A stretch of DNA of 64,000 nt from NCBI GenBank assembly GCA_002049455.2, contig KV918811.1:1-64000 (forward strand), in the 5' to 3' direction. The translations under genes and the position numbers were made by a program. Below are positions 1-64,000 of the stretch, piece by piece. The notes beneath the pieces were generated by a model. The model made no database searches, was not told the DNA's origin, and worked only from the letters and a program-made list of their open reading frames with translations. This DNA comes from Porphyra umbilicalis (lineage: Eukaryota > Rhodophyta > Bangiophyceae > Bangiales > Bangiaceae). Numbering within the stretch: position 1 is the stretch's first letter; the number at the start of each line of letters is the position of its first letter.

Positions 1-1
1 C

Positions 2-2629
2 AATCGCCTACCTGCACGCCATTTCCTCAAGCTAGCCAAGTGGGCGCGCACGCTGCGGGAGGAGAATTCATCGGCGGGTGACGCCACCGCTCTAGCGGAG
101 ATGAACGTCGACGTGTCGCCGGAGCGGGAGCTCGAGTTTGTGCGGACGGCAACATGGTTGGCACCGGACTGGTACAAAGGCTGGCACGCCTTTGCCTCCC
201 TGTCTGCCGAAGCTGCTGAGACGGCTGCAGTGCGACGGCGCTCCCATTCTTCTGGCGACGGGGTGCCTCGATCGCCTCTCTCCCCCCAAATGATTCCCGG
301 CGGCGTCAACACTCTCAGCAGCAGCCTCGACTCGGGCCGCCTCGAGGTGTCGCGCAGCATGAAGTCCCACCTCATTGACGCCGTCCAGAGCTACTTCCGG
401 GCTATCTCCTTTGGCGAGCGGACGCGGCTACAGGATGTGCTCAAGCTGCTGACCCTGTGGTTCCGCTACGGTGGGGTTTCGGACGTCAACTCGGTCCTCG
501 TATCGGGCTTCAACAGCACGGAGCCGGAGGTGTGGCTCGATGTCGTGCCACAAATGATTGCGCGGCTGCACGCGTCGACCAGGCAGGTACGGGACGGCGT
601 CAAGGAGCTCCTCATCCGCGTTGGCCGCGCCCATCCCCAGGCCCTGGTATATCCATTAACGGTGGCGGCCAAGTCGCAACACCCTGTCCGGTCGGCGGCC
701 GCGGCGGAAGTGCTGACGGCGATGCGCATTCACTCGGAGCGGCTGGTCGAGCAGGCGGAGTTGGTGTCGCGGGAGCTTGTCCGCGTGGCCATCCTCTGGC
801 ACGAACTTTGGCACGAGGGCTTGGAGGATGCTTCCCGTTTTTGCTTCGGGGAGAACAACCGGGACGCGATGCTCGATGTCGTCGAGCCGCTGCACAACAT
901 GATGGAGCAGGGTCCGGTCACGACCCACGAGGTTGCATTTGCGCGCGAATTTGGTCGCGACCTGGCTGAGGCTGCCGAGTGGTGCCGCCGCTTCCGAGCG
1001 AGCAAGCGCGAGGCCGATCTCAACCAGGCTTGGGACTTGTACTACCATGTCTTCAAGCGTATCACCCGCAAGCTCAATTCTATGACGACGCTGGAGCTGC
1101 GGTCCGTGTCTCCCAACCTGCTCGCTGCTTCATCTCTGGAGCTCGCCGTCCCCGGCACCTACTCGGCCATCAACGCGCGGCCTGGCGGCGGTGGAGTCGT
1201 CACCATCGAGGGTTTTGCACCGACTCTGACAGTCATCTCGTCTAAGCAGCACCCGAGGCGGCTGGTCATGTACGGCAGCGACGGCCAGGAGCACACATTC
1301 CTCCTGAAGGGGCACGAAGACTTGCGCCAAGACGAGCGCGTCATGCAGCTGTTTGGCCTCGTCAACGAGCTCTTGCGGCAAAGTGCGGAGACGGCGTCAC
1401 AGGATGTGCTGATCAAGCGCTTCTCGGTCATCCCGCTGTCACCCGAGTCAGGCCTCATCGGCTGGGTGCCGCGTTGCGACACGCTCAACAAGCTCGTCCA
1501 TGAGTACCGCAAGCGGCGCAACTGCCTGGTCGACGTGGAACGCCGGCTGCTGGGTCAGATGGCGCAGGACTATGACCACTTGCCGCTGCTGCACAAGGTG
1601 GAGGTGTTCGAGTGGGCGCTGTCCAACACCACCGGTGCTGACATTGCGCGCGTATTGTGGCTCAAGTCTCGCAATGCCGAAATGTGGCTCGACCGGCGCA
1701 CCAACTTCACGCGCTCCCTCGCGACCATGTCGATGGTTGGGTACCTGCTGGGCCTCGGCGACCGGCACCCGTCGAATCTGATGCTCGAGCGGGCGTCGGG
1801 CAAGGTCCTCCACATCGACTTCGGAGATTGCTTTGAGGTGGCCCAGAAGCGGGAAAAGTTTCCCGAGCGGGTGCCCTTCCGCCTGACGCGTATGCTCATC
1901 AATGCCATGGAGGTGTGTGGCGTCGACGGCTACTTCCGCCACACTGCCGAGGCGGTCATGACGGTACTGCGGTACAACAAGGCGTCCCTGATGGTTATGC
2001 TGGAGGCGTTCGTCCACGACCCGCTCATCAACTGGCGGTTACTCACAGACGCGGCCGCTGTACCCGACCCTCTCCCACGCGACTCGCGGCTGCCCATGTC
2101 GGACCATGGCGGCGGCACGTCCGTATTGGCTGCTGCGGCGACAGATGCGTTCAATCCGGCGGTGTCTGCAGCTTCCTTTTCCGTTCGCTTTGCAGTGGGG
2201 GGTTCGAGCTTGTCAGAAATGGCGAACCGGGAGCGCGCTGCCGCTGCAGCGGCGGCGGCTCACACGACCGGCGGCGCCAACGATGGCGGCGGCGGCGCCG
2301 ACGGCGGCTACCTGGGTGGCGATGGCGAGGCGGACGAGGGCCACGAGCCCGGCCTGGTCGCGGGGATGTCCCTCTCTCAGTCGGTGCGGCGGGATCTTCA
2401 GCGTGCTGCGGCTCCCGACGGCAGCGCCCAATATGTGCAGGCGCTCAATCAGGCGGTCAACCGGCAAGCAGTGGCGGCCATCCAGCGCGTCTCCAACAAG
2501 CTCACCAGCCGTGACTTTGAGTACAACCACGTGCACGACGTGCCAGCGCAGGTGGAGCGCCTCATCCAGCAGGCGGTGGACCCGGAGCGACTGTGCATCG
2601 CGTTCCACGGATGGTGCGGCTGGTGGTAG
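2..2629 (+). CDS. TOR: TOR serine/threonine kinase, C-terminal part (left-arm copy, 5' end outside the window)
   Basis: This is the C-terminal third of Target of Rapamycin, the PI3K-like protein kinase that links nutrient status to growth as the catalytic subunit of TOR complexes. The frame is open from base 2, so the gene starts upstream; the ATG at 101 is internal, because the other copy reads straight through it. Visible in order: the end of the FAT domain; the FRB domain (about nt 791-1060, LWHELWHEG and QAWDLYYHVFKRI); the kinase domain with the catalytic loop GLGDRHPSNLML (about nt 1751) and the metal-binding HIDFGDCFE (about nt 1811); a G/A-rich insert (about nt 2220-2340); and the FATC tail ending HGWCGWW at the stop. 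No frame breaks are seen. It differs from the copy at 52430-55058 at roughly two dozen residues. The next host gene is the secreted-protein gene at 21039, now separated from it by a 17-kb transposon. Confidence 0.93.
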   Translation, partial: NRLPARHFLKLAKWARTLREENSSAGDATALAEMNVDVSPERELEFVRTATWLAPDWYKGWHAFASLSAEAAETAAVRRRSHSSGDGVPRSPLSPQMIPGGVNTLSSSLDSGRLEVSRSMKSHLIDAVQSYFRAISFGERTRLQDVLKLLTLWFRYGGVSDVNSVLVSGFNSTEPEVWLDVVPQMIARLHASTRQVRDGVKELLIRVGRAHPQALVYPLTVAAKSQHPVRSAAAAEVLTAMRIHSERLVEQAELVSRELVRVAILWHELWHEGLEDASRFCFGENNRDAMLDVVEPLHNMMEQGPVTTHEVAFAREFGRDLAEAAEWCRRFRASKREADLNQAWDLYYHVFKRITRKLNSMTTLELRSVSPNLLAASSLELAVPGTYSAINARPGGGGVVTIEGFAPTLTVISSKQHPRRLVMYGSDGQEHTFLLKGHEDLRQDERVMQLFGLVNELLRQSAETASQDVLIKRFSVIPLSPESGLIGWVPRCDTLNKLVHEYRKRRNCLVDVERRLLGQMAQDYDHLPLLHKVEVFEWALSNTTGADIARVLWLKSRNAEMWLDRRTNFTRSLATMSMVGYLLGLGDRHPSNLMLERASGKVLHIDFGDCFEVAQKREKFPERVPFRLTRMLINAMEVCGVDGYFRHTAEAVMTVLRYNKASLMVMLEAFVHDPLINWRLLTDAAAVPDPLPRDSRLPMSDHGGGTSVLAAAATDAFNPAVSAASFSVRFAVGGSSLSEMANRERAAAAAAAAHTTGGANDGGGGADGGYLGGDGEADEGHEPGLVAGMSLSQSVRRDLQRAAAPDGSAQYVQALNQAVNRQAVAAIQRVSNKLTSRDFEYNHVHDVPAQVERLIQQAVDPERLCIAFHGWCGWW

Positions 2630-2998
2630 GGAGGTGGTACCGTCGATGGGGGTGGGCTGGCGGTCGCCGTGGCGGTCTTGCTCTTTTTCGTTGTGGTGGG
2701 ACGTGTGTCTCGTGGTTGTGTATGTTTATTTGTTTGTTGCGTCGACCTCTTCTGCGGAACTCAGCTGTTTCTGGGGTTTTTTGGCCCCGTGCTGAATTTC
2801 ATGCTTGCAGACAGACCACCGCATTAGCGGGTCGCAGGACCCGTCTTACGTGCGCCACCCCGTCTGCGCACCGTTGTGTGGGACGGAGCGTGTCGGTCGC
2901 ACGTCAGAGGTGGCAGCAAGAGTCAGCGATAGCGCAGGATGACGGCATGTTCGTTGGCCACCTGCCTCGGTGACCTGGCGGGCGCCATCCCTGTGGGC

Positions 2999-3043
2999 GG
3001 TGATCCCCTTCCACCACGCACGTGCGTGGTGGAAGGGATCACC
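2999..3043. repeat. 45-nt near-perfect palindrome
   Basis: The arms GGTGATCCCC...GGGATCACC are complementary around a CACGTG centre, with a single extra C on one side. A cruciform or RNA hairpin is possible. The same palindrome is at 52016-52060 in the other arm. Confidence 0.9.
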
Positions 3044-3052
3044 GACCGCGCC

Positions 3053-3086
3053 GCGGGCGGACGCGGTGCGCACCGCGTCCGCCCGC
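3053..3086. repeat. 34-bp perfect palindrome
   Basis: GCGGGCGGACGCGGTGC is followed directly by its exact reverse complement. It lies 4 bp from the 8-bp insertion site of the large transposon. An identical copy is at 51973-52006. Confidence 0.95.
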
Positions 3087-3090
3087 CTGT

Positions 3091-3098
3091 GGCCCACC
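3091..3098. repeat. 8-bp target-site duplication, left copy (GGCCCACC)
   Basis: GGCCCACC here and at 20441-20448 flanks the transposon. The uninterrupted right arm has a single copy (51961-51968, reverse complement), which proves it is a target-site duplication. Confidence 0.93.
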
Positions 3099-3160
3099 CG
3101 TGAAGGAATCGGCCGTGCGCAGTTTCACATGACATTGGTGGGAATATGCCGTGTGAAACC
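3099..3160 (+). repeat. Left terminal inverted repeat of the Zisupton-type element
   Basis: It is the reverse complement of 20379-20440, best conserved from GTTTCACATGACATTG inward. The repeat itself contains a hairpin: GTTTCACA near its middle pairs with TGTGAAAC near its inner end. Confidence 0.88.
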
Positions 3161-3544
3161 AGCTCAGCCAATCAAATGACGACAATCTGCTGGCGAGCGC
3201 TGTGGTGACAGCAGAACAGACAGCCCTGGGACGCCCACGGGGCGGCCGGATGCGTGCCAGACACAGACACAGGCGCCCAGACAGGCCGACCGACCCTGCC
3301 CAGACACAAACAAGCCCCCCAACAGCCGGCATGTCAAGGGGGCACGACCTGTGTCAAGGGGCATATGACAAGGGAGATACGGACCAGATCGCAGATAAAT
3401 CGGAAGCGCGGTCCTCGGAAGCTGATAAAAACGCATGCTGGACCGCTGCTGCCAGCCACAGATCAAGCAGCCATGAATATCGGACCTATCGCGTCGCCAT
3501 CGCGGGCATGCTAATATCACGAAAAACATGCCATTTGAGAGCAC
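3161..3544. other. Left subterminal region, no gene seen
   Basis: Unique sequence between the terminal repeat and the satellite array. No convincing coding frame or RNA gene was recognised. Confidence 0.6.
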
Positions 3545-6346
3545 ATGCGTGCACGCACCCTGTGGGCGCCCTGCACGCGCCCGGTTTGCGCGCGCACCGG
3601 CCAAAAATGGGGGCCCAGAATTGGCGCGCCAATAACCGTGGGCCCGCATTTGCGGCGGGGGCCACTGTGGGCCACACCCCCCCATTCGGCCCCGCCACCT
3701 GCGTGCACGCACCCTGTGGGCGCCCTGCACGCGCCCGGTTTGCGCGCGCACCGGCCAAAAATGGGGGCCCAGAATTGGCGCGCCAATAATCGTGGGCCCG
3801 CATTTGCGGCGGGGGCCACTGTGGGCCACACCCCCCCATTCGGCCCCGCCACCTGCGTGCACGCACCCTGTGGGCGCCCTGCACGCGCCCGGTTTGCGCG
3901 CGCACCGGCCAAAAATGGGGGCCCAGAATTGGCGCGCCAATAATCGTGGGCCCACATTTGCGGCGGGGGCCACTGTGGGCAACACCCCCCCATTCGGCCC
4001 CGCCACCTGCGTGCTCGCACCCTGTGGGCGCCCTGCACGCGCCCGGTTTGCGCGCGCACCGGCCAAAAATGGGGGCCCAGAATTGGCGCGCCAATAATCG
4101 CGGGCCCACATTTGCGGCGGGGGCCACTGTGGGCCACACCCCCCCATTTGGCCCCGCCACCTGGGTGCACGCACCCTGTGGGCGCCCTGCACGCGCCCGG
4201 TTTGTGCGCGCTCCGGCCAAAAATGGGGGCCCAGAATTGGCGCGCCAATAATCGCGGGCCCACATTTGCGGCGGGGGACACTGTGGGCCACACCCCCCCA
4301 TTCGGCCCCGCCACCTGCGTGCACGCACCCTGTGGGCGCCCTGCACGCGCCCGGTTTGCGCGCGCACCGGCCAAAAATGGGGGCCCAGAATTGGCGCGCC
4401 AATAATCGTGGGCCCGCATTTGCGGCGGGGGCCACTGTGGGCCACACCCCCCCATTCGGCCCCGCCACCTGCGTGCTCGCACCCTGTGGGCGCCCTGCAC
4501 GCGCCCGGTTTGCGCGCGCACCGGCCAAAAATGGGGGCCCAGAATTGGCGCGCCAATAATCGCGGGCCCACATTTGCGGCGGGGGCCACTGTGGGCCACA
4601 CCCCCCCATTCGGCCCCGCCACCTGCGTGCACGCACCCTGTGGGCGCCCTGCACGCGCCCGGTTTGCGCGCGCACCGGCCAAAAATGGGGGCCCAGAATT
4701 GGCGCGCCAATATTCGCGGGCCCACATTTGCGGCGGGGGCCACTGTGGGCCACACCCCCCCATTTGGCCCCGCCACCTGCGTGCACGCACCCTGTGGGCG
4801 CCCTGCACGCGCCCGGTTTGCGCGCGCACCGGCCAAAAATGGGGGCCCCGAACTGTCGGGCCAATATTCACGGGCCCGCACTTGCGGCGGGGGCCACTGT
4901 GGGCCACACCCCCCCATTCGGCCCCGCCACCTGCGTGCACGCACCCTGTGGGCGCCCTGCACGCGCCCGGTTTGCGCGCGCACCGGCCAAAAATGGGGGC
5001 CCAGAATTGGCGCGCCAATAATCGCGGGCCCACATTTGCGGCGGGGGCCACTGTGGGCCACACCCGCCCATTCGGCCCCGCCACCTGCGTGCACGCACCC
5101 TGTGGGCGCCCTGCACGCGCCCGGTTTGCGCGCGCACCGGCCAAAAATGGGGGCCCAGAATTGGCGCGGCATTAATCGTGGGTCCGCATTTGCGGCGAGG
5201 GCCACTGTGGGCCACACCCCCCCATTCGGCCCCGCCACCTGCGTGCACGCACCCTGTGGGCGCCCTGCACGCGCCCGGTTTGCGCGCGCACCGGCCAAAA
5301 ATGGGGGCCCAGAATTGGCGCGCCAATATTCGCGGGCCCACATTTGCGGCGGGGGCCACTGTGGGCCACACCCCCCCATTTGGCCCCGCCACCTGCGTGC
5401 ACGCACCCTGTGGGCGTCCTGCACGCGCCCGGTTTCCGCGCGCACCGGCCAAAAATGGGGTCCCCGATCTGTCGGGCCAATATTCACGGGCCCGCACTTG
5501 CGGCGGGGGCCACTGTGGGCCACACCCCCCCATTCGGCCCCGCCACCTGCGTGCACGCGCCCTGTGGGCGCCCTGCACGCGCCCGGTTTGCGCGCGCACC
5601 GGCCAAAAATGGGGGCCCAGAATTGGCGCGCCAATAATCGCGGGCCCACATTTGCGGCGGGGGCCACTGTGGGCCACACCCCCCCATTCGGCCCCGCCAC
5701 CTGCGTGCACGCACCCTGTGGGCGCCCTGCACGCGCCCGGTTTGCGCGCGCACCGGCCAAAAATGGGGGCCCAGAATTGGCGCGGCATTAATCGTGGGTC
5801 CGCATTTGCGGCGGGGGCCACTGTGGGCCACACCCCCCCATTCGGCCCCGCCACCTGCGTGCACGCACCCTGTGGGCGCCCTGCACGCGCCCGGTTTCCG
5901 CGCGCACCGGCCAAAAATGGGGGCCCCGAACTGTCGGGCCAATAATCACGGGCCCGCACTTGCGGCGGGGGCCACTGTGGGCCACACCCCCCCATTTGGC
6001 CCCGCCACCTGCGTGCACGCACCCTGTGGGCGCCCTGCACGCGCATGGTTTGCGCGCGCACCGGCCAAAAATGGGGGCCCAGAATTGTCGGGCTAATAAT
6101 CATGGGCCCGCATTTGCGGCGGGGGCCACTGTGGGCCACACCCCCCCATTCGGCCCCGCCACCTGCGTGCACGCACCCTGTGGGCGCTTTGCACGCTCCC
6201 TGTTTGCGCTCCCGCTGGCTGAAATTGGCGGCCCGTATTGTTGGCCGCTTTTGGATTTGGGGCCATTGAGGGACACCCCGTGCCATTCAGCCTCGGCATC
6301 GTTTGCGCAGCGGCACCTGCGTGCACGCACCCTGTGGGCGCCCCCC
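3545..6346. repeat. 154-bp satellite array, about 17 units plus degenerate remnants
   Basis: A 154-bp unit repeats in tandem. The block around GAATTGGCGCGCCAATAATC recurs every 154 bp from about 3619 to 5624, with variants. Each unit holds the palindrome ATTGGCGCGCCAAT between GGGCCC boxes. Variant units (GAACTGTCGGGCC near 4850, 5470 and 5930; GGCGCGGCATTAATC near 5165 and 5780) recur four units (616 bp) apart, so the right half shows higher-order structure. Degenerate remnants run to 6346. The minus strand of the consensus unit has no stop in any frame, so the long frames here are not evidence of genes. Confidence 0.95.
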
Positions 6347-6702
6347 CCGATCTCGGCCACGGAACTGGGCTGGCAGCCATCCCTCTCGCCGGCCTAATCG
6401 TCCATGGTGGCATCCGTCGTGTTCCCCGCCGCCATCCCCGTCGCTGCCCGCATCTCGGGCGTCGTTTCGTGTGGTTGCTGTTCTCTTCGTGCTTCCTGCT
6501 TTCACCCCCCACGCCATCCGCTGCACCGGCGACGCTCACTCCCTTTGTTGGGACGGCAGCGGCGCCTCCTCTGTTGCCCGTGCCGCGACGCGTTTGTTGG
6601 CGGGTGCGACTCGGTCTGCATTGAGTGCCGGCGTTTTTCACTGCCGTTGGCCCCCGCGCCTGCGCCATCACATTGAGCACGTCTGCAAATGTCACCCTCG
6701 GC
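6347..6702. other. Upstream region of the transposase gene
   Basis: No separate gene is seen. The frame of the transposase first exon is open back to about 6625 but has no ATG before 6703. A promoter or an upstream exon could lie here; neither can be shown. Confidence 0.45.
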
Positions 6703-9700
6703 ATGCCTGACCCGCCACCTGGGCGGACACGGCGTTTCCATGCGCCGGTGGTTGCCGCGTACGCTGGCGGTCGTGAGACGACGCCCATCCTTTTGCAGCA
6801 CCTGGCATCTTTGCCACCTTCCTCGCTCGGCACCACGGCGGAGGTGATTGCTCCAAGTGCCCACTGCAGGCCGGCAGACGTCACGTGGGACGCTCGAGTG
6901 CGCGCCGGCTCTCGACGGCGTGACCCAGCGACCGCCGCTTGGTCGACCGATGCCGGCGCGGGCTCGGAAGTCGAGGCGGCCCGCCCTACCAAGAGGTTGC
7001 GGACGCGCTCTTATCGTGCCGTCCCTGTGTTTGACAACGACGACGGCGGATTTGATGATGGGCGCGCCCCGCCCCGCCCAAGTGCCGCTCGTCCCAAGCG
7101 CGACCAATTGGTCAGCAAGGAGGTGATGGAGGCCCTCTCTTCCTGCTTGCGTCGAGCGTGCGGACGGCCGTCAGCCACCCGCGTCGGCAGGGGCAAGACG
7201 GCGGTAAGCGCAACGCTTGTGGGTGATCCCGAGTCACGCTCACGCGCCATCGTCCTTCAACTCGGCACGGGGAAGCACGACCAAGCTGTCCTCTGGTGCT
7301 CTAACCGCGGTGGTGTTCTGTGCTCTTGCTTCACGGGCACACAGAACGCGCTCTTCCTGTCAATCTCTTCCCGCAGCTCGGTGTGCAAACACTCCACGGC
7401 GTTGCTGTCATGCTTGTCAACTGCTCGGATCCCTCTTGCGGAGTTCTGGCACCGCATGCACCTGCCGTCGGCGCCCAAGGACTTTGTGTGTCGCCGCCCC
7501 CATGGGTCGTCGTCGTGGGTCGTGCTCTTCCGCTCCGTCTACTCGATTGTATCATTCACGGCGGCGAACGTTGCCTCCTGCATCGCTCCGAGCTGCCGCC
7601 GCTTCCGGGCGCGGTGCGGCCATGTCAACTTGGCTCGGCCGTTCAACTCTAAGCACAGAGCTGTCGTACCGTCTTGTGCCAAGGAGCGGGCTGCCTCAAC
7701 GCTCAAGGTGTCGGCCGCCGGGGATGGAGGCGGCATGCACGGTGGCCTGCCAGACGAGGACGCGGGGATTGAGAAGGAGCCGGGTGACACGGAGCGCGGC
7801 AGCGAGGACGCCGCTGAAGCAACCGTAGCGGCGCGAGTACGGCGCAACCTGCTGCCGTGTGTGGGTGAAGTCGCCGCTGGCGAGCTTTGGGCGAGGACCG
7901 CGGATTGGAAGGGCATGTTTGCCACTCGATGCGCTCGTGGCGGTGTTGGTCGGGCCGAGGACCTCAAGCGCATGAGCAATCTCTTGCACCAGTGTGCGAA
8001 GGGTGGGCTCATTTATGAGAACGGCATGGTGCACGTGGAGCCCTACTGCGGCAGCTGCGGGTGCAAGCGCGAGGAGAGGCACGTGGTCACGAAGGAGCCG
8101 GCGGTTCTCTACACGCACCATCCATCGGCGCCTTCCATGCGTGTAAGTCACTCCTCTCTCCTTTATTGCTCCCGACACTGTGAGTGGGTCGTGATGGTCA
8201 GTTTGGCATGGTGGTACTGCTTGTCTGGCACTGTCTGACGCACCTCACTATCCTGCTCCTTATCGCCTTCCTGTTTTATGCCCTTGTATGTCGTTCTATG
8301 TCTTGCGCAGCTGCTCGTCGGGCAGTGGACGTGCGACTGTGGGCGGCTCGTCGAGTATGACGGCAACGCCGACGCGCTTTTCTCTTTGAGGAGGCGCGAC
8401 AAGACGCGGCGCTGGGTCGTCTTTACCCGAGCTCTGCTCGACAAGCTCTACTCCTTCATCATTTCCGCACGGTCTACGTACACGGCGGCCACACGCCACC
8501 TCTCTGCGGACATGCTGTCGTTCTCGATGCGCCGGCAGGACGTGGTCAAAGTTGGTACCGACATGCTACGAACGTTTGTCATCCCCCCCGACGCGGCATG
8601 CTGCCCACTCTGCGGCCCACACCCAGACTTCATTGTCATTGATGGGCAAGCTCTCGGGTGTACCGATCCAGACGACGTCAACCCTGTGCGGCTGGAGGAG
8701 GAGGTACCTGTCCTGGACATCCCAGCTTCGGCTTTCTGTGTGGTCCAGTCGCCCCCGCTGCGCGCCGCCATTGCCAAGGTACTCAAGGCGTCTGCGCCAC
8801 TCACTGGTCCGCAGACGGAGCTGCTGCGGAGCTGGCATCACAAGATCGCCGTCAACGACCGCGCGTCTGTCGAGACGGCCGCCGCACGAGTCTTCTTCCA
8901 TTTCTTCCCGTTCGAGGATCGGAGCAAACTCAATGGCGGCGGCGGTACTGCGTCGTCGCCTCCCGGTGCCTCTGTCACCGAGCCCGAGGGAACCAGTGGC
9001 GTGGGGAAGGAGGCCGTTGGCAGCTCGGGCCTCGAGGCCAAACTACGGACGGACGGCGACGGCAACCTTACGCTCGGCGGGAAGGGCGCCCCTGCCAAGC
9101 TACCGAGCGACTCGTGGCGTGAGCGGGTCGGCCATTGCGCGCCCGACTTTGTTACGTACGCCAAGAAGGACGACGGGGCGTGGCTACACGTGCGACCTTT
9201 CCTGCAAGCCTTCTTGGGCGAAACAGTCTCCGGGATGTTTCACGGCCACGACGAAAACGCGGCGCGCCTACTGTCGAACTGTCTGCGGCTGCAGGCGGCA
9301 GGCAAGTGGCGTGACGTGTCGGAGGCCGTCGACGGCATTGGTTTCTTGACCAACTTCCTGGGGTGGTTTGCCTCCGTCCTCGACGAGGAAGAACCTCTTC
9401 GGCACGCGGTGGGCACCGTGCTGTTGTGCGCCGTGGACATGGAGGAGTCTGTCGACAAGCTCTTCTCCGCGGCCGCCGACAAAAAGGACACCATCGACCG
9501 CGGGTCGGTCAACGCCGAGTACTGCCGCACGTGGGGCGGCACCCCAACGCCGGCGGACTACAACCGCTGGCGCGCCGGCAAGGTGGCGGACGGGGGGGTC
9601 GACATGGACGACCCCTTCGTGAGCTTTGAGACCTTTCCCGGGCTTGAGCGTGTACGGCCGGGCATCAAGGACACAGAGGCCCTGAAGCGACGGGTGGGGT

Positions 9701-11403
9701 ACAAGGGTAAGGACCGCCACGCCGCGGACGTGGAGGGTGACGGGGACGCCTGTAACAAGGCGTTTTCCATTAAGTGTGGTCTTACGCAAGGTGTGTTCAA
9801 TGTTGTGTGTCCTCATGTTATCACCCTTGGCTTTCGTTGCTTGTTTCGTGCCGAGAGCGTCGGCGAGGCACTGTCCATTGTGTTGGAGCGCTTCCCCTCT
9901 CTTCCCAAGGTGATCTTCTACGACGTGGCTTGTAAGCTGGACAAGAACGCGCTCCGCCGCGTGCGGCCCATCTTGCGGCGGCATGGTGTGCGCTGCATCC
10001 TCGACCGGCCCCACTCTATCACTCACACTTGCTCTCCCATTTACATGCCTGACGAGAGTCTGGGGTCCACCGCCGGTGTGGCAACTCAAGCTGCTGAGGT
10101 ATCCAACTCTATCGCTGTGGCCAACCGCACAAGCCTCGCCTACATGACGCCCAAGACCTACATGGCGCACAAGATGGTGCAAGTTGCGATGATGAACATT
10201 CGCAAGCTCCTGCGCATGGCATCCTCCAACACCAAGAGCGAGAACGACCACGTCGCCCTCGCCCCATTCTACCACAGCCAGATTGTGAGGGGCTGCCAGC
10301 GCGGGTCGGCGTGCTCCTGCCAGGCGTCCATCGTCGATACCGGCGTGCGAGAGACGGAGGCGGCATTGCGCGACAAGGTCGATGGGACGCGCGGCACTGA
10401 CGACCGCCTAGGCGCCGAGCTCCAGGATGTGGGTGCAGCCGACGGTCAAGCGCCGGTCTTTGTCGACGAGGTGGTCGTCGACGACGCCACAGTCGGCGAC
10501 TCGGATGGCGACGCGGCCGCCCTTTTCCATCCCACCTGCTCAGATGAGGACGTCGTGCTCGACGGCGGCAGGCAGGTCAACCTTGCGCCTTTGAGCATCG
10601 TCCCGCTGTCGGATGGACACGCTGCAGGCCTCGACGCTCTCGTCAATGGTCGGGCGCCAGCCACTGTCGTGCGGCCGCGGAACAAGGCGAAGGTCCGGTT
10701 GACGGTGGCCGACTTTCGGCGGTTTGAGGCCGAGAATTGGCTAAACGACTCCACGATGAACTCTTTCGTCTCGCTGATCAACAAACGGGCCGTGCAGATT
10801 GCCGCCTTGCGCGGCGTCGGGGTGCCCGCGACGACACATCTCCCCCGTACGTTCATGTTCAACACATTCTTCTTCTCCCGACTGCGCGAGCGTGCCGGCT
10901 GTTACGATTATGCGGGAGTGCGCCGGTGGGGATTTCGCGGCGGGCTGGACGTCGGCGCCGTGGACCGCATCCTCATTCCCGTCAACGTGGCCAACTTGCA
11001 CTGGGTGCTTGTGCTCGTCGACGTGCAGCACCGGCGGTTGATCTTTTTCGACTCGCTCGGCGGCAAGGCGGCGCCCATTCTTGGCACGGTGCGCAAGTGG
11101 TTGACGGACGAGGTTGGGGCTCGTCTGGGGACAGATGCGGTGGAGGCGTGGGACATTGCGTCTTGGGACGGGGTCGTTGATGTGGGAATGCCGCGTCAAG
11201 CTGATCGGGGGAGCTGTGGGGTGTTTGTCTTGGCCGCCGCCGACCGCTTTGCCCTCGGTGCCCCTCTTTCTTTTTCCCAGCACGACGTGCCCGTCCTACG
11301 TCAGCGCATGGGTGTCGCACTGTTCGTCGATAGTTTGACCGCTGTAGACGGCTGCTCGTTGCTTCCTGACGCGGGCGAAGGCGACGACGCCGTTGATAAG
11401 TAG
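6703..11403 (+). CDS. Zisupton/KDZ transposase with SWIM-like finger and C-terminal Ulp1-type protease
   Basis: Two exons, 6703-8142 and 8311-11403; the donor (CGT|GTAAGT) and acceptor (TTGCGCAG|CTG) join in phase 0 to give about 1,510 residues. Visible in order: a basic, disordered N-terminus; a SWIM-like zinc finger with C207-x-C209 and C228-x-H230; further cysteine pairs (CGSCGC, CDC, and CCPLCGP followed by VIDGQALGC), typical of KDZ proteins; the KDZ catalytic core with VIFYDVACKLD (Asp about 1018), RPHSITHTCSP and TQAAEVSNS; then a SUMO-protease-like (Ulp1, C48) domain from ENWLNDSTMNSF with His1377 (NLHWVLV), Asp1394 (FFDSLGG), Gln1443 and Cys1449 (DRGSCGVF). KDZ transposases cut and paste DNA; the fused protease may act on SUMO or process the protein, which is inference. 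The start is the first ATG in the open frame; an upstream exon cannot be excluded. Confidence 0.88.
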
Positions 11404-14222
11404 GCACGTGGGACATGGCTTTGTTTTACTCGCCTGGGCTTGGGGCCTGCTGTACATTACATTTTTCTCTCTCCATACCCATCGGTTCAGCGTCAGTGCA
11501 TTGTCAGTGGTTACCAAAAGGGACGAGAAAGACTACCTCCATGATCATACCAATCAGGTCGGATGGCCATGGCGGCCCTTGTCACTTTGCGCCGACACCC
11601 CCGCACAATAGAGAGCTATCCGCCCCCCGGCAGGCACTGGGCCGCGTATCCCACAGCATGGGTCCACCCTCCGCCTGCACGCTGCAAGAACCGTACCCCA
11701 TGGCACGTGCAGGCGACACTGGCAGGCGGCGGCGACCGAATCTCGCTCAATGCCACAACGCCAACAGCTGGTGCCAACTGAGTGTGTCCAGAGCGGGCGA
11801 AGCAACATTGGAATGGGGGGAGCAGCAGGTCGTGATCAGCCCAGCTCAATGCCAGAACAGGGATGCAGCGCGATAGTGTGACACCTCAGACACACACGCC
11901 GACCGAAGAAAGCCACGGTTGGTGGCGCCACTGGCATTTGCTCATGCTCATGTAGCGGATTAGTGGCTCAGGCAGGGCGGAGCTGCGGATGCCAGGCTGT
12001 TCGCGGGTCCGTTTGGGGGTGGACGAGACTGAAGCATAGAAAATTGAGTCGTCGGTGGGCATCGATAAGGTGGGGTAGCCTGGTACACTTGACTGAAGCA
12101 GTTGTGCTGTGGCAGTCCTGTTTCCTGCAGCGCACGTTTCGAGTTGTGGTCTCCGCGCCGGCCCCATGCGGGATGCTCCCAATCGGTAAAAGGGCAAGGG
12201 TGTGGTAATGTCATCATTGAGCGTGAGCGCCAGTCTCGACCGAGCGGTGTCCGTCTCGACGAACGTGTCGGTGAAAACGCATATTGCTGCCGACTCCTCC
12301 CGACACACTGCCAACAGACAATCGCGGCTGCTCGAACCAGGTATCATTGGCTGGCGATATGGCTGACATTGCCTCAGTGCTGTGGACGCCACGAGGCGCG
12401 CGGCTGAGCATGTCGTGATGTCCCAGCAGTTGGTAGGACTGGACACGGTTGCATGTGAAGGGTGGGGCAGAGACCGAGGATATAAAGACAGTGGAGAAGT
12501 AGTGAACACGCAGCCCCAGTCCCACTCCCCAAGTCGGTTCTGTCACTCTCACTGGTGCGTGACCGCAGAAACGCTGCCCCTGTCTCAGAGCGCCCAACTC
12601 AAGGGCACTGAGCTTTCACCCCTGCGGTGACTGGACCGCTGGCCAGGATCCACGGAGCCGACTGAGATGGGATGCTGGCAGGAACGAGGAGCTTCCAACA
12701 GCAGGGGTATGGAAGCCCTGCCATTCCCGTACTGATACCTCTGCTGCGGCACATGAGGGCAAAAGACAACCCCCCCCAGAAGGCAGCAGTGCGGGAAACC
12801 GAGGTCAACCCCACCCCTCCCCAGATGGCCCCAGAGCCGGGATTAGGCAATGGCGGGGACGCGCCGTCAGTCCCCCCCGTATGCCGCTGATGCTGCAGAT
12901 CAGGCACACAGACACCCCCCCCCCCAGATGGCAGCAGTGCGGGAATCGGGGGTCAACCCCACCCCCCCAGATGGCTCCAGAGCGGGGATTCGGCAATGCA
13001 ACCCAACCCCCGCCAGAGTGCTGCAGACAGGAGTGACAATGCAACCGGGTATGACCATCTGGGCGATCCCGCTAAACATGTTAGCCGAAAGGCCAAGCCC
13101 GCGATGAGCCACCGATGATCCCAACTGACACTCGTGCTGGGGTCGGACACAGTCATAAGCCATATCATTCGGAAATCTACAATACAACCTCCAAGAAAGC
13201 TCCTCGAAAACCAATACAGGCCCCCAGGCCATCAAGCAAGACGGGCACCAACGAGAGAAGCTTGATCTGAACAATACAAGCGGACTGGAAATCGAAAATC
13301 CAAAGAAGTGAGCGTTGAAGCGGAATACCGATATGAACAGGAGAATTCCTCTTCTGGGCGACGACTGCCAGGCGATCCGAGTGGGCGGGCGGATCGAACG
13401 GTTCTGGCCGTTTCAAAGCATGTCTTGGGCACGGAAACGCAGTGCGCGCCAGGACCGAAGATGAGGAGCGCTTCGTTAGGGAAACAAGCGTCGACATGAC
13501 GTGCGAGTGGTCAGCTTGGCCGACAGGTGCAATACACGTTCAACAAGATACACTTTGAAAGTCCCTGAATTCTTCATGACGGGGTCATTTTAAAGTGACG
13601 ACTGTCTCATGGCTGCGGATGCTGTTGTGTCGATTGAACAAGACTGGCATTTATTTGACGGCGGCGGCTGGGCCGCAGGTGGGTACCCCATCTCTGTGCC
13701 TGGTCCGCAGCCACCCCGAGTGGAATGCCTCATTTGGGATGCCAACGACGACTTGAGTTTGAGAGAAAAAGGGCCCCCATGATTGAGCGAACTGTACTGT
13801 CATCTCATGCAAATTCTCTGCCGCTGCCCTGTCAATCGGCACGCTTTATTTATTAAAGCCTGTTTGTGGTATTTGCAAATATGGTGTGCACAGATGGCGA
13901 GCCAGATATGTGTGACCTCCGATTGTCGGTTTGTCCTTGTGGCCCCCTTTGCCGCTCCGAGCGGGCTCCATGTCACTCGTTTGGCCCTTCCCGAGGTCGT
14001 TCTCCCGGACCCGAACGACCACGTTGGGCGACTTCCTTGCCACCCGGCCAGCACCCTTTACCGACATCATCGGGTCCCCCACGTTTATTAAGCGCGCACG
14101 CCTCGTCTCCCCGCGCCTGCGCCGGTGCTTGCTTGCCCTATTACGTCGCCCCCACTTCTCCTGGAGTTGCTCCATTCCCCCGCACCGCATGACTGCTCGC
14201 ATCCACACGCCCGTCGATCGTG
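11404..14222. other. Gene-free stretch inside the Zisupton-type element
   Basis: No convincing gene. It contains an imperfect tandem pair of roughly 110-bp repeats (about 12740-12860 and 12893-13010, sharing GCAGCAGTGCGGGAA and GGTCAACCCCACCCC, offset about 148 bp) with C-rich runs. The stretch 13990-14222 has a protein-like frame that could be an upstream exon of the helicase gene, but no splice junction is certain. Confidence 0.5.
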
Positions 14223-16979
14223 ATGACTCCACCACTGGCTGCTGTGGACCCGCGGCCACTCCTGGCCGTTATCACCCCCCGCACCTCTGTCCTCCTCCGC
14301 ACCTCGGACCGGGATGGCATTGCCCAGCAGCTGTTGGGCATGGATTCTGGGACCGTCCTGGCGTGTAGTTCGTTCGCCTCGTCTGAGTCAGCCATGTGCT
14401 GGCTCACAGACCCTGGCTCCATCGACGCGGTGTCGACGGGCGCTCCGCAAGGGGATGGCAGCCCGGTCTCTCTGCCCAACGTCTCGGCGGGCTGGCTGGC
14501 TGTTATCAGCCGCGGGTGTCGGTCGTGCTTCGAGGTGGACCGGTCGGGCGTCGGCGGTGCCCTGCAGCTGCTCCTGACGTCGCCGTCGGCTCTGTGCGTG
14601 GTGGCACGGTTCTCGGCTCCCGGCCATGCGTACCAATGGCTTACGGGACTGGCTGCTGATGCGGTTCTGGAGGTGCTCACCTCCACTGCCTCGGCTTGCG
14701 GGCGCATCGCGGGGCTGCCGCCACAGTCGGCCTCAGCTGACCTCGTTGCCATTGAGCCGGGCCCACTCGTGGTGGCGGCGGCTCCTTTGGCTTGCTCGGG
14801 TTCTCCCTGCGGGGGCGTCGCCAAGGGGGCCCGTCAGGCTGACTTGTCGCCTTCTGCTGGCGGCGGGCAGTCGCAGCGGACGGCGACCTCGAGCGGGGGC
14901 AAGGGGTTCATTGGATCCTCCACCTGCGGGTCGGCGACGGCTCCTCTTTCCTCAATGCGGGCGGCATGCGGCAGTTCGGTCCGATCCGGCGCTTCAACCT
15001 CAACGCGGCAGACCGGCTTTGCTTCATCGACTTGGCGGCACGGGCCGCGTCGTCCGCGGCCTCTCAGTGGCATGGCACCTTCCAAGCGGGATGGGCAGCG
15101 AGGTGGTCAGGTGTCTGCTCGTGGGCGTGGCGACAGCAGCGGGCATGATTGGGGTCAGCTGCGTCGGTCGAGCCCCCCCAGCGCCAAGCGCGCGCGTCTC
15201 TGTGGGGAGGGTGCGCCGCCGGCGTCTCTCAACCCGGCGGCTGTTATCCCCGACGGCTCTGCGCCGACGTTCACGTTTGAGACGGTCCGCCATATGATGG
15301 GCGAGTCGCTGGCTGCTTGGGAGCAAGATGACGTTGACGAGGCTCTGCGACGCGACGCGGACCTGCGATTACGACCTGGAGCAGCAGTCAAGGACGGGGT
15401 TGAGGCTGAGCTTGGGGACGCCGTCGTAGTCGCCGCTCGCAAGGCGGGAGACAACATTGTTGGCGCTGGCCATGGCGTCCGGGAGATGACCGGGGCCATC
15501 GCAGCGTCTTCCACCGGAACATGTTCGGACGGTGACGCTTGGCACGACGAGGGTCGGCGGGCCAAGCCGGGCCCAATCAGCCAAATGGCCGCCGACCTGT
15601 CTTGGACGGCAGTGTACGCGCGGCTGTTCGAGCGGTCACAAAGTACGTTTGTGAGTGGGGGGCCCGGGGTTGGCAAGACGTCCTTCTTGAGGGGCTTTGT
15701 GTCCTTCCTGCGGCACCGGGTGCCGGCCCCCAATGCCGTCGTGGTCGTGGCACCGACGGGGAGCGCGGCCAAGACGGCCAAGGGGGTGACTTACCACTCC
15801 TTCTTCGGGTTCGTCAAGGAGTACAAGATGCAGCTGCCCAACCCCGTCGACGAAGCGGCGCGCATGTTGGCGCTGGAGCGATGGAAGCCTATTGCTCGTC
15901 GGCTCGCTAAGGTCGAGTTCCTGCTGATGGACGAGATCTCGATGGTGCCCGCGGACAACCTCGATGTCATGTATGAGTTGCTGCGGCAGTCTCGGACGCG
16001 GCACGCGCCTCCGTTCTTGATCTACGCGTTCGGAGACTTTCTGCAGCTTTGCCCGCCCTTTGGTGAGATGGCTTTCACGGCCAGATGCTGGCGGCCGGTG
16101 TTTTCGGGAGCCTTACTGGAGCTCACTCACGTTTACCGCCAGGGGCAACCCGACTTTGTGGCTGCTTTGGACGACGCACGGTTTGGGCGGTGCACGGCGG
16201 CTGTGCAGAAGCTGGTCGACGAGTGCACGGTGTCGGACGAGAAGTACAAGGAGCTCGAGTGCGCGGTGCTTCATTTAATGCCGCGCCACGAGGATGTGCG
16301 CGCGCACAATGCGATGTGCCTTGCTCGGCTGAGCCTGGGCAAACGTCCAGATGACTTCATTGCCACCGACGGCGTCAAGCTGGACCCCAACCGGGACGGC
16401 CGCGTGCGCGAGCCCGACGTGACGACCGTCTCATCGCACTCCCGCGACGCTGCTCTACTGGACTGCGTGGCGCCCCGGATTGTGCAGCATTGCCTCCAGG
16501 CCCGGGTGATGCTGATCACCAACCAATTTCTGGGGATGGGCCTGTTTCACGGGAGCATCGGCCAGCTCGTCGATTACGACGAAGCAGACGGCTCCCCGGT
16601 CGTGCGGTTTGACAACCACGAGGTGATGCCCGGCTTTCGGTCGTTTCAAGGTGTGCGGGATGCTGGCGCGGACTGGATTGAGGTCTTCTGCCCGCCCGTT
16701 GACTTTGAGGCTCGCGTCTTCTCTCGCCCTGGTTGTCTCGCAGTGCGCCGCCAGGTTCCTTTCGTGTTGGGATGGGCCATCACTGTGCACCGGTCGCAGA
16801 GTTTGACTCTGTCTGAGGCGGTCCTTGAAGTTGGTGATGCGTTCGGGGCGGGCATGGTGCTGGCCGCTATGAGCAGGGTTTCCGACAAGAGGCGCATGTA
16901 CGTGCGATCGTTTGCGGGGAGTCGCTTGTTGGCCGACCGTGCGGCGCTCCAACTGTACCGGGAGAGCTCTCGTTTGTAG
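14223..16979 (+). CDS. Pif1-like DNA helicase carried by the transposon
   Basis: A 918-residue open frame. The C-terminal half (from about residue 455) is a superfamily 1B helicase of the Pif1/RecD type: Walker A SGGPGVGKTSF with Lys485, VVVVAPTGSAAKTAKG and TYHSFFGF (motif Ia), Walker B FLLMDEISMV with Asp570-Glu571, AFGDFLQLCP (motif III), ELTHVYRQ (motif IV), and GWAITVHRSQSLTL (motif V). Such enzymes unwind DNA 5' to 3' using ATP. The N-terminal 450 residues are low in complexity and not recognised; near 14930-15150 another frame looks equally protein-like, so an intron or frame error may lie there. It lies in the same orientation as the transposase and converges on the orphan gene at 17064, 84 bp beyond its stop. 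A role in moving or repairing the element is inference. No HUH nuclease domain is seen, so this is not a Helitron protein. Confidence 0.85.
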   Translation: MTPPLAAVDPRPLLAVITPRTSVLLRTSDRDGIAQQLLGMDSGTVLACSSFASSESAMCWLTDPGSIDAVSTGAPQGDGSPVSLPNVSAGWLAVISRGCRSCFEVDRSGVGGALQLLLTSPSALCVVARFSAPGHAYQWLTGLAADAVLEVLTSTASACGRIAGLPPQSASADLVAIEPGPLVVAAAPLACSGSPCGGVAKGARQADLSPSAGGGQSQRTATSSGGKGFIGSSTCGSATAPLSSMRAACGSSVRSGASTSTRQTGFASSTWRHGPRRPRPLSGMAPSKRDGQRGGQVSARGRGDSSGHDWGQLRRSSPPSAKRARLCGEGAPPASLNPAAVIPDGSAPTFTFETVRHMMGESLAAWEQDDVDEALRRDADLRLRPGAAVKDGVEAELGDAVVVAARKAGDNIVGAGHGVREMTGAIAASSTGTCSDGDAWHDEGRRAKPGPISQMAADLSWTAVYARLFERSQSTFVSGGPGVGKTSFLRGFVSFLRHRVPAPNAVVVVAPTGSAAKTAKGVTYHSFFGFVKEYKMQLPNPVDEAARMLALERWKPIARRLAKVEFLLMDEISMVPADNLDVMYELLRQSRTRHAPPFLIYAFGDFLQLCPPFGEMAFTARCWRPVFSGALLELTHVYRQGQPDFVAALDDARFGRCTAAVQKLVDECTVSDEKYKELECAVLHLMPRHEDVRAHNAMCLARLSLGKRPDDFIATDGVKLDPNRDGRVREPDVTTVSSHSRDAALLDCVAPRIVQHCLQARVMLITNQFLGMGLFHGSIGQLVDYDEADGSPVVRFDNHEVMPGFRSFQGVRDAGADWIEVFCPPVDFEARVFSRPGCLAVRRQVPFVLGWAITVHRSQSLTLSEAVLEVGDAFGAGMVLAAMSRVSDKRRMYVRSFAGSRLLADRAALQLYRESSRL

Positions 16980-17063
16980 TAAAACCTAAGAACGTGCCCG
17001 TTTACTTTAGTTCCACACCAGCGAGGCAGTGACATAGATGGGAGAGGCATTGGTCTTTACTTG

Positions 17064-19448
17064 TCACACTTCCGCATCACCGGCATCATCCCCCGCCTCC
17101 TCTTCATCCATCATGGCCACCTCCGCGTCCGAGTCAGAGTCAAAGGGAGCACCAAGAGTAGGGGCTGGATGGGACATAGTTGCAGGAAGCAATGGAGCCA
17201 CAGATGGGAACCGCACAGCTAATAGAGACTCTGCACTCAGCGTCGCCGCCTGCACGGAGGCGGTGACGCGGTGCAGATCGCCACCCGCCGGCAATCGAGA
17301 TGGAACAAGAGGCGGTCTACCCGAGCCAGATGGCTCAGCACTAACTCCACCACCACCATCCACAGATACAGGAGTCGGAGGCGGCGATGAGAGAGAAGAT
17401 GCAGGCACACCAGGAGTGGAAAAGCACGAAGAACTGGGCGGTACAGATATAGTTCGCTGCTCGTCTGGTGGTATGCGTGCAGGCGAGGGGAAACAGACGG
17501 GCTGCTCGCGGAAGCTACCAGCAGCAGCGAGAGGTTCGGGGATGGGATCGGGAGGTGCACCGGGGGGGACCGGGGTCGGCGCCGCCGTCACTTGGCTCAT
17601 GCTCATTCCGCCCTGACCAGCAAGTACGCCCGATACCTGCTTCACTGCCGCCTTCTTGCGGTGAACGCTCTTGTTCCCATGTGAGGCGGGGCGCTTCTTG
17701 GAACCTCCCACAGAGGCAGGGGCCGACGAGGAGTCGGGAGCGAGCCCAGCGTCAGCGGTCAGGAGATGCGTGCGGGGAACCGACAGACGCTCGCGCCGAC
17801 GAGCAAGTATGCGTCGAGCGCGACTCGCTCCTGCCGTGTCCGCCTTGTCCACAGCCAGGAGATGATCCACCTCGGCTTGGCGCGTCTCCAAAACAGCTGC
17901 GAGTGGGGCGGCTGACGTCGCCAGCGCGGGTCGGCCGTCATCCGTGCGATCTGCTGAAGCCGCGACCGTCGGCTCGAGCGCCTGGGGCAGCCCGGGGTTG
18001 GCCAACTCGAAGTCGTGGCACGCCGCCGCAGCAACCGACGCCTTGCGGTGAACCGGCGCCCGACCTGACGCAACCAGCTGCTGCATGATGGTGCAGAACG
18101 CCGGGTCCCACGTACCAACCAGCAGGATCGAAGCAACCGTCACCGCCATGGGCACCTTCAGGCCGGACGCAATGCGCTGGACCTCCACAGAGTCGTCTAA
18201 GGGACCCCTTTTGAAGTTGCGGTCGGCCTTGACATCCCATTTCCGGATGGTGGGGTTGATCGCCGTCATATCCACCTTCAACTTCCAGCGAGAGGTGAGC
18301 GTCATGCGCCCGGGATGCGTTTGCCGCGACACCGATCCCTCGGGCGGCACGACGGCGACGTTCTTGACGGGGGTGCTCCACGTCGGCCAACACAAGGACA
18401 GCAGCTTGCGGACGGCCGGCCACTCGGTCTCGACCTCCGCGGCCGAGATCACACCGGCGGCCGCCTTGGCAGTCTGGCCGCTGTGCAGACGGCCCCAACA
18501 CAGAAGACTATCGACGAGCAGTTGGCGGACCACGCCCTTAGCGTCGTCGCGGGGCATGAAGGCCTCTAACACGGCGGTCGTGCACGCGACTGCTTGCGGC
18601 GACGGCTTGACCAGCGGCTGCTCCTTGACGTGGACGGCGGCAGGCACAGCTGCAGTGACCATCAGCGACTCGGTCATCGTGCCGTCATTGCCGGCTGGTG
18701 CAGCGACTTGGCGTCGGGCGACGACCGTGCCTCCGATCTCGGGCATGTCTTGGCCGCCCCCGCCAGCGTGAACAACAGCGACTGCGGCACGAGCTAGTGG
18801 ATCCCTTCGGACCTCCAATCCGCCGTCGGGAACCGCCAAGTCACCTCGATCACCTCGATCACCAAGGTCGTTGTCCTTGGGGGAGAGCTTGACACCGCCG
18901 CCTGCCGACATGGACCCCCCTGCACCGGGGGCACTCCCCGCTTCGACCCTGGCTGCAGCCCCGTCATCACGAATGACCCGCCCCCCATCAGGAACCTCGC
19001 CTGGACGTGGCGACAGCCGAGTTGATCCCACAGGATTTGGATGGCGCGCGCTTGTAAGACGGAGCTGCTCCAGGCGTAGGGCACTCGCTGCCGAGAGCGC
19101 ATCGAGTTCCTTGTGCCGGTACGCGAAGGTGAGGCCAATGTTGATGATGCGGCTCGCATGGTCGTCCTGGTCAGCGAAGAAGCCCAACCGATCATGGATG
19201 CGGATCCATCGGTGATGCGGGGCGTCCATGGGGCTCTCCCCTTGGCACGTGCGGCTGATCGCAGCATGCAAGACGGCCCCGGTTGGCGCCAGGTGCTCGT
19301 CGAGCTTGGCACCAACGTCGTAAAAGCTCTGCAGCAACCGAGCCAGGTACGAGGTCTTCTGCACGTCCGTCAGGCCAAGCGCCCGGAAGAACTCCGCGTA
19401 CTCGTCGTCGGCATCTTCGGGCACGGCGGCGGCGGGGACCTCTGGCAT
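17064..19448 (-). CDS. Orphan protein of the Zisupton-type element, 794 residues
   Basis: I do not recognise a family. The frame starts at the ATG at 19448 (MPEVPAAAVPEDADDEY) just after a plausible acceptor (TTGAGCAG|ATC), so an upstream exon may exist. Visible parts: an N-terminal helical segment (FFRALGLTDVQKTSYLARLL), a G/A-rich linker, a central ordered block with INPTIRKWDVKADRNFK and KVPMAVTVASILLVGTWDP, a basic segment (KKRPASHGNKSVHRKKAAVK) that could be a nuclear signal, and an acidic C-terminus (DSDSDAEVAMMDEEEAGDD). It is convergent with the helicase gene. Residue composition changes along the frame as in real proteins, and no tandem repeat explains the openness. A DNA-binding or accessory role in transposition is possible but unproven. 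Confidence 0.65.
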   Translation of the reverse strand: MPEVPAAAVPEDADDEYAEFFRALGLTDVQKTSYLARLLQSFYDVGAKLDEHLAPTGAVLHAAISRTCQGESPMDAPHHRWIRIHDRLGFFADQDDHASRIINIGLTFAYRHKELDALSAASALRLEQLRLTSARHPNPVGSTRLSPRPGEVPDGGRVIRDDGAAARVEAGSAPGAGGSMSAGGGVKLSPKDNDLGDRGDRGDLAVPDGGLEVRRDPLARAAVAVVHAGGGGQDMPEIGGTVVARRQVAAPAGNDGTMTESLMVTAAVPAAVHVKEQPLVKPSPQAVACTTAVLEAFMPRDDAKGVVRQLLVDSLLCWGRLHSGQTAKAAAGVISAAEVETEWPAVRKLLSLCWPTWSTPVKNVAVVPPEGSVSRQTHPGRMTLTSRWKLKVDMTAINPTIRKWDVKADRNFKRGPLDDSVEVQRIASGLKVPMAVTVASILLVGTWDPAFCTIMQQLVASGRAPVHRKASVAAAACHDFELANPGLPQALEPTVAASADRTDDGRPALATSAAPLAAVLETRQAEVDHLLAVDKADTAGASRARRILARRRERLSVPRTHLLTADAGLAPDSSSAPASVGGSKKRPASHGNKSVHRKKAAVKQVSGVLAGQGGMSMSQVTAAPTPVPPGAPPDPIPEPLAAAGSFREQPVCFPSPARIPPDEQRTISVPPSSSCFSTPGVPASSLSSPPPTPVSVDGGGGVSAEPSGSGRPPLVPSRLPAGGDLHRVTASVQAATLSAESLLAVRFPSVAPLLPATMSHPAPTLGAPFDSDSDAEVAMMDEEEAGDDAGDAEV

Positions 19449-20378
19449 GATCTGCTCAACAAGAACAGCAGTAAGAATACAAGCAGGACCGGCCGAAAGA
19501 CGTTTAGCAGTCGGAAAAAAAAGACCACAGACGCAGGGACGAGTCACACCCCCGCCCAAGGACACACAGTTGGAAGGGAAGTAGCCACAACGAGGTGCCG
19601 AAGACCGCACCAACCCCACGGCCCCGCACATCTAGAACGAGAGTGGAGTCGAAAAGGGGCCGACAACGTACGGCTCACAACGAAGCACAGCAGCTCACAG
19701 CAGGACTGCACAGACAGCCCACAACGGGGGAACACGCACAGCGTATTGCCCCAGCGTGGTACCCGGTCGACAGCACGCTCACACGCGCTCCCGGGTCGGC
19801 GACGCCTCCCCTCGCGCACCCCGGTCGGCGACACCTCCTCACACGCTCCCGCGGTCGGTGGCAGGCCCACACGTGCACCCTCTTTGGCTGCCGGCACCAC
19901 ACACTCAGCGGTACGCAACGCGTCCCCGCACACTCCCCGGAGGACGCCACGTCCGGCAGCACTCCCCGCTTGGCGCCACGTCCGCGCATGAAACCAAACA
20001 AGCACTACGTGCCTACGTGCTCCACGCTCACGGCAGGCGGTGCATTGCGCCATGGTGGTCGTGACAACGGTGGTTGCGGGTCGGGCCCATGGTGGCGGGG
20101 CTCGCGGCAGTCCGTCATGGTGGCGGATTGGGGCGGCGGGGCGGTCCACCTCGATGACGGTCGTACCCACCGATAGTGGTCCGGTCGACAGGTGATCATC
20201 GGCAGATGGACGCCCCTGGATATTATCGGCTCGATTCTCCGAGATGTGAAATGATTGAAGGACCAGAAATCGGCGGAATCACGAGGACGATTCTAAGAAT
20301 CGCCCAGCGCATCCGGCCGGACCCCCAGCCGGCCGCGAGCGCGCGCAGCGCGCTGCCGCCCCCCCACCCCCCCCCTGC
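19449..20378. other. Right subterminal region of the Zisupton-type element
   Basis: Upstream of the orphan gene. No convincing gene. A short motif like GGTCGGCGAC recurs near 19790-19860, and a C-rich run precedes the terminal repeat. The orphan gene's promoter should be here but is not identifiable. Confidence 0.5.
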
Positions 20379-20440
20379 GGTTTCACACGGCATATTCCCA
20401 TCAATGTCATGTGAAACCGTGGACGAGCATTTCCTACCTC
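20379..20440 (-). repeat. Right terminal inverted repeat of the Zisupton-type element
   Basis: Inverted match of 3099-3160. The inner 40 nt are bounded by GGTTTCACA and TGTGAAACC, so the repeat can itself form a 9-bp stem. Confidence 0.88.
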
Positions 20441-20448
20441 GGCCCACC
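20441..20448. repeat. 8-bp target-site duplication, right copy (GGCCCACC)
   Basis: Direct repeat of 3091-3098. Host sequence resumes here and matches the reverse complement of 51968 downwards. Confidence 0.93.
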
Positions 20449-20851
20449 TGTCGAACTGACAGCTGAGGCCACACCTCGTGGGACCGACGCAGGCCAATGC
20501 GCCGGGGCACGCGCGCCTGGCATCGCCGCCAGCACACGACGCGGACCACCGAGGCTTCTGACACCAAGAACTGTCGCAAGATTTCACACGCCGTTGGCTG
20601 CACGCTCGTCACGACGGTGACGCCCGTCCTCCAATCCAAGCCACCGCATCGTTTTCATTGCTGTCACGGCCACCACGATACCGTGGGGCCTCGGGCGGGG
20701 GGCGGCGGATCAACCCACTGCTGCATGAGCCCGCGCGTCGTCGCGGGTGGCCCAGAGTGCCATGGCTCGGCGCGCAGTACGCGAGGCGGCGGCCGGCCGA
20801 GCGCGGGCTCCACCGCTACCAGGAGCGTGGACATTTCCGCGATCAAGGTGC

Positions 20852-20857
20852 TATAAA
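20852..20857 (+). promoter_or_regulatory. TATA box of the secreted-protein gene
   Basis: TATAAA in GGTGCTATAAAGTCGCG, about 180 bp before the ATG. It is conserved exactly in the inverted copy (28670-28675). Confidence 0.55.
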
Positions 20858-21038
20858 GTCGCGCCCCGTGCCGCGTCCACAACCACCTTCACCTCTCCTC
20901 ATTCACAACCACACCGCCCGCCAGAGCTCCACACACACTCCCCTACCTTTTTCTCGCCGCCTGCCCCCCGCCGCCAACCTCTTCAAGCACCTCACACCCC
21001 TCCGCCGCCACCCCCACACCGCCTCCCCCACCACCACC

Positions 21039-21803
21039 ATGGGCTTCCTCACCCGCGCCGCGGTGCTCGCCGCCGCCGCCTCTGCCGTCGCCGCCACCGT
21101 CGCGGTCGCGACCGCCGAACCCCACCTCCGCGCGCGTGCCTTCCACGCGCGCGGCGCCGCCGCCGGCGACATCAAGGCCACCTTTGACAAGTTCTCCGCC
21201 GCCCTCGGCGACGACAATGGGTCGGGCCCCCCCGCCCGCGACGGCCGCCGCTCGATCAACTGGGACGCTGACGGGGTGCCGTTTGACATGCCCGGCGACT
21301 TCTTCAACACGGCCGTCCCCCGCGGCGCCGTCTTCCACGCCAAGGGCGGGGAGTTTCGGGTGTCCAACCCGCCCCCCGTGCAGCACATTGTCGACAACCG
21401 GTTCACGTCGCTGAACAAAAAGTTGGCGGTGCAGCTCAAGCCGTTTTCGGCGCCGCGCCTCTTCACCCCGCTGCGCGACAATGTGGTGGAGGTGCGCTTT
21501 GAGGTGCCGGGCAAGCGGGGCGCCAAGGCCACGACCGCCGGTTTTGGGGCGGTGCTCCTCGACGTGGACCGCAAGGACGTCACGAGCCTCGCGTACTATG
21601 ACGTGCACGGGCGGCGGTTGGCAAAGGTGGCGGCGCCGGCCAAGGCGGGGGGGCTGAGCTTTGTCGGCCTCGTGTTTAACAAGCCGGTCGTGGCGTACGT
21701 GCGGATGACGCTCGGCAACGCCAAGGTGACGGACCGCGATGAGGGGCACCGCGACGTGGTCGTGGCTGACGACTTTGTGTATGGCGAGCCGGTGCGCGCG
21801 TGA
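21039..21803 (+). CDS. Secreted protein with a bacterial-type beta-rich domain, left-arm copy
   Basis: 254 residues. It begins with a clear signal peptide (MGFLTRAAVLAAAASAVAA, cleavage probably near residue 27), so the product should enter the secretory pathway, with the cell wall or outside as likely destination. The mature part has INWDADGVPFDMPGDFFN, PRGAVFHAKGGEFRVSNP, FSAPRLFTPLRDNVVEVRF, FGAVLLDVDRKDVTSLAYYD and a C-terminal VVADDFVYGEP. From memory, this succession resembles a conserved hypothetical domain of secreted bacterial (often PEP-CTERM-type) proteins; no catalytic residues can be named. The ATG at 21039 is chosen because the signal peptide starts there and a TATA box and C-rich leader precede it. 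It lies downstream of TOR in the same orientation. The inverted copy at 27724 differs at two residues (Ala/Thr, Val/Ile). Confidence 0.85.
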   Translation: MGFLTRAAVLAAAASAVAATVAVATAEPHLRARAFHARGAAAGDIKATFDKFSAALGDDNGSGPPARDGRRSINWDADGVPFDMPGDFFNTAVPRGAVFHAKGGEFRVSNPPPVQHIVDNRFTSLNKKLAVQLKPFSAPRLFTPLRDNVVEVRFEVPGKRGAKATTAGFGAVLLDVDRKDVTSLAYYDVHGRRLAKVAAPAKAGGLSFVGLVFNKPVVAYVRMTLGNAKVTDRDEGHRDVVVADDFVYGEPVRA

Positions 21804-22203
21804 GGGGTCGTGTTCTGAGGGGAGGGCGCCACCGTGCTCAGGCACGCCCGTGGTACCCTCCAGCCGAGAGGACCGGTGAAGGAGCACGAGCTCCTCTTTT
21901 TGATAACGTTTTTTTGTGATATGCTTCTTTTTGATACGCTACTTTTTGATATTATTGAAGTTTGATCAGCCATCGTTGCCTCGAGAAATAACACTCCACG
22001 ACCGGACACTGTGCGGCGCAGCTGCTGCTCCTCTGCTGAGCGCGCTCCAGTCCAGGTGCGCATGTCCCCAGCTTTGTGTCACTCGCCGGCCGCCTCACCA
22101 GGAAAGACTATGTCATCCTCGCCAGTGAGACTGACAATCCAGCCGACGTGACGCGGCTGTGCTCCCGCAGCACAACCAACGTGTCCTCCCACCGAGGGTG
22201 ACC
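21804..22203. other. 3' flank of the secreted-protein gene and start of the spacer
   Basis: No gene. An AT-rich patch at about 21895-21960 repeats CTTTTTGATA several times, unusual in this GC-rich setting and perhaps a 3' processing region. Confidence 0.5.
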
Positions 22204-22336
22204 CCCGGTCCGGGACACGCTCTGAGTTTGTGGCGCCGAGTTAGTGGCACCACAATGTGGCGCCACATGGCTTTGCGCCAAGCCATGTGGCGCCGCAAAC
22301 TCCTCGCCACAAACTCGGAGCGTGTCCCGGACCGGG
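22204..22336. repeat. 133-bp palindromic element
   Basis: CCCGGTCCGGGACACGCTC at the left end pairs with its complement ending at 22336. GAGTTTGTGGCG pairs with CGCCACAAACTC, and GCGCCACATGG with CCATGTGGCGC. It looks like a small MITE or a large hairpin; no clear target duplication is seen. Confidence 0.75.
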
Positions 22337-22697
22337 TGTCTTCTCACCCAGCCACAAACGGGTTACCACTCACCCACCACGTGCGCGTCGTGGCGCCGGG
22401 ATGGACCCGTCGCCAATGGCGGCAGTGACACCTCCGTCCAAACAGCTCTGCACACCCCACCGCTTCCGTTGCGCCCTTCGCCACTGGCCACGGCGCCGCC
22501 CTCCCGTCGCCACCCACGCACCCGCGGCAGCTGTGTGGCACTTGAGGCACCGCAACATCAAAATCTTAAAAAAAAGTCCGCCATGCCGTCCCCACCCAAG
22601 CAAACAAGGGCACAGTGGCATCAGCGGCGCCTACTTCCCCCCGCCCTCCCCACCTCACATCCTTACTTGCCCCCACTCCCCTCACCTCACACCGCCC

Positions 22698-24966
22698 TCA
22701 TACGTCGCCCCCCCCCGCCACCGCCTCCGCCGCCGCCCGCTTTGTCCCGTCCGCCGTCGCCGCGGCGGCGGCTGCCGCCGCCGCCCCGTCGGGCGCCGGG
22801 AGCCCATCCGCAAACGAGAGCGCCGCGGGCGTGCCCATCCGCCGCACGCCCGCCTTGCGGCCGCCGCCGGCGCCGCGGGCGGGCGCCTCCCGCAGCAGCG
22901 TGACCGTCTCCCCGAAGTGGACGGTCCGCCGCGGCCGCCCGTCGGCCGCCACGGTCGCCGCCGCCGTCGCGTCGCCGTCCCCCGCCCCGCAGCTGCTGCC
23001 GCCGTCGCTGTCGGCGGCGGAGCCAGCGGCGGCGCCACCCCCGGCGGGGGTGGCCCCCGCCCCCGACGCGGGCGTGGTGGGGGACGTCACCCACGCGTCG
23101 AGGCGGCGGGACCGCCGCCCGTTGCCCGCCACCGCCAACGGGAGCTCCTTTTTCGGCGCGCGCGCCGCCGAGGGCGTGGACATGAGGCTGGCGCCAATGC
23201 CCGACACCGCCCCCTTGACGTGTGCGCCTGCGCCCGACGCGCCGCCAGTGCCGGCGCCACCGGGTCCGGTGCCGCCGCCTGCACCAAAGAGCGCAAAGCC
23301 GCCTGGAGCTCGCGCCCGCCGGGGCGACGACGTCGACGCCACCGGCTCAATGACGCCGCCCGACGCGACAGCGGCGGCGGCTGCCCGCTGCTCAGCGGCC
23401 ACCGGGTGGTTGACCGCCGCCGCCGCCGCCGCACTGGGCGACACGTCGGCCGTGGCCGTGTGGAGGGGCGGGGGGCGCGCCGCGGCGCGGGAGGAGAAAC
23501 ACCGCGCGGGGGTGGAGCGGGCAACCGCCCCGCTGTCAGCCGCTGGGGGAGGGGTGCCGCCGACGTCGACGGCGGCAGCAGCAGCGGCCGCGGCGGCGCC
23601 ACCCGCGGCGGCTGGGGAGCCGCGCGCAGACGCTGCTTCCCAAGCGGTAGCCGTCCCCGCTGCCGCCGCCCGAGTCGGCGTTAGGTGCCGGCGGAGGGCA
23701 TTGCCCGTCCCCCTTCCCCCGCCGCCGCCGCTGCCGTCAGTGGCAGCGGCGGCGGCGGTGCCAGTGGCGGCGGCGGTGCCACCCGCGCCGGCGGAGGGGC
23801 CGCGCGGAGACGCCGCCGCGATGGCGGCAGCCGCCGCCGCCGCCGCCGCCCGTGTCGGCGTCATGCGCCGGCGGAGGGCGTTAGCCATCCCCCCTCCCCC
23901 CCAGCACCAACGCCGCCGCCGCTGCCGCTGTCGAGGCCCTCCGCACCCCCCTCAGACGACGCCGATGACTGCGCCGACCCACCCCGCAGCGACCCCATCC
24001 GACGGCGGCGCTCCCGAGCCGACGTTGCGGACGTCAGGGCCCCCCCCCGACGCCCCCCCCGTCGCCCCACGCAGTCTCCCTCTGCCCACGGGGGCTCGGC
24101 GACGACGACCGCTCCCTGCCGCGGCTGCCGCCGCCGCCGCCGCCACCGACCCAGCCGAGGGGGGACAAGAGGCGGCTGGCGCCACCTCGGGGGTGGCTCC
24201 CACCCGGCAGGGATGAGGTCAGGCCCGGCGAGACGGTAGAGCCCGGCGAAACGGTGGAGCCCGGCGAGAGCGTGGCGCCCAGCGAGAGCGTGGCGCCCGG
24301 CGAGAGCGTGGCGCCCGGCGAGACGGTGGAGCCCGGCGAGACGGTGGAGCCCGGCGAGACGGTGGAGCCCGGCGAGACGGTGGAGCCCGGCGAGACGGTG
24401 GAGCCCGGCGAGGTCGCAGATCGCGGCAAGACGGTGGAGCCGGCCGAGCCGACGCCGCCCGCCGCAGCACCGCCGCAAGACGACGACACGGCGGTCGGCG
24501 GTCCGGGCTCCACGTCCGACGGGGCGTGCCCGCCGCCGAAGCGGCCGCCCGCCGGGGCCTCGACGGGCGCGGGGGTGTGCCCCCCCCCCCCCCCCCCCCA
24601 AGGCGGCCCGGCAGCCGCGGGCCGCGGCCCCATCCCCCCAATCCGCGCCGCGGCCACCGCCGCCGCGCTCAGCCGGTGGGGCGAAGACGCGCCCCCCCCC
24701 CCCCCCCCCGGCTGCTGCCGCTGCTGCCCCCACCGCCGCTGTTGGCCGAGCCGCCCCCCTCGTCCGAGCCGACGCTCTCGGCCGACGGGCCGCGGCGCGG
24801 GAGCTTGAGCGAATCCACCGCCGGCGTCAGGCGCGCGGCGCGCTTGTGGCTGCCGCTAAGCGCCGTCGCGCGGAGGACGCTGCCAAAAGGCAGCCGCAAG
24901 CCCCGCAAGGCCGGACCCCCGCCGTCCTCGTCCTCGTGGCCGGCCCCGCCGCACGCGCGGTCGCCC

Positions 24967-25007
<41 letters not shown>

Positions 25008-26302
25008 ACCGCGGACGCGGTCGCCCAACACGGGCCGCCCGCCGCCAAGGAGGTCCCCGCCGTCACTGCTGTCGCCGCCACTGCCGTCGGCGTCTGCCTC
25101 GTCGCCGCCCGACCCGCCGTCTTCCGCCGCCTCGAGCGCAAAGTCGGGTCCGTCCGAGGCGGCGAGCGGCGGCGGCGCGCCCGACGTCGCTGCCTCGTCC
25201 TCTGTCCCACCACTCCCGCCGGCGCGATGCGGCGGCGGCGGCTCCTCCACGAGCGCGTCACCGGCCGCTGCCGCGGCACCCGCGGCCGCGCACCAACCCG
25301 CACGCCCTCCCGCAGCCGGTCGAGCAGAGGCGACGCCGAGCTCGTCGGCCAGCTCCTGGTCCTCGTCCTCTGGGGACAGCCCCGGCTCGCGCAGCGTGCG
25401 CGAGAGGCCAGCCGCGGTGTCGCCGTCACAAAGGGCCATGGCGGTGGGGGTGGCCAACCCCCTCGACGGACCGCCGTCGGCCCTCACCGAGCGGACCGCC
25501 TCGGACAAGCGCACCGGTGGGTCGTCCACCACCGCCGTCGGCGGCGGCGGCGACAGGCGGCCACCGCCGGTGTCACGGCGCGCCGCGCCGGCCTTGTCGA
25601 CCAGCCCCTCACGACCGCCGCACACGCCACCGCCACTGCCGCCGACGCCGTCGTCGCTCCACGGCGCCACATTCTCCTTGTCCCCCCCCCCCCCCCCTCG
25701 CCCCCCTCTGACGGCAGAGGCGGTAAGCCGCGCGCCGCCTGCGCCGCGTCATACGCCGCCTTGGCAGCGTCGTATTCCGCCCACGCCGCCGCCGCCGCCG
25801 CCTCCTCCTCCTCCTCGGCGCGGCGCGCCGCCTCCCGCTCGGCGGCGGCCGACGCGGCCGCCGCCCGCACGGCACCCGCCGCCGCTGCCTCCTCCGCGTC
25901 CGCCTCGGCGGCGGCGGCCGCCTCGAGCGCCCGCTGGGCGGCAGACTGCGCCTGCGCGCGGGCGGCCGCTTCCGCCTCTGCCTCTGCTTCGGCGGCGGCG
26001 GCGGTGACGGCGCGGCGGCGCGCCGCGCGCGCGCCGAGGCCCGGCACCGTCGCGAGCGCGCGGCGGCACGCGATGCGGGTGGTGATGCGCCGGCGGGCGG
26101 CGCGCACGGCGAGCGTCGTCGCCTGGTTCCGCCGCGTGTTGGCCGCCGTCAGCCGCTCCAGCGCCGCGTCGGTGAGGCCCTCGACGCGCACCGCGGCGGC
26201 GGCGGCGGCGGCGGGGGCGACGGGGGGGCGGAGCGTCACGGCCGTCGCGTGGGCGCCGTCCCCATTGTCCCCCCCCGCCCCGCCGTCGGGGGGGCGAGAC
26301 AT
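22698..26302 (-). CDS. Possible Ala/Gly-rich protein-coding region, fragmentary
   Basis: Not recognised. Three overlapping minus-strand frames (25484-26302, 24669-25670, 22698-23888) look more protein-like than their shadows. The first has a charged Ala/Glu-rich, coiled-coil-like stretch (EREAARRAEEEEEAAAAAAW). The second has a Ser/Asp-rich segment and HKRAARLTPAVDSLKLPRR. The third has two copies of NALRR-x-x-TPTRAAAA and the charged motif RPRRTVHFGETVTLLRE. C/G homopolymers near the frame changes could hide indels or introns. It could be one broken gene or only biased composition. Confidence 0.25.
24229..24417 (+). repeat. 18-bp minisatellite, about 10 units
   Basis: The unit GAGACGGTGGAGCCCGGC and close variants (GAGAGCGTGGCGCCCGGC) repeat head to tail. 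One plus frame reads a hexapeptide repeat ETVEPG. Confidence 0.9.
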
Positions 26303-27723
26303 GGGGGGGGGGGGGGGGGGACCCCCGCGCCGCCGTGCGCGTCGGTCGCGGCGGGCCGGGGGGGGCGCCGCCCCCGCCGCCGCGGACGGGTGTGCGCTCC
26401 GCCTCTGGGGCGGTGGCAGAGCTGACGCCCGCCATCAACGGCGCCGCGGCGGGCGAGCCGCGTCGGCAGACGCGGACAACACGGAAATTGAGAAGGGAGC
26501 GAATGAAAGGGCACGGGCTGACGCCGAGCCCCCCCGACTCGCTTGCGGCACGGCGCGCACAGCGTCGCCGGCTTTGTTGCGGGCGTCGTCACCGGCGTCG
26601 TCGACAGCGCCGTCGTCGACGGTGACAGTGCCTCGTGTCAAGGGTGGTCGTCGCACCGCACGCGCGGCCGGCCCCCCGCCGAGCCAAAGGCCACCTGCAC
26701 CACCCCCAAGGCTGACGGTGCGCACGCGCGGGAGGCCGCCGCCGCCCGGGAGGGGACGAGTTATCACGCGAAAGAAGGGAGCCGGCGGCGGGCACCCCAC
26801 CGCCACCGCTTCCACCGTCTTGCGGCATGCGCAGCAGACAAGCAGGCGCCCCGACGCACGGCCGTCGCCCGACTCGACCGCCTCCCTGCGCCGTGCCAAG
26901 CGTCCGTTGCAACCCGACCGCGGGGGGGAGAGGGGAGAGGAGGAGGGGGAAGGCCTGCCCGCGGCACCTCCCACCTGGAGAGGCGGACGGACCGCCGGCG
27001 GCCGAGCGCCCGCCGCACATACGGCCGCAGCCGCCCGTGGGCACACCTGCACGCCCGTGCCCACTGCGACCGTCACCGCCCATTGTCGGCGGCACAGGCG
27101 TCAATCAGCCACTGCCTCTCCGCCTGCGCTTGGCGACATCTCAGAAAAACACATCTCCGCATTACCTGTACGTCCCTCGCTCTCCCGCGCGGGGGGTAGG
27201 CCCTGCAGGTTCAGCAGCCATCTGCGTTGATGAGCAGGGCCATCATCATCAAGAGCTCGTTGTCAGGTGGCTCGTGCAGCACGTCATTCGTCAGTGTGCA
27301 CTTGTACATTGCACAACAAGTACCACACCACAAAATGACAAATCAGAGGCCCTCTTTCTACACACAGAAGAAAAATGCGGTGTGCTCAACTTGAATGGGT
27401 GCGGCAATTGGTGAAAGTATGGTCAGGATCAGTTTCCCATTGATTTTTAATACCTCCCATTGGTTGATCACGATTCCTTCAGCAGAACACAAGAACAGTA
27501 GTGTGCTTGACAGACGATATTCATGGCTTTTTGATCACGACAGTAATCGTGGCCGGATACGTATACACTGTAATCTATCATTACCATCAGTAAATGAACA
27601 CAAAGAGGCATACAAAAAACTCGGTCAAAACTGTGGTGCGCGTGCACCCGCGCCGATGCCACCCGCAGAAGGGCACCACGGACGCGTGCCTGAGCGGTGC
27701 CCCCGCCTCAAAATCACAACACC

Positions 27724-28488
27724 TCACGCGCGCACCGGCTCGCCATACACAAAGTCGTCAGCCACGACCACGTCGCGGTGCCCCTCGTCGCGGTCCGTCA
27801 CCTTGGCGTTGCCGAGCGTCATCCGCACGTACGCCACGACCGGCTTGTTAAACACGAGGCCGATAAAGCTCAGCCCCCCCGCCTTGGCCGGCGCCGCCAC
27901 CTTGGCCAACCGCCGCCCGTGCACGTCATAGTACGCGAGGCTTGTGACGTCCTTGCGGTCCACGTCGAGGAGCACCGCCCCGAAACCGGCGGTCGTGGCC
28001 TTGGTGCCCCGCTTGCCCGGCACCTCAAAGCGCACCTCCACCACATTGTCGCGCAGCGGGGTGAAGAGGCGCGGCGCCGAAAACGGCTTGAGCTGCACCG
28101 CCAACTTTTTGTTCAGCGACGTGAACCGGTTGTCGACAATGTGCTGCACGGGGGGCGGGTTGGACACCCGAAACTCCCCGCCCTTGGCGTGGAAGACGGC
28201 GCCGCGGGGGACGGCCGTGTTGAAAAAGTCGCCGGGCATGTCAAACGGCACCCCGTCAGCGTCCCAGTTAATCGAGCGGCGGCCGTCGCGGGCGGGGGGG
28301 CCCGACCCATTGTCGTCGCCGAGGGCGGCGGAGAACTTGTCAAAGGTGGCCTTGATGTCGCCGGCGGCGGCGCCGCGCGCGTGGAAGGCACGCGCGCGGA
28401 GGTGGGGTTCGGCGGTCGCGACCGCGACGGTGGCGGCGACGGCAGAGGCGGCGGCGGCGAGCACCGCGGCGCGGGTGAGGAAGCCCAT
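27724..28488 (-). CDS. Secreted protein with a bacterial-type beta-rich domain, right-arm copy
   Basis: 254 residues, the inverted duplicate of 21039-21803. The signal peptide, the NWDADGVPFDMPGDFFN block, the FGAVLLDVDRKDVTSLAYYD block and the C-terminal DDFVYGEPVRA are unchanged. The two visible substitutions (KRGTKATTA against KRGAKATTA, SFIGLV against SFVGLV) are conservative. The ATG at 28488 matches the other copy and is preceded by the same C-rich leader and TATA box, so both copies may be expressed. Upstream, the 22.9-kb transposon now begins about 160 bp beyond the TATA box, so distal promoter elements may have been displaced in this copy only. Function is not known. Confidence 0.85.
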   Translation of the reverse strand: MGFLTRAAVLAAAASAVAATVAVATAEPHLRARAFHARGAAAGDIKATFDKFSAALGDDNGSGPPARDGRRSINWDADGVPFDMPGDFFNTAVPRGAVFHAKGGEFRVSNPPPVQHIVDNRFTSLNKKLAVQLKPFSAPRLFTPLRDNVVEVRFEVPGKRGTKATTAGFGAVLLDVDRKDVTSLAYYDVHGRRLAKVAAPAKAGGLSFIGLVFNKPVVAYVRMTLGNAKVTDRDEGHRDVVVADDFVYGEPVRA

Positions 28489-28669
28489 GGTGGTGGTGGG
28501 GGAGGCGGTGTGGGGGTGGCGGCGGAGGGGTGTGAGGTGCTTGAAGAGGTTGGCGGCGGGGGGCAGGCGGCGAGAAAAAGGTAGGGGAGTGTGTGTGGAG
28601 CTCTGGCGGGCGGTGTGGCTGTGAATGAGGATAGGTGAAGGTGGTTGTGGATGCGGCACGGGGCGCGAC

Positions 28670-28675
28670 TTTATA
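28670..28675 (-). promoter_or_regulatory. TATA box of the right-arm secreted-protein gene
   Basis: TATAAA on the minus strand, in the same context and at the same distance from the ATG as in the left arm. Confidence 0.55.
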
Positions 28676-28832
28676 GCACCTTGATCGCGGAAATGTCCAC
28701 GCTCCTGGTAGCGGTGGAGCCCGCGCTCGGCCGGCCGCCGCCTCGCGTACTGCGCGCCGAGCCATGGCACTCTGGGCCACCCGCGACGACGCGCAGGCTC
28801 ATGCAGCAGTGGGTTGATCCGCCGCCCCCCGC

Positions 28833-28835
28833 CCG
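28833..28835. repeat. 3-bp target-site duplication, left copy (CCG)
   Basis: CCG here and at 51709-51711. The uninterrupted left arm has one copy (20692-20694, read as CGG on the plus strand). Confidence 0.88.
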
Positions 28836-28863
28836 CACAGCAAGGTCTAAACCACGTTACTCC
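28836..28863 (+). repeat. Left terminal inverted repeat of the CACTA-like element
   Basis: CACAGCAAGGTCTAAACCAC, then GTTACTCC. It is the inverted match of 51681-51708 with three mismatches. Confidence 0.9.
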
Positions 28864-29680
28864 AAATCGCGCATTCCGGGAGAAATCGCGTGCGGATCAC
28901 TGCAGGTCGCTCTGCAAAGTGGCCTCAATGGCCCCGTACGGACCGATTTTATCACCCAGAAGCATGCAGAGTGTCGCTACGGCCGTGCTTTCCGAAGAGG
29001 CTATGGCGGCCCTGGCATCGATGAGGTGCTATAGGAAGCTTATGTACCTGCATTCTTGAACGTGAAGACTAGAACTTTGGCACCCATGGCTTTGGGGCTC
29101 CACATCGCCTTGCGTTTTGTCACCAAGGGTTTCATGTGCACGATTTCATTGAGAATGCAAAAAAAAAAACAGAAATTCTGCTGTCGGCAACACAAACGAT
29201 GAATGAAATTTGCACACATTCTCCGTGGAATGGATAGATCTGATGCATGTTACTCTCTGTACTCTGCACATATGTTGCACGACCTCCCGTGATTCGATCG
29301 CTTTGGGACAGACTTCGTGCATATCCAGGTTGTACCGTGCAGTATCTGGCATGCCATATGTGCCGTGGTTCGCTTATCCTGGTACTTTTCATTGCATATT
29401 TTGCTTGGAATGGTACATCAAGCAGCTAAAGCTCAGCAGATTCGAAATGCAGACCCGCACGGCCATCGTTGCTGGTCGGCTCGATCTGGATCGCTTCTCA
29501 CCACCTCGCGCAGTCCCCCGCTCCTCGTCCCGCACAGCACCACGAGAAGCTCTCACGTTCTCAGCAGATTTTGACCACACCCATGCACTTTTGGGGATGC
29601 GAGGCCACACGATCGTGGGAAAAAATGTGCACCTCATGGAAGGCTAACCGGTACTCGCGTGCAGACGGATTGACAAGCTG
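28864..29680. other. Left subterminal region, no gene seen
   Basis: Less GC-rich unique sequence including an A run near 29160. No convincing frame or RNA gene. Confidence 0.55.
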
Positions 29681-29859
29681 GCGATGGCCGTGCCGCCCAT
29701 GCAGGTCTTTGCAGCCTCCGACCAGCTGCCACCCACCTTTTGCCCGTCACTGTCGACGACGACCGCGTCGCCCTCTGTCGTCACGGGCAGAGCCGACGGA
29801 CAGCAGCAGCCGAGGTGCCGCCGGCAGCCGTCGGCGTGGCGGCGGTGGCAGCGAGCGGT

Positions 29860-30205
29860 GGCGGTGGCGCGTGTGGTGGACTCGTGCGTCCGCTGCCACC
29901 CCCCGCCCCCCCCCCGCGGTGGCGGTGGCGTGTATTGTTGACTCGTACGTCTGCTGCTCCCCCCTCGCTCCCCCCCCGCTCCCTTTGCAGTGGCGGTGGC
30001 GCGTGCGGTTGACTCGTGCGTCTACCCCGGTGCCGCTCCCCCCCCCGGTGCCGCTCCCCCCGCGGTGGCGGTGGCTTGTGCGGTTCACTGGTGCGTCTGC
30101 TGCTACCCCCCCGCTCCCCCTCCGCCCCCCCCGCGGTGACGGTGGCGTGTGCGGTTGGCTCGTGCGTCTGCTGCCCCCCCCCCCCGCTCCCCCCACTCCC
30201 CCCGC
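29860..30205. repeat. Imperfect minisatellite of roughly 70 bp, about 5 units
   Basis: Units contain GGTGGCGGTGGC, a variant of GTGCGGTTGACTCGTGCGTC, then a CCCCGCTCCCCC run. Confidence 0.8.
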
Positions 30206-30601
30206 GTCACTTGAGCTTGCCCCCCCCCACCCCTTGCCTCGTGTGTGCTGCACCTAATCCTCGTATTATCTCTATTCCTTTCTTGTCCCTCTCCCCGACA
30301 ACGAAGGACCTTTCCCTCCCCCCCCCCCGCCTCCCCCCGGTCCCGGGCACAGTTTGACAACAACGGTGCCGACCCCCTCCGTCGGGGAGAACGAGCATGC
30401 GCCGCGGCGGAGTGGACGCGACCGCTCCCCACCCACCGCGTGTGACTAATTTGGTGGCCGGACTGACGTTCGGCGGCGGCCGCCTTGGCCACCTGCTTGG
30501 CGGAGGCCTGCCAAACCGGGGGCCCTGCTTTGGCGGAGGAGGGCGGCGGGGAGGGGGTAGGCGTCGGCCGACGCGCCGCGGGGGGGGGGGGGTGGGGACC
30601 G

Positions 30602-32310
30602 TCACGCCGGCGGCAATGGGGGGGACCGCCACGCCGGCGGCAATGGCCGCCGCGTAAAAGGAGCGGGGCCTGTCGGGGAGGTGGGGGAGCAGCCGCGCCG
30701 CGGCGGAAGCGTAGACGGCCGCCGCGTCGGCGACGGTGGGGGGGGGGGTGTCTGGGGGATGGCGGAGGAGTGGTGGCCCGTGTCGCCGTCGTGGTGGTTG
30801 GCGACGGCCGTCGCCGCCGCTGTCGCGGCCGCCGCCGCCGCCGCCGCCGCCGCCACCCGCGGGGACGGCGGGGGCGACGGCGTCGGCGACGCCGACGCGG
30901 ACGAGAGGAGCCCCGCCGCCACCGTCGCCGGCGCCACGGCAAGCGACCGCGGGGGCGACGCGGACGCGCGGGCGGGGGGCAGGCGGAGCGCCTCAAGCGG
31001 CGGCAACGCCGACGGGGGCGTGCGCGGGGGGGCCGACGCCGGTCGCCCGGTCGGGCCGACCGTGGGGGGGCGCCCCCAACCGACGCCGCCGCCGCCGCCG
31101 CCGCTGGCGCCCGCCGATGCGCGGGCGCCGCCCGCCCGCCGCCGCCCGCCGTGTGTCCCAGACGCGCTGCTGGCGGTGCCGCACGAGCGGCTGGCGAGGC
31201 GCGCCGCGTGGCGGCTGCGCACCCGCGGCACCGGCGGCGAGGCGGCCGACGGCACGCTGCGGCGGCCGCCGCCGGATGGGACTCCTGCGCTGGCGCTGCG
31301 GCCGCCGCCGCCGTCGCCACCCGGTGGCGCCCCCGAGCGCGGGGCGTCGCCCGTCGGCCGGCGCCACCCCGTCGACGAGGAGCTCGTCAGCAGAGCTGCC
31401 GCCGCCACTGCTGCCGCCGCCGCTGCCGTTGGCGGCGCGCCCCCCCCCCCCCCCGACCGCGCCCGCGCCGTTCTCCCCTTGCCCGCCGCCCGCGCACACG
31501 CGGCCGCAGCGGCCGCGTCGTCCAAGCCCGGCGCCACCGCGTACCACTGCTGGTGCCCCCGGCGGTCGTGCGACGACGGCGGGCGCACCCCCGCCGGCCG
31601 CGCGTCGATCGTCAACGCGCCGGCGGCAACGAGCGCCGACAGCGCCCGAACCAGCCGCCCGTACGCGGTGCTGCCGTGGGCGAGCCGCATCGCCACCCCG
31701 ACGGCCGTGACGCGCGCCGAGGGGGGGCGGGGGGGGCCGTCACCGCCGCTACGGTGTGGAGGATGAGGCGGAACGACGCGGGGTCGCTGGTGAAGAGGGC
31801 GGGCCGGTCACTGTCGCCGCCGTCGCCATTGGGGCTGACGGAGGCGACGCCGCGGCCGCCGCCGTTGCCGCCGCCGCTGCTGCCGCCGCGGGTGCCCGCC
31901 GCGGGCGGGATGACCCACACCGAGCTGTCGGACGACGCGTCGGGCCACGCGCCACCCGTCCGACGCCCCCGTCGACGCGCCCGACGAGCTGCCCGCCCCC
32001 TCCCACGGCGCGGCGCGCGTCGCCGACGGCGCGCCCCGCGCCACGCGGCGGCGGCCGGCGGCGGCGCTCCCCCCCCCCGTGGTCGCCCCGGCGGGCGACC
32101 ACGCCGCTCCCGCGCGCCCCCACACACCGCCGCCGCCGCCGACGCGGCCAGCCCCCGCGTCACCGCGTACCAGCGGGCGTGGCCGTGCCCCGACCGCTCG
32201 GTCGTCGGGCATCTGCCGCCACCGCCGCCGCCCGCCGCCACCGGGCGGTCGACGACGTCAAGGCGCCGGCGGCGACCAAGTCGCCGCACGCGGGCGGGGA
32301 CGTGCTGCAT
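30602..32310 (-). CDS. Possible protein-coding region with a duplicated WYAV motif
   Basis: Not recognised. Two minus frames, 31612-32310 and 30602-31696, each hold one copy of a motif: GHARWYAVTRGLAASAAAAV (near 32160-32200) and GHQQWYAVAPGLDDAAAAAA (near 31520-31560). Between them a plausible ordered segment reads RPALFTSDPASFRLILHTVA and MRLAHGSTAYGRLVRALSAL. A frame change between the two lies at a run of G/C near 31725. This could be one gene with a frame error, a gene with an unrecognised intron, or biased composition. Confidence 0.3.
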
Positions 32311-32896
32311 CAGTCGCTTCAGCGGACGAGTGGGACCCCCTCCCCTTGCTGCCGCGCGGGCGCCAAGGGCGCGGGGCCCGCCGGCTCGCAGGACGGCGGA
32401 GGTCAGAGTGAGGTGGAAGGGGAGTGGAAGCTGCAGAGGGTGGAGGGGCAGGTGTTGAGCTTGCGGGTGTATGAACAGGCCCCGTTGAAGGGCCAGCTGC
32501 GCGAGGCAAAGAGCGAGTGGTAGGTGGCGTCATGGTTGGCGTCGACGCCGATGCGTGTGGAAGTGCAGTACACGCTGGAAGGTACCCTCTGTACCACGGC
32601 GCGCGCGCACTCTGGATCTATACACCGCGTGTGGGTTTTATGCTTCGAACAGCGACGAGATAAGAAATCCTGCCTCCTGCACTGCTCTGTGGAGGGTACA
32701 CATCGGGTGCGTTCGTGGCAACGGCGGACCATGGTCCGCCGCGAAGCTTGAGCGCATAGGGCTTGTCTATCAGGAGGAGTTACATGAGCCGGATGCGGCC
32801 TCCCACGGGCCTGCAGGTATGTCCTCCCGGTGGCTACACCCTCTCGGCGGCCGCGCCCTCTCGGCGGCTGCGCCCTCTCAGGGGCCACGATCTCTT

Positions 32897-33000
32897 GGTG
32901 GGGCACGCCCTCCCGGCGGGCACGCCCTCCCGGCGGGCACGCCCTCCCGGCGGGCACGCCCTCCCGGCGGGCGCGCCCTCCCGGCGGGCGCGCCCGATCG
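32897..33000. repeat. 18-bp minisatellite, about 6 units
   Basis: GGGCACGCCCTCCCGGCG and variants repeat in tandem. Confidence 0.85.
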
Positions 33001-33352
33001 GGTGGATCTGGGGGCTGCCTTTCATTGAATAATTGTGTACGGTGTGCTGCGCTCTCTTGTGTAACTGGATGATCAGAAGTGGTGTCAGGGTGTAGCACAG
33101 TCGTGTCTCCAACCCAATTTCGGCACTGAGTCCCGTCCACAACGGAATTATTATTGAGACGTCTCTCCTTAAGCCCTGCTGGATGGCGCACATTGACGTC
33201 GGGCGAATACGACATTGTTGCAGCTCCTTCTCTGACCAATCGCTCGTCGACGCTGACGCTCGAGCCCTAAATAATATCCTCCCTCGTCGGCGTCCCCACC
33301 GATGCGACCACATCCGGACTGCGCGCGCTGACCGCGGGCGCCGGCCCGGTCC

Positions 33353-33610
33353 CGTCGCCGCGCCCGGCTTGCCTGTCGCTTCGGCGCGGGCGCTTGGTGC
33401 GGTGGGTGGCGGGTGGTGTGGGGCTGGCTTGCCCGCGCTCTGCGCGGGCGCTGACCCCGTCGCCGCGCCCGGCTTGCCTGTCGCTTCGGCGCGGGCGCTT
33501 GGTGCGGTGGGTGGCGGGTGGTGCGGGCCTGGCTTGCCCGCGCTTTGCGCGGGCGCTGACCCCGTCGCTGCGCCCGGCTTGCCTGTCTATTCGGCGCGGG
33601 CGCTTGGTGC
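33353..33610. repeat. 105-bp tandem repeat, about 2.5 units
   Basis: CCCGTCGCCGCGCCCGGCTT recurs 105 bp apart (about 33352 and 33457), with a third partial unit to 33610. Confidence 0.85.
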
Positions 33611-36156
33611 ATTCGGTGGCATACTGTGCGTACCCTCATTCGACAGCTCTGTTCGCCACACTTGGCATCGTCATCGCGGTGTACGGCGTTTTGAGCGGGC
33701 CGCGTCGCCTCCGCTACATCCCGATGGGGAAGCGGGGTCGCGTTTTGGTTTGGGTGTCGGGGCGGGTTGCATCGTTAGCGGTGCTCCTGGGTTTCTTTTT
33801 TCGGCCGCCCCTCTATTCCTCGGTGCTGCCGGCCGGCGGCAGCAATGGCGGTAGCGGTCTGCGTCGGTGCCGCCGCCAGCGTCACGAGAAGGCTGTCGTC
33901 TATGCTTCTGACGGTCCGAGACGCTGCAGCAATGGCGGTGCCGGCGCGCGCCGCCGGCAACGTGCGGTCGGGCGGCGGCGACGGCCCCGTCACGCCCGCG
34001 GGCGGGACGGCCGGTGCTGGCGGACCGAGCTGGCGCGCGAGCGCGCGGTCTGGTTTGTGGGGGACAGGAGGAGGGTTGATGCGCGGGCGGGTAGGAACGC
34101 GAGGAGGCGAGTGCACCACGGCGGCCAGTACCGCCTCCTGGAGGGTGTCAGCGGGCCCCCAGGCCGCGCTCTCGGCGAGGGCGGGGTCGTGGCCCGTCGG
34201 CACATGGCGGCCGACCACGCGCCGTGCTGGGTCGGCGGGGTCGGCCAACGTTCGCCAAGCCGCCACCTCTGCGGGCGCCGCTACCCCCTCCGCTGCTGCA
34301 GCATGGCCAGGCCGCCGCGCGGCCGCCGCCACACCAGCACCTGCGCCGCTGGGGCACGGTCTCACACCGAAAGCACCCTCGCGGCCTTGGCGGCGCGCTG
34401 GAACAACACCAACGAGCGCGGTGGCGGCGGCGTCGGCGGCGGCTGCGGCGCCGGCAGCGACAGCGGGGGCGACGGTGGCGGCGGCGGCGGACGTGGCGGC
34501 GGCCGTGGGCGCGGAGGCGGCGGCGGCGGCATCGGCTCTGTTCGCCACAAGCGCCGCCGCTGTCGTCACGGAGACGTCAACCAGCGGCGGCTGCGGTACA
34601 GCCCGCGGCTTTCCACATGCCGTAGGCGCCGTGGGGCGGACGCCACCAGCTTCGCGGCCGCCCAGACGCGCCGTGCCGGTTCAAGCGCGCTTCCGTCGCG
34701 GCCGTGATTTGCCTCGGCGGTGGAGACGGCACACGCTGAAACAGCCACTGTGGCGGCGGCCGCCACCGCGACCGGAGGCCCCGCCGACGGCGGCGTCGCT
34801 GGCCGCGGCAGGGCGCCGAACGGTGACGCTCGGGCGGCGGCACCGCCTCCTCCGCGTGCAGCCCATCAACAGGAAGGCAAAGGCGGACGGGGGGGTGGCA
34901 AGGGCGTGGGGGGGGGAGGGCTGCGACGCCAGCCAGCCCAGGGCCCGGCCGACGATGCGCCGGCGCCCCGGCGGGCACTGCCGCCGCCTGCAGCAAACCG
35001 GCCGCACAGGACCGAGCCGAAGCGCCAGCGGCGGCCGTCGGGGGCTCTGTCGCGGCCAAAGGAGCCGAACGCGCCGTGACGGCGGCCACCCAGCGCGCCC
35101 ACCGCCATGCCGCCGGCAGCCCGTGGCAGCCCGTGGGCGCCGCCGTGTCCGCCTGATGAGCGGGAGACAGCGGCCCCCGCGCGGGCACACCGGCGCACGG
35201 CGACCGCGATGGAGGGGGCAGGGGCAGTGGCGGCAGCGGCGGCGGCAGCGGCTCCGGCGGCGGCAGCGGCGACGGCGGCGCCTGGGTGGAGGAGGGCGCT
35301 CCCGCCACAGCCCCCGCCGCCGGCGCTTCCAGTGCTTGCGCGCCGCGCCGCGCCGCAACAGCCTCCCTGCTGCGACGGGCGACCGAGACGGAGGGCGGGC
35401 CGGCATCGGCGGCCGCGGCGGGGGCGACGGCCGCGCCATGCGTCGCATACCCATTTGCGCCGTGCAGAGCGGCCGGCGTGGCCAGCGCCGGTGCCGCTGT
35501 CGCAGGCGAGGCTGTAGTAGCCGTCGCCGCCACACGTGTGGAGCGGGGCGGGGCGGAAGGGCGTGCGACGGTTGCGGGACGAGGGCGGGCGGCTCGGCGG
35601 TATGGAGGCGGGATCGGCACTTCACCCCGCTAGTGGTGCTGGTGAGCATCCTTGTCGAGCGCGCGGCATGCCCCAGAAGACCAGCAGGCGACCCCAATCC
35701 GGCACATTGGCTTTCAAACAGCGTCTGGAGGCCCAACATCCAAGATGTATTCATTTGGGCTCGCCCGAGCACGGACCGTCAGCTGGGATCCAATGATTGG
35801 TCAGCAGCCGAGCATGTGTCGGACACGAGAGAGCCCCCCACAGCCCGTCTTCGCCCAGATTCACCTAGAGGTCTCAGGCTATGCAGTGGCCGATGAAGCC
35901 GGGTGTTCCTGTGCCTTAGACCTGCCCCTAGATGCTGGAAATGCCTTGGAGTGTTGGAGTGATTTACCGTGTACAGAGAACACCGTCCTCATGATTGAGG
36001 CGACTGGGGAGCTCGGCGCCGCCACCGTCCGCGCCCCCCGCGCAGCGTCTCTGTCGCGCCTCATCCACGCGACACTACAAGCGACCCCCCCCGCGCCCGC
36101 CCGCTATTTCCTACGCCGGACACCAAGACTTCGAAGGAAGACAAAGCCAGCACGTT

Positions 36157-39100
36157 TTACATCATCAGTGGACTGCCAGCAGGCAACACCACAGGGTCCA
36201 AGTCCTGCAGCACCCGCTCCAGGCGCGTCACAATCGCGCTTGTCCCGTTAACAACGTCCCTCCAAGAAAGAGCAGAGCGCGCGGCCCAATGAGCAAATGC
36301 GTGGGACCGAGTGCGCATATTGAACAGCCGCAAAACAGCAATGTGCTGGCGCACCAAGTTCGCGCGCGCTCGCAAGGAGCCGACCTCCTCTTCTCCACCA
36401 GGTACGTTGCGACCTTCAATGGTGTCGTACACCACTGAGTTCGTAAATACCAGCGCGAGCAGCCAACATGGGGGAAGGTGTGACGGCATCGACAATCCGA
36501 TGGCGTCTCTGCGGGCTTTGCTCGACGACACCTTGGGTTGCAGGCCGGACCGCTCCGACGCGGAGCTTTCCACGCCGCCGCCACGCTCCGCCGTGCCACC
36601 GCCCGAAAAGGAAGACGCCTCGGAGATGGCCATTCCGCCAGTTCCCGTGCTTGCAGTCGAGCGGTTGGACCCTCTGGCAGCACGGCCCTCAGCTGCCCCC
36701 GTTGCTCCCTCACCGGACTGCGCCTTGGTAAGTGCGTCGGCCCTCGCCTTCGATACGCGCCTGCGGGCCAGCAGCTGGATGATGGGGCTCTCCGCGACGC
36801 CGGTGAGCTTGCCACAAAAGCACGCTACCACCACCTTCTGGCGCTGACGTAGGCCGCGGCGCAGGGCCTCCTTCTTTCCCAACACCGGAGAGCCGTCGTC
36901 ATTGCGCCGTCGCTGGCCGTTCTCATCGACAACGTCATGCAGCGGTAGCGTGATGAAAAGCTCTTGGCCATCTTCGTGGTCGTCCAGCTTCAGCTCCGCG
37001 TCGTCACGGGCCAAGTTGGCTATTGTGGCAAAGTCTGCAGGGCCAGTCCTCCCGAGACGCTTCCAGCATTGGCAAACTCGCACGACCTTGGTGAACACGA
37101 GCGCCGACGGATGTGACCGGGGAGTGCGGAAGTTGAGCATGGCATCTTGCACGCCGGCCAAGTCGGCCAGCACCTCGGCTTGGCTGCCACAGCCACCGCG
37201 GTTGTACAAGTACCGCCCGACGCCACGAATGTGACCCTCCATACAATCGTCCGATACGTAAGCAACACTGGAGCGGTTGTTACCCACCTGATGGCGGACG
37301 TGGGCGATAGGAGCGTGCAGGTAGAGGTTGAACACGTTTGCGTCCTTGGTGACGGGGTCCAGTGGCTTGATCTCTTCATAGAGAGGACCAAGAAGACTGG
37401 CCGCTAACTGCATAGTCGCCGCCGCGCCGGAGCGTTCCTCGGGGCTCTCATCCGTCAACGCCGCCCGCCAAGACGCATTAAGAAGCTGCACGAGTTGAAG
37501 CAGCAGCATGAAGACTGGATCCAGGTCCTCGGACAAGAGAGAGGGACACGCCACCAGCATAGCGATGAGCTCCCGGAACTCCCGCAGGAACATGGCCTCC
37601 GTTGAGATCTTGGACAGTACGACTTGAATGGCAAGCTTTGCAGCAACGGCAACCTCTTCAGGAAGGCATGCTAGCACAAAGTGTGTCGATTTCTTTGCGA
37701 TGACTCCCGTACAGTGTAGCACAGGACACTGCATTGCTGCAGGGATGCCGAGGAGCATGGGATACCCACGCACGCCCCCTGCCACCCGACGCGCAGCGTT
37801 GACCCCTTGCGTGAAGTTGATCGGTGCAATGTCGCAGACGAGCGGGATGTCCTTGTCGGCGCCCATGCACCACGCGTCACTGCACTTGACACTGGTGCTA
37901 CCCTCCACGACTGCCGAGGCCGAAGGGATCGAGCGCCGACAAACAGGACACAGCACAGACACGTCGCCGTTGCGGCACGTCACGTGGCCATCGAAAGTGG
38001 TGGCCCACCCGGCCACCATCCACATGGCGAGCTCCCACTGCGACGCGACGACCTCCGCCGTCCGGTTCTCCTGCCTCAGCACATGAAAACTTGGGCGCAG
38101 GAACATCTCCAAAGAGCAATTGACGCGGAACGGGCATCTCCCGCGGTCGCTCCCGCCGGTCAACCCCAACACATAGTCGAGGATGGCAAAGTCGCCTGCA
38201 CCCACACACACGATGAGCGCAACATGTCGGAGAAGCAACAGTCCGGCAAACGTGTCAGTGTGGATGTTCTCCGTGCTGACACAGGGCCACGCCCCCCCCC
38301 CCCCCCCCCCCCCCGCCCCCCCACCCACCCCCCACGCTGCCTTGTACGCACGCGGCCTTCCTTCAAGAACGAAGGCACACCGCCACAGATCAGCATACAA
38401 ATAGCAAGTGCACGGGCCCGTTATTTCAACGTACCACACACTTGAAGCACCGGGTCCAATAGCAACTGTGCTGTTGGCGCGTCCGACTCTGACTGCTCTT
38501 CGCTGACATCGCCGGCTGCAACGTCTGGCACCGACAAAGGCACCGTGAAGCCCCCGCTCAGCGCGTCGGCTAAAGTATCACGCACGTAGGCCGAGAGGGC
38601 CTTGTCAACGGCCTTCTCACCTGAGAAGACGTACATGATCGGGCTCAGGTCCGTCCGCCCCATCGTCATGCACGGTGACGACAGCGCCAGCGTAAACGCC
38701 GTGATCTGCTTGCGCCGTACGGTGCCCCCGTCCGACGCAAATGTCAGCACCGCTGGGTCCGCAACTGCTACGTCCGCCGCCGAAAGAGCAGGCACATAGT
38801 CGTTGTCAATGGCCTTCTGGATCTCCGCCTTGATGTCGTACCCAATGGCCAGCACTTTTAGCTCTCCCGTGCCGTCGTCAAACTCCAAGAAGGACTCGGA
38901 GTGGACCTTCAGCTCCTCAATGCGTACAGGGTCCGTCTCCTGCGGCGAGTAGAGACCGTCGTACTCCGCGTTGGCGTTTTTGAAGAAGATGCCATCGTCC
39001 TCGTCCTCGGAATCGTCGTCCTCCTGGAGCTTACGTCGAGCGTCCCAAAACTTGTTTGTGTGCGTCCGCAACCGCATGCTCAATCCTTTGGCGCACCGGT

Positions 39101-40175
39101 ACCGGCGTATCCCGTTCGATCTCGAACCCAATATGTAGTGCCACTTGGTGAGCTCCCCTGTGGCCGACTTGGTAAAGAGGTAGTGGGCCGTGCGACCGGG
39201 CTCGTCGGGTGCAGCGCGCCGACCGCTCTGCATCTGCTTGGCGGTTGGTAGGAGGTGCATCTGGGAAAGCCCATGCGACACGCGTTGACGACGGGCACGC
39301 CCGCCGTCGTCAGCAGGCTCATCAAACTCCAACAGCCGCCGAATGCGGGCAACTGCCGCTGGCGACCACCCCGCAATCACCTTCCCCCACTTTTTCGCCA
39401 AGTTCATCTGCCCTTTCTGGCGGAAGTGGTGAGCCGCCTTCGCCGAGCGGCGACGCGACACGGCTCTGACGGCGTCTTTGTACACAGGGTCGGAAAGAGC
39501 GGTGGTCCTTTCCATGAGGGCGACCAGCCCGTTAGCCACCTTGCGCCTTCTCTTCCCCATTGTCTTGGAGGCCTTCTTGATGACGCTCTTGATGTCGTTG
39601 TTGGACAGCACCTGACCGGCTGCAAAGCCGCTAAACGACGAGGCGGACTCCCATTGCACCACGTCCTTCACAGCGCCCGCGACGAGGCGCACGGAATGGT
39701 AGGAAGCCGGAGCACTCGCGTATGGTTGAGGGACAAGCAAGGGCACGGACCGGACATAGACCTCGTGCGGCGGTAGCTCGGCCATAGCACGGACGACCGT
39801 GATTGTGGTGAGGTGTTGGGCATCGTCAGACCATCCGATCACCGGTCCGCGAATGCGCCAATGCCGGCAGTGTGATCCCCCGTGGGCTTTGCATAGAAAA
39901 CGCCCAGTGCACGCCGCCAGCAGACCGGGACCGGCAGCTGCAGAGCACGCCAGCGGCTCCTCGCCGGCGAGCTCGATGACCTTAATGGGCTCCTCAACAA
40001 TCTTGCGACGCGCATCTTCCTTGCCCCTAAAAGTCCCGCGGGGCGCCCGAGCACGGGCGGGCCGTGCAGCCGTCGCGCTCGCCGACGCAGGAGCACCGCC
40101 GCCGGCTTGAGCGGCGCCCTCTCTTGACCCACTGGACAAGACCAGCAAGTCCTCGGAGCCCACAGATTCCTCCAT
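36157..40175 (-). CDS. DDE-like transposase candidate of the CACTA-like element, two exons
   Basis: Exon 1 is 40175-38435 and exon 2 is 38195-36157. The donor (TGTG|GTACGT) and acceptor (GGGTGCAG|GCGAC) leave a split glycine codon; the 239-nt intron holds a 23-nt C run. The product is about 1,259 residues. Visible: Ala/Arg-rich N-terminus; basic block KKASKTMGKRRRKV; acidic linker; VLTFASDGGTVRRKQITAF (Asp about 482), then SPIMYVFSGEKAVD; a CPVCRRSIP zinc-binding segment; and FNLYLHAPIAHVRHQVGNN followed by SVAYVSDDCMEGHIRGVGRY (Glu about 900). The order Asp-Gly with a following geE-like strand, a Cys-rich insert, then LHAP...E-G-x-I is the layout of large RNase H-fold (DDE) transposases. The middle Asp is not certain, so the assignment is inference. 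The start is the first ATG (MEESVGSEDLLVL) after a low-complexity leader. Confidence 0.65.
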
Positions 40176-41475
40176 GCGCGCACCTCGTGGAAAGGACGGG
40201 ACAAAAGGCGCCAAGTCGGAGGGAGGGCGCGGGCTTATAGAGTGGCTGGTGGGGCACGTCGAGGGGGGGACGAGCCCGCGACAGCCGCAGCGACCGTGAC
40301 AGTGTGAGTGAGCGGCCACTGCCGATTTGGGGAGAATAAGGTGGAGGATGGAGAGGCTGTGGCCGAGGCCGGGAGGGCGTGCCAACCACAGACGCGACAC
40401 CCGCGGGCGGCAACCGGAAGCGGGGCGGACGCAGGTGGCGTCCGCGGAAGACGCAACGCGGCTGCCAGCGGCGCGACACGGCCACGGCAGAGGCGGTGGA
40501 AGACGGAGAGGGCGTCCGGGCGAGACACTGCGCCGCCACAACCGCCTCGGCGGCGACTGGGGGGAGGGGGCGGGGGCAAGGGAGGGGGGAGGGGAGTGGC
40601 GTCCGCGGATGAAACGGCGCGGCCGTGAGAGACGCAACGGCCACCGGGGGCGGGGGTGGGTGGCGTCCGTGGGCGACAGGGCACGGCGGCAACGAACGCG
40701 GCGGCGACAGCCAGGGGGGGGTGAGGATGGGGGGGGTGGGGGGGGGGGGGCTGGGGTCCGCAGATTGCACGGCGCGGCTGCAACAGACGCGATAGTGACG
40801 CGGGGAGGGGGTGGGGGGGTGGGGGTGGCCGCTGTGGCCGGTCGTGGTTGGGACTTAGGTGGAGGGCTGGCCGCGGCCCGCGGGCACAAGCGCCCAGCAG
40901 CGAAACGGCGCGAGACAGCTGCACGAATATCACGCGTCTGGGTAGTGGTGCCACGCGGCAGGCACAGGTGAGGGCTGGCCTCTGAAGCGCGAACACGGCC
41001 TCGGACGACACACGATTGAAGCAGCTGCTGCGTTCGGGGCCTTGCTGGCTCAGCAAGCACATCTCCCTTGAGATCCTCTCAAAAAGGACCAGTCCGTTTT
41101 ACAACCAGCAAAAGCCGACAGTTTGACCGTACTCCTGCTTAGTTGACGCTAGTGGTACCGACCACGGACGAACTACGGGACAATCTCTGTGCAGGTTACC
41201 AATCGAAGCCTGGTAGGTTTTTTACCAGTTCTTCCGGCCCAGATAGGACTTTTCGCGTGTACTAGATGACACTAAACGGCAGAGGTGTGCGTATCTCGAA
41301 AAAGAAGCTACCATCTGAGAACCTCCCTACAATGTTTCGCCCGAATTCGCGGCTGCCACCGGTGTCGCGAACCTATTGCGGCTGTCACCAGTGTCTCGCC
41401 CCAATCGCTGCTTTCACCGGTGTCTCGCACCCATCGTGGCTGCAGGAGGCCGTCGCCGCCGTCGTGCCCGGCGCC
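40176..41475. other. Upstream region of the transposase candidate
   Basis: A G-rich first half (40260-40860, composition-driven open frames), then ordinary intergenic sequence to 41475. No gene is called; the transposase promoter should lie here. Confidence 0.5.
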
Positions 41476-42040
41476 GTCGCCGTCGTGGCTGTCGCTGTCG
41501 TGGCTGTCGCTGTCGTGGCTGTCGCCGTCGTGGCTGTCGCCGTCGTGGCTGTCGCCGTCGTGGCTGTCGCCGTCGTGGCTGTCGCCGTCGTGGCTGTCGC
41601 CGTCGTGGCTGTCGCCGTCGTGGCTGTCGCCGTCGTGGCTGTCGCCGTCGTGGCTGTCGCCGTCGTGGCTGTCGCCGTCGTGGCTGTCGCCGTCGTGGCT
41701 GTCGCCGTCGTGGCTGTCGCCGTCGTGGCTGTCGCCGTCGTGGCTGTCGCCGTCGTGGCTGTCGCCGTCGTGGCTGTCGCCGTCGTGGCTGTCGCCGTCG
41801 TGGCTGTCGCCGTCGTGGCTGTCGCCGTCGTGGCTGTCGCCATCGTGGCTGTCGCCGTCGTGGCCGCTGCCGTGGGGGCCGTTGCCGTGGGGGCCGTTGC
41901 CGTGGGGGCCGTTGCCGTGGGGGCCGTTGCCGTCGTGGCCGTTGTCGTCGTGGCCGTTGTCGTCGTGGCCGTTGTCGCCGCGGCCGTTGTCGTCGAGGCC
42001 GTTGTCGTCGTGGCCGTTGTCGTTGTCGCCGTTGGCGGCC
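41476..42040. repeat. 15-bp minisatellite, about 38 units
   Basis: GTCGTGGCTGTCGCC repeats nearly perfectly for about 26 units, then GTGGGGGCCGTTGCC and GTCGTGGCCGTTGTC variants. Because the period is a multiple of 3 and units lack stops, all frames stay open (for example DGDSH repeats on the minus strand, VAVVA on the plus strand). I do not call a gene on it. Confidence 0.95.
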
Positions 42041-44846
42041 GTCGTTTGTGCGCGCATTGTTGCGTGCGTTCCGCCTCTGCCCCATTTTCCAACGTCGGTT
42101 CCCATCCACCCTCTCCGCCCCCCGTCCGCGTGCCGGTGCTCGCGAATTTTCGTATCTGGCCCCGCTCCCTGCTCGCGCCTCTCTTTCCTCGCTCGCTCCA
42201 CATCCTGACGGACATGTTCGGAGATTTCTCTACGTGCCCCACTTTGTCGTCCCCCTTCGTGCCCCCGTATATCGTCCCCCCCCCCCCCCCCCTCTGCTGA
42301 TGCGCCACCGTGGTCGCGGGCGACAGCGTTCCGCTTAGGGGGGGGGGGATCACCACGCGTGCCCGTGCTGCCAGAGCTGCGCTGTTGGCTGCCCCCGCAT
42401 CTACGGACAAGAGGGTGCCCCTGGACACGGTGGTACCCGCGGCTGTGGCGGAGGTCAACTGGGCGCTGGGCGACCCCCCCCGTCGCGTCCTGGCTCCCAC
42501 CAACAAGCATGTGGGTACGGGGGAACGGACACCCGTGCGGCGGCCCTGCCCGCCTTCGGGCCCTTGCTTTCCTACCGCCGCCGCCGGCTCTCACCCGGCG
42601 GGGTCCGCTTCTTCCTTTTCAAGGAGCGGGCTTGTGGGCGGCCTCGTGGGGAGGAGGGGGTAGAGGCAAGAATGCGGACGGGGAGGGGGAGCAGGAGGGG
42701 TACAGTACTAGCTTGGCTTCTTTTGTGGGACTGCGCGTCTCTCATACATGTTCTGTGTGTCTCATGTATGTTCTGTGTTACAGAAAGGAGGCAAAAATGG
42801 GCGGTGGTTGGCCATTGACACGACACGAAGACTCCATGACTCGCAGTTCCTGACCGAGAACTGGTGAGCAACAGTGTGGAGGCCACAGAAGGGCGCAGCA
42901 GCAGGTATAAAAGCTCTAGTATACTCATACCGGCCGCTTTGCAATCTCTGTTTGGTATGCCTATGCCTTTGCATGAGCTACCCGGAGCTTCCGTCGTGTC
43001 CCGCACCCGTCATCCACCAAAGGAGCCTACGCACTCGGAGCATGTTGGTGCAGGACCGACGATGGGCGTTAAGACAGTGGGGACTCACTCTTTTACGTGT
43101 GGAACCGCCAGCTTGTACCCACTCTTTGGTGTGCGAGATTCCGACACAGACCTTGAGCAAACAATCGTACCGAGCACCATCAACCATAACACAAGAATTC
43201 AAGCTGTTCTCTACTTCTTTAACCTGCTTCCCGCCTTGTCACACCCCGCATCTGCACAAGAACATTCAGTCCAAGGATAGCATATGCATTCGACCTGACG
43301 CAAGCTCGTCGTCACGCAGATATTGCCACACGACCTATCTGGGCAGCTAGGATGAAGCACCAACACGCAGGAAGCACCCAAGCCACAGCACAGCCCCTAC
43401 CGAGTACGGAAGGCATCAGATTCGCGGAGCACGTGACACGCATGGACAGCACAACGGACAAGACAATGGCCTCTAACCTACAGGAAAGAGTGCAAGGATC
43501 ACATATCATATCACGCGGAATAGTAAAGGGGACGTTGAGTTGCGCAGGGCAGGAGAACAACACCGCGTACGGGTCCAGTGGGGGCGCCGTAAAAACTCGA
43601 CAACAGAACCAAAAACTTAGAAAGAGAACCGTGGAGTGGTGCTGGGCCTGGACCGACGGAGGCGGCGGCCAGTAAGGGTCCGCGAGACCTCGCGGCGACG
43701 CCTTGCTGGACGACCACTACAGCTGCAGCCCGGATCCCAGACAAAACGAAAAAGCGTCACGGTTCCCACCGTGCTGGAGGAGATGTTGGGTGGCGCGCCG
43801 TGTGCGAGGTGCCGGAGACGCTGCGACGGCGGGCACGGGGAGCAGGACGTGGTGCCGTCGTCGCGAGCTCGACCGGGACGTGAATGTGGATCGCGAGGGA
43901 GGGGGGGGGGGGGGGGGGGGGGCGTCTGGCCTGCTGATGTGGCATGTGTGGGGGGGGGGGGGGGGGGTAGGCGCCCAGAGTGGTGTTCAAGGGCAGTTGG
44001 GGGGGGGGGGGGGGGGGGGCTGTGCTGCGACGATGCATGGTGTTGACGAGCGGGATAGTGTCTCGTTGGCATCATTGGATAAGAATACACCCTTGCATAG
44101 GATTGCTTGAAAACATGAGCAGTACCGTTCATGAGCCGATGAAACATTGGCACTGGGTGCTCAAAGACGCGAAGTCGGGTGCGTTTTGCGCACATTACCC
44201 TAGTCGCGGCCCTCCAGCCCCGCTGGTAGCACTTAAGCCACTCTAGTTTCGGCCACACTTGTATACGGGGTGATAGATTCATACATTATGCATGATGATG
44301 ATGTTAGCGCGTAGTCCATGAGATACAGTGGCACTGTCCTGGCTTGAATCGAGCTTGCTTTCACGCCAAGGCCAACTACCAAACAAAACGTTGCATACTG
44401 AGCGAGAAGTGTGTCGTCCTCTGTCCTGTGCCATCTCTCGTGATCGATTTGAGTGGATGAACGCCATCTCCACAGGCGCTTGAGGGGCCACGTAGCCGCG
44501 TGGCGACGATAGATCCACTGACACGCAGGGCCGGTCGCGGGCCGACACGCAGGACCGCTGCCTTTCCCGACCCTTCAGCAATCTAAAGAGCAGTATCCTC
44601 GCAGCTGCAGCTGCAGGAAACCAAGACGGGCTGTCACAGGCTTCACCGTGATCGGGTGCTTTGAAGCTTGGTGCTCCGTCTTCTTTGTCTCCTTCCGCGC
44701 TTCCAAGAACCCCGCCCCCGCATCATTCCCACTACACCCACCTTCTCCAAAATCCATGTCCCGCTCCCCACTTCACCCACCTTCTCCCAAATCCATTTGC
44801 CTCTTCCCGGGAGCCGCAAACACCCTTCTTTTCCTCGCTGCCCATT
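42041..44846. other. Region with G/C homopolymers, no gene called
   Basis: Contains a C run near 42277, G runs of 16 to 22 nt near 43900, 43955 and 44000, and otherwise unremarkable sequence. A plus frame at 42310-42663 is somewhat protein-like but has no supporting feature. Confidence 0.5.
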
Positions 44847-45992
44847 ATGTCTAGTGACGAGATAGAACCGGTGCGCGGCACAGTTGTGCCGGGCGGCTGC
44901 CAAGCGATGGCCCCGCGAAGCCGACCTGCGCCTCACGTGGCGCACCCTCATGGGCGTGACGCTGGTGCTGGTTCCGGTGCTGGTGCTGGTGCTGCGGGGC
45001 TCTCAGCTCCTGGTGGTGGGGGGCACGATGGTCACACGCTGACTACACCCACTGTGCGACGCGCAAGCACGGTCAACGTTGCGGAAATCACCGAACGAGG
45101 CCGCATCATCCTGGTTATCAACGATGACGACACCTCATCGCAAGGTGAGCGTGGCTGTGTCGCAGGCGCGGGGCGTCATGCAGGTCGTGACGCGTTGCCG
45201 TCGCCAGCTCATGACTGTCACAATGCGGATCGCCAGCACTCTCCTGCAGGGCAGCGAGCCCCTCGGTCGCGTCGAGAGGCGGCTCCCATGTTTCCACTCA
45301 AAAGCCCGTCGGTGCGGCCATTCTTGGGTGCGTATGGACGCGCGGTGGTTGCAGCCATTGCCAAGCGCCGACTGGCGGCGCAGCGCCGAAACCTAAGTGA
45401 TTCCTCGGCCATGGCTGATCCGTCTTCAGGCACGCGGACGGTTCCGCATGCGCAAGGAGCCCCCCCGGCGTCGTGCCGAGACCCGGTTCCCATGTTCTCA
45501 CGCAACAGCATGTCCGTGCGCCCTTGTTTGGGCGCACACGGACGCGCTGTGGTTGCGGCAATTGCCGAGCGCAGACGTGCTGCACAGCGCGCAGCGCTAT
45601 CTCGTTCACCGTCACCCACGTCCTCGGAGGGACCAAAGTCGAACGCATCTTCCCCGTGGTCCTCACCTTCTTCATCATCTTCTCAACGCTATGACGGCAG
45701 CTCGTCGTCCACGGACGACTCGATCGCGGATGCTGACGTCGCTCCCTCGTCTGTGCGGCGCTCATCGTCATCTTCTGACCTCTCCCCTGACCCCGCGCAC
45801 CGATTGATTGTGACTATGGCTCCTGCAACGAGGCGACCTGACGCAGTAGGGGCGCTTCTGCAGCGTCGGCATCCTCCTGACACTGCCACTGGGCTACTGC
45901 ATCTCACACTGCACGACCGACGTGGTGATGCCCACCCATCCGATGAGATGCTGCACCACATTGCGTCGACGTCTTGGCCTGTCACACGGTGA
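44847..45992 (+). CDS. Orphan protein with a duplicated SVRPxLGAxGRAVVAAIA motif
   Basis: 381 residues from the ATG at 44847 (MSSDEIEPVRG). I do not recognise a family. The N-terminus is Gly/Pro-rich, followed by ITERGRIILVINDDDTSSQG. Two copies of a roughly 40-residue module follow: PMFPLKSPSVRPFLGAYGRA (about residues 148-190) and PMFSRNSMSVRPCLGAHGRA (about 213-255), each continuing VVAAIAxRRxAAQR. A Ser-rich tract (about 265-330) and a less biased C-terminus (LLHLTLHDRRGDAHPSDEML) end the protein. The repeated module keeps its residues while bases differ (for example the GCC/GCG and CGC/AGA choices), which argues for protein-level constraint. It lies in the same orientation as the orphan gene at 47503. 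Confidence 0.55.
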   Translation: MSSDEIEPVRGTVVPGGCQAMAPRSRPAPHVAHPHGRDAGAGSGAGAGAAGLSAPGGGGHDGHTLTTPTVRRASTVNVAEITERGRIILVINDDDTSSQGERGCVAGAGRHAGRDALPSPAHDCHNADRQHSPAGQRAPRSRREAAPMFPLKSPSVRPFLGAYGRAVVAAIAKRRLAAQRRNLSDSSAMADPSSGTRTVPHAQGAPPASCRDPVPMFSRNSMSVRPCLGAHGRAVVAAIAERRRAAQRAALSRSPSPTSSEGPKSNASSPWSSPSSSSSQRYDGSSSSTDDSIADADVAPSSVRRSSSSSDLSPDPAHRLIVTMAPATRRPDAVGALLQRRHPPDTATGLLHLTLHDRRGDAHPSDEMLHHIASTSWPVTR

Positions 45993-47502
45993 GCACGGTG
46001 AGAGCACGAGTAGAAATGTGGTGGATATGTGGGTAGGTCATTTGGGGCTGATGGGCGATCGCTAGGTAGTGGAAGCAGGGTTTTTTCAGTGTTATGGAGA
46101 GGGGGGGGGGCGTGTAAGCGGTAGCCAGGCAGAGGTGGCTGGACCAGAGGGGCGTTCGCGCTGGGCGGCAGGCTCACCTGGGGTTGTCTGGGTGTACCAA
46201 GGGTTGTCGGGTTTGGCGGGCAAGGGTTTGCGGCGGATATGTAGCCGCAGTGAATAGGGGTGGGCATGGTGGGAAACGTGCGGGGCTGCATAGGAGGTGA
46301 ACAGCTGTGTGTGTGTGCGCTCTGCTGTTGGCTGATGCGTGTGTTGTGGATGCACCTGGTTGCCAAAGCGGTGGCCTCCTCTGCTGACTACTGCGTTCGT
46401 GGGAAGTGCATCGCGTCCAGTTGCCGCCTCCGGCACATGCAGGAAAAGGTTGGTGTGGCGCGAGGAAGACGGGGCCAAGCGGGTTCGGCTGGGCCGCGTG
46501 GACCCTGCCGCCTTTTGCCTCCGCAGATGCCTCGACTTCGGGAACGCTCACATGGCATGGGGCCTCGTCATGAAATTGACGTACTGCTATACAGGGCTTT
46601 GATGCTGCCTCGCTCTGTAGGTCGCGCCAAGGGCACATGGCCACGAGATTGTACTTAGATCTGTGTTGAATTAGACCATTGAGCGGGTCTTAGCCTTTAA
46701 AAGAACAGGACTTTTGCAGATATCGTCTCGAGCGACCAACCTTGTCGTACCACGTCAGACGTCGCGGAACAGCCACTGCCTGACACTAGTGGCGATCAGA
46801 TCTTGGTTTTCCCACACGAGACTGTTCAGCCACCCGCTCAGCTGAGTCGGCGGCACAGGATCTCAATCGAAGGCGTGGTCACTGCGCTTCCCCGGCAGGG
46901 CGGTTTTGGTAGTGTCTCCTCCCTCTGTGCGGCCACTGGAGCCACGATCGCGTCAGACCCGCCACTCAACCCCCTCCCAAACCCCCCCCCCCCCCCCCCC
47001 CCCACCCCCTGCTCCACGGCCCCTGTCCCTGCGTGGTGACGCGGCCAACTCAACGAGCAGCCGCGCCACGGACACGGTTGCGTGAGCTGTCGCAGGGCAG
47101 TGTCTCTCGTCTCTTTGCAGCCTCTGAATGGGGGAGAACGCAGTGTATCTCATTGTTTTGCAGCCTATGTGACGGGGGCAGCCCCGCTCCTGAACAGCAT
47201 GTGCGTGGGTGGGGGTGTGCGGCACAGACGCGACTGGAAAACGTCTACCACCAAACGGACTTTGGCGGCCGCGCAAAGCTGTTTTAACCCACACAGGGCA
47301 GCACACGTGCGCAAATTCGCGGTTGAGTAGCACTTGGCTGTTCGGTTTGTGCCGGTCCTCATTCAGCCTGACCGCAACGAGCCCAACTACACAACGTCGC
47401 CGCGCATGTGGTCTGCTCGTGGCTGCGCGACTCTACCGCTTCTGGCTGTCTTTGTGCACGTCTTTGAACGATCACCCTACTCTCCCCCTCGTCCCTATCA
47501 CT
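45993..47502. other. Between the two orphan genes, no gene seen
   Basis: Ordinary sequence with a 22-nt C run at 46982-47003. The 5' end of the next gene could extend into it, but no exon is demonstrable. Confidence 0.5.
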
Positions 47503-49860
47503 ATGACTCCCGAGGAGACCTGTGCCGTGCTGATGACAACATTGTTCATGGTGACCCCCGCTGTGTCCGCTCGCCCATCCAACCTGCCTGTCTTGTTCGT
47601 GTGTCACATCTTGATGGTCATGCGTGACATCGCCTTCGTGCATTCGAACATCCAGACGACGGCTCTGCGGTCGTACCTGACCATTCAGCTGCAGCATGCC
47701 ACATCTCATCAAGTTGCAGAGCTTCTGACCCAGTTGCTGAAGGTGAAGAAGGGCTCCATCGAGATCAAGGAGAGAATCACGGTACGTGCCACAATCTTGG
47801 AGGCGTGGGCAAGAGACATGGCCGGGAGGGGACCTCCGAAAAGTACGACAACCTAACGATCGATGCTCGTCTTCCCTCCTTTTCGCGTTTGACTTCGTCT
47901 GGATTCTCTGTGTTGTCTGCCGTCCACGCAGGTCATGAAGCATGTGCTGAACCAACCGCGGGACGTCTCTGCGGACGCAAGCAAGCTCATGCTCAACCCG
48001 CTATCCAAGAAGTGGAACTGGTTGGTGCGCAACCTGAAGATGCGCACGACGGTCGTGCTCACCGCCGTCCGAGTACCGGCGCCGCGCCGCGCACTGCCTG
48101 TCAGTAGTGAAGCGGCCGTGATCGTCGCCACTGTCCACCGTGTTTGGGCCACTGCTGGGCAGTTGCTGCCGCCGGGGGTTACCGCCAAGCTGATCCGAGG
48201 CCCCGACGACGACCAGGACCAGGTCCAGGAGCTGTCCATCTCGTGGTCAAAGATCCACGAGCCGCATGCCGAGAGCGAGCCTCTGCTGGCAACCTTGAGG
48301 AGCCGATTTTTGGCTGGCCCAGAAGGGTCCATGGCTCAGGTCGACAACGCCTCGGCCGCACCTGCTATGGCAAGCGGTGGTGTCGCTCCCACGGACGGCT
48401 CGTCCCAGCCGACTGTCCCTTCTGCTGCTGCAGCATCTGCTGCAACGGGCACCCTTCCGGCAAACTCGGGTCGTGGCCGCGCTGTGTCTTCATCCGCACC
48501 CGCTGACACAGGTGCCAAGTCGAAGCGTGGCAAGCGTGCAGCTACCTACGCTGTGTCGGTCGCCAAGTCCGTGAAAAGTTTGCGATCCAGCAAGCTTCAG
48601 GCCAAGCTTAAGCAAACGAACCACGCAGCAGTCACTGCCATCATGCTGGACGACCCCACCGACGTGGTCTCCCCGCCGTACTTGATCTGCAAGGTGCCCA
48701 AGAACCTTGCATGGCCGTATGGAGGCGTCGCCATCTTTGTGCAGTTTCCATTCCTCTTGGACAGCTCTTGGAGGCTCTTCTCCAAGTACGTCGTACACTG
48801 CCGCAAGACGGTTTGTAACTCGAGCGACGTCGATGGGGAGGGCGGCGTGTACGAAGTATTCGTGACCCTCACCACCAACGACGACAAGGGAAAAGACCAC
48901 AACGCCTCCGGCCGTGGCCCAAGCTCGCAGGAAAATGGCGGTGCTCGGTCGGCAACGGATTCCGCATCCCCCGCGGTCTCGACGCCGGCGGCTCGCCAGT
49001 TGGACGCTCGCACTACGGGTGGCAGCGGCGCGGGCGGTGTCGGCGGTGCGGGCCGTGAGGATGGCGCGGGCGGCGCGGGCGGCGCCGGCGGCGCGGGTAG
49101 CACGGACGGCATGGGTGGCACGGACGGCACGGACGGCGCGGGCGGCGCGGGCGGCGCGGGCGACGCGGGAGGCGTGAGCGACGCGGGCGGCATTGGGGAT
49201 TCGCCCATGTCGGCTCGCCGCCGCGAAAAGATGCCGCGCGCGAGGCCCAGTGCGCTAGGTGGCGACGAAGACGAGGACGACGAAGGGTCTGACGAGACGG
49301 ACGAAGAGGGCACCACGCGCTCAAAGATGGGCGAGGAAAATCCCGCGTCGGATGCCGCGTCCGCCGGCGCCGGGGGGGGGGCATCTCCCTCGCGACCTCC
49401 TCCTGCTCATCCCGGAGCGTATCAGCCGAGTGCTGCGCGGCCGCCGTCTGGTCGTCTTCCTTCAACCCCTTCGCGGGGCGGCCCTGTCGGTCCTTCACGC
49501 GCCGCTGTGGACATTGACGAACTGCCCGCTTCTGGGGACGCCCAGATCGAGGAGTCAAACAACTTTGAGCCGATGCCGGTCGGCCTGCAGAAGATGTTCT
49601 TGCGCCTGATTGGCGAGGACACAATTTCCCTGGGCATCAGTTCCGAGAAGGTGCCCATGGCTGTTCTCAAGTGCTCGGCTCCATCGTCATTTGCATTGCA
49701 TACCTCCTTCATGACGATGATGGAGCTGGACACGACCGAGACGGCCTCCTTCAAACGGCACAACCACGAGTACATCTATGCTGCCTTTCCGGCAGTGGCT
49801 CCCCGCGTTTCGACGGCGGTAGACCTCACGGGTGCGATGGAGATGGATTTCAACGACTAA
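47503..49860 (+). CDS. Orphan protein of the CACTA-like element, two exons
   Basis: Exon 1 is 47503-47781 and exon 2 is 47932-49860; the donor ACG|GTACGT and acceptor CCACGCAG|GTC join in phase 0, giving about 735 residues. I do not recognise a family. The N-terminal helical part (MTPEETCAVLMTTLFMVTPA, then HQVAELLTQLLKVKKG) leads into NPLSKKWNWLVRNLKM and VIVATVHRVWATAGQLLPPG. A basic linker (KSKRGKRAATYAVSVAKSVK), an ordered block (PKNLAWPYGGVAIFVQFPFL), a long Gly/Ala-rich and acidic linker, and a C-terminal globular part (GLQKMFLRLIGEDTISLGIS to AMEMDFND) follow. It may be an accessory DNA-binding factor like the second protein of plant CACTA elements; that is inference only. A faint resemblance to the central block of the 17064-19448 protein is noted in the findings. 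Confidence 0.65.
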
Positions 49861-50806
49861 CGCCAGCTGCCGCCATGAGCAGCCCATTACGAGCTGGCTG
49901 CTGGACGGGGACTGGTCGGCGTGTGTTCGCTTCTTAGTCTATTCTGCGCTCATCTGTAGCGCGTGTGTCTGTACCTGTTGCTATAAACCAATGTCTTGCT
50001 TATCAGGTTTATGTCTCTACTCACGAGCAGGGCACCAACCTGACTCTCGAATACAACGGGGGAATGAGCCTAAACCCCATCAGAGAGGTCAGACGGTGCA
50101 GAATGTGTCGGGTGGCAAAGGAAAAAGCGGGCGGTCGTGGGACCCGCACGCGCTGCTATGCAGGGAGCGCGGGACACCGTGAGACGCCCACTGGCTCCCG
50201 TATGCGCTCAAACGGTCGGCCGTGGCAGTTGGACACGGTCGCGACTGGCGTCGACAGACACGCAATCGTCATAGGTAGTCGGCGTCGTGTTGCGCCGCCA
50301 GGCGCCGGTCCCAGACCAAACGCGCGGACCCAGCCTGTGCAGTGCCCGCCAACCAAGCAGTGTGGACCGTCGAGAAAGGCATGGGAAACAGGGGGCTTCG
50401 GTGACATGGAAGAGACGGATAGGGAGAGTGTCCGGCGGGGGCGGGGGGAGGGCGGGGGGGGGGGGGCGGGGGGGGGTGGGGGGAGTGGGCTGGATGCGGG
50501 GGGAGGGGGGGGTGGGGCGCACGGCTCGTTGCCGGGGTGAGACGGGAGGCCGTGGGGTGGGGTAGTGGGGCGCGGACGTGGGTGTGTGGCATTGGCATTG
50601 ACAAAGCAGTCTCGCGCCGGCCAACGCGTCCGCTGCCGTTTGGCCAACGCGTCCGCTGCCATTTGTTGACAGCAGGCGCCAGGTCGCGTGCCCGCCTCGG
50701 TGCAGCTGCGTCACAGTGGCGGCCTAAAATGCAGGCTCCAGATGGAAATCTGCGCCACTTGAGCCGGGGGTGTCCTGACGTTTGCACGACTCCATTTGCT
50801 TTCCTA
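49861..50806. other. Right subterminal region of the CACTA-like element
   Basis: No gene. It includes a G-rich run (50430-50520) and a 23-bp direct repeat pair containing GGCCAACGCGTCCGCTGCC (about 50618-50665). Confidence 0.55.
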
Positions 50807-50808
50807 TA

Positions 50809-51249
50809 TTGCTGATCCCCCAATTCTGTCCTCATCGCCCAGGAACGGTAGTGGAACGGCAATGAATGCAGATCTCTCATTGGTCGAGCAGTCCGACAGC
50901 AGTGCATGTCCGGCCCGATCTTTACAGAATGTGCCCGTACGGCCCCCAATCGCACAATCGACGCCTGCGTTTTTCTGCACTTTTCTGCGTATCTCCCAGA
51001 AAATCTCGATATCCCAACGATTGCGGGCCGGTTGCTCCCTTGACACGGAAAGGATCGGAAGAAAATCTCAAGAAGAAGAAGGATCTCTGTTCTGCTCGGA
51101 AGTGGCGGTGGGAGAGCCAATAGGACGTCTCAGATTCGTGCTGAGCAGCTGTTTACGGCTGCGTTTAACCAATAGATGGCCAGTTCTACAAGAACCGTAC
51201 CGCCAGGAACCGTTCCTGGTCGATGAGGACAGAATTGGGGGATCAGCAA
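50809..51249. mobile_element. 441-bp MITE-like element
   Basis: Terminal inverted repeats of about 41 bp with one mismatch start TTGCTGATCCCCCAATTCTG and end in the complement at 51249. TA dinucleotides flank both ends (50807-50808, 51250-51251), as in Tc1/mariner-type insertions. No coding capacity. Confidence 0.8.
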
Positions 51250-51680
51250 TATGACCGACACGCGTTTGGCACATGTTCGCAGTGGTCTAACACAGGCACG
51301 AGTGATTCCTGTGCAGGTGGCGTGCAGACGGCCACCGAGTCGTGTTGGACAGTGCACCTCGCACCAGATTCTGTGTCGGAAGCCAACTCAAGTTTTTCAG
51401 TTCTGAGGGTCCCTGCAGAAAGATGCCGCAAGAATTTCGTTCACTTTACATAAAACCATGCGGGTTTCCTCGCGCCGCGTACCAGATATGACGCACGGAC
51501 GGAATTTTCATGTCCATCTTTGTTCGTGAGAGGAGCTCTGGTACCATGCCATAATTTTCAATGTCGACAAGAAATGGACGCTCCAATGCGGAAACAAGGC
51601 TGTCTGCAGGCTCTCTGTTGGGCGTGCGAACGGCCAACGGATCCGCGCAAGAGGCTGGAATCGACGGTCGTGCGGCCAAG
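51250..51680. other. Right subterminal region, no gene seen
   Basis: Unique sequence between the MITE-like element and the right terminal repeat. Confidence 0.55.
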
Positions 51681-51708
51681 GGGGTAACGTGGTTTTGACC
51701 CTGCTGTG
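51681..51708 (-). repeat. Right terminal inverted repeat of the CACTA-like element
   Basis: Reads GGGGTAAC then GTGGTTTTGACCCTGCTGTG on the plus strand. It is the inverted match of 28836-28863. Confidence 0.9.
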
Positions 51709-51711
51709 CCG
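51709..51711. repeat. 3-bp target-site duplication, right copy (CCG)
   Basis: Partner of 28833-28835. Host arm sequence resumes with CCGAGGCCCC. Confidence 0.88.
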
Positions 51712-52429
51712 AGGCCCCACGGTCACGTGGTGGCCGTGACAGCAATGAAAACGATGCGGTGGCTTGGATTGGAGGACGGGCGTCACCGTGACGCTCGTGA
51801 CGAGCGTGCGGCCAACGGCGTGTGAAATCTTGCGACAGTTCTCGGTGTCAGAAGCCTCGGTGGTCCGCGTCGTGTGCTGGCGGCGATGCCAGGCGCGCGT
51901 GCCCCGGCGCGTTGGCCCGCGTCGGTCCCACGAGGTGTGGCCTCAGCTGTCAGCTCGACAGGTGGGCCACAGGCGGGCGGACGCGGTGCGCACCGCGTCC
52001 GCCCGCGGCGCGGTCGGTGATCCCTTCCACCACGCACGTGCGTGGTGGAAGGGGATCACCGCCCACAGGGATGGCGCCCGCCAGGTCACTGATGCAGGTG
52101 GCCAACGAACATGCCGTCATCCTGCGCTATCGCTGACTCTTGCTGCCACCTCTGACGTGCTACCGACACGCTCCGTCCCTCACAACGGTGCGCAGACGGG
52201 GTGGCGCACGTAAGACGGGTCCTGCGACCCGCTAATGCGGTGGTCTGTCTGCAAGCATGAAATTCAGCACGGGGCCAAAAAACCCCAGAAACAGCTGAGT
52301 TCCGCAGAAGAGGTCGACGCAACAAACAAATAAACATACACAACCACGAGACACACGTCCCACCACAACGAAAAAGAGCAAGACCGCCACGGCGACCGCC
52401 AGCCCACCCCCATCGACGGTACCACCTCC
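51712..52429. other. TOR 3' flank of the right arm, no gene seen
   Basis: Holds the empty insertion site (51961-51968) and copies of the two palindromes (51973-52006 and 52016-52060). Confidence 0.75.
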
Positions 52430-55400
52430 CTACCACCAGCCGCACCATCCGTGGAACGCGATGCACAGTCGCTCCGGGTCCACCGCCTGCTGGATGAGGC
52501 GCTCCACCTGCGCTGGCACGTCGTGCACGTGGTTGTACTCAAAGTCACGGCCGGTGAGCTTGTTGGAAACGCGCTGGATGGCCGCCACTGCTTGCCGGTT
52601 GACCGCCTGATTGAGCGCCTGCACATATTGGGCGCTGCCGTCGGGAGCCGCAGCACGCTGAAGATCCCGCCGCACCGACTGAGAGAGGGACATCCCCGCG
52701 ACCAGGCCGGGCTCGTGGCCCTCGTCCGCCTCGCCATCGCCACCCAGGTAGCCGCCGTCGGCGCCGCCGCCGCCATCGTTGGCGCCACCGGTCGTGTGAG
52801 CCGCCGACGCTGCAGCGGCAGCGCGCTCCCGGTTCGCCATTTCTGACAAGCTTGAACCCCCCACTGCAAAGCGAACGGAAAAGGAAGCTGCAGACACCGC
52901 CGGATTGAACGCATCTGTCGCCGCAGCAGCCAATACGGACGTGCCGCCGCCATGGTCCGACATGGGCAGCCGCGAGTCGCGTGGGAGAGGGTCGGGTACA
53001 GCGGCCGCGTCTGTGAGTAACCGCCAGTTGATGAGCGGGTCGTGGACGAACGCCTCCAGCATAACCATCAGGGACGCCTTGTTGTACCGCAGTACCGTCA
53101 TGACCGCCTCGGCAGTGTGGCGGAAGTAGCCATCGACGCCACACACCTCCATGGCATTGATGAGCATACGCGTCAGGCGGAAGGGCACCCGCTCGGGAAA
53201 CTTTTCCCGCTTCTGGGCCACCTCAAAGCAATCTCCGAAGTCGATGTGGAGGACCTTGCCCGACGCCCGCTCGAGCATCAGATTCGACGGGTGCCGGTCG
53301 CCGAGGCCCAGCAGGTACCCAACCATCGACATGGTCGCGAGGGAGCGCGTGAAGTTGGTGCGCCGGTCGAGCCACATTTCGGCATTGCGAGACTTGAGCC
53401 ACAATACGCGCGCAATGTCGGCACCGGTGGTGTTGGACAGCGCCCACTCGAACACCTCTACCTTGTGCAGCAGCGGCAAGTGGTCATAGTCCTGCGCCAT
53501 CTGACCCAGCAGCCGGTGTTCCACGTTGAGCAGGCAGTTGCGCCGCTCGCGGTACTCCCGGACGAGCTTGTGAAGCGTGTCGCAACGCGGCACCCAGCCG
53601 ATGAGGCCTGACTCGGGTGACAGCGGGATGACCGAGAAGCGCTTGATCAGCACATCCTGTGACGCCGTCTCCGCACTTTGCCGCAGGAGCTCGTTGACGA
53701 GGCCAAACAGCTGCATGACGCGCTCGTCTTGGCGCAAGTCTTCGTGCCCCTTCAGGAGGAATGTGTGCTCGTGGCCGTCGCTGCCGTACATGACCAGCCG
53801 TCTCGGGCGCTGCTTAGACGAGATGACTGTCAGAGTCGGTGCAAAACCCTCGATGGTAACGACTCCACCGCCGCCAGGCCGCGAGTTGATGGCTGAGTAG
53901 GTGCCGGGGACGGCGAGCTCCAGAGATGAAGCAGCGAGCAGGTTGGGAGACACGGACCGCAGCTCCAGCGTCGTCATAGAATTGAGCTTGCGGGTGATAC
54001 GCTTGAAGACGTGGTAGTACAAGTCCCAAGCCTGATTGAGATCGGCCTCGCGCTTGCTCGCTCGGAAGCGGCGGCACCACTCGGCAGCCTCAGCCAGGTC
54101 GCGACCAAATTCGCGCGCAAATGCAACCTCGCGGGCGGTGACCGGACCCTGCTCCATCATGTTGTGCAGCGGCTCGACGACATCGAGCATCGCGTCCCGG
54201 TTGTTCTCCCCGAAGCAAAAACGGGAAGCATCCTCCAAGCCCTCGTGCCAAAGTTCGTGCCAGAGGATGGCCACCCGGATAAGCTCCCGCGACACCAACT
54301 CCGCTTGCTCGACCAGCCGCTCCGAGTGGATGCGCATCGCCGTCAGCACTTCCGCCGCGGCCGCCGACCGGACACGGTGTTGCGACTTGGCCGCCACCGT
54401 TAATGGATATACCAGGGCCTGGGGATGGGCGCGGCCAATGCGGATGAGGAGCTCCTTGACGCCGTCCCGTACCTGCCTGGTCGACGCGTGCAGCCGCGCA
54501 ATCATTTGTGGCACGACATCGAGCCACACCTCCGGCTCCGTGCTGTTGAAGCCCGATACGAGGACCGAGTTGACGTCCGAAACCCCACCGTAGCGGAACC
54601 ACAGGGTCAGCAGCTTGAGCACATCTTGTAGCCGCGTCCGCCCGCCAAAAGAGATAGCCCGGAAGAAGCTCTGGACGGCGTCAATGAGGTGGGACTTCAT
54701 GTTGCGAGACACCTCAAGGCGGCCCATGTTGAAGCTGCCGCTTAGAGTGTTGACGCCGCCGGGAATCATTTGGGGGGAGAGAGGCGATCGAGGCACCCCG
54801 TCGCCAGAAGAATGGGAGCGCCGTCGCACTGCAGCCGTCTCAGCAGCTTCGGCAGACAGGGAGGCAAAGACGTGCCAACCTTTGTACCAGTCCGGTGCCA
54901 GCCGTGTCGCCGTCCGCACAAACTCGAGCTCCCGCTCCGGCGACACGTCGACGTTCATCTCCGCTAGAGCGGTGGCGTCACCCGCCGATGAATTCTCCTC
55001 CCGCAGCGTGCGCGCCCACTTGGCTAGCTTGAGGAAATGGCGTGCAGGTAGGCGATTGCCGTAGCGGGCACGGGTCCGAATGATGCCCGGCGACGCCTGT
55101 TCGAGCGAGCGGTACGCGTCGACGCGGCGCTTGGCCACCCAGAGGTGCTTGAGAAACGCAAAGCCGACGTCAGGGGACACACGCGGCAGCACGTAGCCCG
55201 GGTCCCAGCTGGACACGTCCTGTTCGACCGCGTGCTCACTTGGGGGGGTGGCAGCAGCCGACGCAGCGCCTCAGACGCCATCGGAAGCCGCCCAACCTTG
55301 TGGCAAATGCTGGCAAAGTGTAACCAGCTGGACTGGTTCTCCTCCGCCGTAAGCACCATCGACCGCACCATCAGCGTCCGGTACCAAGTGAAGTGGTCTT

Positions 55401-58400
55401 CGCGGCAGCCAGCGAGACGGCGCGCCCAAGTTTCGGCCAGGCGGCGTTTGGCGTACGGCGACGGTCGCTTCAGCAACTCAACCGACTCACCCATCTCCAC
55501 CAGCAGCTGCGCGTCCAGTACCTGCACATACGCACGCGGGTACCCTTCCCCGACTCGTGCGGTTAAACCGGCGTCCAGCTCCCGCCTCGCCTCTGAGATG
55601 AGGAGGATGGCTCGCTCGTGCTGCCCATTGTGAATGCTGAGCAGCGCGCGGTAAAAGGCGCCGGTGAACGAGTTCACAGGCACGTACGCAATGCGCTCCG
55701 CAAACGCATCCCAGCGGCCGAGATCAAACGCGACGGACGCAGCGCCTTCTTGCGCCAGCTGCGTTCGGGCGCACGTGTTGCCATCCGCTTCCGCCCACGC
55801 GACCGCCACTTCTGCATCCATGCGGCGCCACTGACCGAGCTGGTTCAAGCACCGCAAGCGACCGCACGTGCGATCCCAAGACGACAGCTGCGGCAGCTGG
55901 TTGGAGCTGGCACCGCCGTCCCTGCCAAAGCCCGCCGCATCCTGGCCGCTCACCCCTTGAGAAGAGAGCATGGAACCCCTCGAGTGCGAGTCCAGCGGGC
56001 TGTCGTACGCCACCAGGGCGTCATCCCAGCGCTGCAACTTCTCATACCACTGCTCCTTGACCAGCACACCGAACCGACGCTCGTAGTCGACGAGCGCACC
56101 GACCGCACTCTCCCGCTGGCCCAACGAGTCGTAGATGGATATGAGGCCGTCCGCCCCCGACACAGCCGCAGATGGGTCTTGCCGATACTCGGCCTCTTTG
56201 TAGTGCAGCGCCTTGGCGTGCGCGCCACACCGGCAGGCCATTGAGGCGAGGCGACCAATGTCAATCGGAAGCGGCTTCTCGTCGTGCTCCATGAACTCCA
56301 CAAGGGAGAGCAGCATCTGCAGGGCGTGCGGGGGTAGCGTCTCCGCCGACAATGCAGCATCGAGGGCACAAGCCAGCTCGGTTTGATCCGCCGTGTCCAG
56401 CTCTGTCCAGCACGACAAAAAGGCCGCATTGAACAGCTCCCGCGAAATGGGCGCGTACACCTCCGCCAGTAGACGGCAAGCACGCAGTGCAGGGGAGCCC
56501 GACTCGCTGAACAACGCAAAGCCCAGGGAATGGATCCACTCCTCCCAATCTTCCTTGGTGGAGCGACGGCCAACCTCCCACACTTGGCTCAGCAGCTTGG
56601 CGTTAACGTGGACCCGCATGGCACCACTCCGGCGCCGACCGCCCCACTGCCACTGGCGGCATTGGCGCCGCTCTTGGGCGCCCGGAAAGTGGACGTATCC
56701 ATGTCCTGCAACGACAACACGCTCTGCACACTGTTCAAGTCAGACAGCGACGCATTCCGTAGGTGGCGCCCCCGCAAGCCGGAAGACGGCAACAACCCAG
56801 ACGCGCCCGGCCCAGACACAGGAGGGGACGGTGCAGCCGGGTAAGCCATCACACCAAACTCCATCAGCAGCGCCTCAAACTCGGTGTCGCGAAAGCCCTG
56901 ACGGGTCAAAGACTTGATCAATGTCGGCACGAAGATTCCAAAGGCAGCGGTCGTTTGTGCAGCAACCGCCACCAGGGCACGACACGCCGCATACTGCAGC
57001 GCCGCCGCCATGCCGCCACGGCCGCTTGCGTCCCCGCCAACACCAATCAGCGCGTTGGCGCTCTGGACACGCGTCAAGCTGGGAGACGCTCCCGCGTGTG
57101 ACACGGACGAAGGTGCCACGCCGACACCTGACGCCACATCGTTGCCGAGCCGCGCCAAGTTGGCGGCACTCCCCCGACGCGCCAGGTGAAGCAGCCCAGA
57201 TGCTATGGGTGACACCAGATCCGGCGAGCCATTGTAGATATGTTGCTGTTCCTGGCTTGACGCAGACGAAGCGAGGCTCGGCCCGACCGACAAGCCCCGG
57301 GCAGGGGGGCGCGAGATGGTGCCCATCCCGGCGCTCAGACGACGACCAGCCAGCGCCGGCGCGTCCAGAACAGTGGTCATCGGAGCTGTGCCATTGGCAG
57401 ACGAGGTGAGGTCTTGCAAACTGGGCGACCGGCTGCAGTTCGGTTCCCCTCGCCCGGCCAAGATGCGTGCGAGTGGGTGAATGAGACAGCTGGCCAAATC
57501 CGCCACCGGCAGCCGCCGGACCAGGCGGGAGAAGGTCGTCAGCGCGTGCAAGCGGGCGGCGCGCACCGCCGATGCGTCGCAAGCGAGCACCAAGACGGCC
57601 AGTAGCGTCAACGCCACGTGGTCGTCCAGCTGATTACCAAACGTCTCCAGGGTCCGCAGCACGTGCTCCGCCACCACCCGCTCCGACGTGCGGTCCGCGT
57701 GGAGGGCGCCGAGCATGGGCGGCAGCAGCGCCGGGATAAGAGGGCGGAACTCGTCATCCAGCGCTTTGCACAAGCGGTCTACCAGCATCAACACTTGACA
57801 AACGAGCTCCGTCTCAGCGTCCCAGTAGTGGGCGATGAGCGCCAGAATGTCCGACAAGTGAGGGCGCAGGTGCTGCCGCGCGACCGTGACGACCTCGCCG
57901 AGGCGCTTGAAGACAACCTCCCGAAACTTCACGGTGGTGGTCTCCACCTGTGGCCGCAGCAGCCACAGAAGGCGAGGGATGACGGCGGGGAGGAACGGTA
58001 CACATTTGGCGTCAAGGGACTGGACGATTTGCACGACCGCGCCGACCGCCTCAGAGTGGTAGTGGGATAGCCGCTGGTCAGCAAGAATACGGTGAAGCGC
58101 GTCCAGAGCCGCCGATGGAAAGTACTCGGCGTTGGCTGTGAAAGGATGGCTTAGGCGTCCGACCAGCGACTCGGTCCGGAGCTCAGTCCGGGACCAAACC
58201 AGTTGGGTGGCCGGCGGGCCGCCCGCAATGGCCGCCGGGTTACCAGCCCCGTTGGCCCCACCGCCGCCCGTGCCACCACAGCCTAGAGCACCCCGTGCGG
58301 TGGCGTCGCCTCCATTGGCAGCGACGACACCGGCGGGACCCGGTCCCCTCGCCCCAGGGGGCACAAAACTGCCCGGCACGCCCACAGCGTCGTCACCAAC

Positions 58401-61400
58401 CTCCCCCAAGCCCCAGGCTGCCACATTGGACACGGCAAGCCCCGCGCCAATTTCTGGTACCGATGCTTCGTCAGGTGCAAGGGTCATGCCCGACACCCGT
58501 CGTGTGGCAGTCCCAGCAAGCGACGGCAACGCGGCGTACTTGAACTCATCCGGGTCTACAGCACCAAGCGTGCCGAGCAGGATCTCAATGTCCAAGCGCA
58601 CAGACGAGTCTGACTCAAAGCGCAGCGTCCGCAACAACGACGGCAGGAGGGCGCCAAAGAGGCGGTACGGCTCCACCACACAACCCGTATTTTGCACGAG
58701 TCGGGAGAGCGCCCGCAGTGCCGCCTTCCTAAACTCCGCTTGCGCCGACTCCAGCTGCAGAGACGCCACCACTAGCGGCAACAGGTCCGCAAGGTACGGC
58801 CGCAAGTCCGTGCCGCCGCCGCGAGGTCCCCCACAGCAGTCAGGACCGGCCCAGCCGCTGCCGTATCGCCAGAGGCCCGCGCGTCACGGAGGCGGGCAAT
58901 AAGTGCAACCAGGATAGCTCGCACGTACGGGGTCACCAGGCGAGGGGCGTGGCGGATGAGGAGAGAGAGCAGCTTAGCAGCGTGCGCGCGCGCGTGGAGG
59001 AGGGCGTGTCCGGGACATCGAAGAGTCACGAGCAGTTGCATCAGTAGCTTGCGCAGCGCGGGGAGGGCGTGGGCGGGATTGCAGCTCGCTTGCCGCCCAG
59101 CAAGAGCAACAGCCTGCTCCTTGACGGCTAGCTTCTCGTCGTACAAGCACAGCAGCTGGGTCCGCAAGCTCTCTGGTTGGGCCAGATATACATTAAAGCG
59201 CGCGTCATCCAGGCCCTTGAGGGCGGCAAGCCGGATGCTGGCATCCGTGTCCGCCACCGCCACGCTCAGCAGCAGCGAGAGGAGCTCCGCAACATCCCGG
59301 CGCAACTGCGTGCCGGTCCAGCAGTTCGAGCCGCAGTCCCCAGCAGGAACAATCCGTGGTGCCGCGCCGTCTGACGACGCGAACTTGCTCGAGTCCTGAA
59401 ACGCACCACACCCACCAGCGTCGCCAGCAGACACGCCGCGCTTATACCCGTACTGGGCGGTGGCGGCCGCGTCGTAGGCGCGTGCAGCCGAGTCGGACGC
59501 AGCCGCGAGCAGGTGCGCCGACGCCACCACCGCCGCGTGCCGGACCGCCGTGGAGCGTGCGTCCGTGTGGGGCAAGACCGCAAAGCGCACAAAGTCGCAC
59601 ACGTCGCCAGCGGGCAGGGAGACAAAGTCGAACTTGACCACCGCCGACAGGGCGAGCAGCAACGACGACTCGGACGCGGCCGGCGCGGGGCCTGCACCTG
59701 AGATCTGATCATATGACCGCACGGATGCAAGCGACGACTGACGGGCCAGAGGTATCCGCTGGTCGACGTGCGCTCCCGACCCCGGCGACGAAGAGTGGAA
59801 CAAGTCCCCGCGGCTGCCCGTCCGCGGGTGATGTAATCGTTCACGCGGCGGGCTACCATCCACGGACGGCACGTCGCCACCACCGTTGAGCATGCCCGCC
59901 GACGGCAAGCTGGCCATGGAGCAGGTGGCTGACAAACACCCGTTGCGGAAAGCGTTGGGACCTCCAGCCCCATCCCCCCGGATCACCAGCGTCGCACTCC
60001 CATGTGGCATCATCAGCATATTGGTCGGTGAGGAAGATGGAGATGCGGACAGGTGGCCATTGACCCCACGGAGGCTGTCCGACACGACTTCCAAACCGTT
60101 GGTGGATGCGCCGGTCCCAGAGCGACCGTGGCCGACGCCAGCAGCCCCAGGCCCAAATGAAGGGTGCCATGACCCGCCGCCCGGCCGCGGCGGATTAGGC
60201 CGCAACGCCGCCAGCGACGACGCCGCCGCCATGTGGGTCAGGTTGGCGTCGGACGGCCGTTTGCGCAGGTTGAGGTCAGAAGGGGATTGGGCAAGGGACG
60301 GATCTTGGGCCGCGTTCGCGATGGGCGCGAGCACGGACATGGCCGCCGCGAGGAAGCGTACCAACACTGCAGGGAGTAGGCGGGGCTCGCTGGTCACCAC
60401 CGACTGCAGTGCCGCAACGAGCTCTTCGGAGAGCTCGCCCGCAAACATAGCAGGCAATAGCCGGTGGAGTCGGCGCCCAAAGCGCACGACAGAGCCTTTG
60501 CCAACGTCTCGCCTGCCATTGACCGCGCGGGCCAGGAGGCCGACGCATGCCAGCGCGTCGGCCCGTTTCTTCTTGCGCCCGTACTCTTGGTCCACCGCCA
60601 CCGCGCCCGCAGCGCTGAGGGCCCTGCTAGTGCTGTCGCCCGCACCGCCAAGTGCCTTGCTACCCCCGCCGCCGCCGTTGCGATGTGGGGCTAGGGGCAG
60701 CCCCGCCATTTCGCCGGAAGACCGGGTGCGCCGGTGTGACCGGCGCACCTTGAGCTTGTCAGCAGACGGTGCGACGAGAATGTGCGACGGGTGCGCCGTC
60801 CGAGTAGATGGCGGGGGGGGCGTCAGGGACTCGCGCACAAGCACCAGCGCATCCTCCAAGTAGGAAGAAAAGGACTCGCCCCCAACGGCAAATGCCGTTT
60901 GGCCGAGTGCCACCAGTGCGGCGCTCTGCTCCTCCAACGACGCATCCTCCGAGCGCAAAACGCGCGCCAGGAAGCCAAAGGCCTCCTCTAAGAAGCCGCC
61001 CACCGCAAACTGCATGGGAGACGACGCCGCCAGCAGGGGTACGACGCTCGCCACCGCCCCGCGCACCAACGGGTCCCGGTCGTTCTCAAACCCAAGCGCC
61101 ACGCGACACAGGTCTGGGAACCGGGGGCGAAGGTATTTGCCGGCAAACGAGTTGTCCAACAGCGTCCCCAGTGCGAGCAAGCAGCCATGCACCGAGTCGG
61201 CCGCGGGGGACTCAGCCTGCAACACCGCAATGATGCGACCAGCCAGCTCATCCACCACGCCACCTGCTTCCGAGTGGTCCCGGCTGGCAACAACCTTCAT
61301 CACCGACTTGAACGCGAGGATGGCGTCGGCGCGCACGTCCGCCCGCATGTCACACACCGCGTGCCAGATGGTCCGTACCAGCTCTGTTCGTTTGGCGTAG

Positions 61401-62604
61401 ACGAGCGCCGGCGTCGCATCGGCCAACGCGCGCAATACGAGGACGGCAGCAGCGCGGGATTTGGACGCCGTCGGTGACCTGCGGAGGTCTCGTAGCCGCT
61501 CCATGGCGCGCAGCAGCTCTGCGTCAACACAGCGAGTGGTCAGCACACCGCTGACGCCGGCGAGCCGCTGGAGCACACGGGCCGCCCTTCTTGGCGTCTC
61601 AATATCCCACAGCTTCAGGGAGAAAACCACACAAATCAGAGCGCGGAGGACAAACGGCGAAATGAGGCGGAGCAGGAACACTAGCGTCAGCACACAGAAT
61701 ACGACTGCTCGGCTCTTAAGGGGCACCAGCGGCAACGTCACGGAAGAAAAATCACGGCAGCCGCTCATAAACAGCACCCTAGTCTAACAGCACCACCATC
61801 AACGTACCCTGTCGAGGATGACACGCAGTCCGTTGTACGTCCGCTGCACCCGAGACCTGTAGTCCTCGCCGTCGAGGTCGAGCAGCTCGTCGAGCGCGGC
61901 GATGCCAGCAAAGCGCTCGGCCTGGTTCGGAGAAGAGTACAGCGTCTGCAATTGGGTGCCGACATTCTCCAAGACCGGAAGCGCACGAGGGGAAATGGTG
62001 CTGACGCTGCCGAGCCCGCTGCTACCAGGAGCGGCAGGCGACGCGTACGGGACACTAGCCGACATGTTGCTGCCGCCGGCAGCGCCGCCCATGCGCAGCC
62101 CTTGAGCGGTTGCAAGCCCAGACCCATCTCGAGTGGCGCCACCGCCGCTTCCATCATCCCTCAAGGCCGACTCCAAGGCCTCCCGCAAGGCGCGGGCAGC
62201 ACCCGCCCGCTCCTCATCCGAGGTCCTGCGCGCATCCAGCCAAATGTGCAGGGAAACATGGCCAGACAGGAGTGATGTCAACAAAGATCACCCTCAATCA
62301 ACGTCAGTTGGTGGACGCACGTGGCAGAAAAGGGGAAGGCACCACCGAGTGGCCAACCAACCAGGAGTATACCCAGACGGAGTGCCCCTCGTCGCACGGC
62401 AGGCAAAGGTAGAATACGCACACATGGCAAAGAACCTCGACACCAGAGAAAAACCGGCCTCCCACGGTGGCCGCCACCCCCGCCAACGACCGGCTGCGCC
62501 AGCAACTCAGGCCAAACGTACGCAGCGCGAAGATCCTCGAGGAGGCCGTCAAGCTCCACAATGTGCGAGTTGGAAGGGGCAGTTGTTCTCATAGTCCTCA
62601 TCAT
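52430..62604 (-). CDS. TOR: TOR serine/threonine kinase, full-length right-arm copy with three frame breaks
   Basis: Start ATG at 62604 in a strong context (GCCACCATGATG). Exon 1 62604-62522, exon 2 62225-61808, exon 3 from 61612 to the stop at 52430; both junctions fit GT-AG and phase. Exon 1-2 give LDGLLEDLRAA then TSDEERAGAARALREALESA, matching the TOR N-terminus. HEAT repeats follow, then the FAT domain (TKEDWEEWIHSLGFALFSES, LFNAAFLSCWTELD, KALHYKEAEYRQ), FRB, kinase (GLGDRHPSNLML, HIDFGDCFE) and FATC ending GWCGWW. Ser/Gly/Ala-rich inserts make it about 3,240 codons, longer than usual TOR (about 2,500). The frame changes near 58805-58818, near 56620 and at the 7-G run 55242-55248, each needing one extra base or two fewer; I see no introns there. 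It is therefore either a pseudogene in progress or the result of sequence errors. Confidence 0.88.
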
Positions 62605-64000
62605 GGTGGCTGGCGAGGCTCAGGAAGCGCCGTGAAAATGCGAGGGGGCGTACGTATGATAGCTCGGGAGGTTCGCGAAGACGCGTGGCGTGGGAGTCGC
62701 TCGGAGGCGCTTGCGGCTGTTTCAAGTGGATGGGCAGACTTCACGTGAGCCAAACTGCACTGACCTCCGAGTCTTTCACAGAAAAAGAGCACACCTCCAC
62801 AGCTCTTGACATTCCACGAAAACTATCACTGAAACCGCGTTCGCGGAAATACCCTGGACTTGTTTACAACGTGCGAAGCAGCCGCCGACGACCAACCCAC
62901 GCGAACCACCCCCCTCGCGCGGCCGCGCATCCTCGGCAAACAAGCCACCGCCAACAAGCACCGCCGCCGCCGCCGCCCACGCCGCCGCCGTCACCGCCGC
63001 GCCTGCCCCCCCAGCCACAAGCAGACGAATACCCACGCACCTCCAGACGTGCACACCGCCGCCGGCCTGCCGTCGCACCCGTCCCGGTCGCCACGGCCGC
63101 GGCAGTTGGGCGCCGCCGCCGCTGCCGCAGGCAGGCCGCCGTCGAACTCCGCGCCGCGGCCCCCCGCCGGCGCGTCGGCGGCGGTGCGCACGCCCGCTAG
63201 CGGCGGCAGCGGCGACGGTGGGGCCATGGACCACAGCCCGCCGCCGCCGCCGCCGCCGTCGCAGCCGCCACCCGTCGCAGTCGCGGTGATGGCGGGCGCG
63301 ACAGCGGCGGCAGCCGCGGCAGGGGAGGCGGCGGTGGCGCTGCCGGCGCCCTTCCTCGCTCCCAATGGCGGCGGAGCTCGTTCCCCGTCAGACAGTGGCG
63401 GGGGCGAGGAGTGGGGGAGCACCACAACGGGCGGGGCCGCCGTCAACGCTGCCGCCGCGTCGGCGCGGGGGGGCGGCGCCTCGGACCATGCCATATCGCG
63501 CGCGACGAGCGGTGCGGCCGCCGGCGGGGACACCCACACGCGCGCGCGGGGGGGTGGGTGGGGCTGGTCGCCTCGTCGGCGCGACGGCCGACCGCGCGCC
63601 GGCTGTGTTGGTCGCGGGCGGTCGCGCACCGACGCGCGCGCGGGGGGTGTGTCGGGCGTGCGCGGCCGCCGCGGTGGTGACCCCGACGACAGCGGTGGTG
63701 CGGCCGTCGGCAGCTCCCGCCGGGCGTCCGGGAGCCCTCTCCTCCAGGACGATGGGTCGCGAGCGTCTGCTTGAAAATTCGAACAGAATGTGCCTTGGTT
63801 GTCCCGTGAGCGCCATCGCCGGACTTAACCACAAAATACAGTCCACGCGTCTGACCAGATCGACGTTTCCGGGGGTCTGAACGCACCACCCTCATTCTGA
63901 AGCAACTGACCCGGACATCCTACGAAAAGCGACGTACGGCGTCCGTATGACCGCGGCTGACATGCTACAAACGAGAAAAGCTACAGAAAGTGCTGGACGC
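62605..64000. other. Upstream of TOR: GC-rich region with a possible divergent gene
   Basis: 62605-62860 is the likely TOR promoter region; no TATA box is convincing. A plus frame (62860-63774) reads Pro/Ala/Gly-rich sequence (MDHSPPPPPPPSQPPPVAVA near 63226), but composition alone can keep it open, so I do not call a gene. 63775-64000 holds nothing I recognise. Confidence 0.4.

Follow-up and report, generated by a model that had tools for sequence, protein, structure and literature searches.

A complete KDZ/Zisupton-type transposon of the red alga Porphyra umbilicalis carrying a Pif1-like helicase and a convergent orphan gene

Introduction

Zisupton elements combine a KDZ-type transposase with a zinc-finger region, a Ulp1 SUMO protease, subterminal inverted repeats and 8-bp target duplications. 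The superfamily-defining element, attributed to fish by Boehne et al. 2012, reportedly measures 11 kb and contains a single coding sequence. The available portion of PMC12730594 likewise gives an 8-bp target duplication for Zisupton. Giant KDZ elements are described in algae, reaching 30.3 kb in Ectocarpus, where many giant families carry extra genes, and 31.7 kb in an active element of Chlamydomonas reinhardtii (PMC12477816, accessible sections). The active Cryptococcus elements KDZ1-3 are about 9-11 kb long, have terminal inverted repeats of 139-241 bp and KDZ and CxC1 domains, and produce target duplications of 8 bp (KDZ1) or 4-8 bp (KDZ2 and KDZ3); the word "helicase" is absent from the main text of that source (PMC12810828). 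AcademH and KolobokH are DDE transposons that encode a helicase, and a red-algal Kolobok with RecQ on the opposite strand is also mentioned (PMC10045372, PMC9587614 and PMC10799480, in the parts available).

Here we describe an element in a 64,000-bp stretch of Porphyra umbilicalis DNA (GCA_002049455.2, contig KV918811.1, positions 1-64,000, forward strand; hereafter the window). The element, at 3099-20440, is very probably a complete KDZ/Zisupton-type transposon from a large, old clade of this alga in which a KDZ-Ulp1 transposase, a Pif1-like helicase and a convergent orphan gene form a fixed set.

Results

The element occupies 17,342 bp on the plus strand and is flanked by GGCCCACC on both sides (3091-3098 on the left, 20441-20448 on the right; no strand assigned), so the original prediction of a complete 17.3-kb insertion with an 8-bp duplication is exact to the base. 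Its conserved plus-strand termini are CGTGAAGGAATCGG at 3099-3112 (5') and GCATTTCCTACCTC at 20427-20440 (3'). A genome search with CGTGAAGGAATCGG returned 27 exact matches, against none for the reversed control, and GCATTTCCTAYCTC, taken from the 3' terminus, also returned 27 matches and none for its control. The inverted repeats of the ends were refined to a subterminal pair at 3114-3160 (plus strand, with the internal dyad GTTTCACA...TGTGAAAC) and 20379-20425 (minus strand), which match at 43 of 47 bp, and the outermost ~15 bp of the element pair poorly.

When the two flanks were joined, they matched the minus strand at 52160-51755 at 96.8% over 406 bp, with GGCCCACC occurring once, at 51961-51968, as expected of the empty site that had been claimed. 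This site is paralogous and not allelic, because it lies in the opposite arm of the window's inverted duplication, whose arms agree at 98.2% over the 3,098-bp left flank of the element.

Searching the genome for the same ends gave 12 copies, this one included, 11 of which have a perfect 8-bp duplication at the identical base position. The sequences of these 11 duplications all differ, demonstrating that the ends of the element are not a matter of chance. Perfect 8-bp duplications also flank two diverged relatives with all three genes (C71 116553-131241 and C223 22377-36847), and the duplication of C71 131280-146579 (C71b), recognized by its pair of ends only, matches at 7 of 8 bp.

The first transposase exon found is an open frame at 6625-8142 (plus strand). 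SWIM-like CxC...CxH and CxxCxC cysteine clusters were recognized by eye in this exon. Such clusters, in exon 1 and where the two exons meet, could represent a zinc-finger region, although no Pfam zinc-finger model was matched; the sole Pfam hit of the exon-1 frame was OapC (E 0.3). The putative intron (8143-8310, plus strand) has a GTAAGT donor kept in three copies; its AG acceptor is present in C51 and C261 and not evident in C13. Exon 2 (8311-11403, plus strand) encodes, on the same strand, a KDZ domain at about 9766-10032 and a Ulp1/Peptidase_C48 domain at about 10738-11316. The KDZ domain (PF18758) was matched in all 16 members at E<=1, with a best value of 3.3e-8. The transposase of this element scored 20.9-22.8 bits against the Pfam KDZ model, under the 26.6-bit cut-off, whereas its relative C24 exceeded the cut-off with 30.4 bits. 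The Asp, Asp and Glu columns, which we take to be the catalytic triad, are invariant in the 16 members. Peptidase_C48 was matched at E 1.5e-22, and the His, Asp, Gln and Cys motifs, presumably those of the protease, were all found in the Ulp1 domain. In the Pfam scan, the exon-2 frame matched only KDZ and Peptidase_C48, with no match to an Academ or Kolobok transposase. The Zisupton type originally predicted is supported by four features: a KDZ domain, its fusion to a Ulp1 protease, subterminal repeats and 8-bp duplications.

The Pif1-like helicase frame (14193-16979, plus strand; 928 aa, with the earliest Met codon at 14223) contains Walker A and Walker B motifs at 15657 and 15921, both on the plus strand. 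It matches PF05970 PIF1 and AAA models, and its top PDB match is PIF1, with 97 bits against 6hph, which we take to be human PIF1, versus 21 bits against Helraiser. Convergent with the helicase is an orphan gene at 17064-19448 (minus strand; 794 aa from its likely Met), whose protein returned nothing convincing in Pfam or PDB searches. All large frames of the element are open, and no match to Rep/HUH, Helitron_like_N or polymerase was obtained in the element frames scanned.

The anticipated satellite array is present at 3542-6209 (no strand assigned) and could be refined to 17.3 copies of a 154-bp unit. Arrays of 154-bp period, with 2.9-17.3 units, were called in 10 of the 12 same-end copies; the satellite of C569 was called with a 276-bp period and no array was called in C1, while the diverged relative C71 has a diverged array of 155 bp, so that a period of 154-155 bp recurs. 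The interval between transposase and helicase (11404-14192, no strand assigned) is non-coding and fast-changing. Matches to it in C261 and C13 are all at most 89 bp, and much of 11404-13455 is retained by short derivatives.

C261 and C13 preserve all four coding blocks, with order and orientation unchanged. Among 36 transposase loci with at least 49% identity, a colinear Pif1-like helicase lies downstream in 35, where about 0.35 helicase neighbours would be expected by chance, and the convergent orphan gene is additionally present in 32. The exceptions are C312, with a broken transposase and no helicase found, and three further loci at which no orphan was detected. More distant KDZ transposases have a related helicase within 17 kb in six of seven cases, in other arrangements.

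Trees of the transposase, helicase and orphan genes from 15 of the 36 loci (12 splits) demonstrate common ancestry: pairs of trees have 7, 9 and 9 of 12 splits in common, compared with at most 3 under permuted labels, and Mantel r values are 0.93, 0.86 and 0.91. No split conflicts at support of at least 95% in both trees. The transposase and helicase trees differ in 5 of 12 splits, and some discordant splits are strong in one tree and weak in the other (for example C20+C142, with 100 in the transposase tree). Simple pairwise counts, in which some of the copies compared are broken, gave dN/dS values of 0.15-0.16 for the transposase, 0.25 for the helicase and 0.33-0.34 for the orphan, and all three genes show this sequence signature of purifying selection.

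Nine same-end copies lack the helicase and orphan genes: seven of 4.9-5.9 kb, together with C189 and C1. They also lack an intact transposase. Six of the nine retain the last 32 transposase codons, and in all nine the orphan frame survives as its initial 77-79 residues; because these remnants are kept, the copies are identified as internal deletions. Five of the seven short copies are 97-99% alike. Short copies without the helicase have spread, indicating that the helicase is not required in cis.

Discussion

Colinear loci, gene trees without strong conflict, purifying selection and helicases near distant KDZ transposases argue, at the level of sequence, that the helicase and orphan are an old module and neither captured cargo nor nested insertions. 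Their description as cargo was right in placing both genes inside the element as non-nested components, and it understates a module conserved at 32 of 36 loci. Helicase and orphan give the impression of functional transposon components, not of stray luggage.

In the mechanism we propose, the transposase would bind the subterminal dyads, cut at the element ends and join them with an 8-bp stagger. The predicted helicase and orphan protein may be transposition factors that act in trans; their most likely task would be to open or remodel DNA at the ends, or to assist replication and repair around an element that is long, GC-rich and satellite-bearing. The Ulp1 domain may remove SUMO from host factors, and the 5-kb short copies would be mobilized in trans by full-length elements. 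A more far-reaching reading, which we consider rather doubtful, makes the Pif1 helicase and the orphan protein (possibly a new fold) obligate partners of the transposase, with helicase-assisted transposition, stable 14-30-kb satellite-bearing elements and an association predating the main KDZ clade split in this alga. A helicase-assisted reaction of this kind could be, for example, strand-displacing or replication-coupled.

An unlikely alternative is that both are passenger genes, benefiting host or element separately from the transposition reaction, as accessory genes of large elements may do. Such genes are reported in giant KDZ elements (PMC12477816, accessible sections), copies without the two genes have spread, and purifying selection does not tell its own purpose and could alternatively stem from host benefit. 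Cargo is normally variable, however, yet here the same two genes recur in the same order at nearly all related loci, and largely follow the history of the transposase, and a related helicase also lies near most of the distant KDZ transposases. We regard it as highly improbable that the helicase drives a replicative, strand-displacing "peel-and-paste" movement instead of plain cut-and-paste: the helicase is a nearly constant component and the subterminal dyads of some families can form single-strand hairpins, but other families have not kept this potential, the ends and 8-bp duplications match ordinary DDE cut-and-paste insertions, and the scanned frames contain no Rep/HUH or polymerase match. 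Later nesting of both genes into an ordinary KDZ element is refuted, with a negligible residual probability: the nine copies without them, which the original prediction had named as its counter-evidence, do exist but are deletion derivatives that also lost the transposase, and independent full-length families carry both genes in conserved order; the gene trees and locus counts likewise speak against nesting. An assembly artefact, in the element or its empty site, is scarcely credible, since many independent same-end copies with their own target duplications lie on other contigs, even though the large inverted duplication that makes up the window begins with base 1 of the contig, a misjoin-prone place, and the short copy C569 looks chimeric.

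The reading of the helicase and orphan as an old module offers a concrete, testable reason why elements of this kind reach such sizes, as both nearly always accompany the transposase. To our knowledge, it would add a further DDE transposon with an acquired helicase alongside AcademH and KolobokH. The natural short derivatives without intact genes are ready reporters for trans-complementation.

Helitrons encode RepHel, in which a Pif1-superfamily helicase is fused to a Rep/HUH nuclease, and create no target duplication. The Porphyra element resembles them in having a Pif1-superfamily helicase within a eukaryotic transposon; it was rejected as a Helitron on the basis of the absence of a Rep/HUH match in the scanned frames, the 8-bp duplications and a helicase nearer PIF1 than Helraiser. 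That the element far exceeds the needs of its transposase had been remarked upon, but size alone is not unusual given the 30.3-kb and 31.7-kb KDZ elements; these Ectocarpus and Chlamydomonas elements, compared by description only, are likewise large and algal, and the accessible sections mention no helicase in them (PMC12477816). The Cryptococcus elements, as far as their description is available, have terminal inverted repeats of 139-241 bp, in contrast to the subterminal 43/47-bp repeats found here. AcademH and KolobokH, in their partly available descriptions, share a helicase as a regular component of a DDE transposon lineage, but belong to other transposase superfamilies, with RecQ in KolobokH versus Pif1 (PF05970) here and duplications of 9 or 10 bp in AcademH versus 8 bp. 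Membership in either group was rejected, as no Academ or Kolobok transposase was matched in the transposase frames and the helicase matches PIF1, not RecQ. Among the literature matches listed, there is no description of a KDZ element with Pif1, and the suggestion that no Zisupton/KDZ element with such genes had been described is uncontradicted within this set. With Zisupton the element shares the KDZ transposase, Ulp1, subterminal inverted repeats and 8-bp duplications; what it has beyond the fish element is a Pif1-like helicase gene, the orphan gene convergent with it and the 154-bp satellite.

Insertion Site of the Element

The KDZ/Zisupton-type transposon at 3099-20440 carries GGCCCACC on both flanks. 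When the flanks were joined without the element, they matched the minus strand at 52160-51755 (96.8% identity over 406 bp), with a single copy of the target at 51961-51968. This empty site lies within the opposite arm of an inverted duplication. The left arm (1-3098 plus 20441-21933) pairs with a right arm at 55058-51709 plus 28835-27599, with identities of 98.2% over 3,098 bp, 95% over 260 bp and 95.6% over 1,246 bp. Most simply, the transposon would have inserted after the inverted duplication had formed. The left arm starts at the first base of the contig, and a TOR kinase gene (2-2629) lies inside the duplicated part. The other arm contains a second giant element of 22.9 kb (28836-51708), with CACAG...CTGTG ends, inverted repeats of about 28 bp and a 3-bp duplication, CCG; judged by these ends it is EnSpm/CACTA-like, and three of its large frames gave no Pfam match at E ≤ 0.5.

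Copies Sharing the Same Ends

In the 83.8-Mb assembly, which contains light-harvesting genes and thus represents a photosynthetic organism, the first 302 bp of the element matched 28 places and the last 300 bp matched 36. Perfect 8-bp duplications were found at the same base in 11 of the 12 end pairs checked, the window copy included, and every duplicated sequence was different. The lone exception, a short copy on contig C569 (894-6496), has no target duplication; its left flank resembles that of the C251 copy and its right flank that of the C4 copy (12 bp compared per side). These mixed flanks, together with many small indels, suggest that it may be an ectopic recombinant or the product of a poor contig or assembly error.

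Two long same-end copies, on C261 (18,563 bp) and on C13 (30,021 bp, its genes spaced by additional sequence), contain exon 1, the KDZ-Ulp1 exon, the helicase and the convergent orphan gene in the order and orientation of the window element (C51). The transposase frame is interrupted by stops in both. A transposase intron is predicted at 8143-8310: its GTAAGT donor is conserved in all three copies, and C51 and C261 have the AG acceptor, which is not evident in C13.

Proteins Encoded by the Element

The window transposase scored 20.9-22.8 bits against Pfam KDZ, below the cut-off of 26.6. All 16 family members examined matched KDZ at E ≤ 1 (best 3.3e-8), and the relative on C24 scored 30.4 bits. 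The window transposase also matched Peptidase_C48 (E 1.5e-22). The helicase was identified by Pfam as PIF1 (PF05970, E 6.4e-12), with its motifs intact in the window element; its best PDB match was the PIF1 entry 6hph at 97 bits, against only 21 bits for the Helitron protein Helraiser. The window orphan protein had no Pfam match; across its family, five Pfam families appeared at E 0.033-0.36, each in one of 13 members and none convincing, and the PDB match to cortactin (E 0.11) was not convincing as a relative. The orphan N-terminal region and core are conserved among 13 sequences from 13 loci.

A Conserved Three-Gene Module

Manual merging of the match rows from three genome searches (95, 59 and 45) gave 43 transposase, 54 helicase and 42 orphan places, with weaker helicase rows excluded. 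These totals are lower bounds, because only the best candidates were scored (44 of 354 for the transposase and 83 of 151 for the helicase). A colinear helicase lay within 20 kb downstream of 37 of the 43 transposase loci, and 32 of the 43 also had a convergent orphan within 3 kb of that helicase; about 0.35 helicase neighbours would be expected by chance, for random positions and ignoring strand and contigs. At transposase identities of at least 49%, the helicase was present at 35 of 36 loci and both partners at 32 of 36. The exceptions were a broken locus on C312, where no helicase was found beside the transposase, and C257, C400 and C442, where no orphan was found beside the helicase; on C442 the contig stops 696 bp from the helicase, on the side expected to carry the orphan. 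Viewed from the other genes, helicases of at least 42% identity had a convergent orphan in 37 of 42 cases and a colinear transposase in 36 of 42, and a helicase lay beside 37 of the 42 orphans.

Gene trees were built from 15 of the 32 complete loci, chosen to be diverse and to have frames that are largely open. The transposase, helicase and orphan trees shared 7, 9 and 9 of 12 splits in pairwise comparison (against a mean of about 0.1 and a maximum of 3 with permuted labels), Mantel correlations among the three genes were 0.93, 0.86 and 0.91 (p 0.0001), and no splits with at least 95% support in both trees conflicted. Pairwise dN/dS by simple count, for C51 against C261 and C13 respectively, was 0.149 and 0.158 for the transposase, 0.246 and 0.249 for the helicase, 0.328 and 0.339 for the orphan, and 0.240 and 0.195 for the exon-1 frame. 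The corresponding dS of 0.78-1.25 indicates that the gene set is old.

Diverged and Distant Relatives

Genome searches gave 27 matches for CGTGAAGGAATCGG, the 5' terminus, and 27 for GCATTTCCTAYCTC, the 3' terminus, against none for their reversed controls. Two full diverged elements were delimited: C71 116553-131241 (14,689 bp, duplication GCACGTCC, transposase 72% identical to that of the window) and C223 22377-36847 (14,471 bp, duplication GGGGGCCC, 59%). A second C71 end pair, 131280-146579, is flanked by TCCGAAGC and TCCGGAGC, which match at 7 of 8 bases. KDZ 5' ends stand head to head in two cases, C71 131241/131280 (38 bp apart) and C20 369010/369109 (98 bp apart), and a preference for landing beside an existing KDZ end is possible. 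C71 also has an array of 8.3 copies of a 155-bp unit, of which only a short motif matches the 154-bp window satellite; judging by this one diverged family, the elements may have long kept a satellite with this repeat length close to the 5' end.

The matches listed also include seven KDZ transposases at a lower identity of 37-43%. By match coordinates, a related helicase lay no more than 17 kb from six of them (C24, 6.7 kb; C172, 7.7 kb; C342, 9.1 kb; C230, 2.8 kb; a second C342 locus, 9.6 kb; C10, 16.0 kb), and C104 had none nearby among those matches. The helicase is divergent in C24, C172 and C342 and convergent in C230, and the transposase and helicase trees both group these loci as ((C24,C342),C172),C230. 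The orphan core query found no orphan beside any of the seven. In another KDZ subfamily, the copies at C36, C74, C115 and C129 (102674) begin with the same 75 bp, from which C512 and C290 each differ at one base, a near-identity that suggests recent activity.

Gene-Less Derivatives and Proposed Mechanism

Seven same-end copies of 4.9-5.9 kb (C4, C129, C34, C351, C251, C32 and C569) lack the coding blocks, as do C189 and C1, which carry further inserts. All nine retain parts of three segments equivalent to 3099-6514, 11304-13455 and 19401-20440, the middle one being reduced to 12966-13354 in C1. Within the C1 copy lies a distant KDZ-like transposase frame (230516-232561, 25% identity) that may represent another KDZ element nested inside it. 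The short copies might be read as a simpler ancestor, but they hold remnants of the gene frames: the last 32 transposase codons persist as an aligned protein piece in six of the nine, and the first 77-79 orphan-frame residues, about 18 of them after the likely Met, in all nine. We therefore regard them as deletion derivatives. Five of the seven short copies (C4, C129, C34, C351 and C251) share 97-99% identity across 4.5-5.1 kb, indicating recent movement of the group, presumably in trans.

Insertion with 8-bp duplications, common ends, spread gene-less derivatives and a conserved gene set under selection are established. Since the gene-less derivatives have spread, they were presumably mobilised in trans, and since they moved without a helicase, the helicase cannot be a requirement in cis. 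The transposase may recognise the subterminal dyads, and the Ulp1 domain would act on SUMO. Transposition itself, or the repair or replication that accompanies it, could be aided by the helicase and the orphan protein.

Comparison with Known Elements

Giant KDZ elements are described in Ectocarpus, including many giant families with extra genes mostly of unknown kind, and an active 31.7-kb KDZ is mentioned in Chlamydomonas (PMC12477816), where Zisupton and Kyakuja are also recorded (PMC8226300); Zisupton duplications are 8 bp (PMC12730594). The word helicase is absent from PMC8226300, and Pif1 from PMC12730594. Helicases are reported in KolobokH and AcademH (PMC9587614, PMC10045372 and PMC10799480). 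Judged by title and abstract, none of the papers listed reports a Pif1 helicase in a KDZ element, and the sole listed match with both "KDZ" and "Pif1" was a fungal genome paper (PMC6396904). KDZ elements themselves are already known; within the reach of these searches, the combination with a Pif1 helicase is new.
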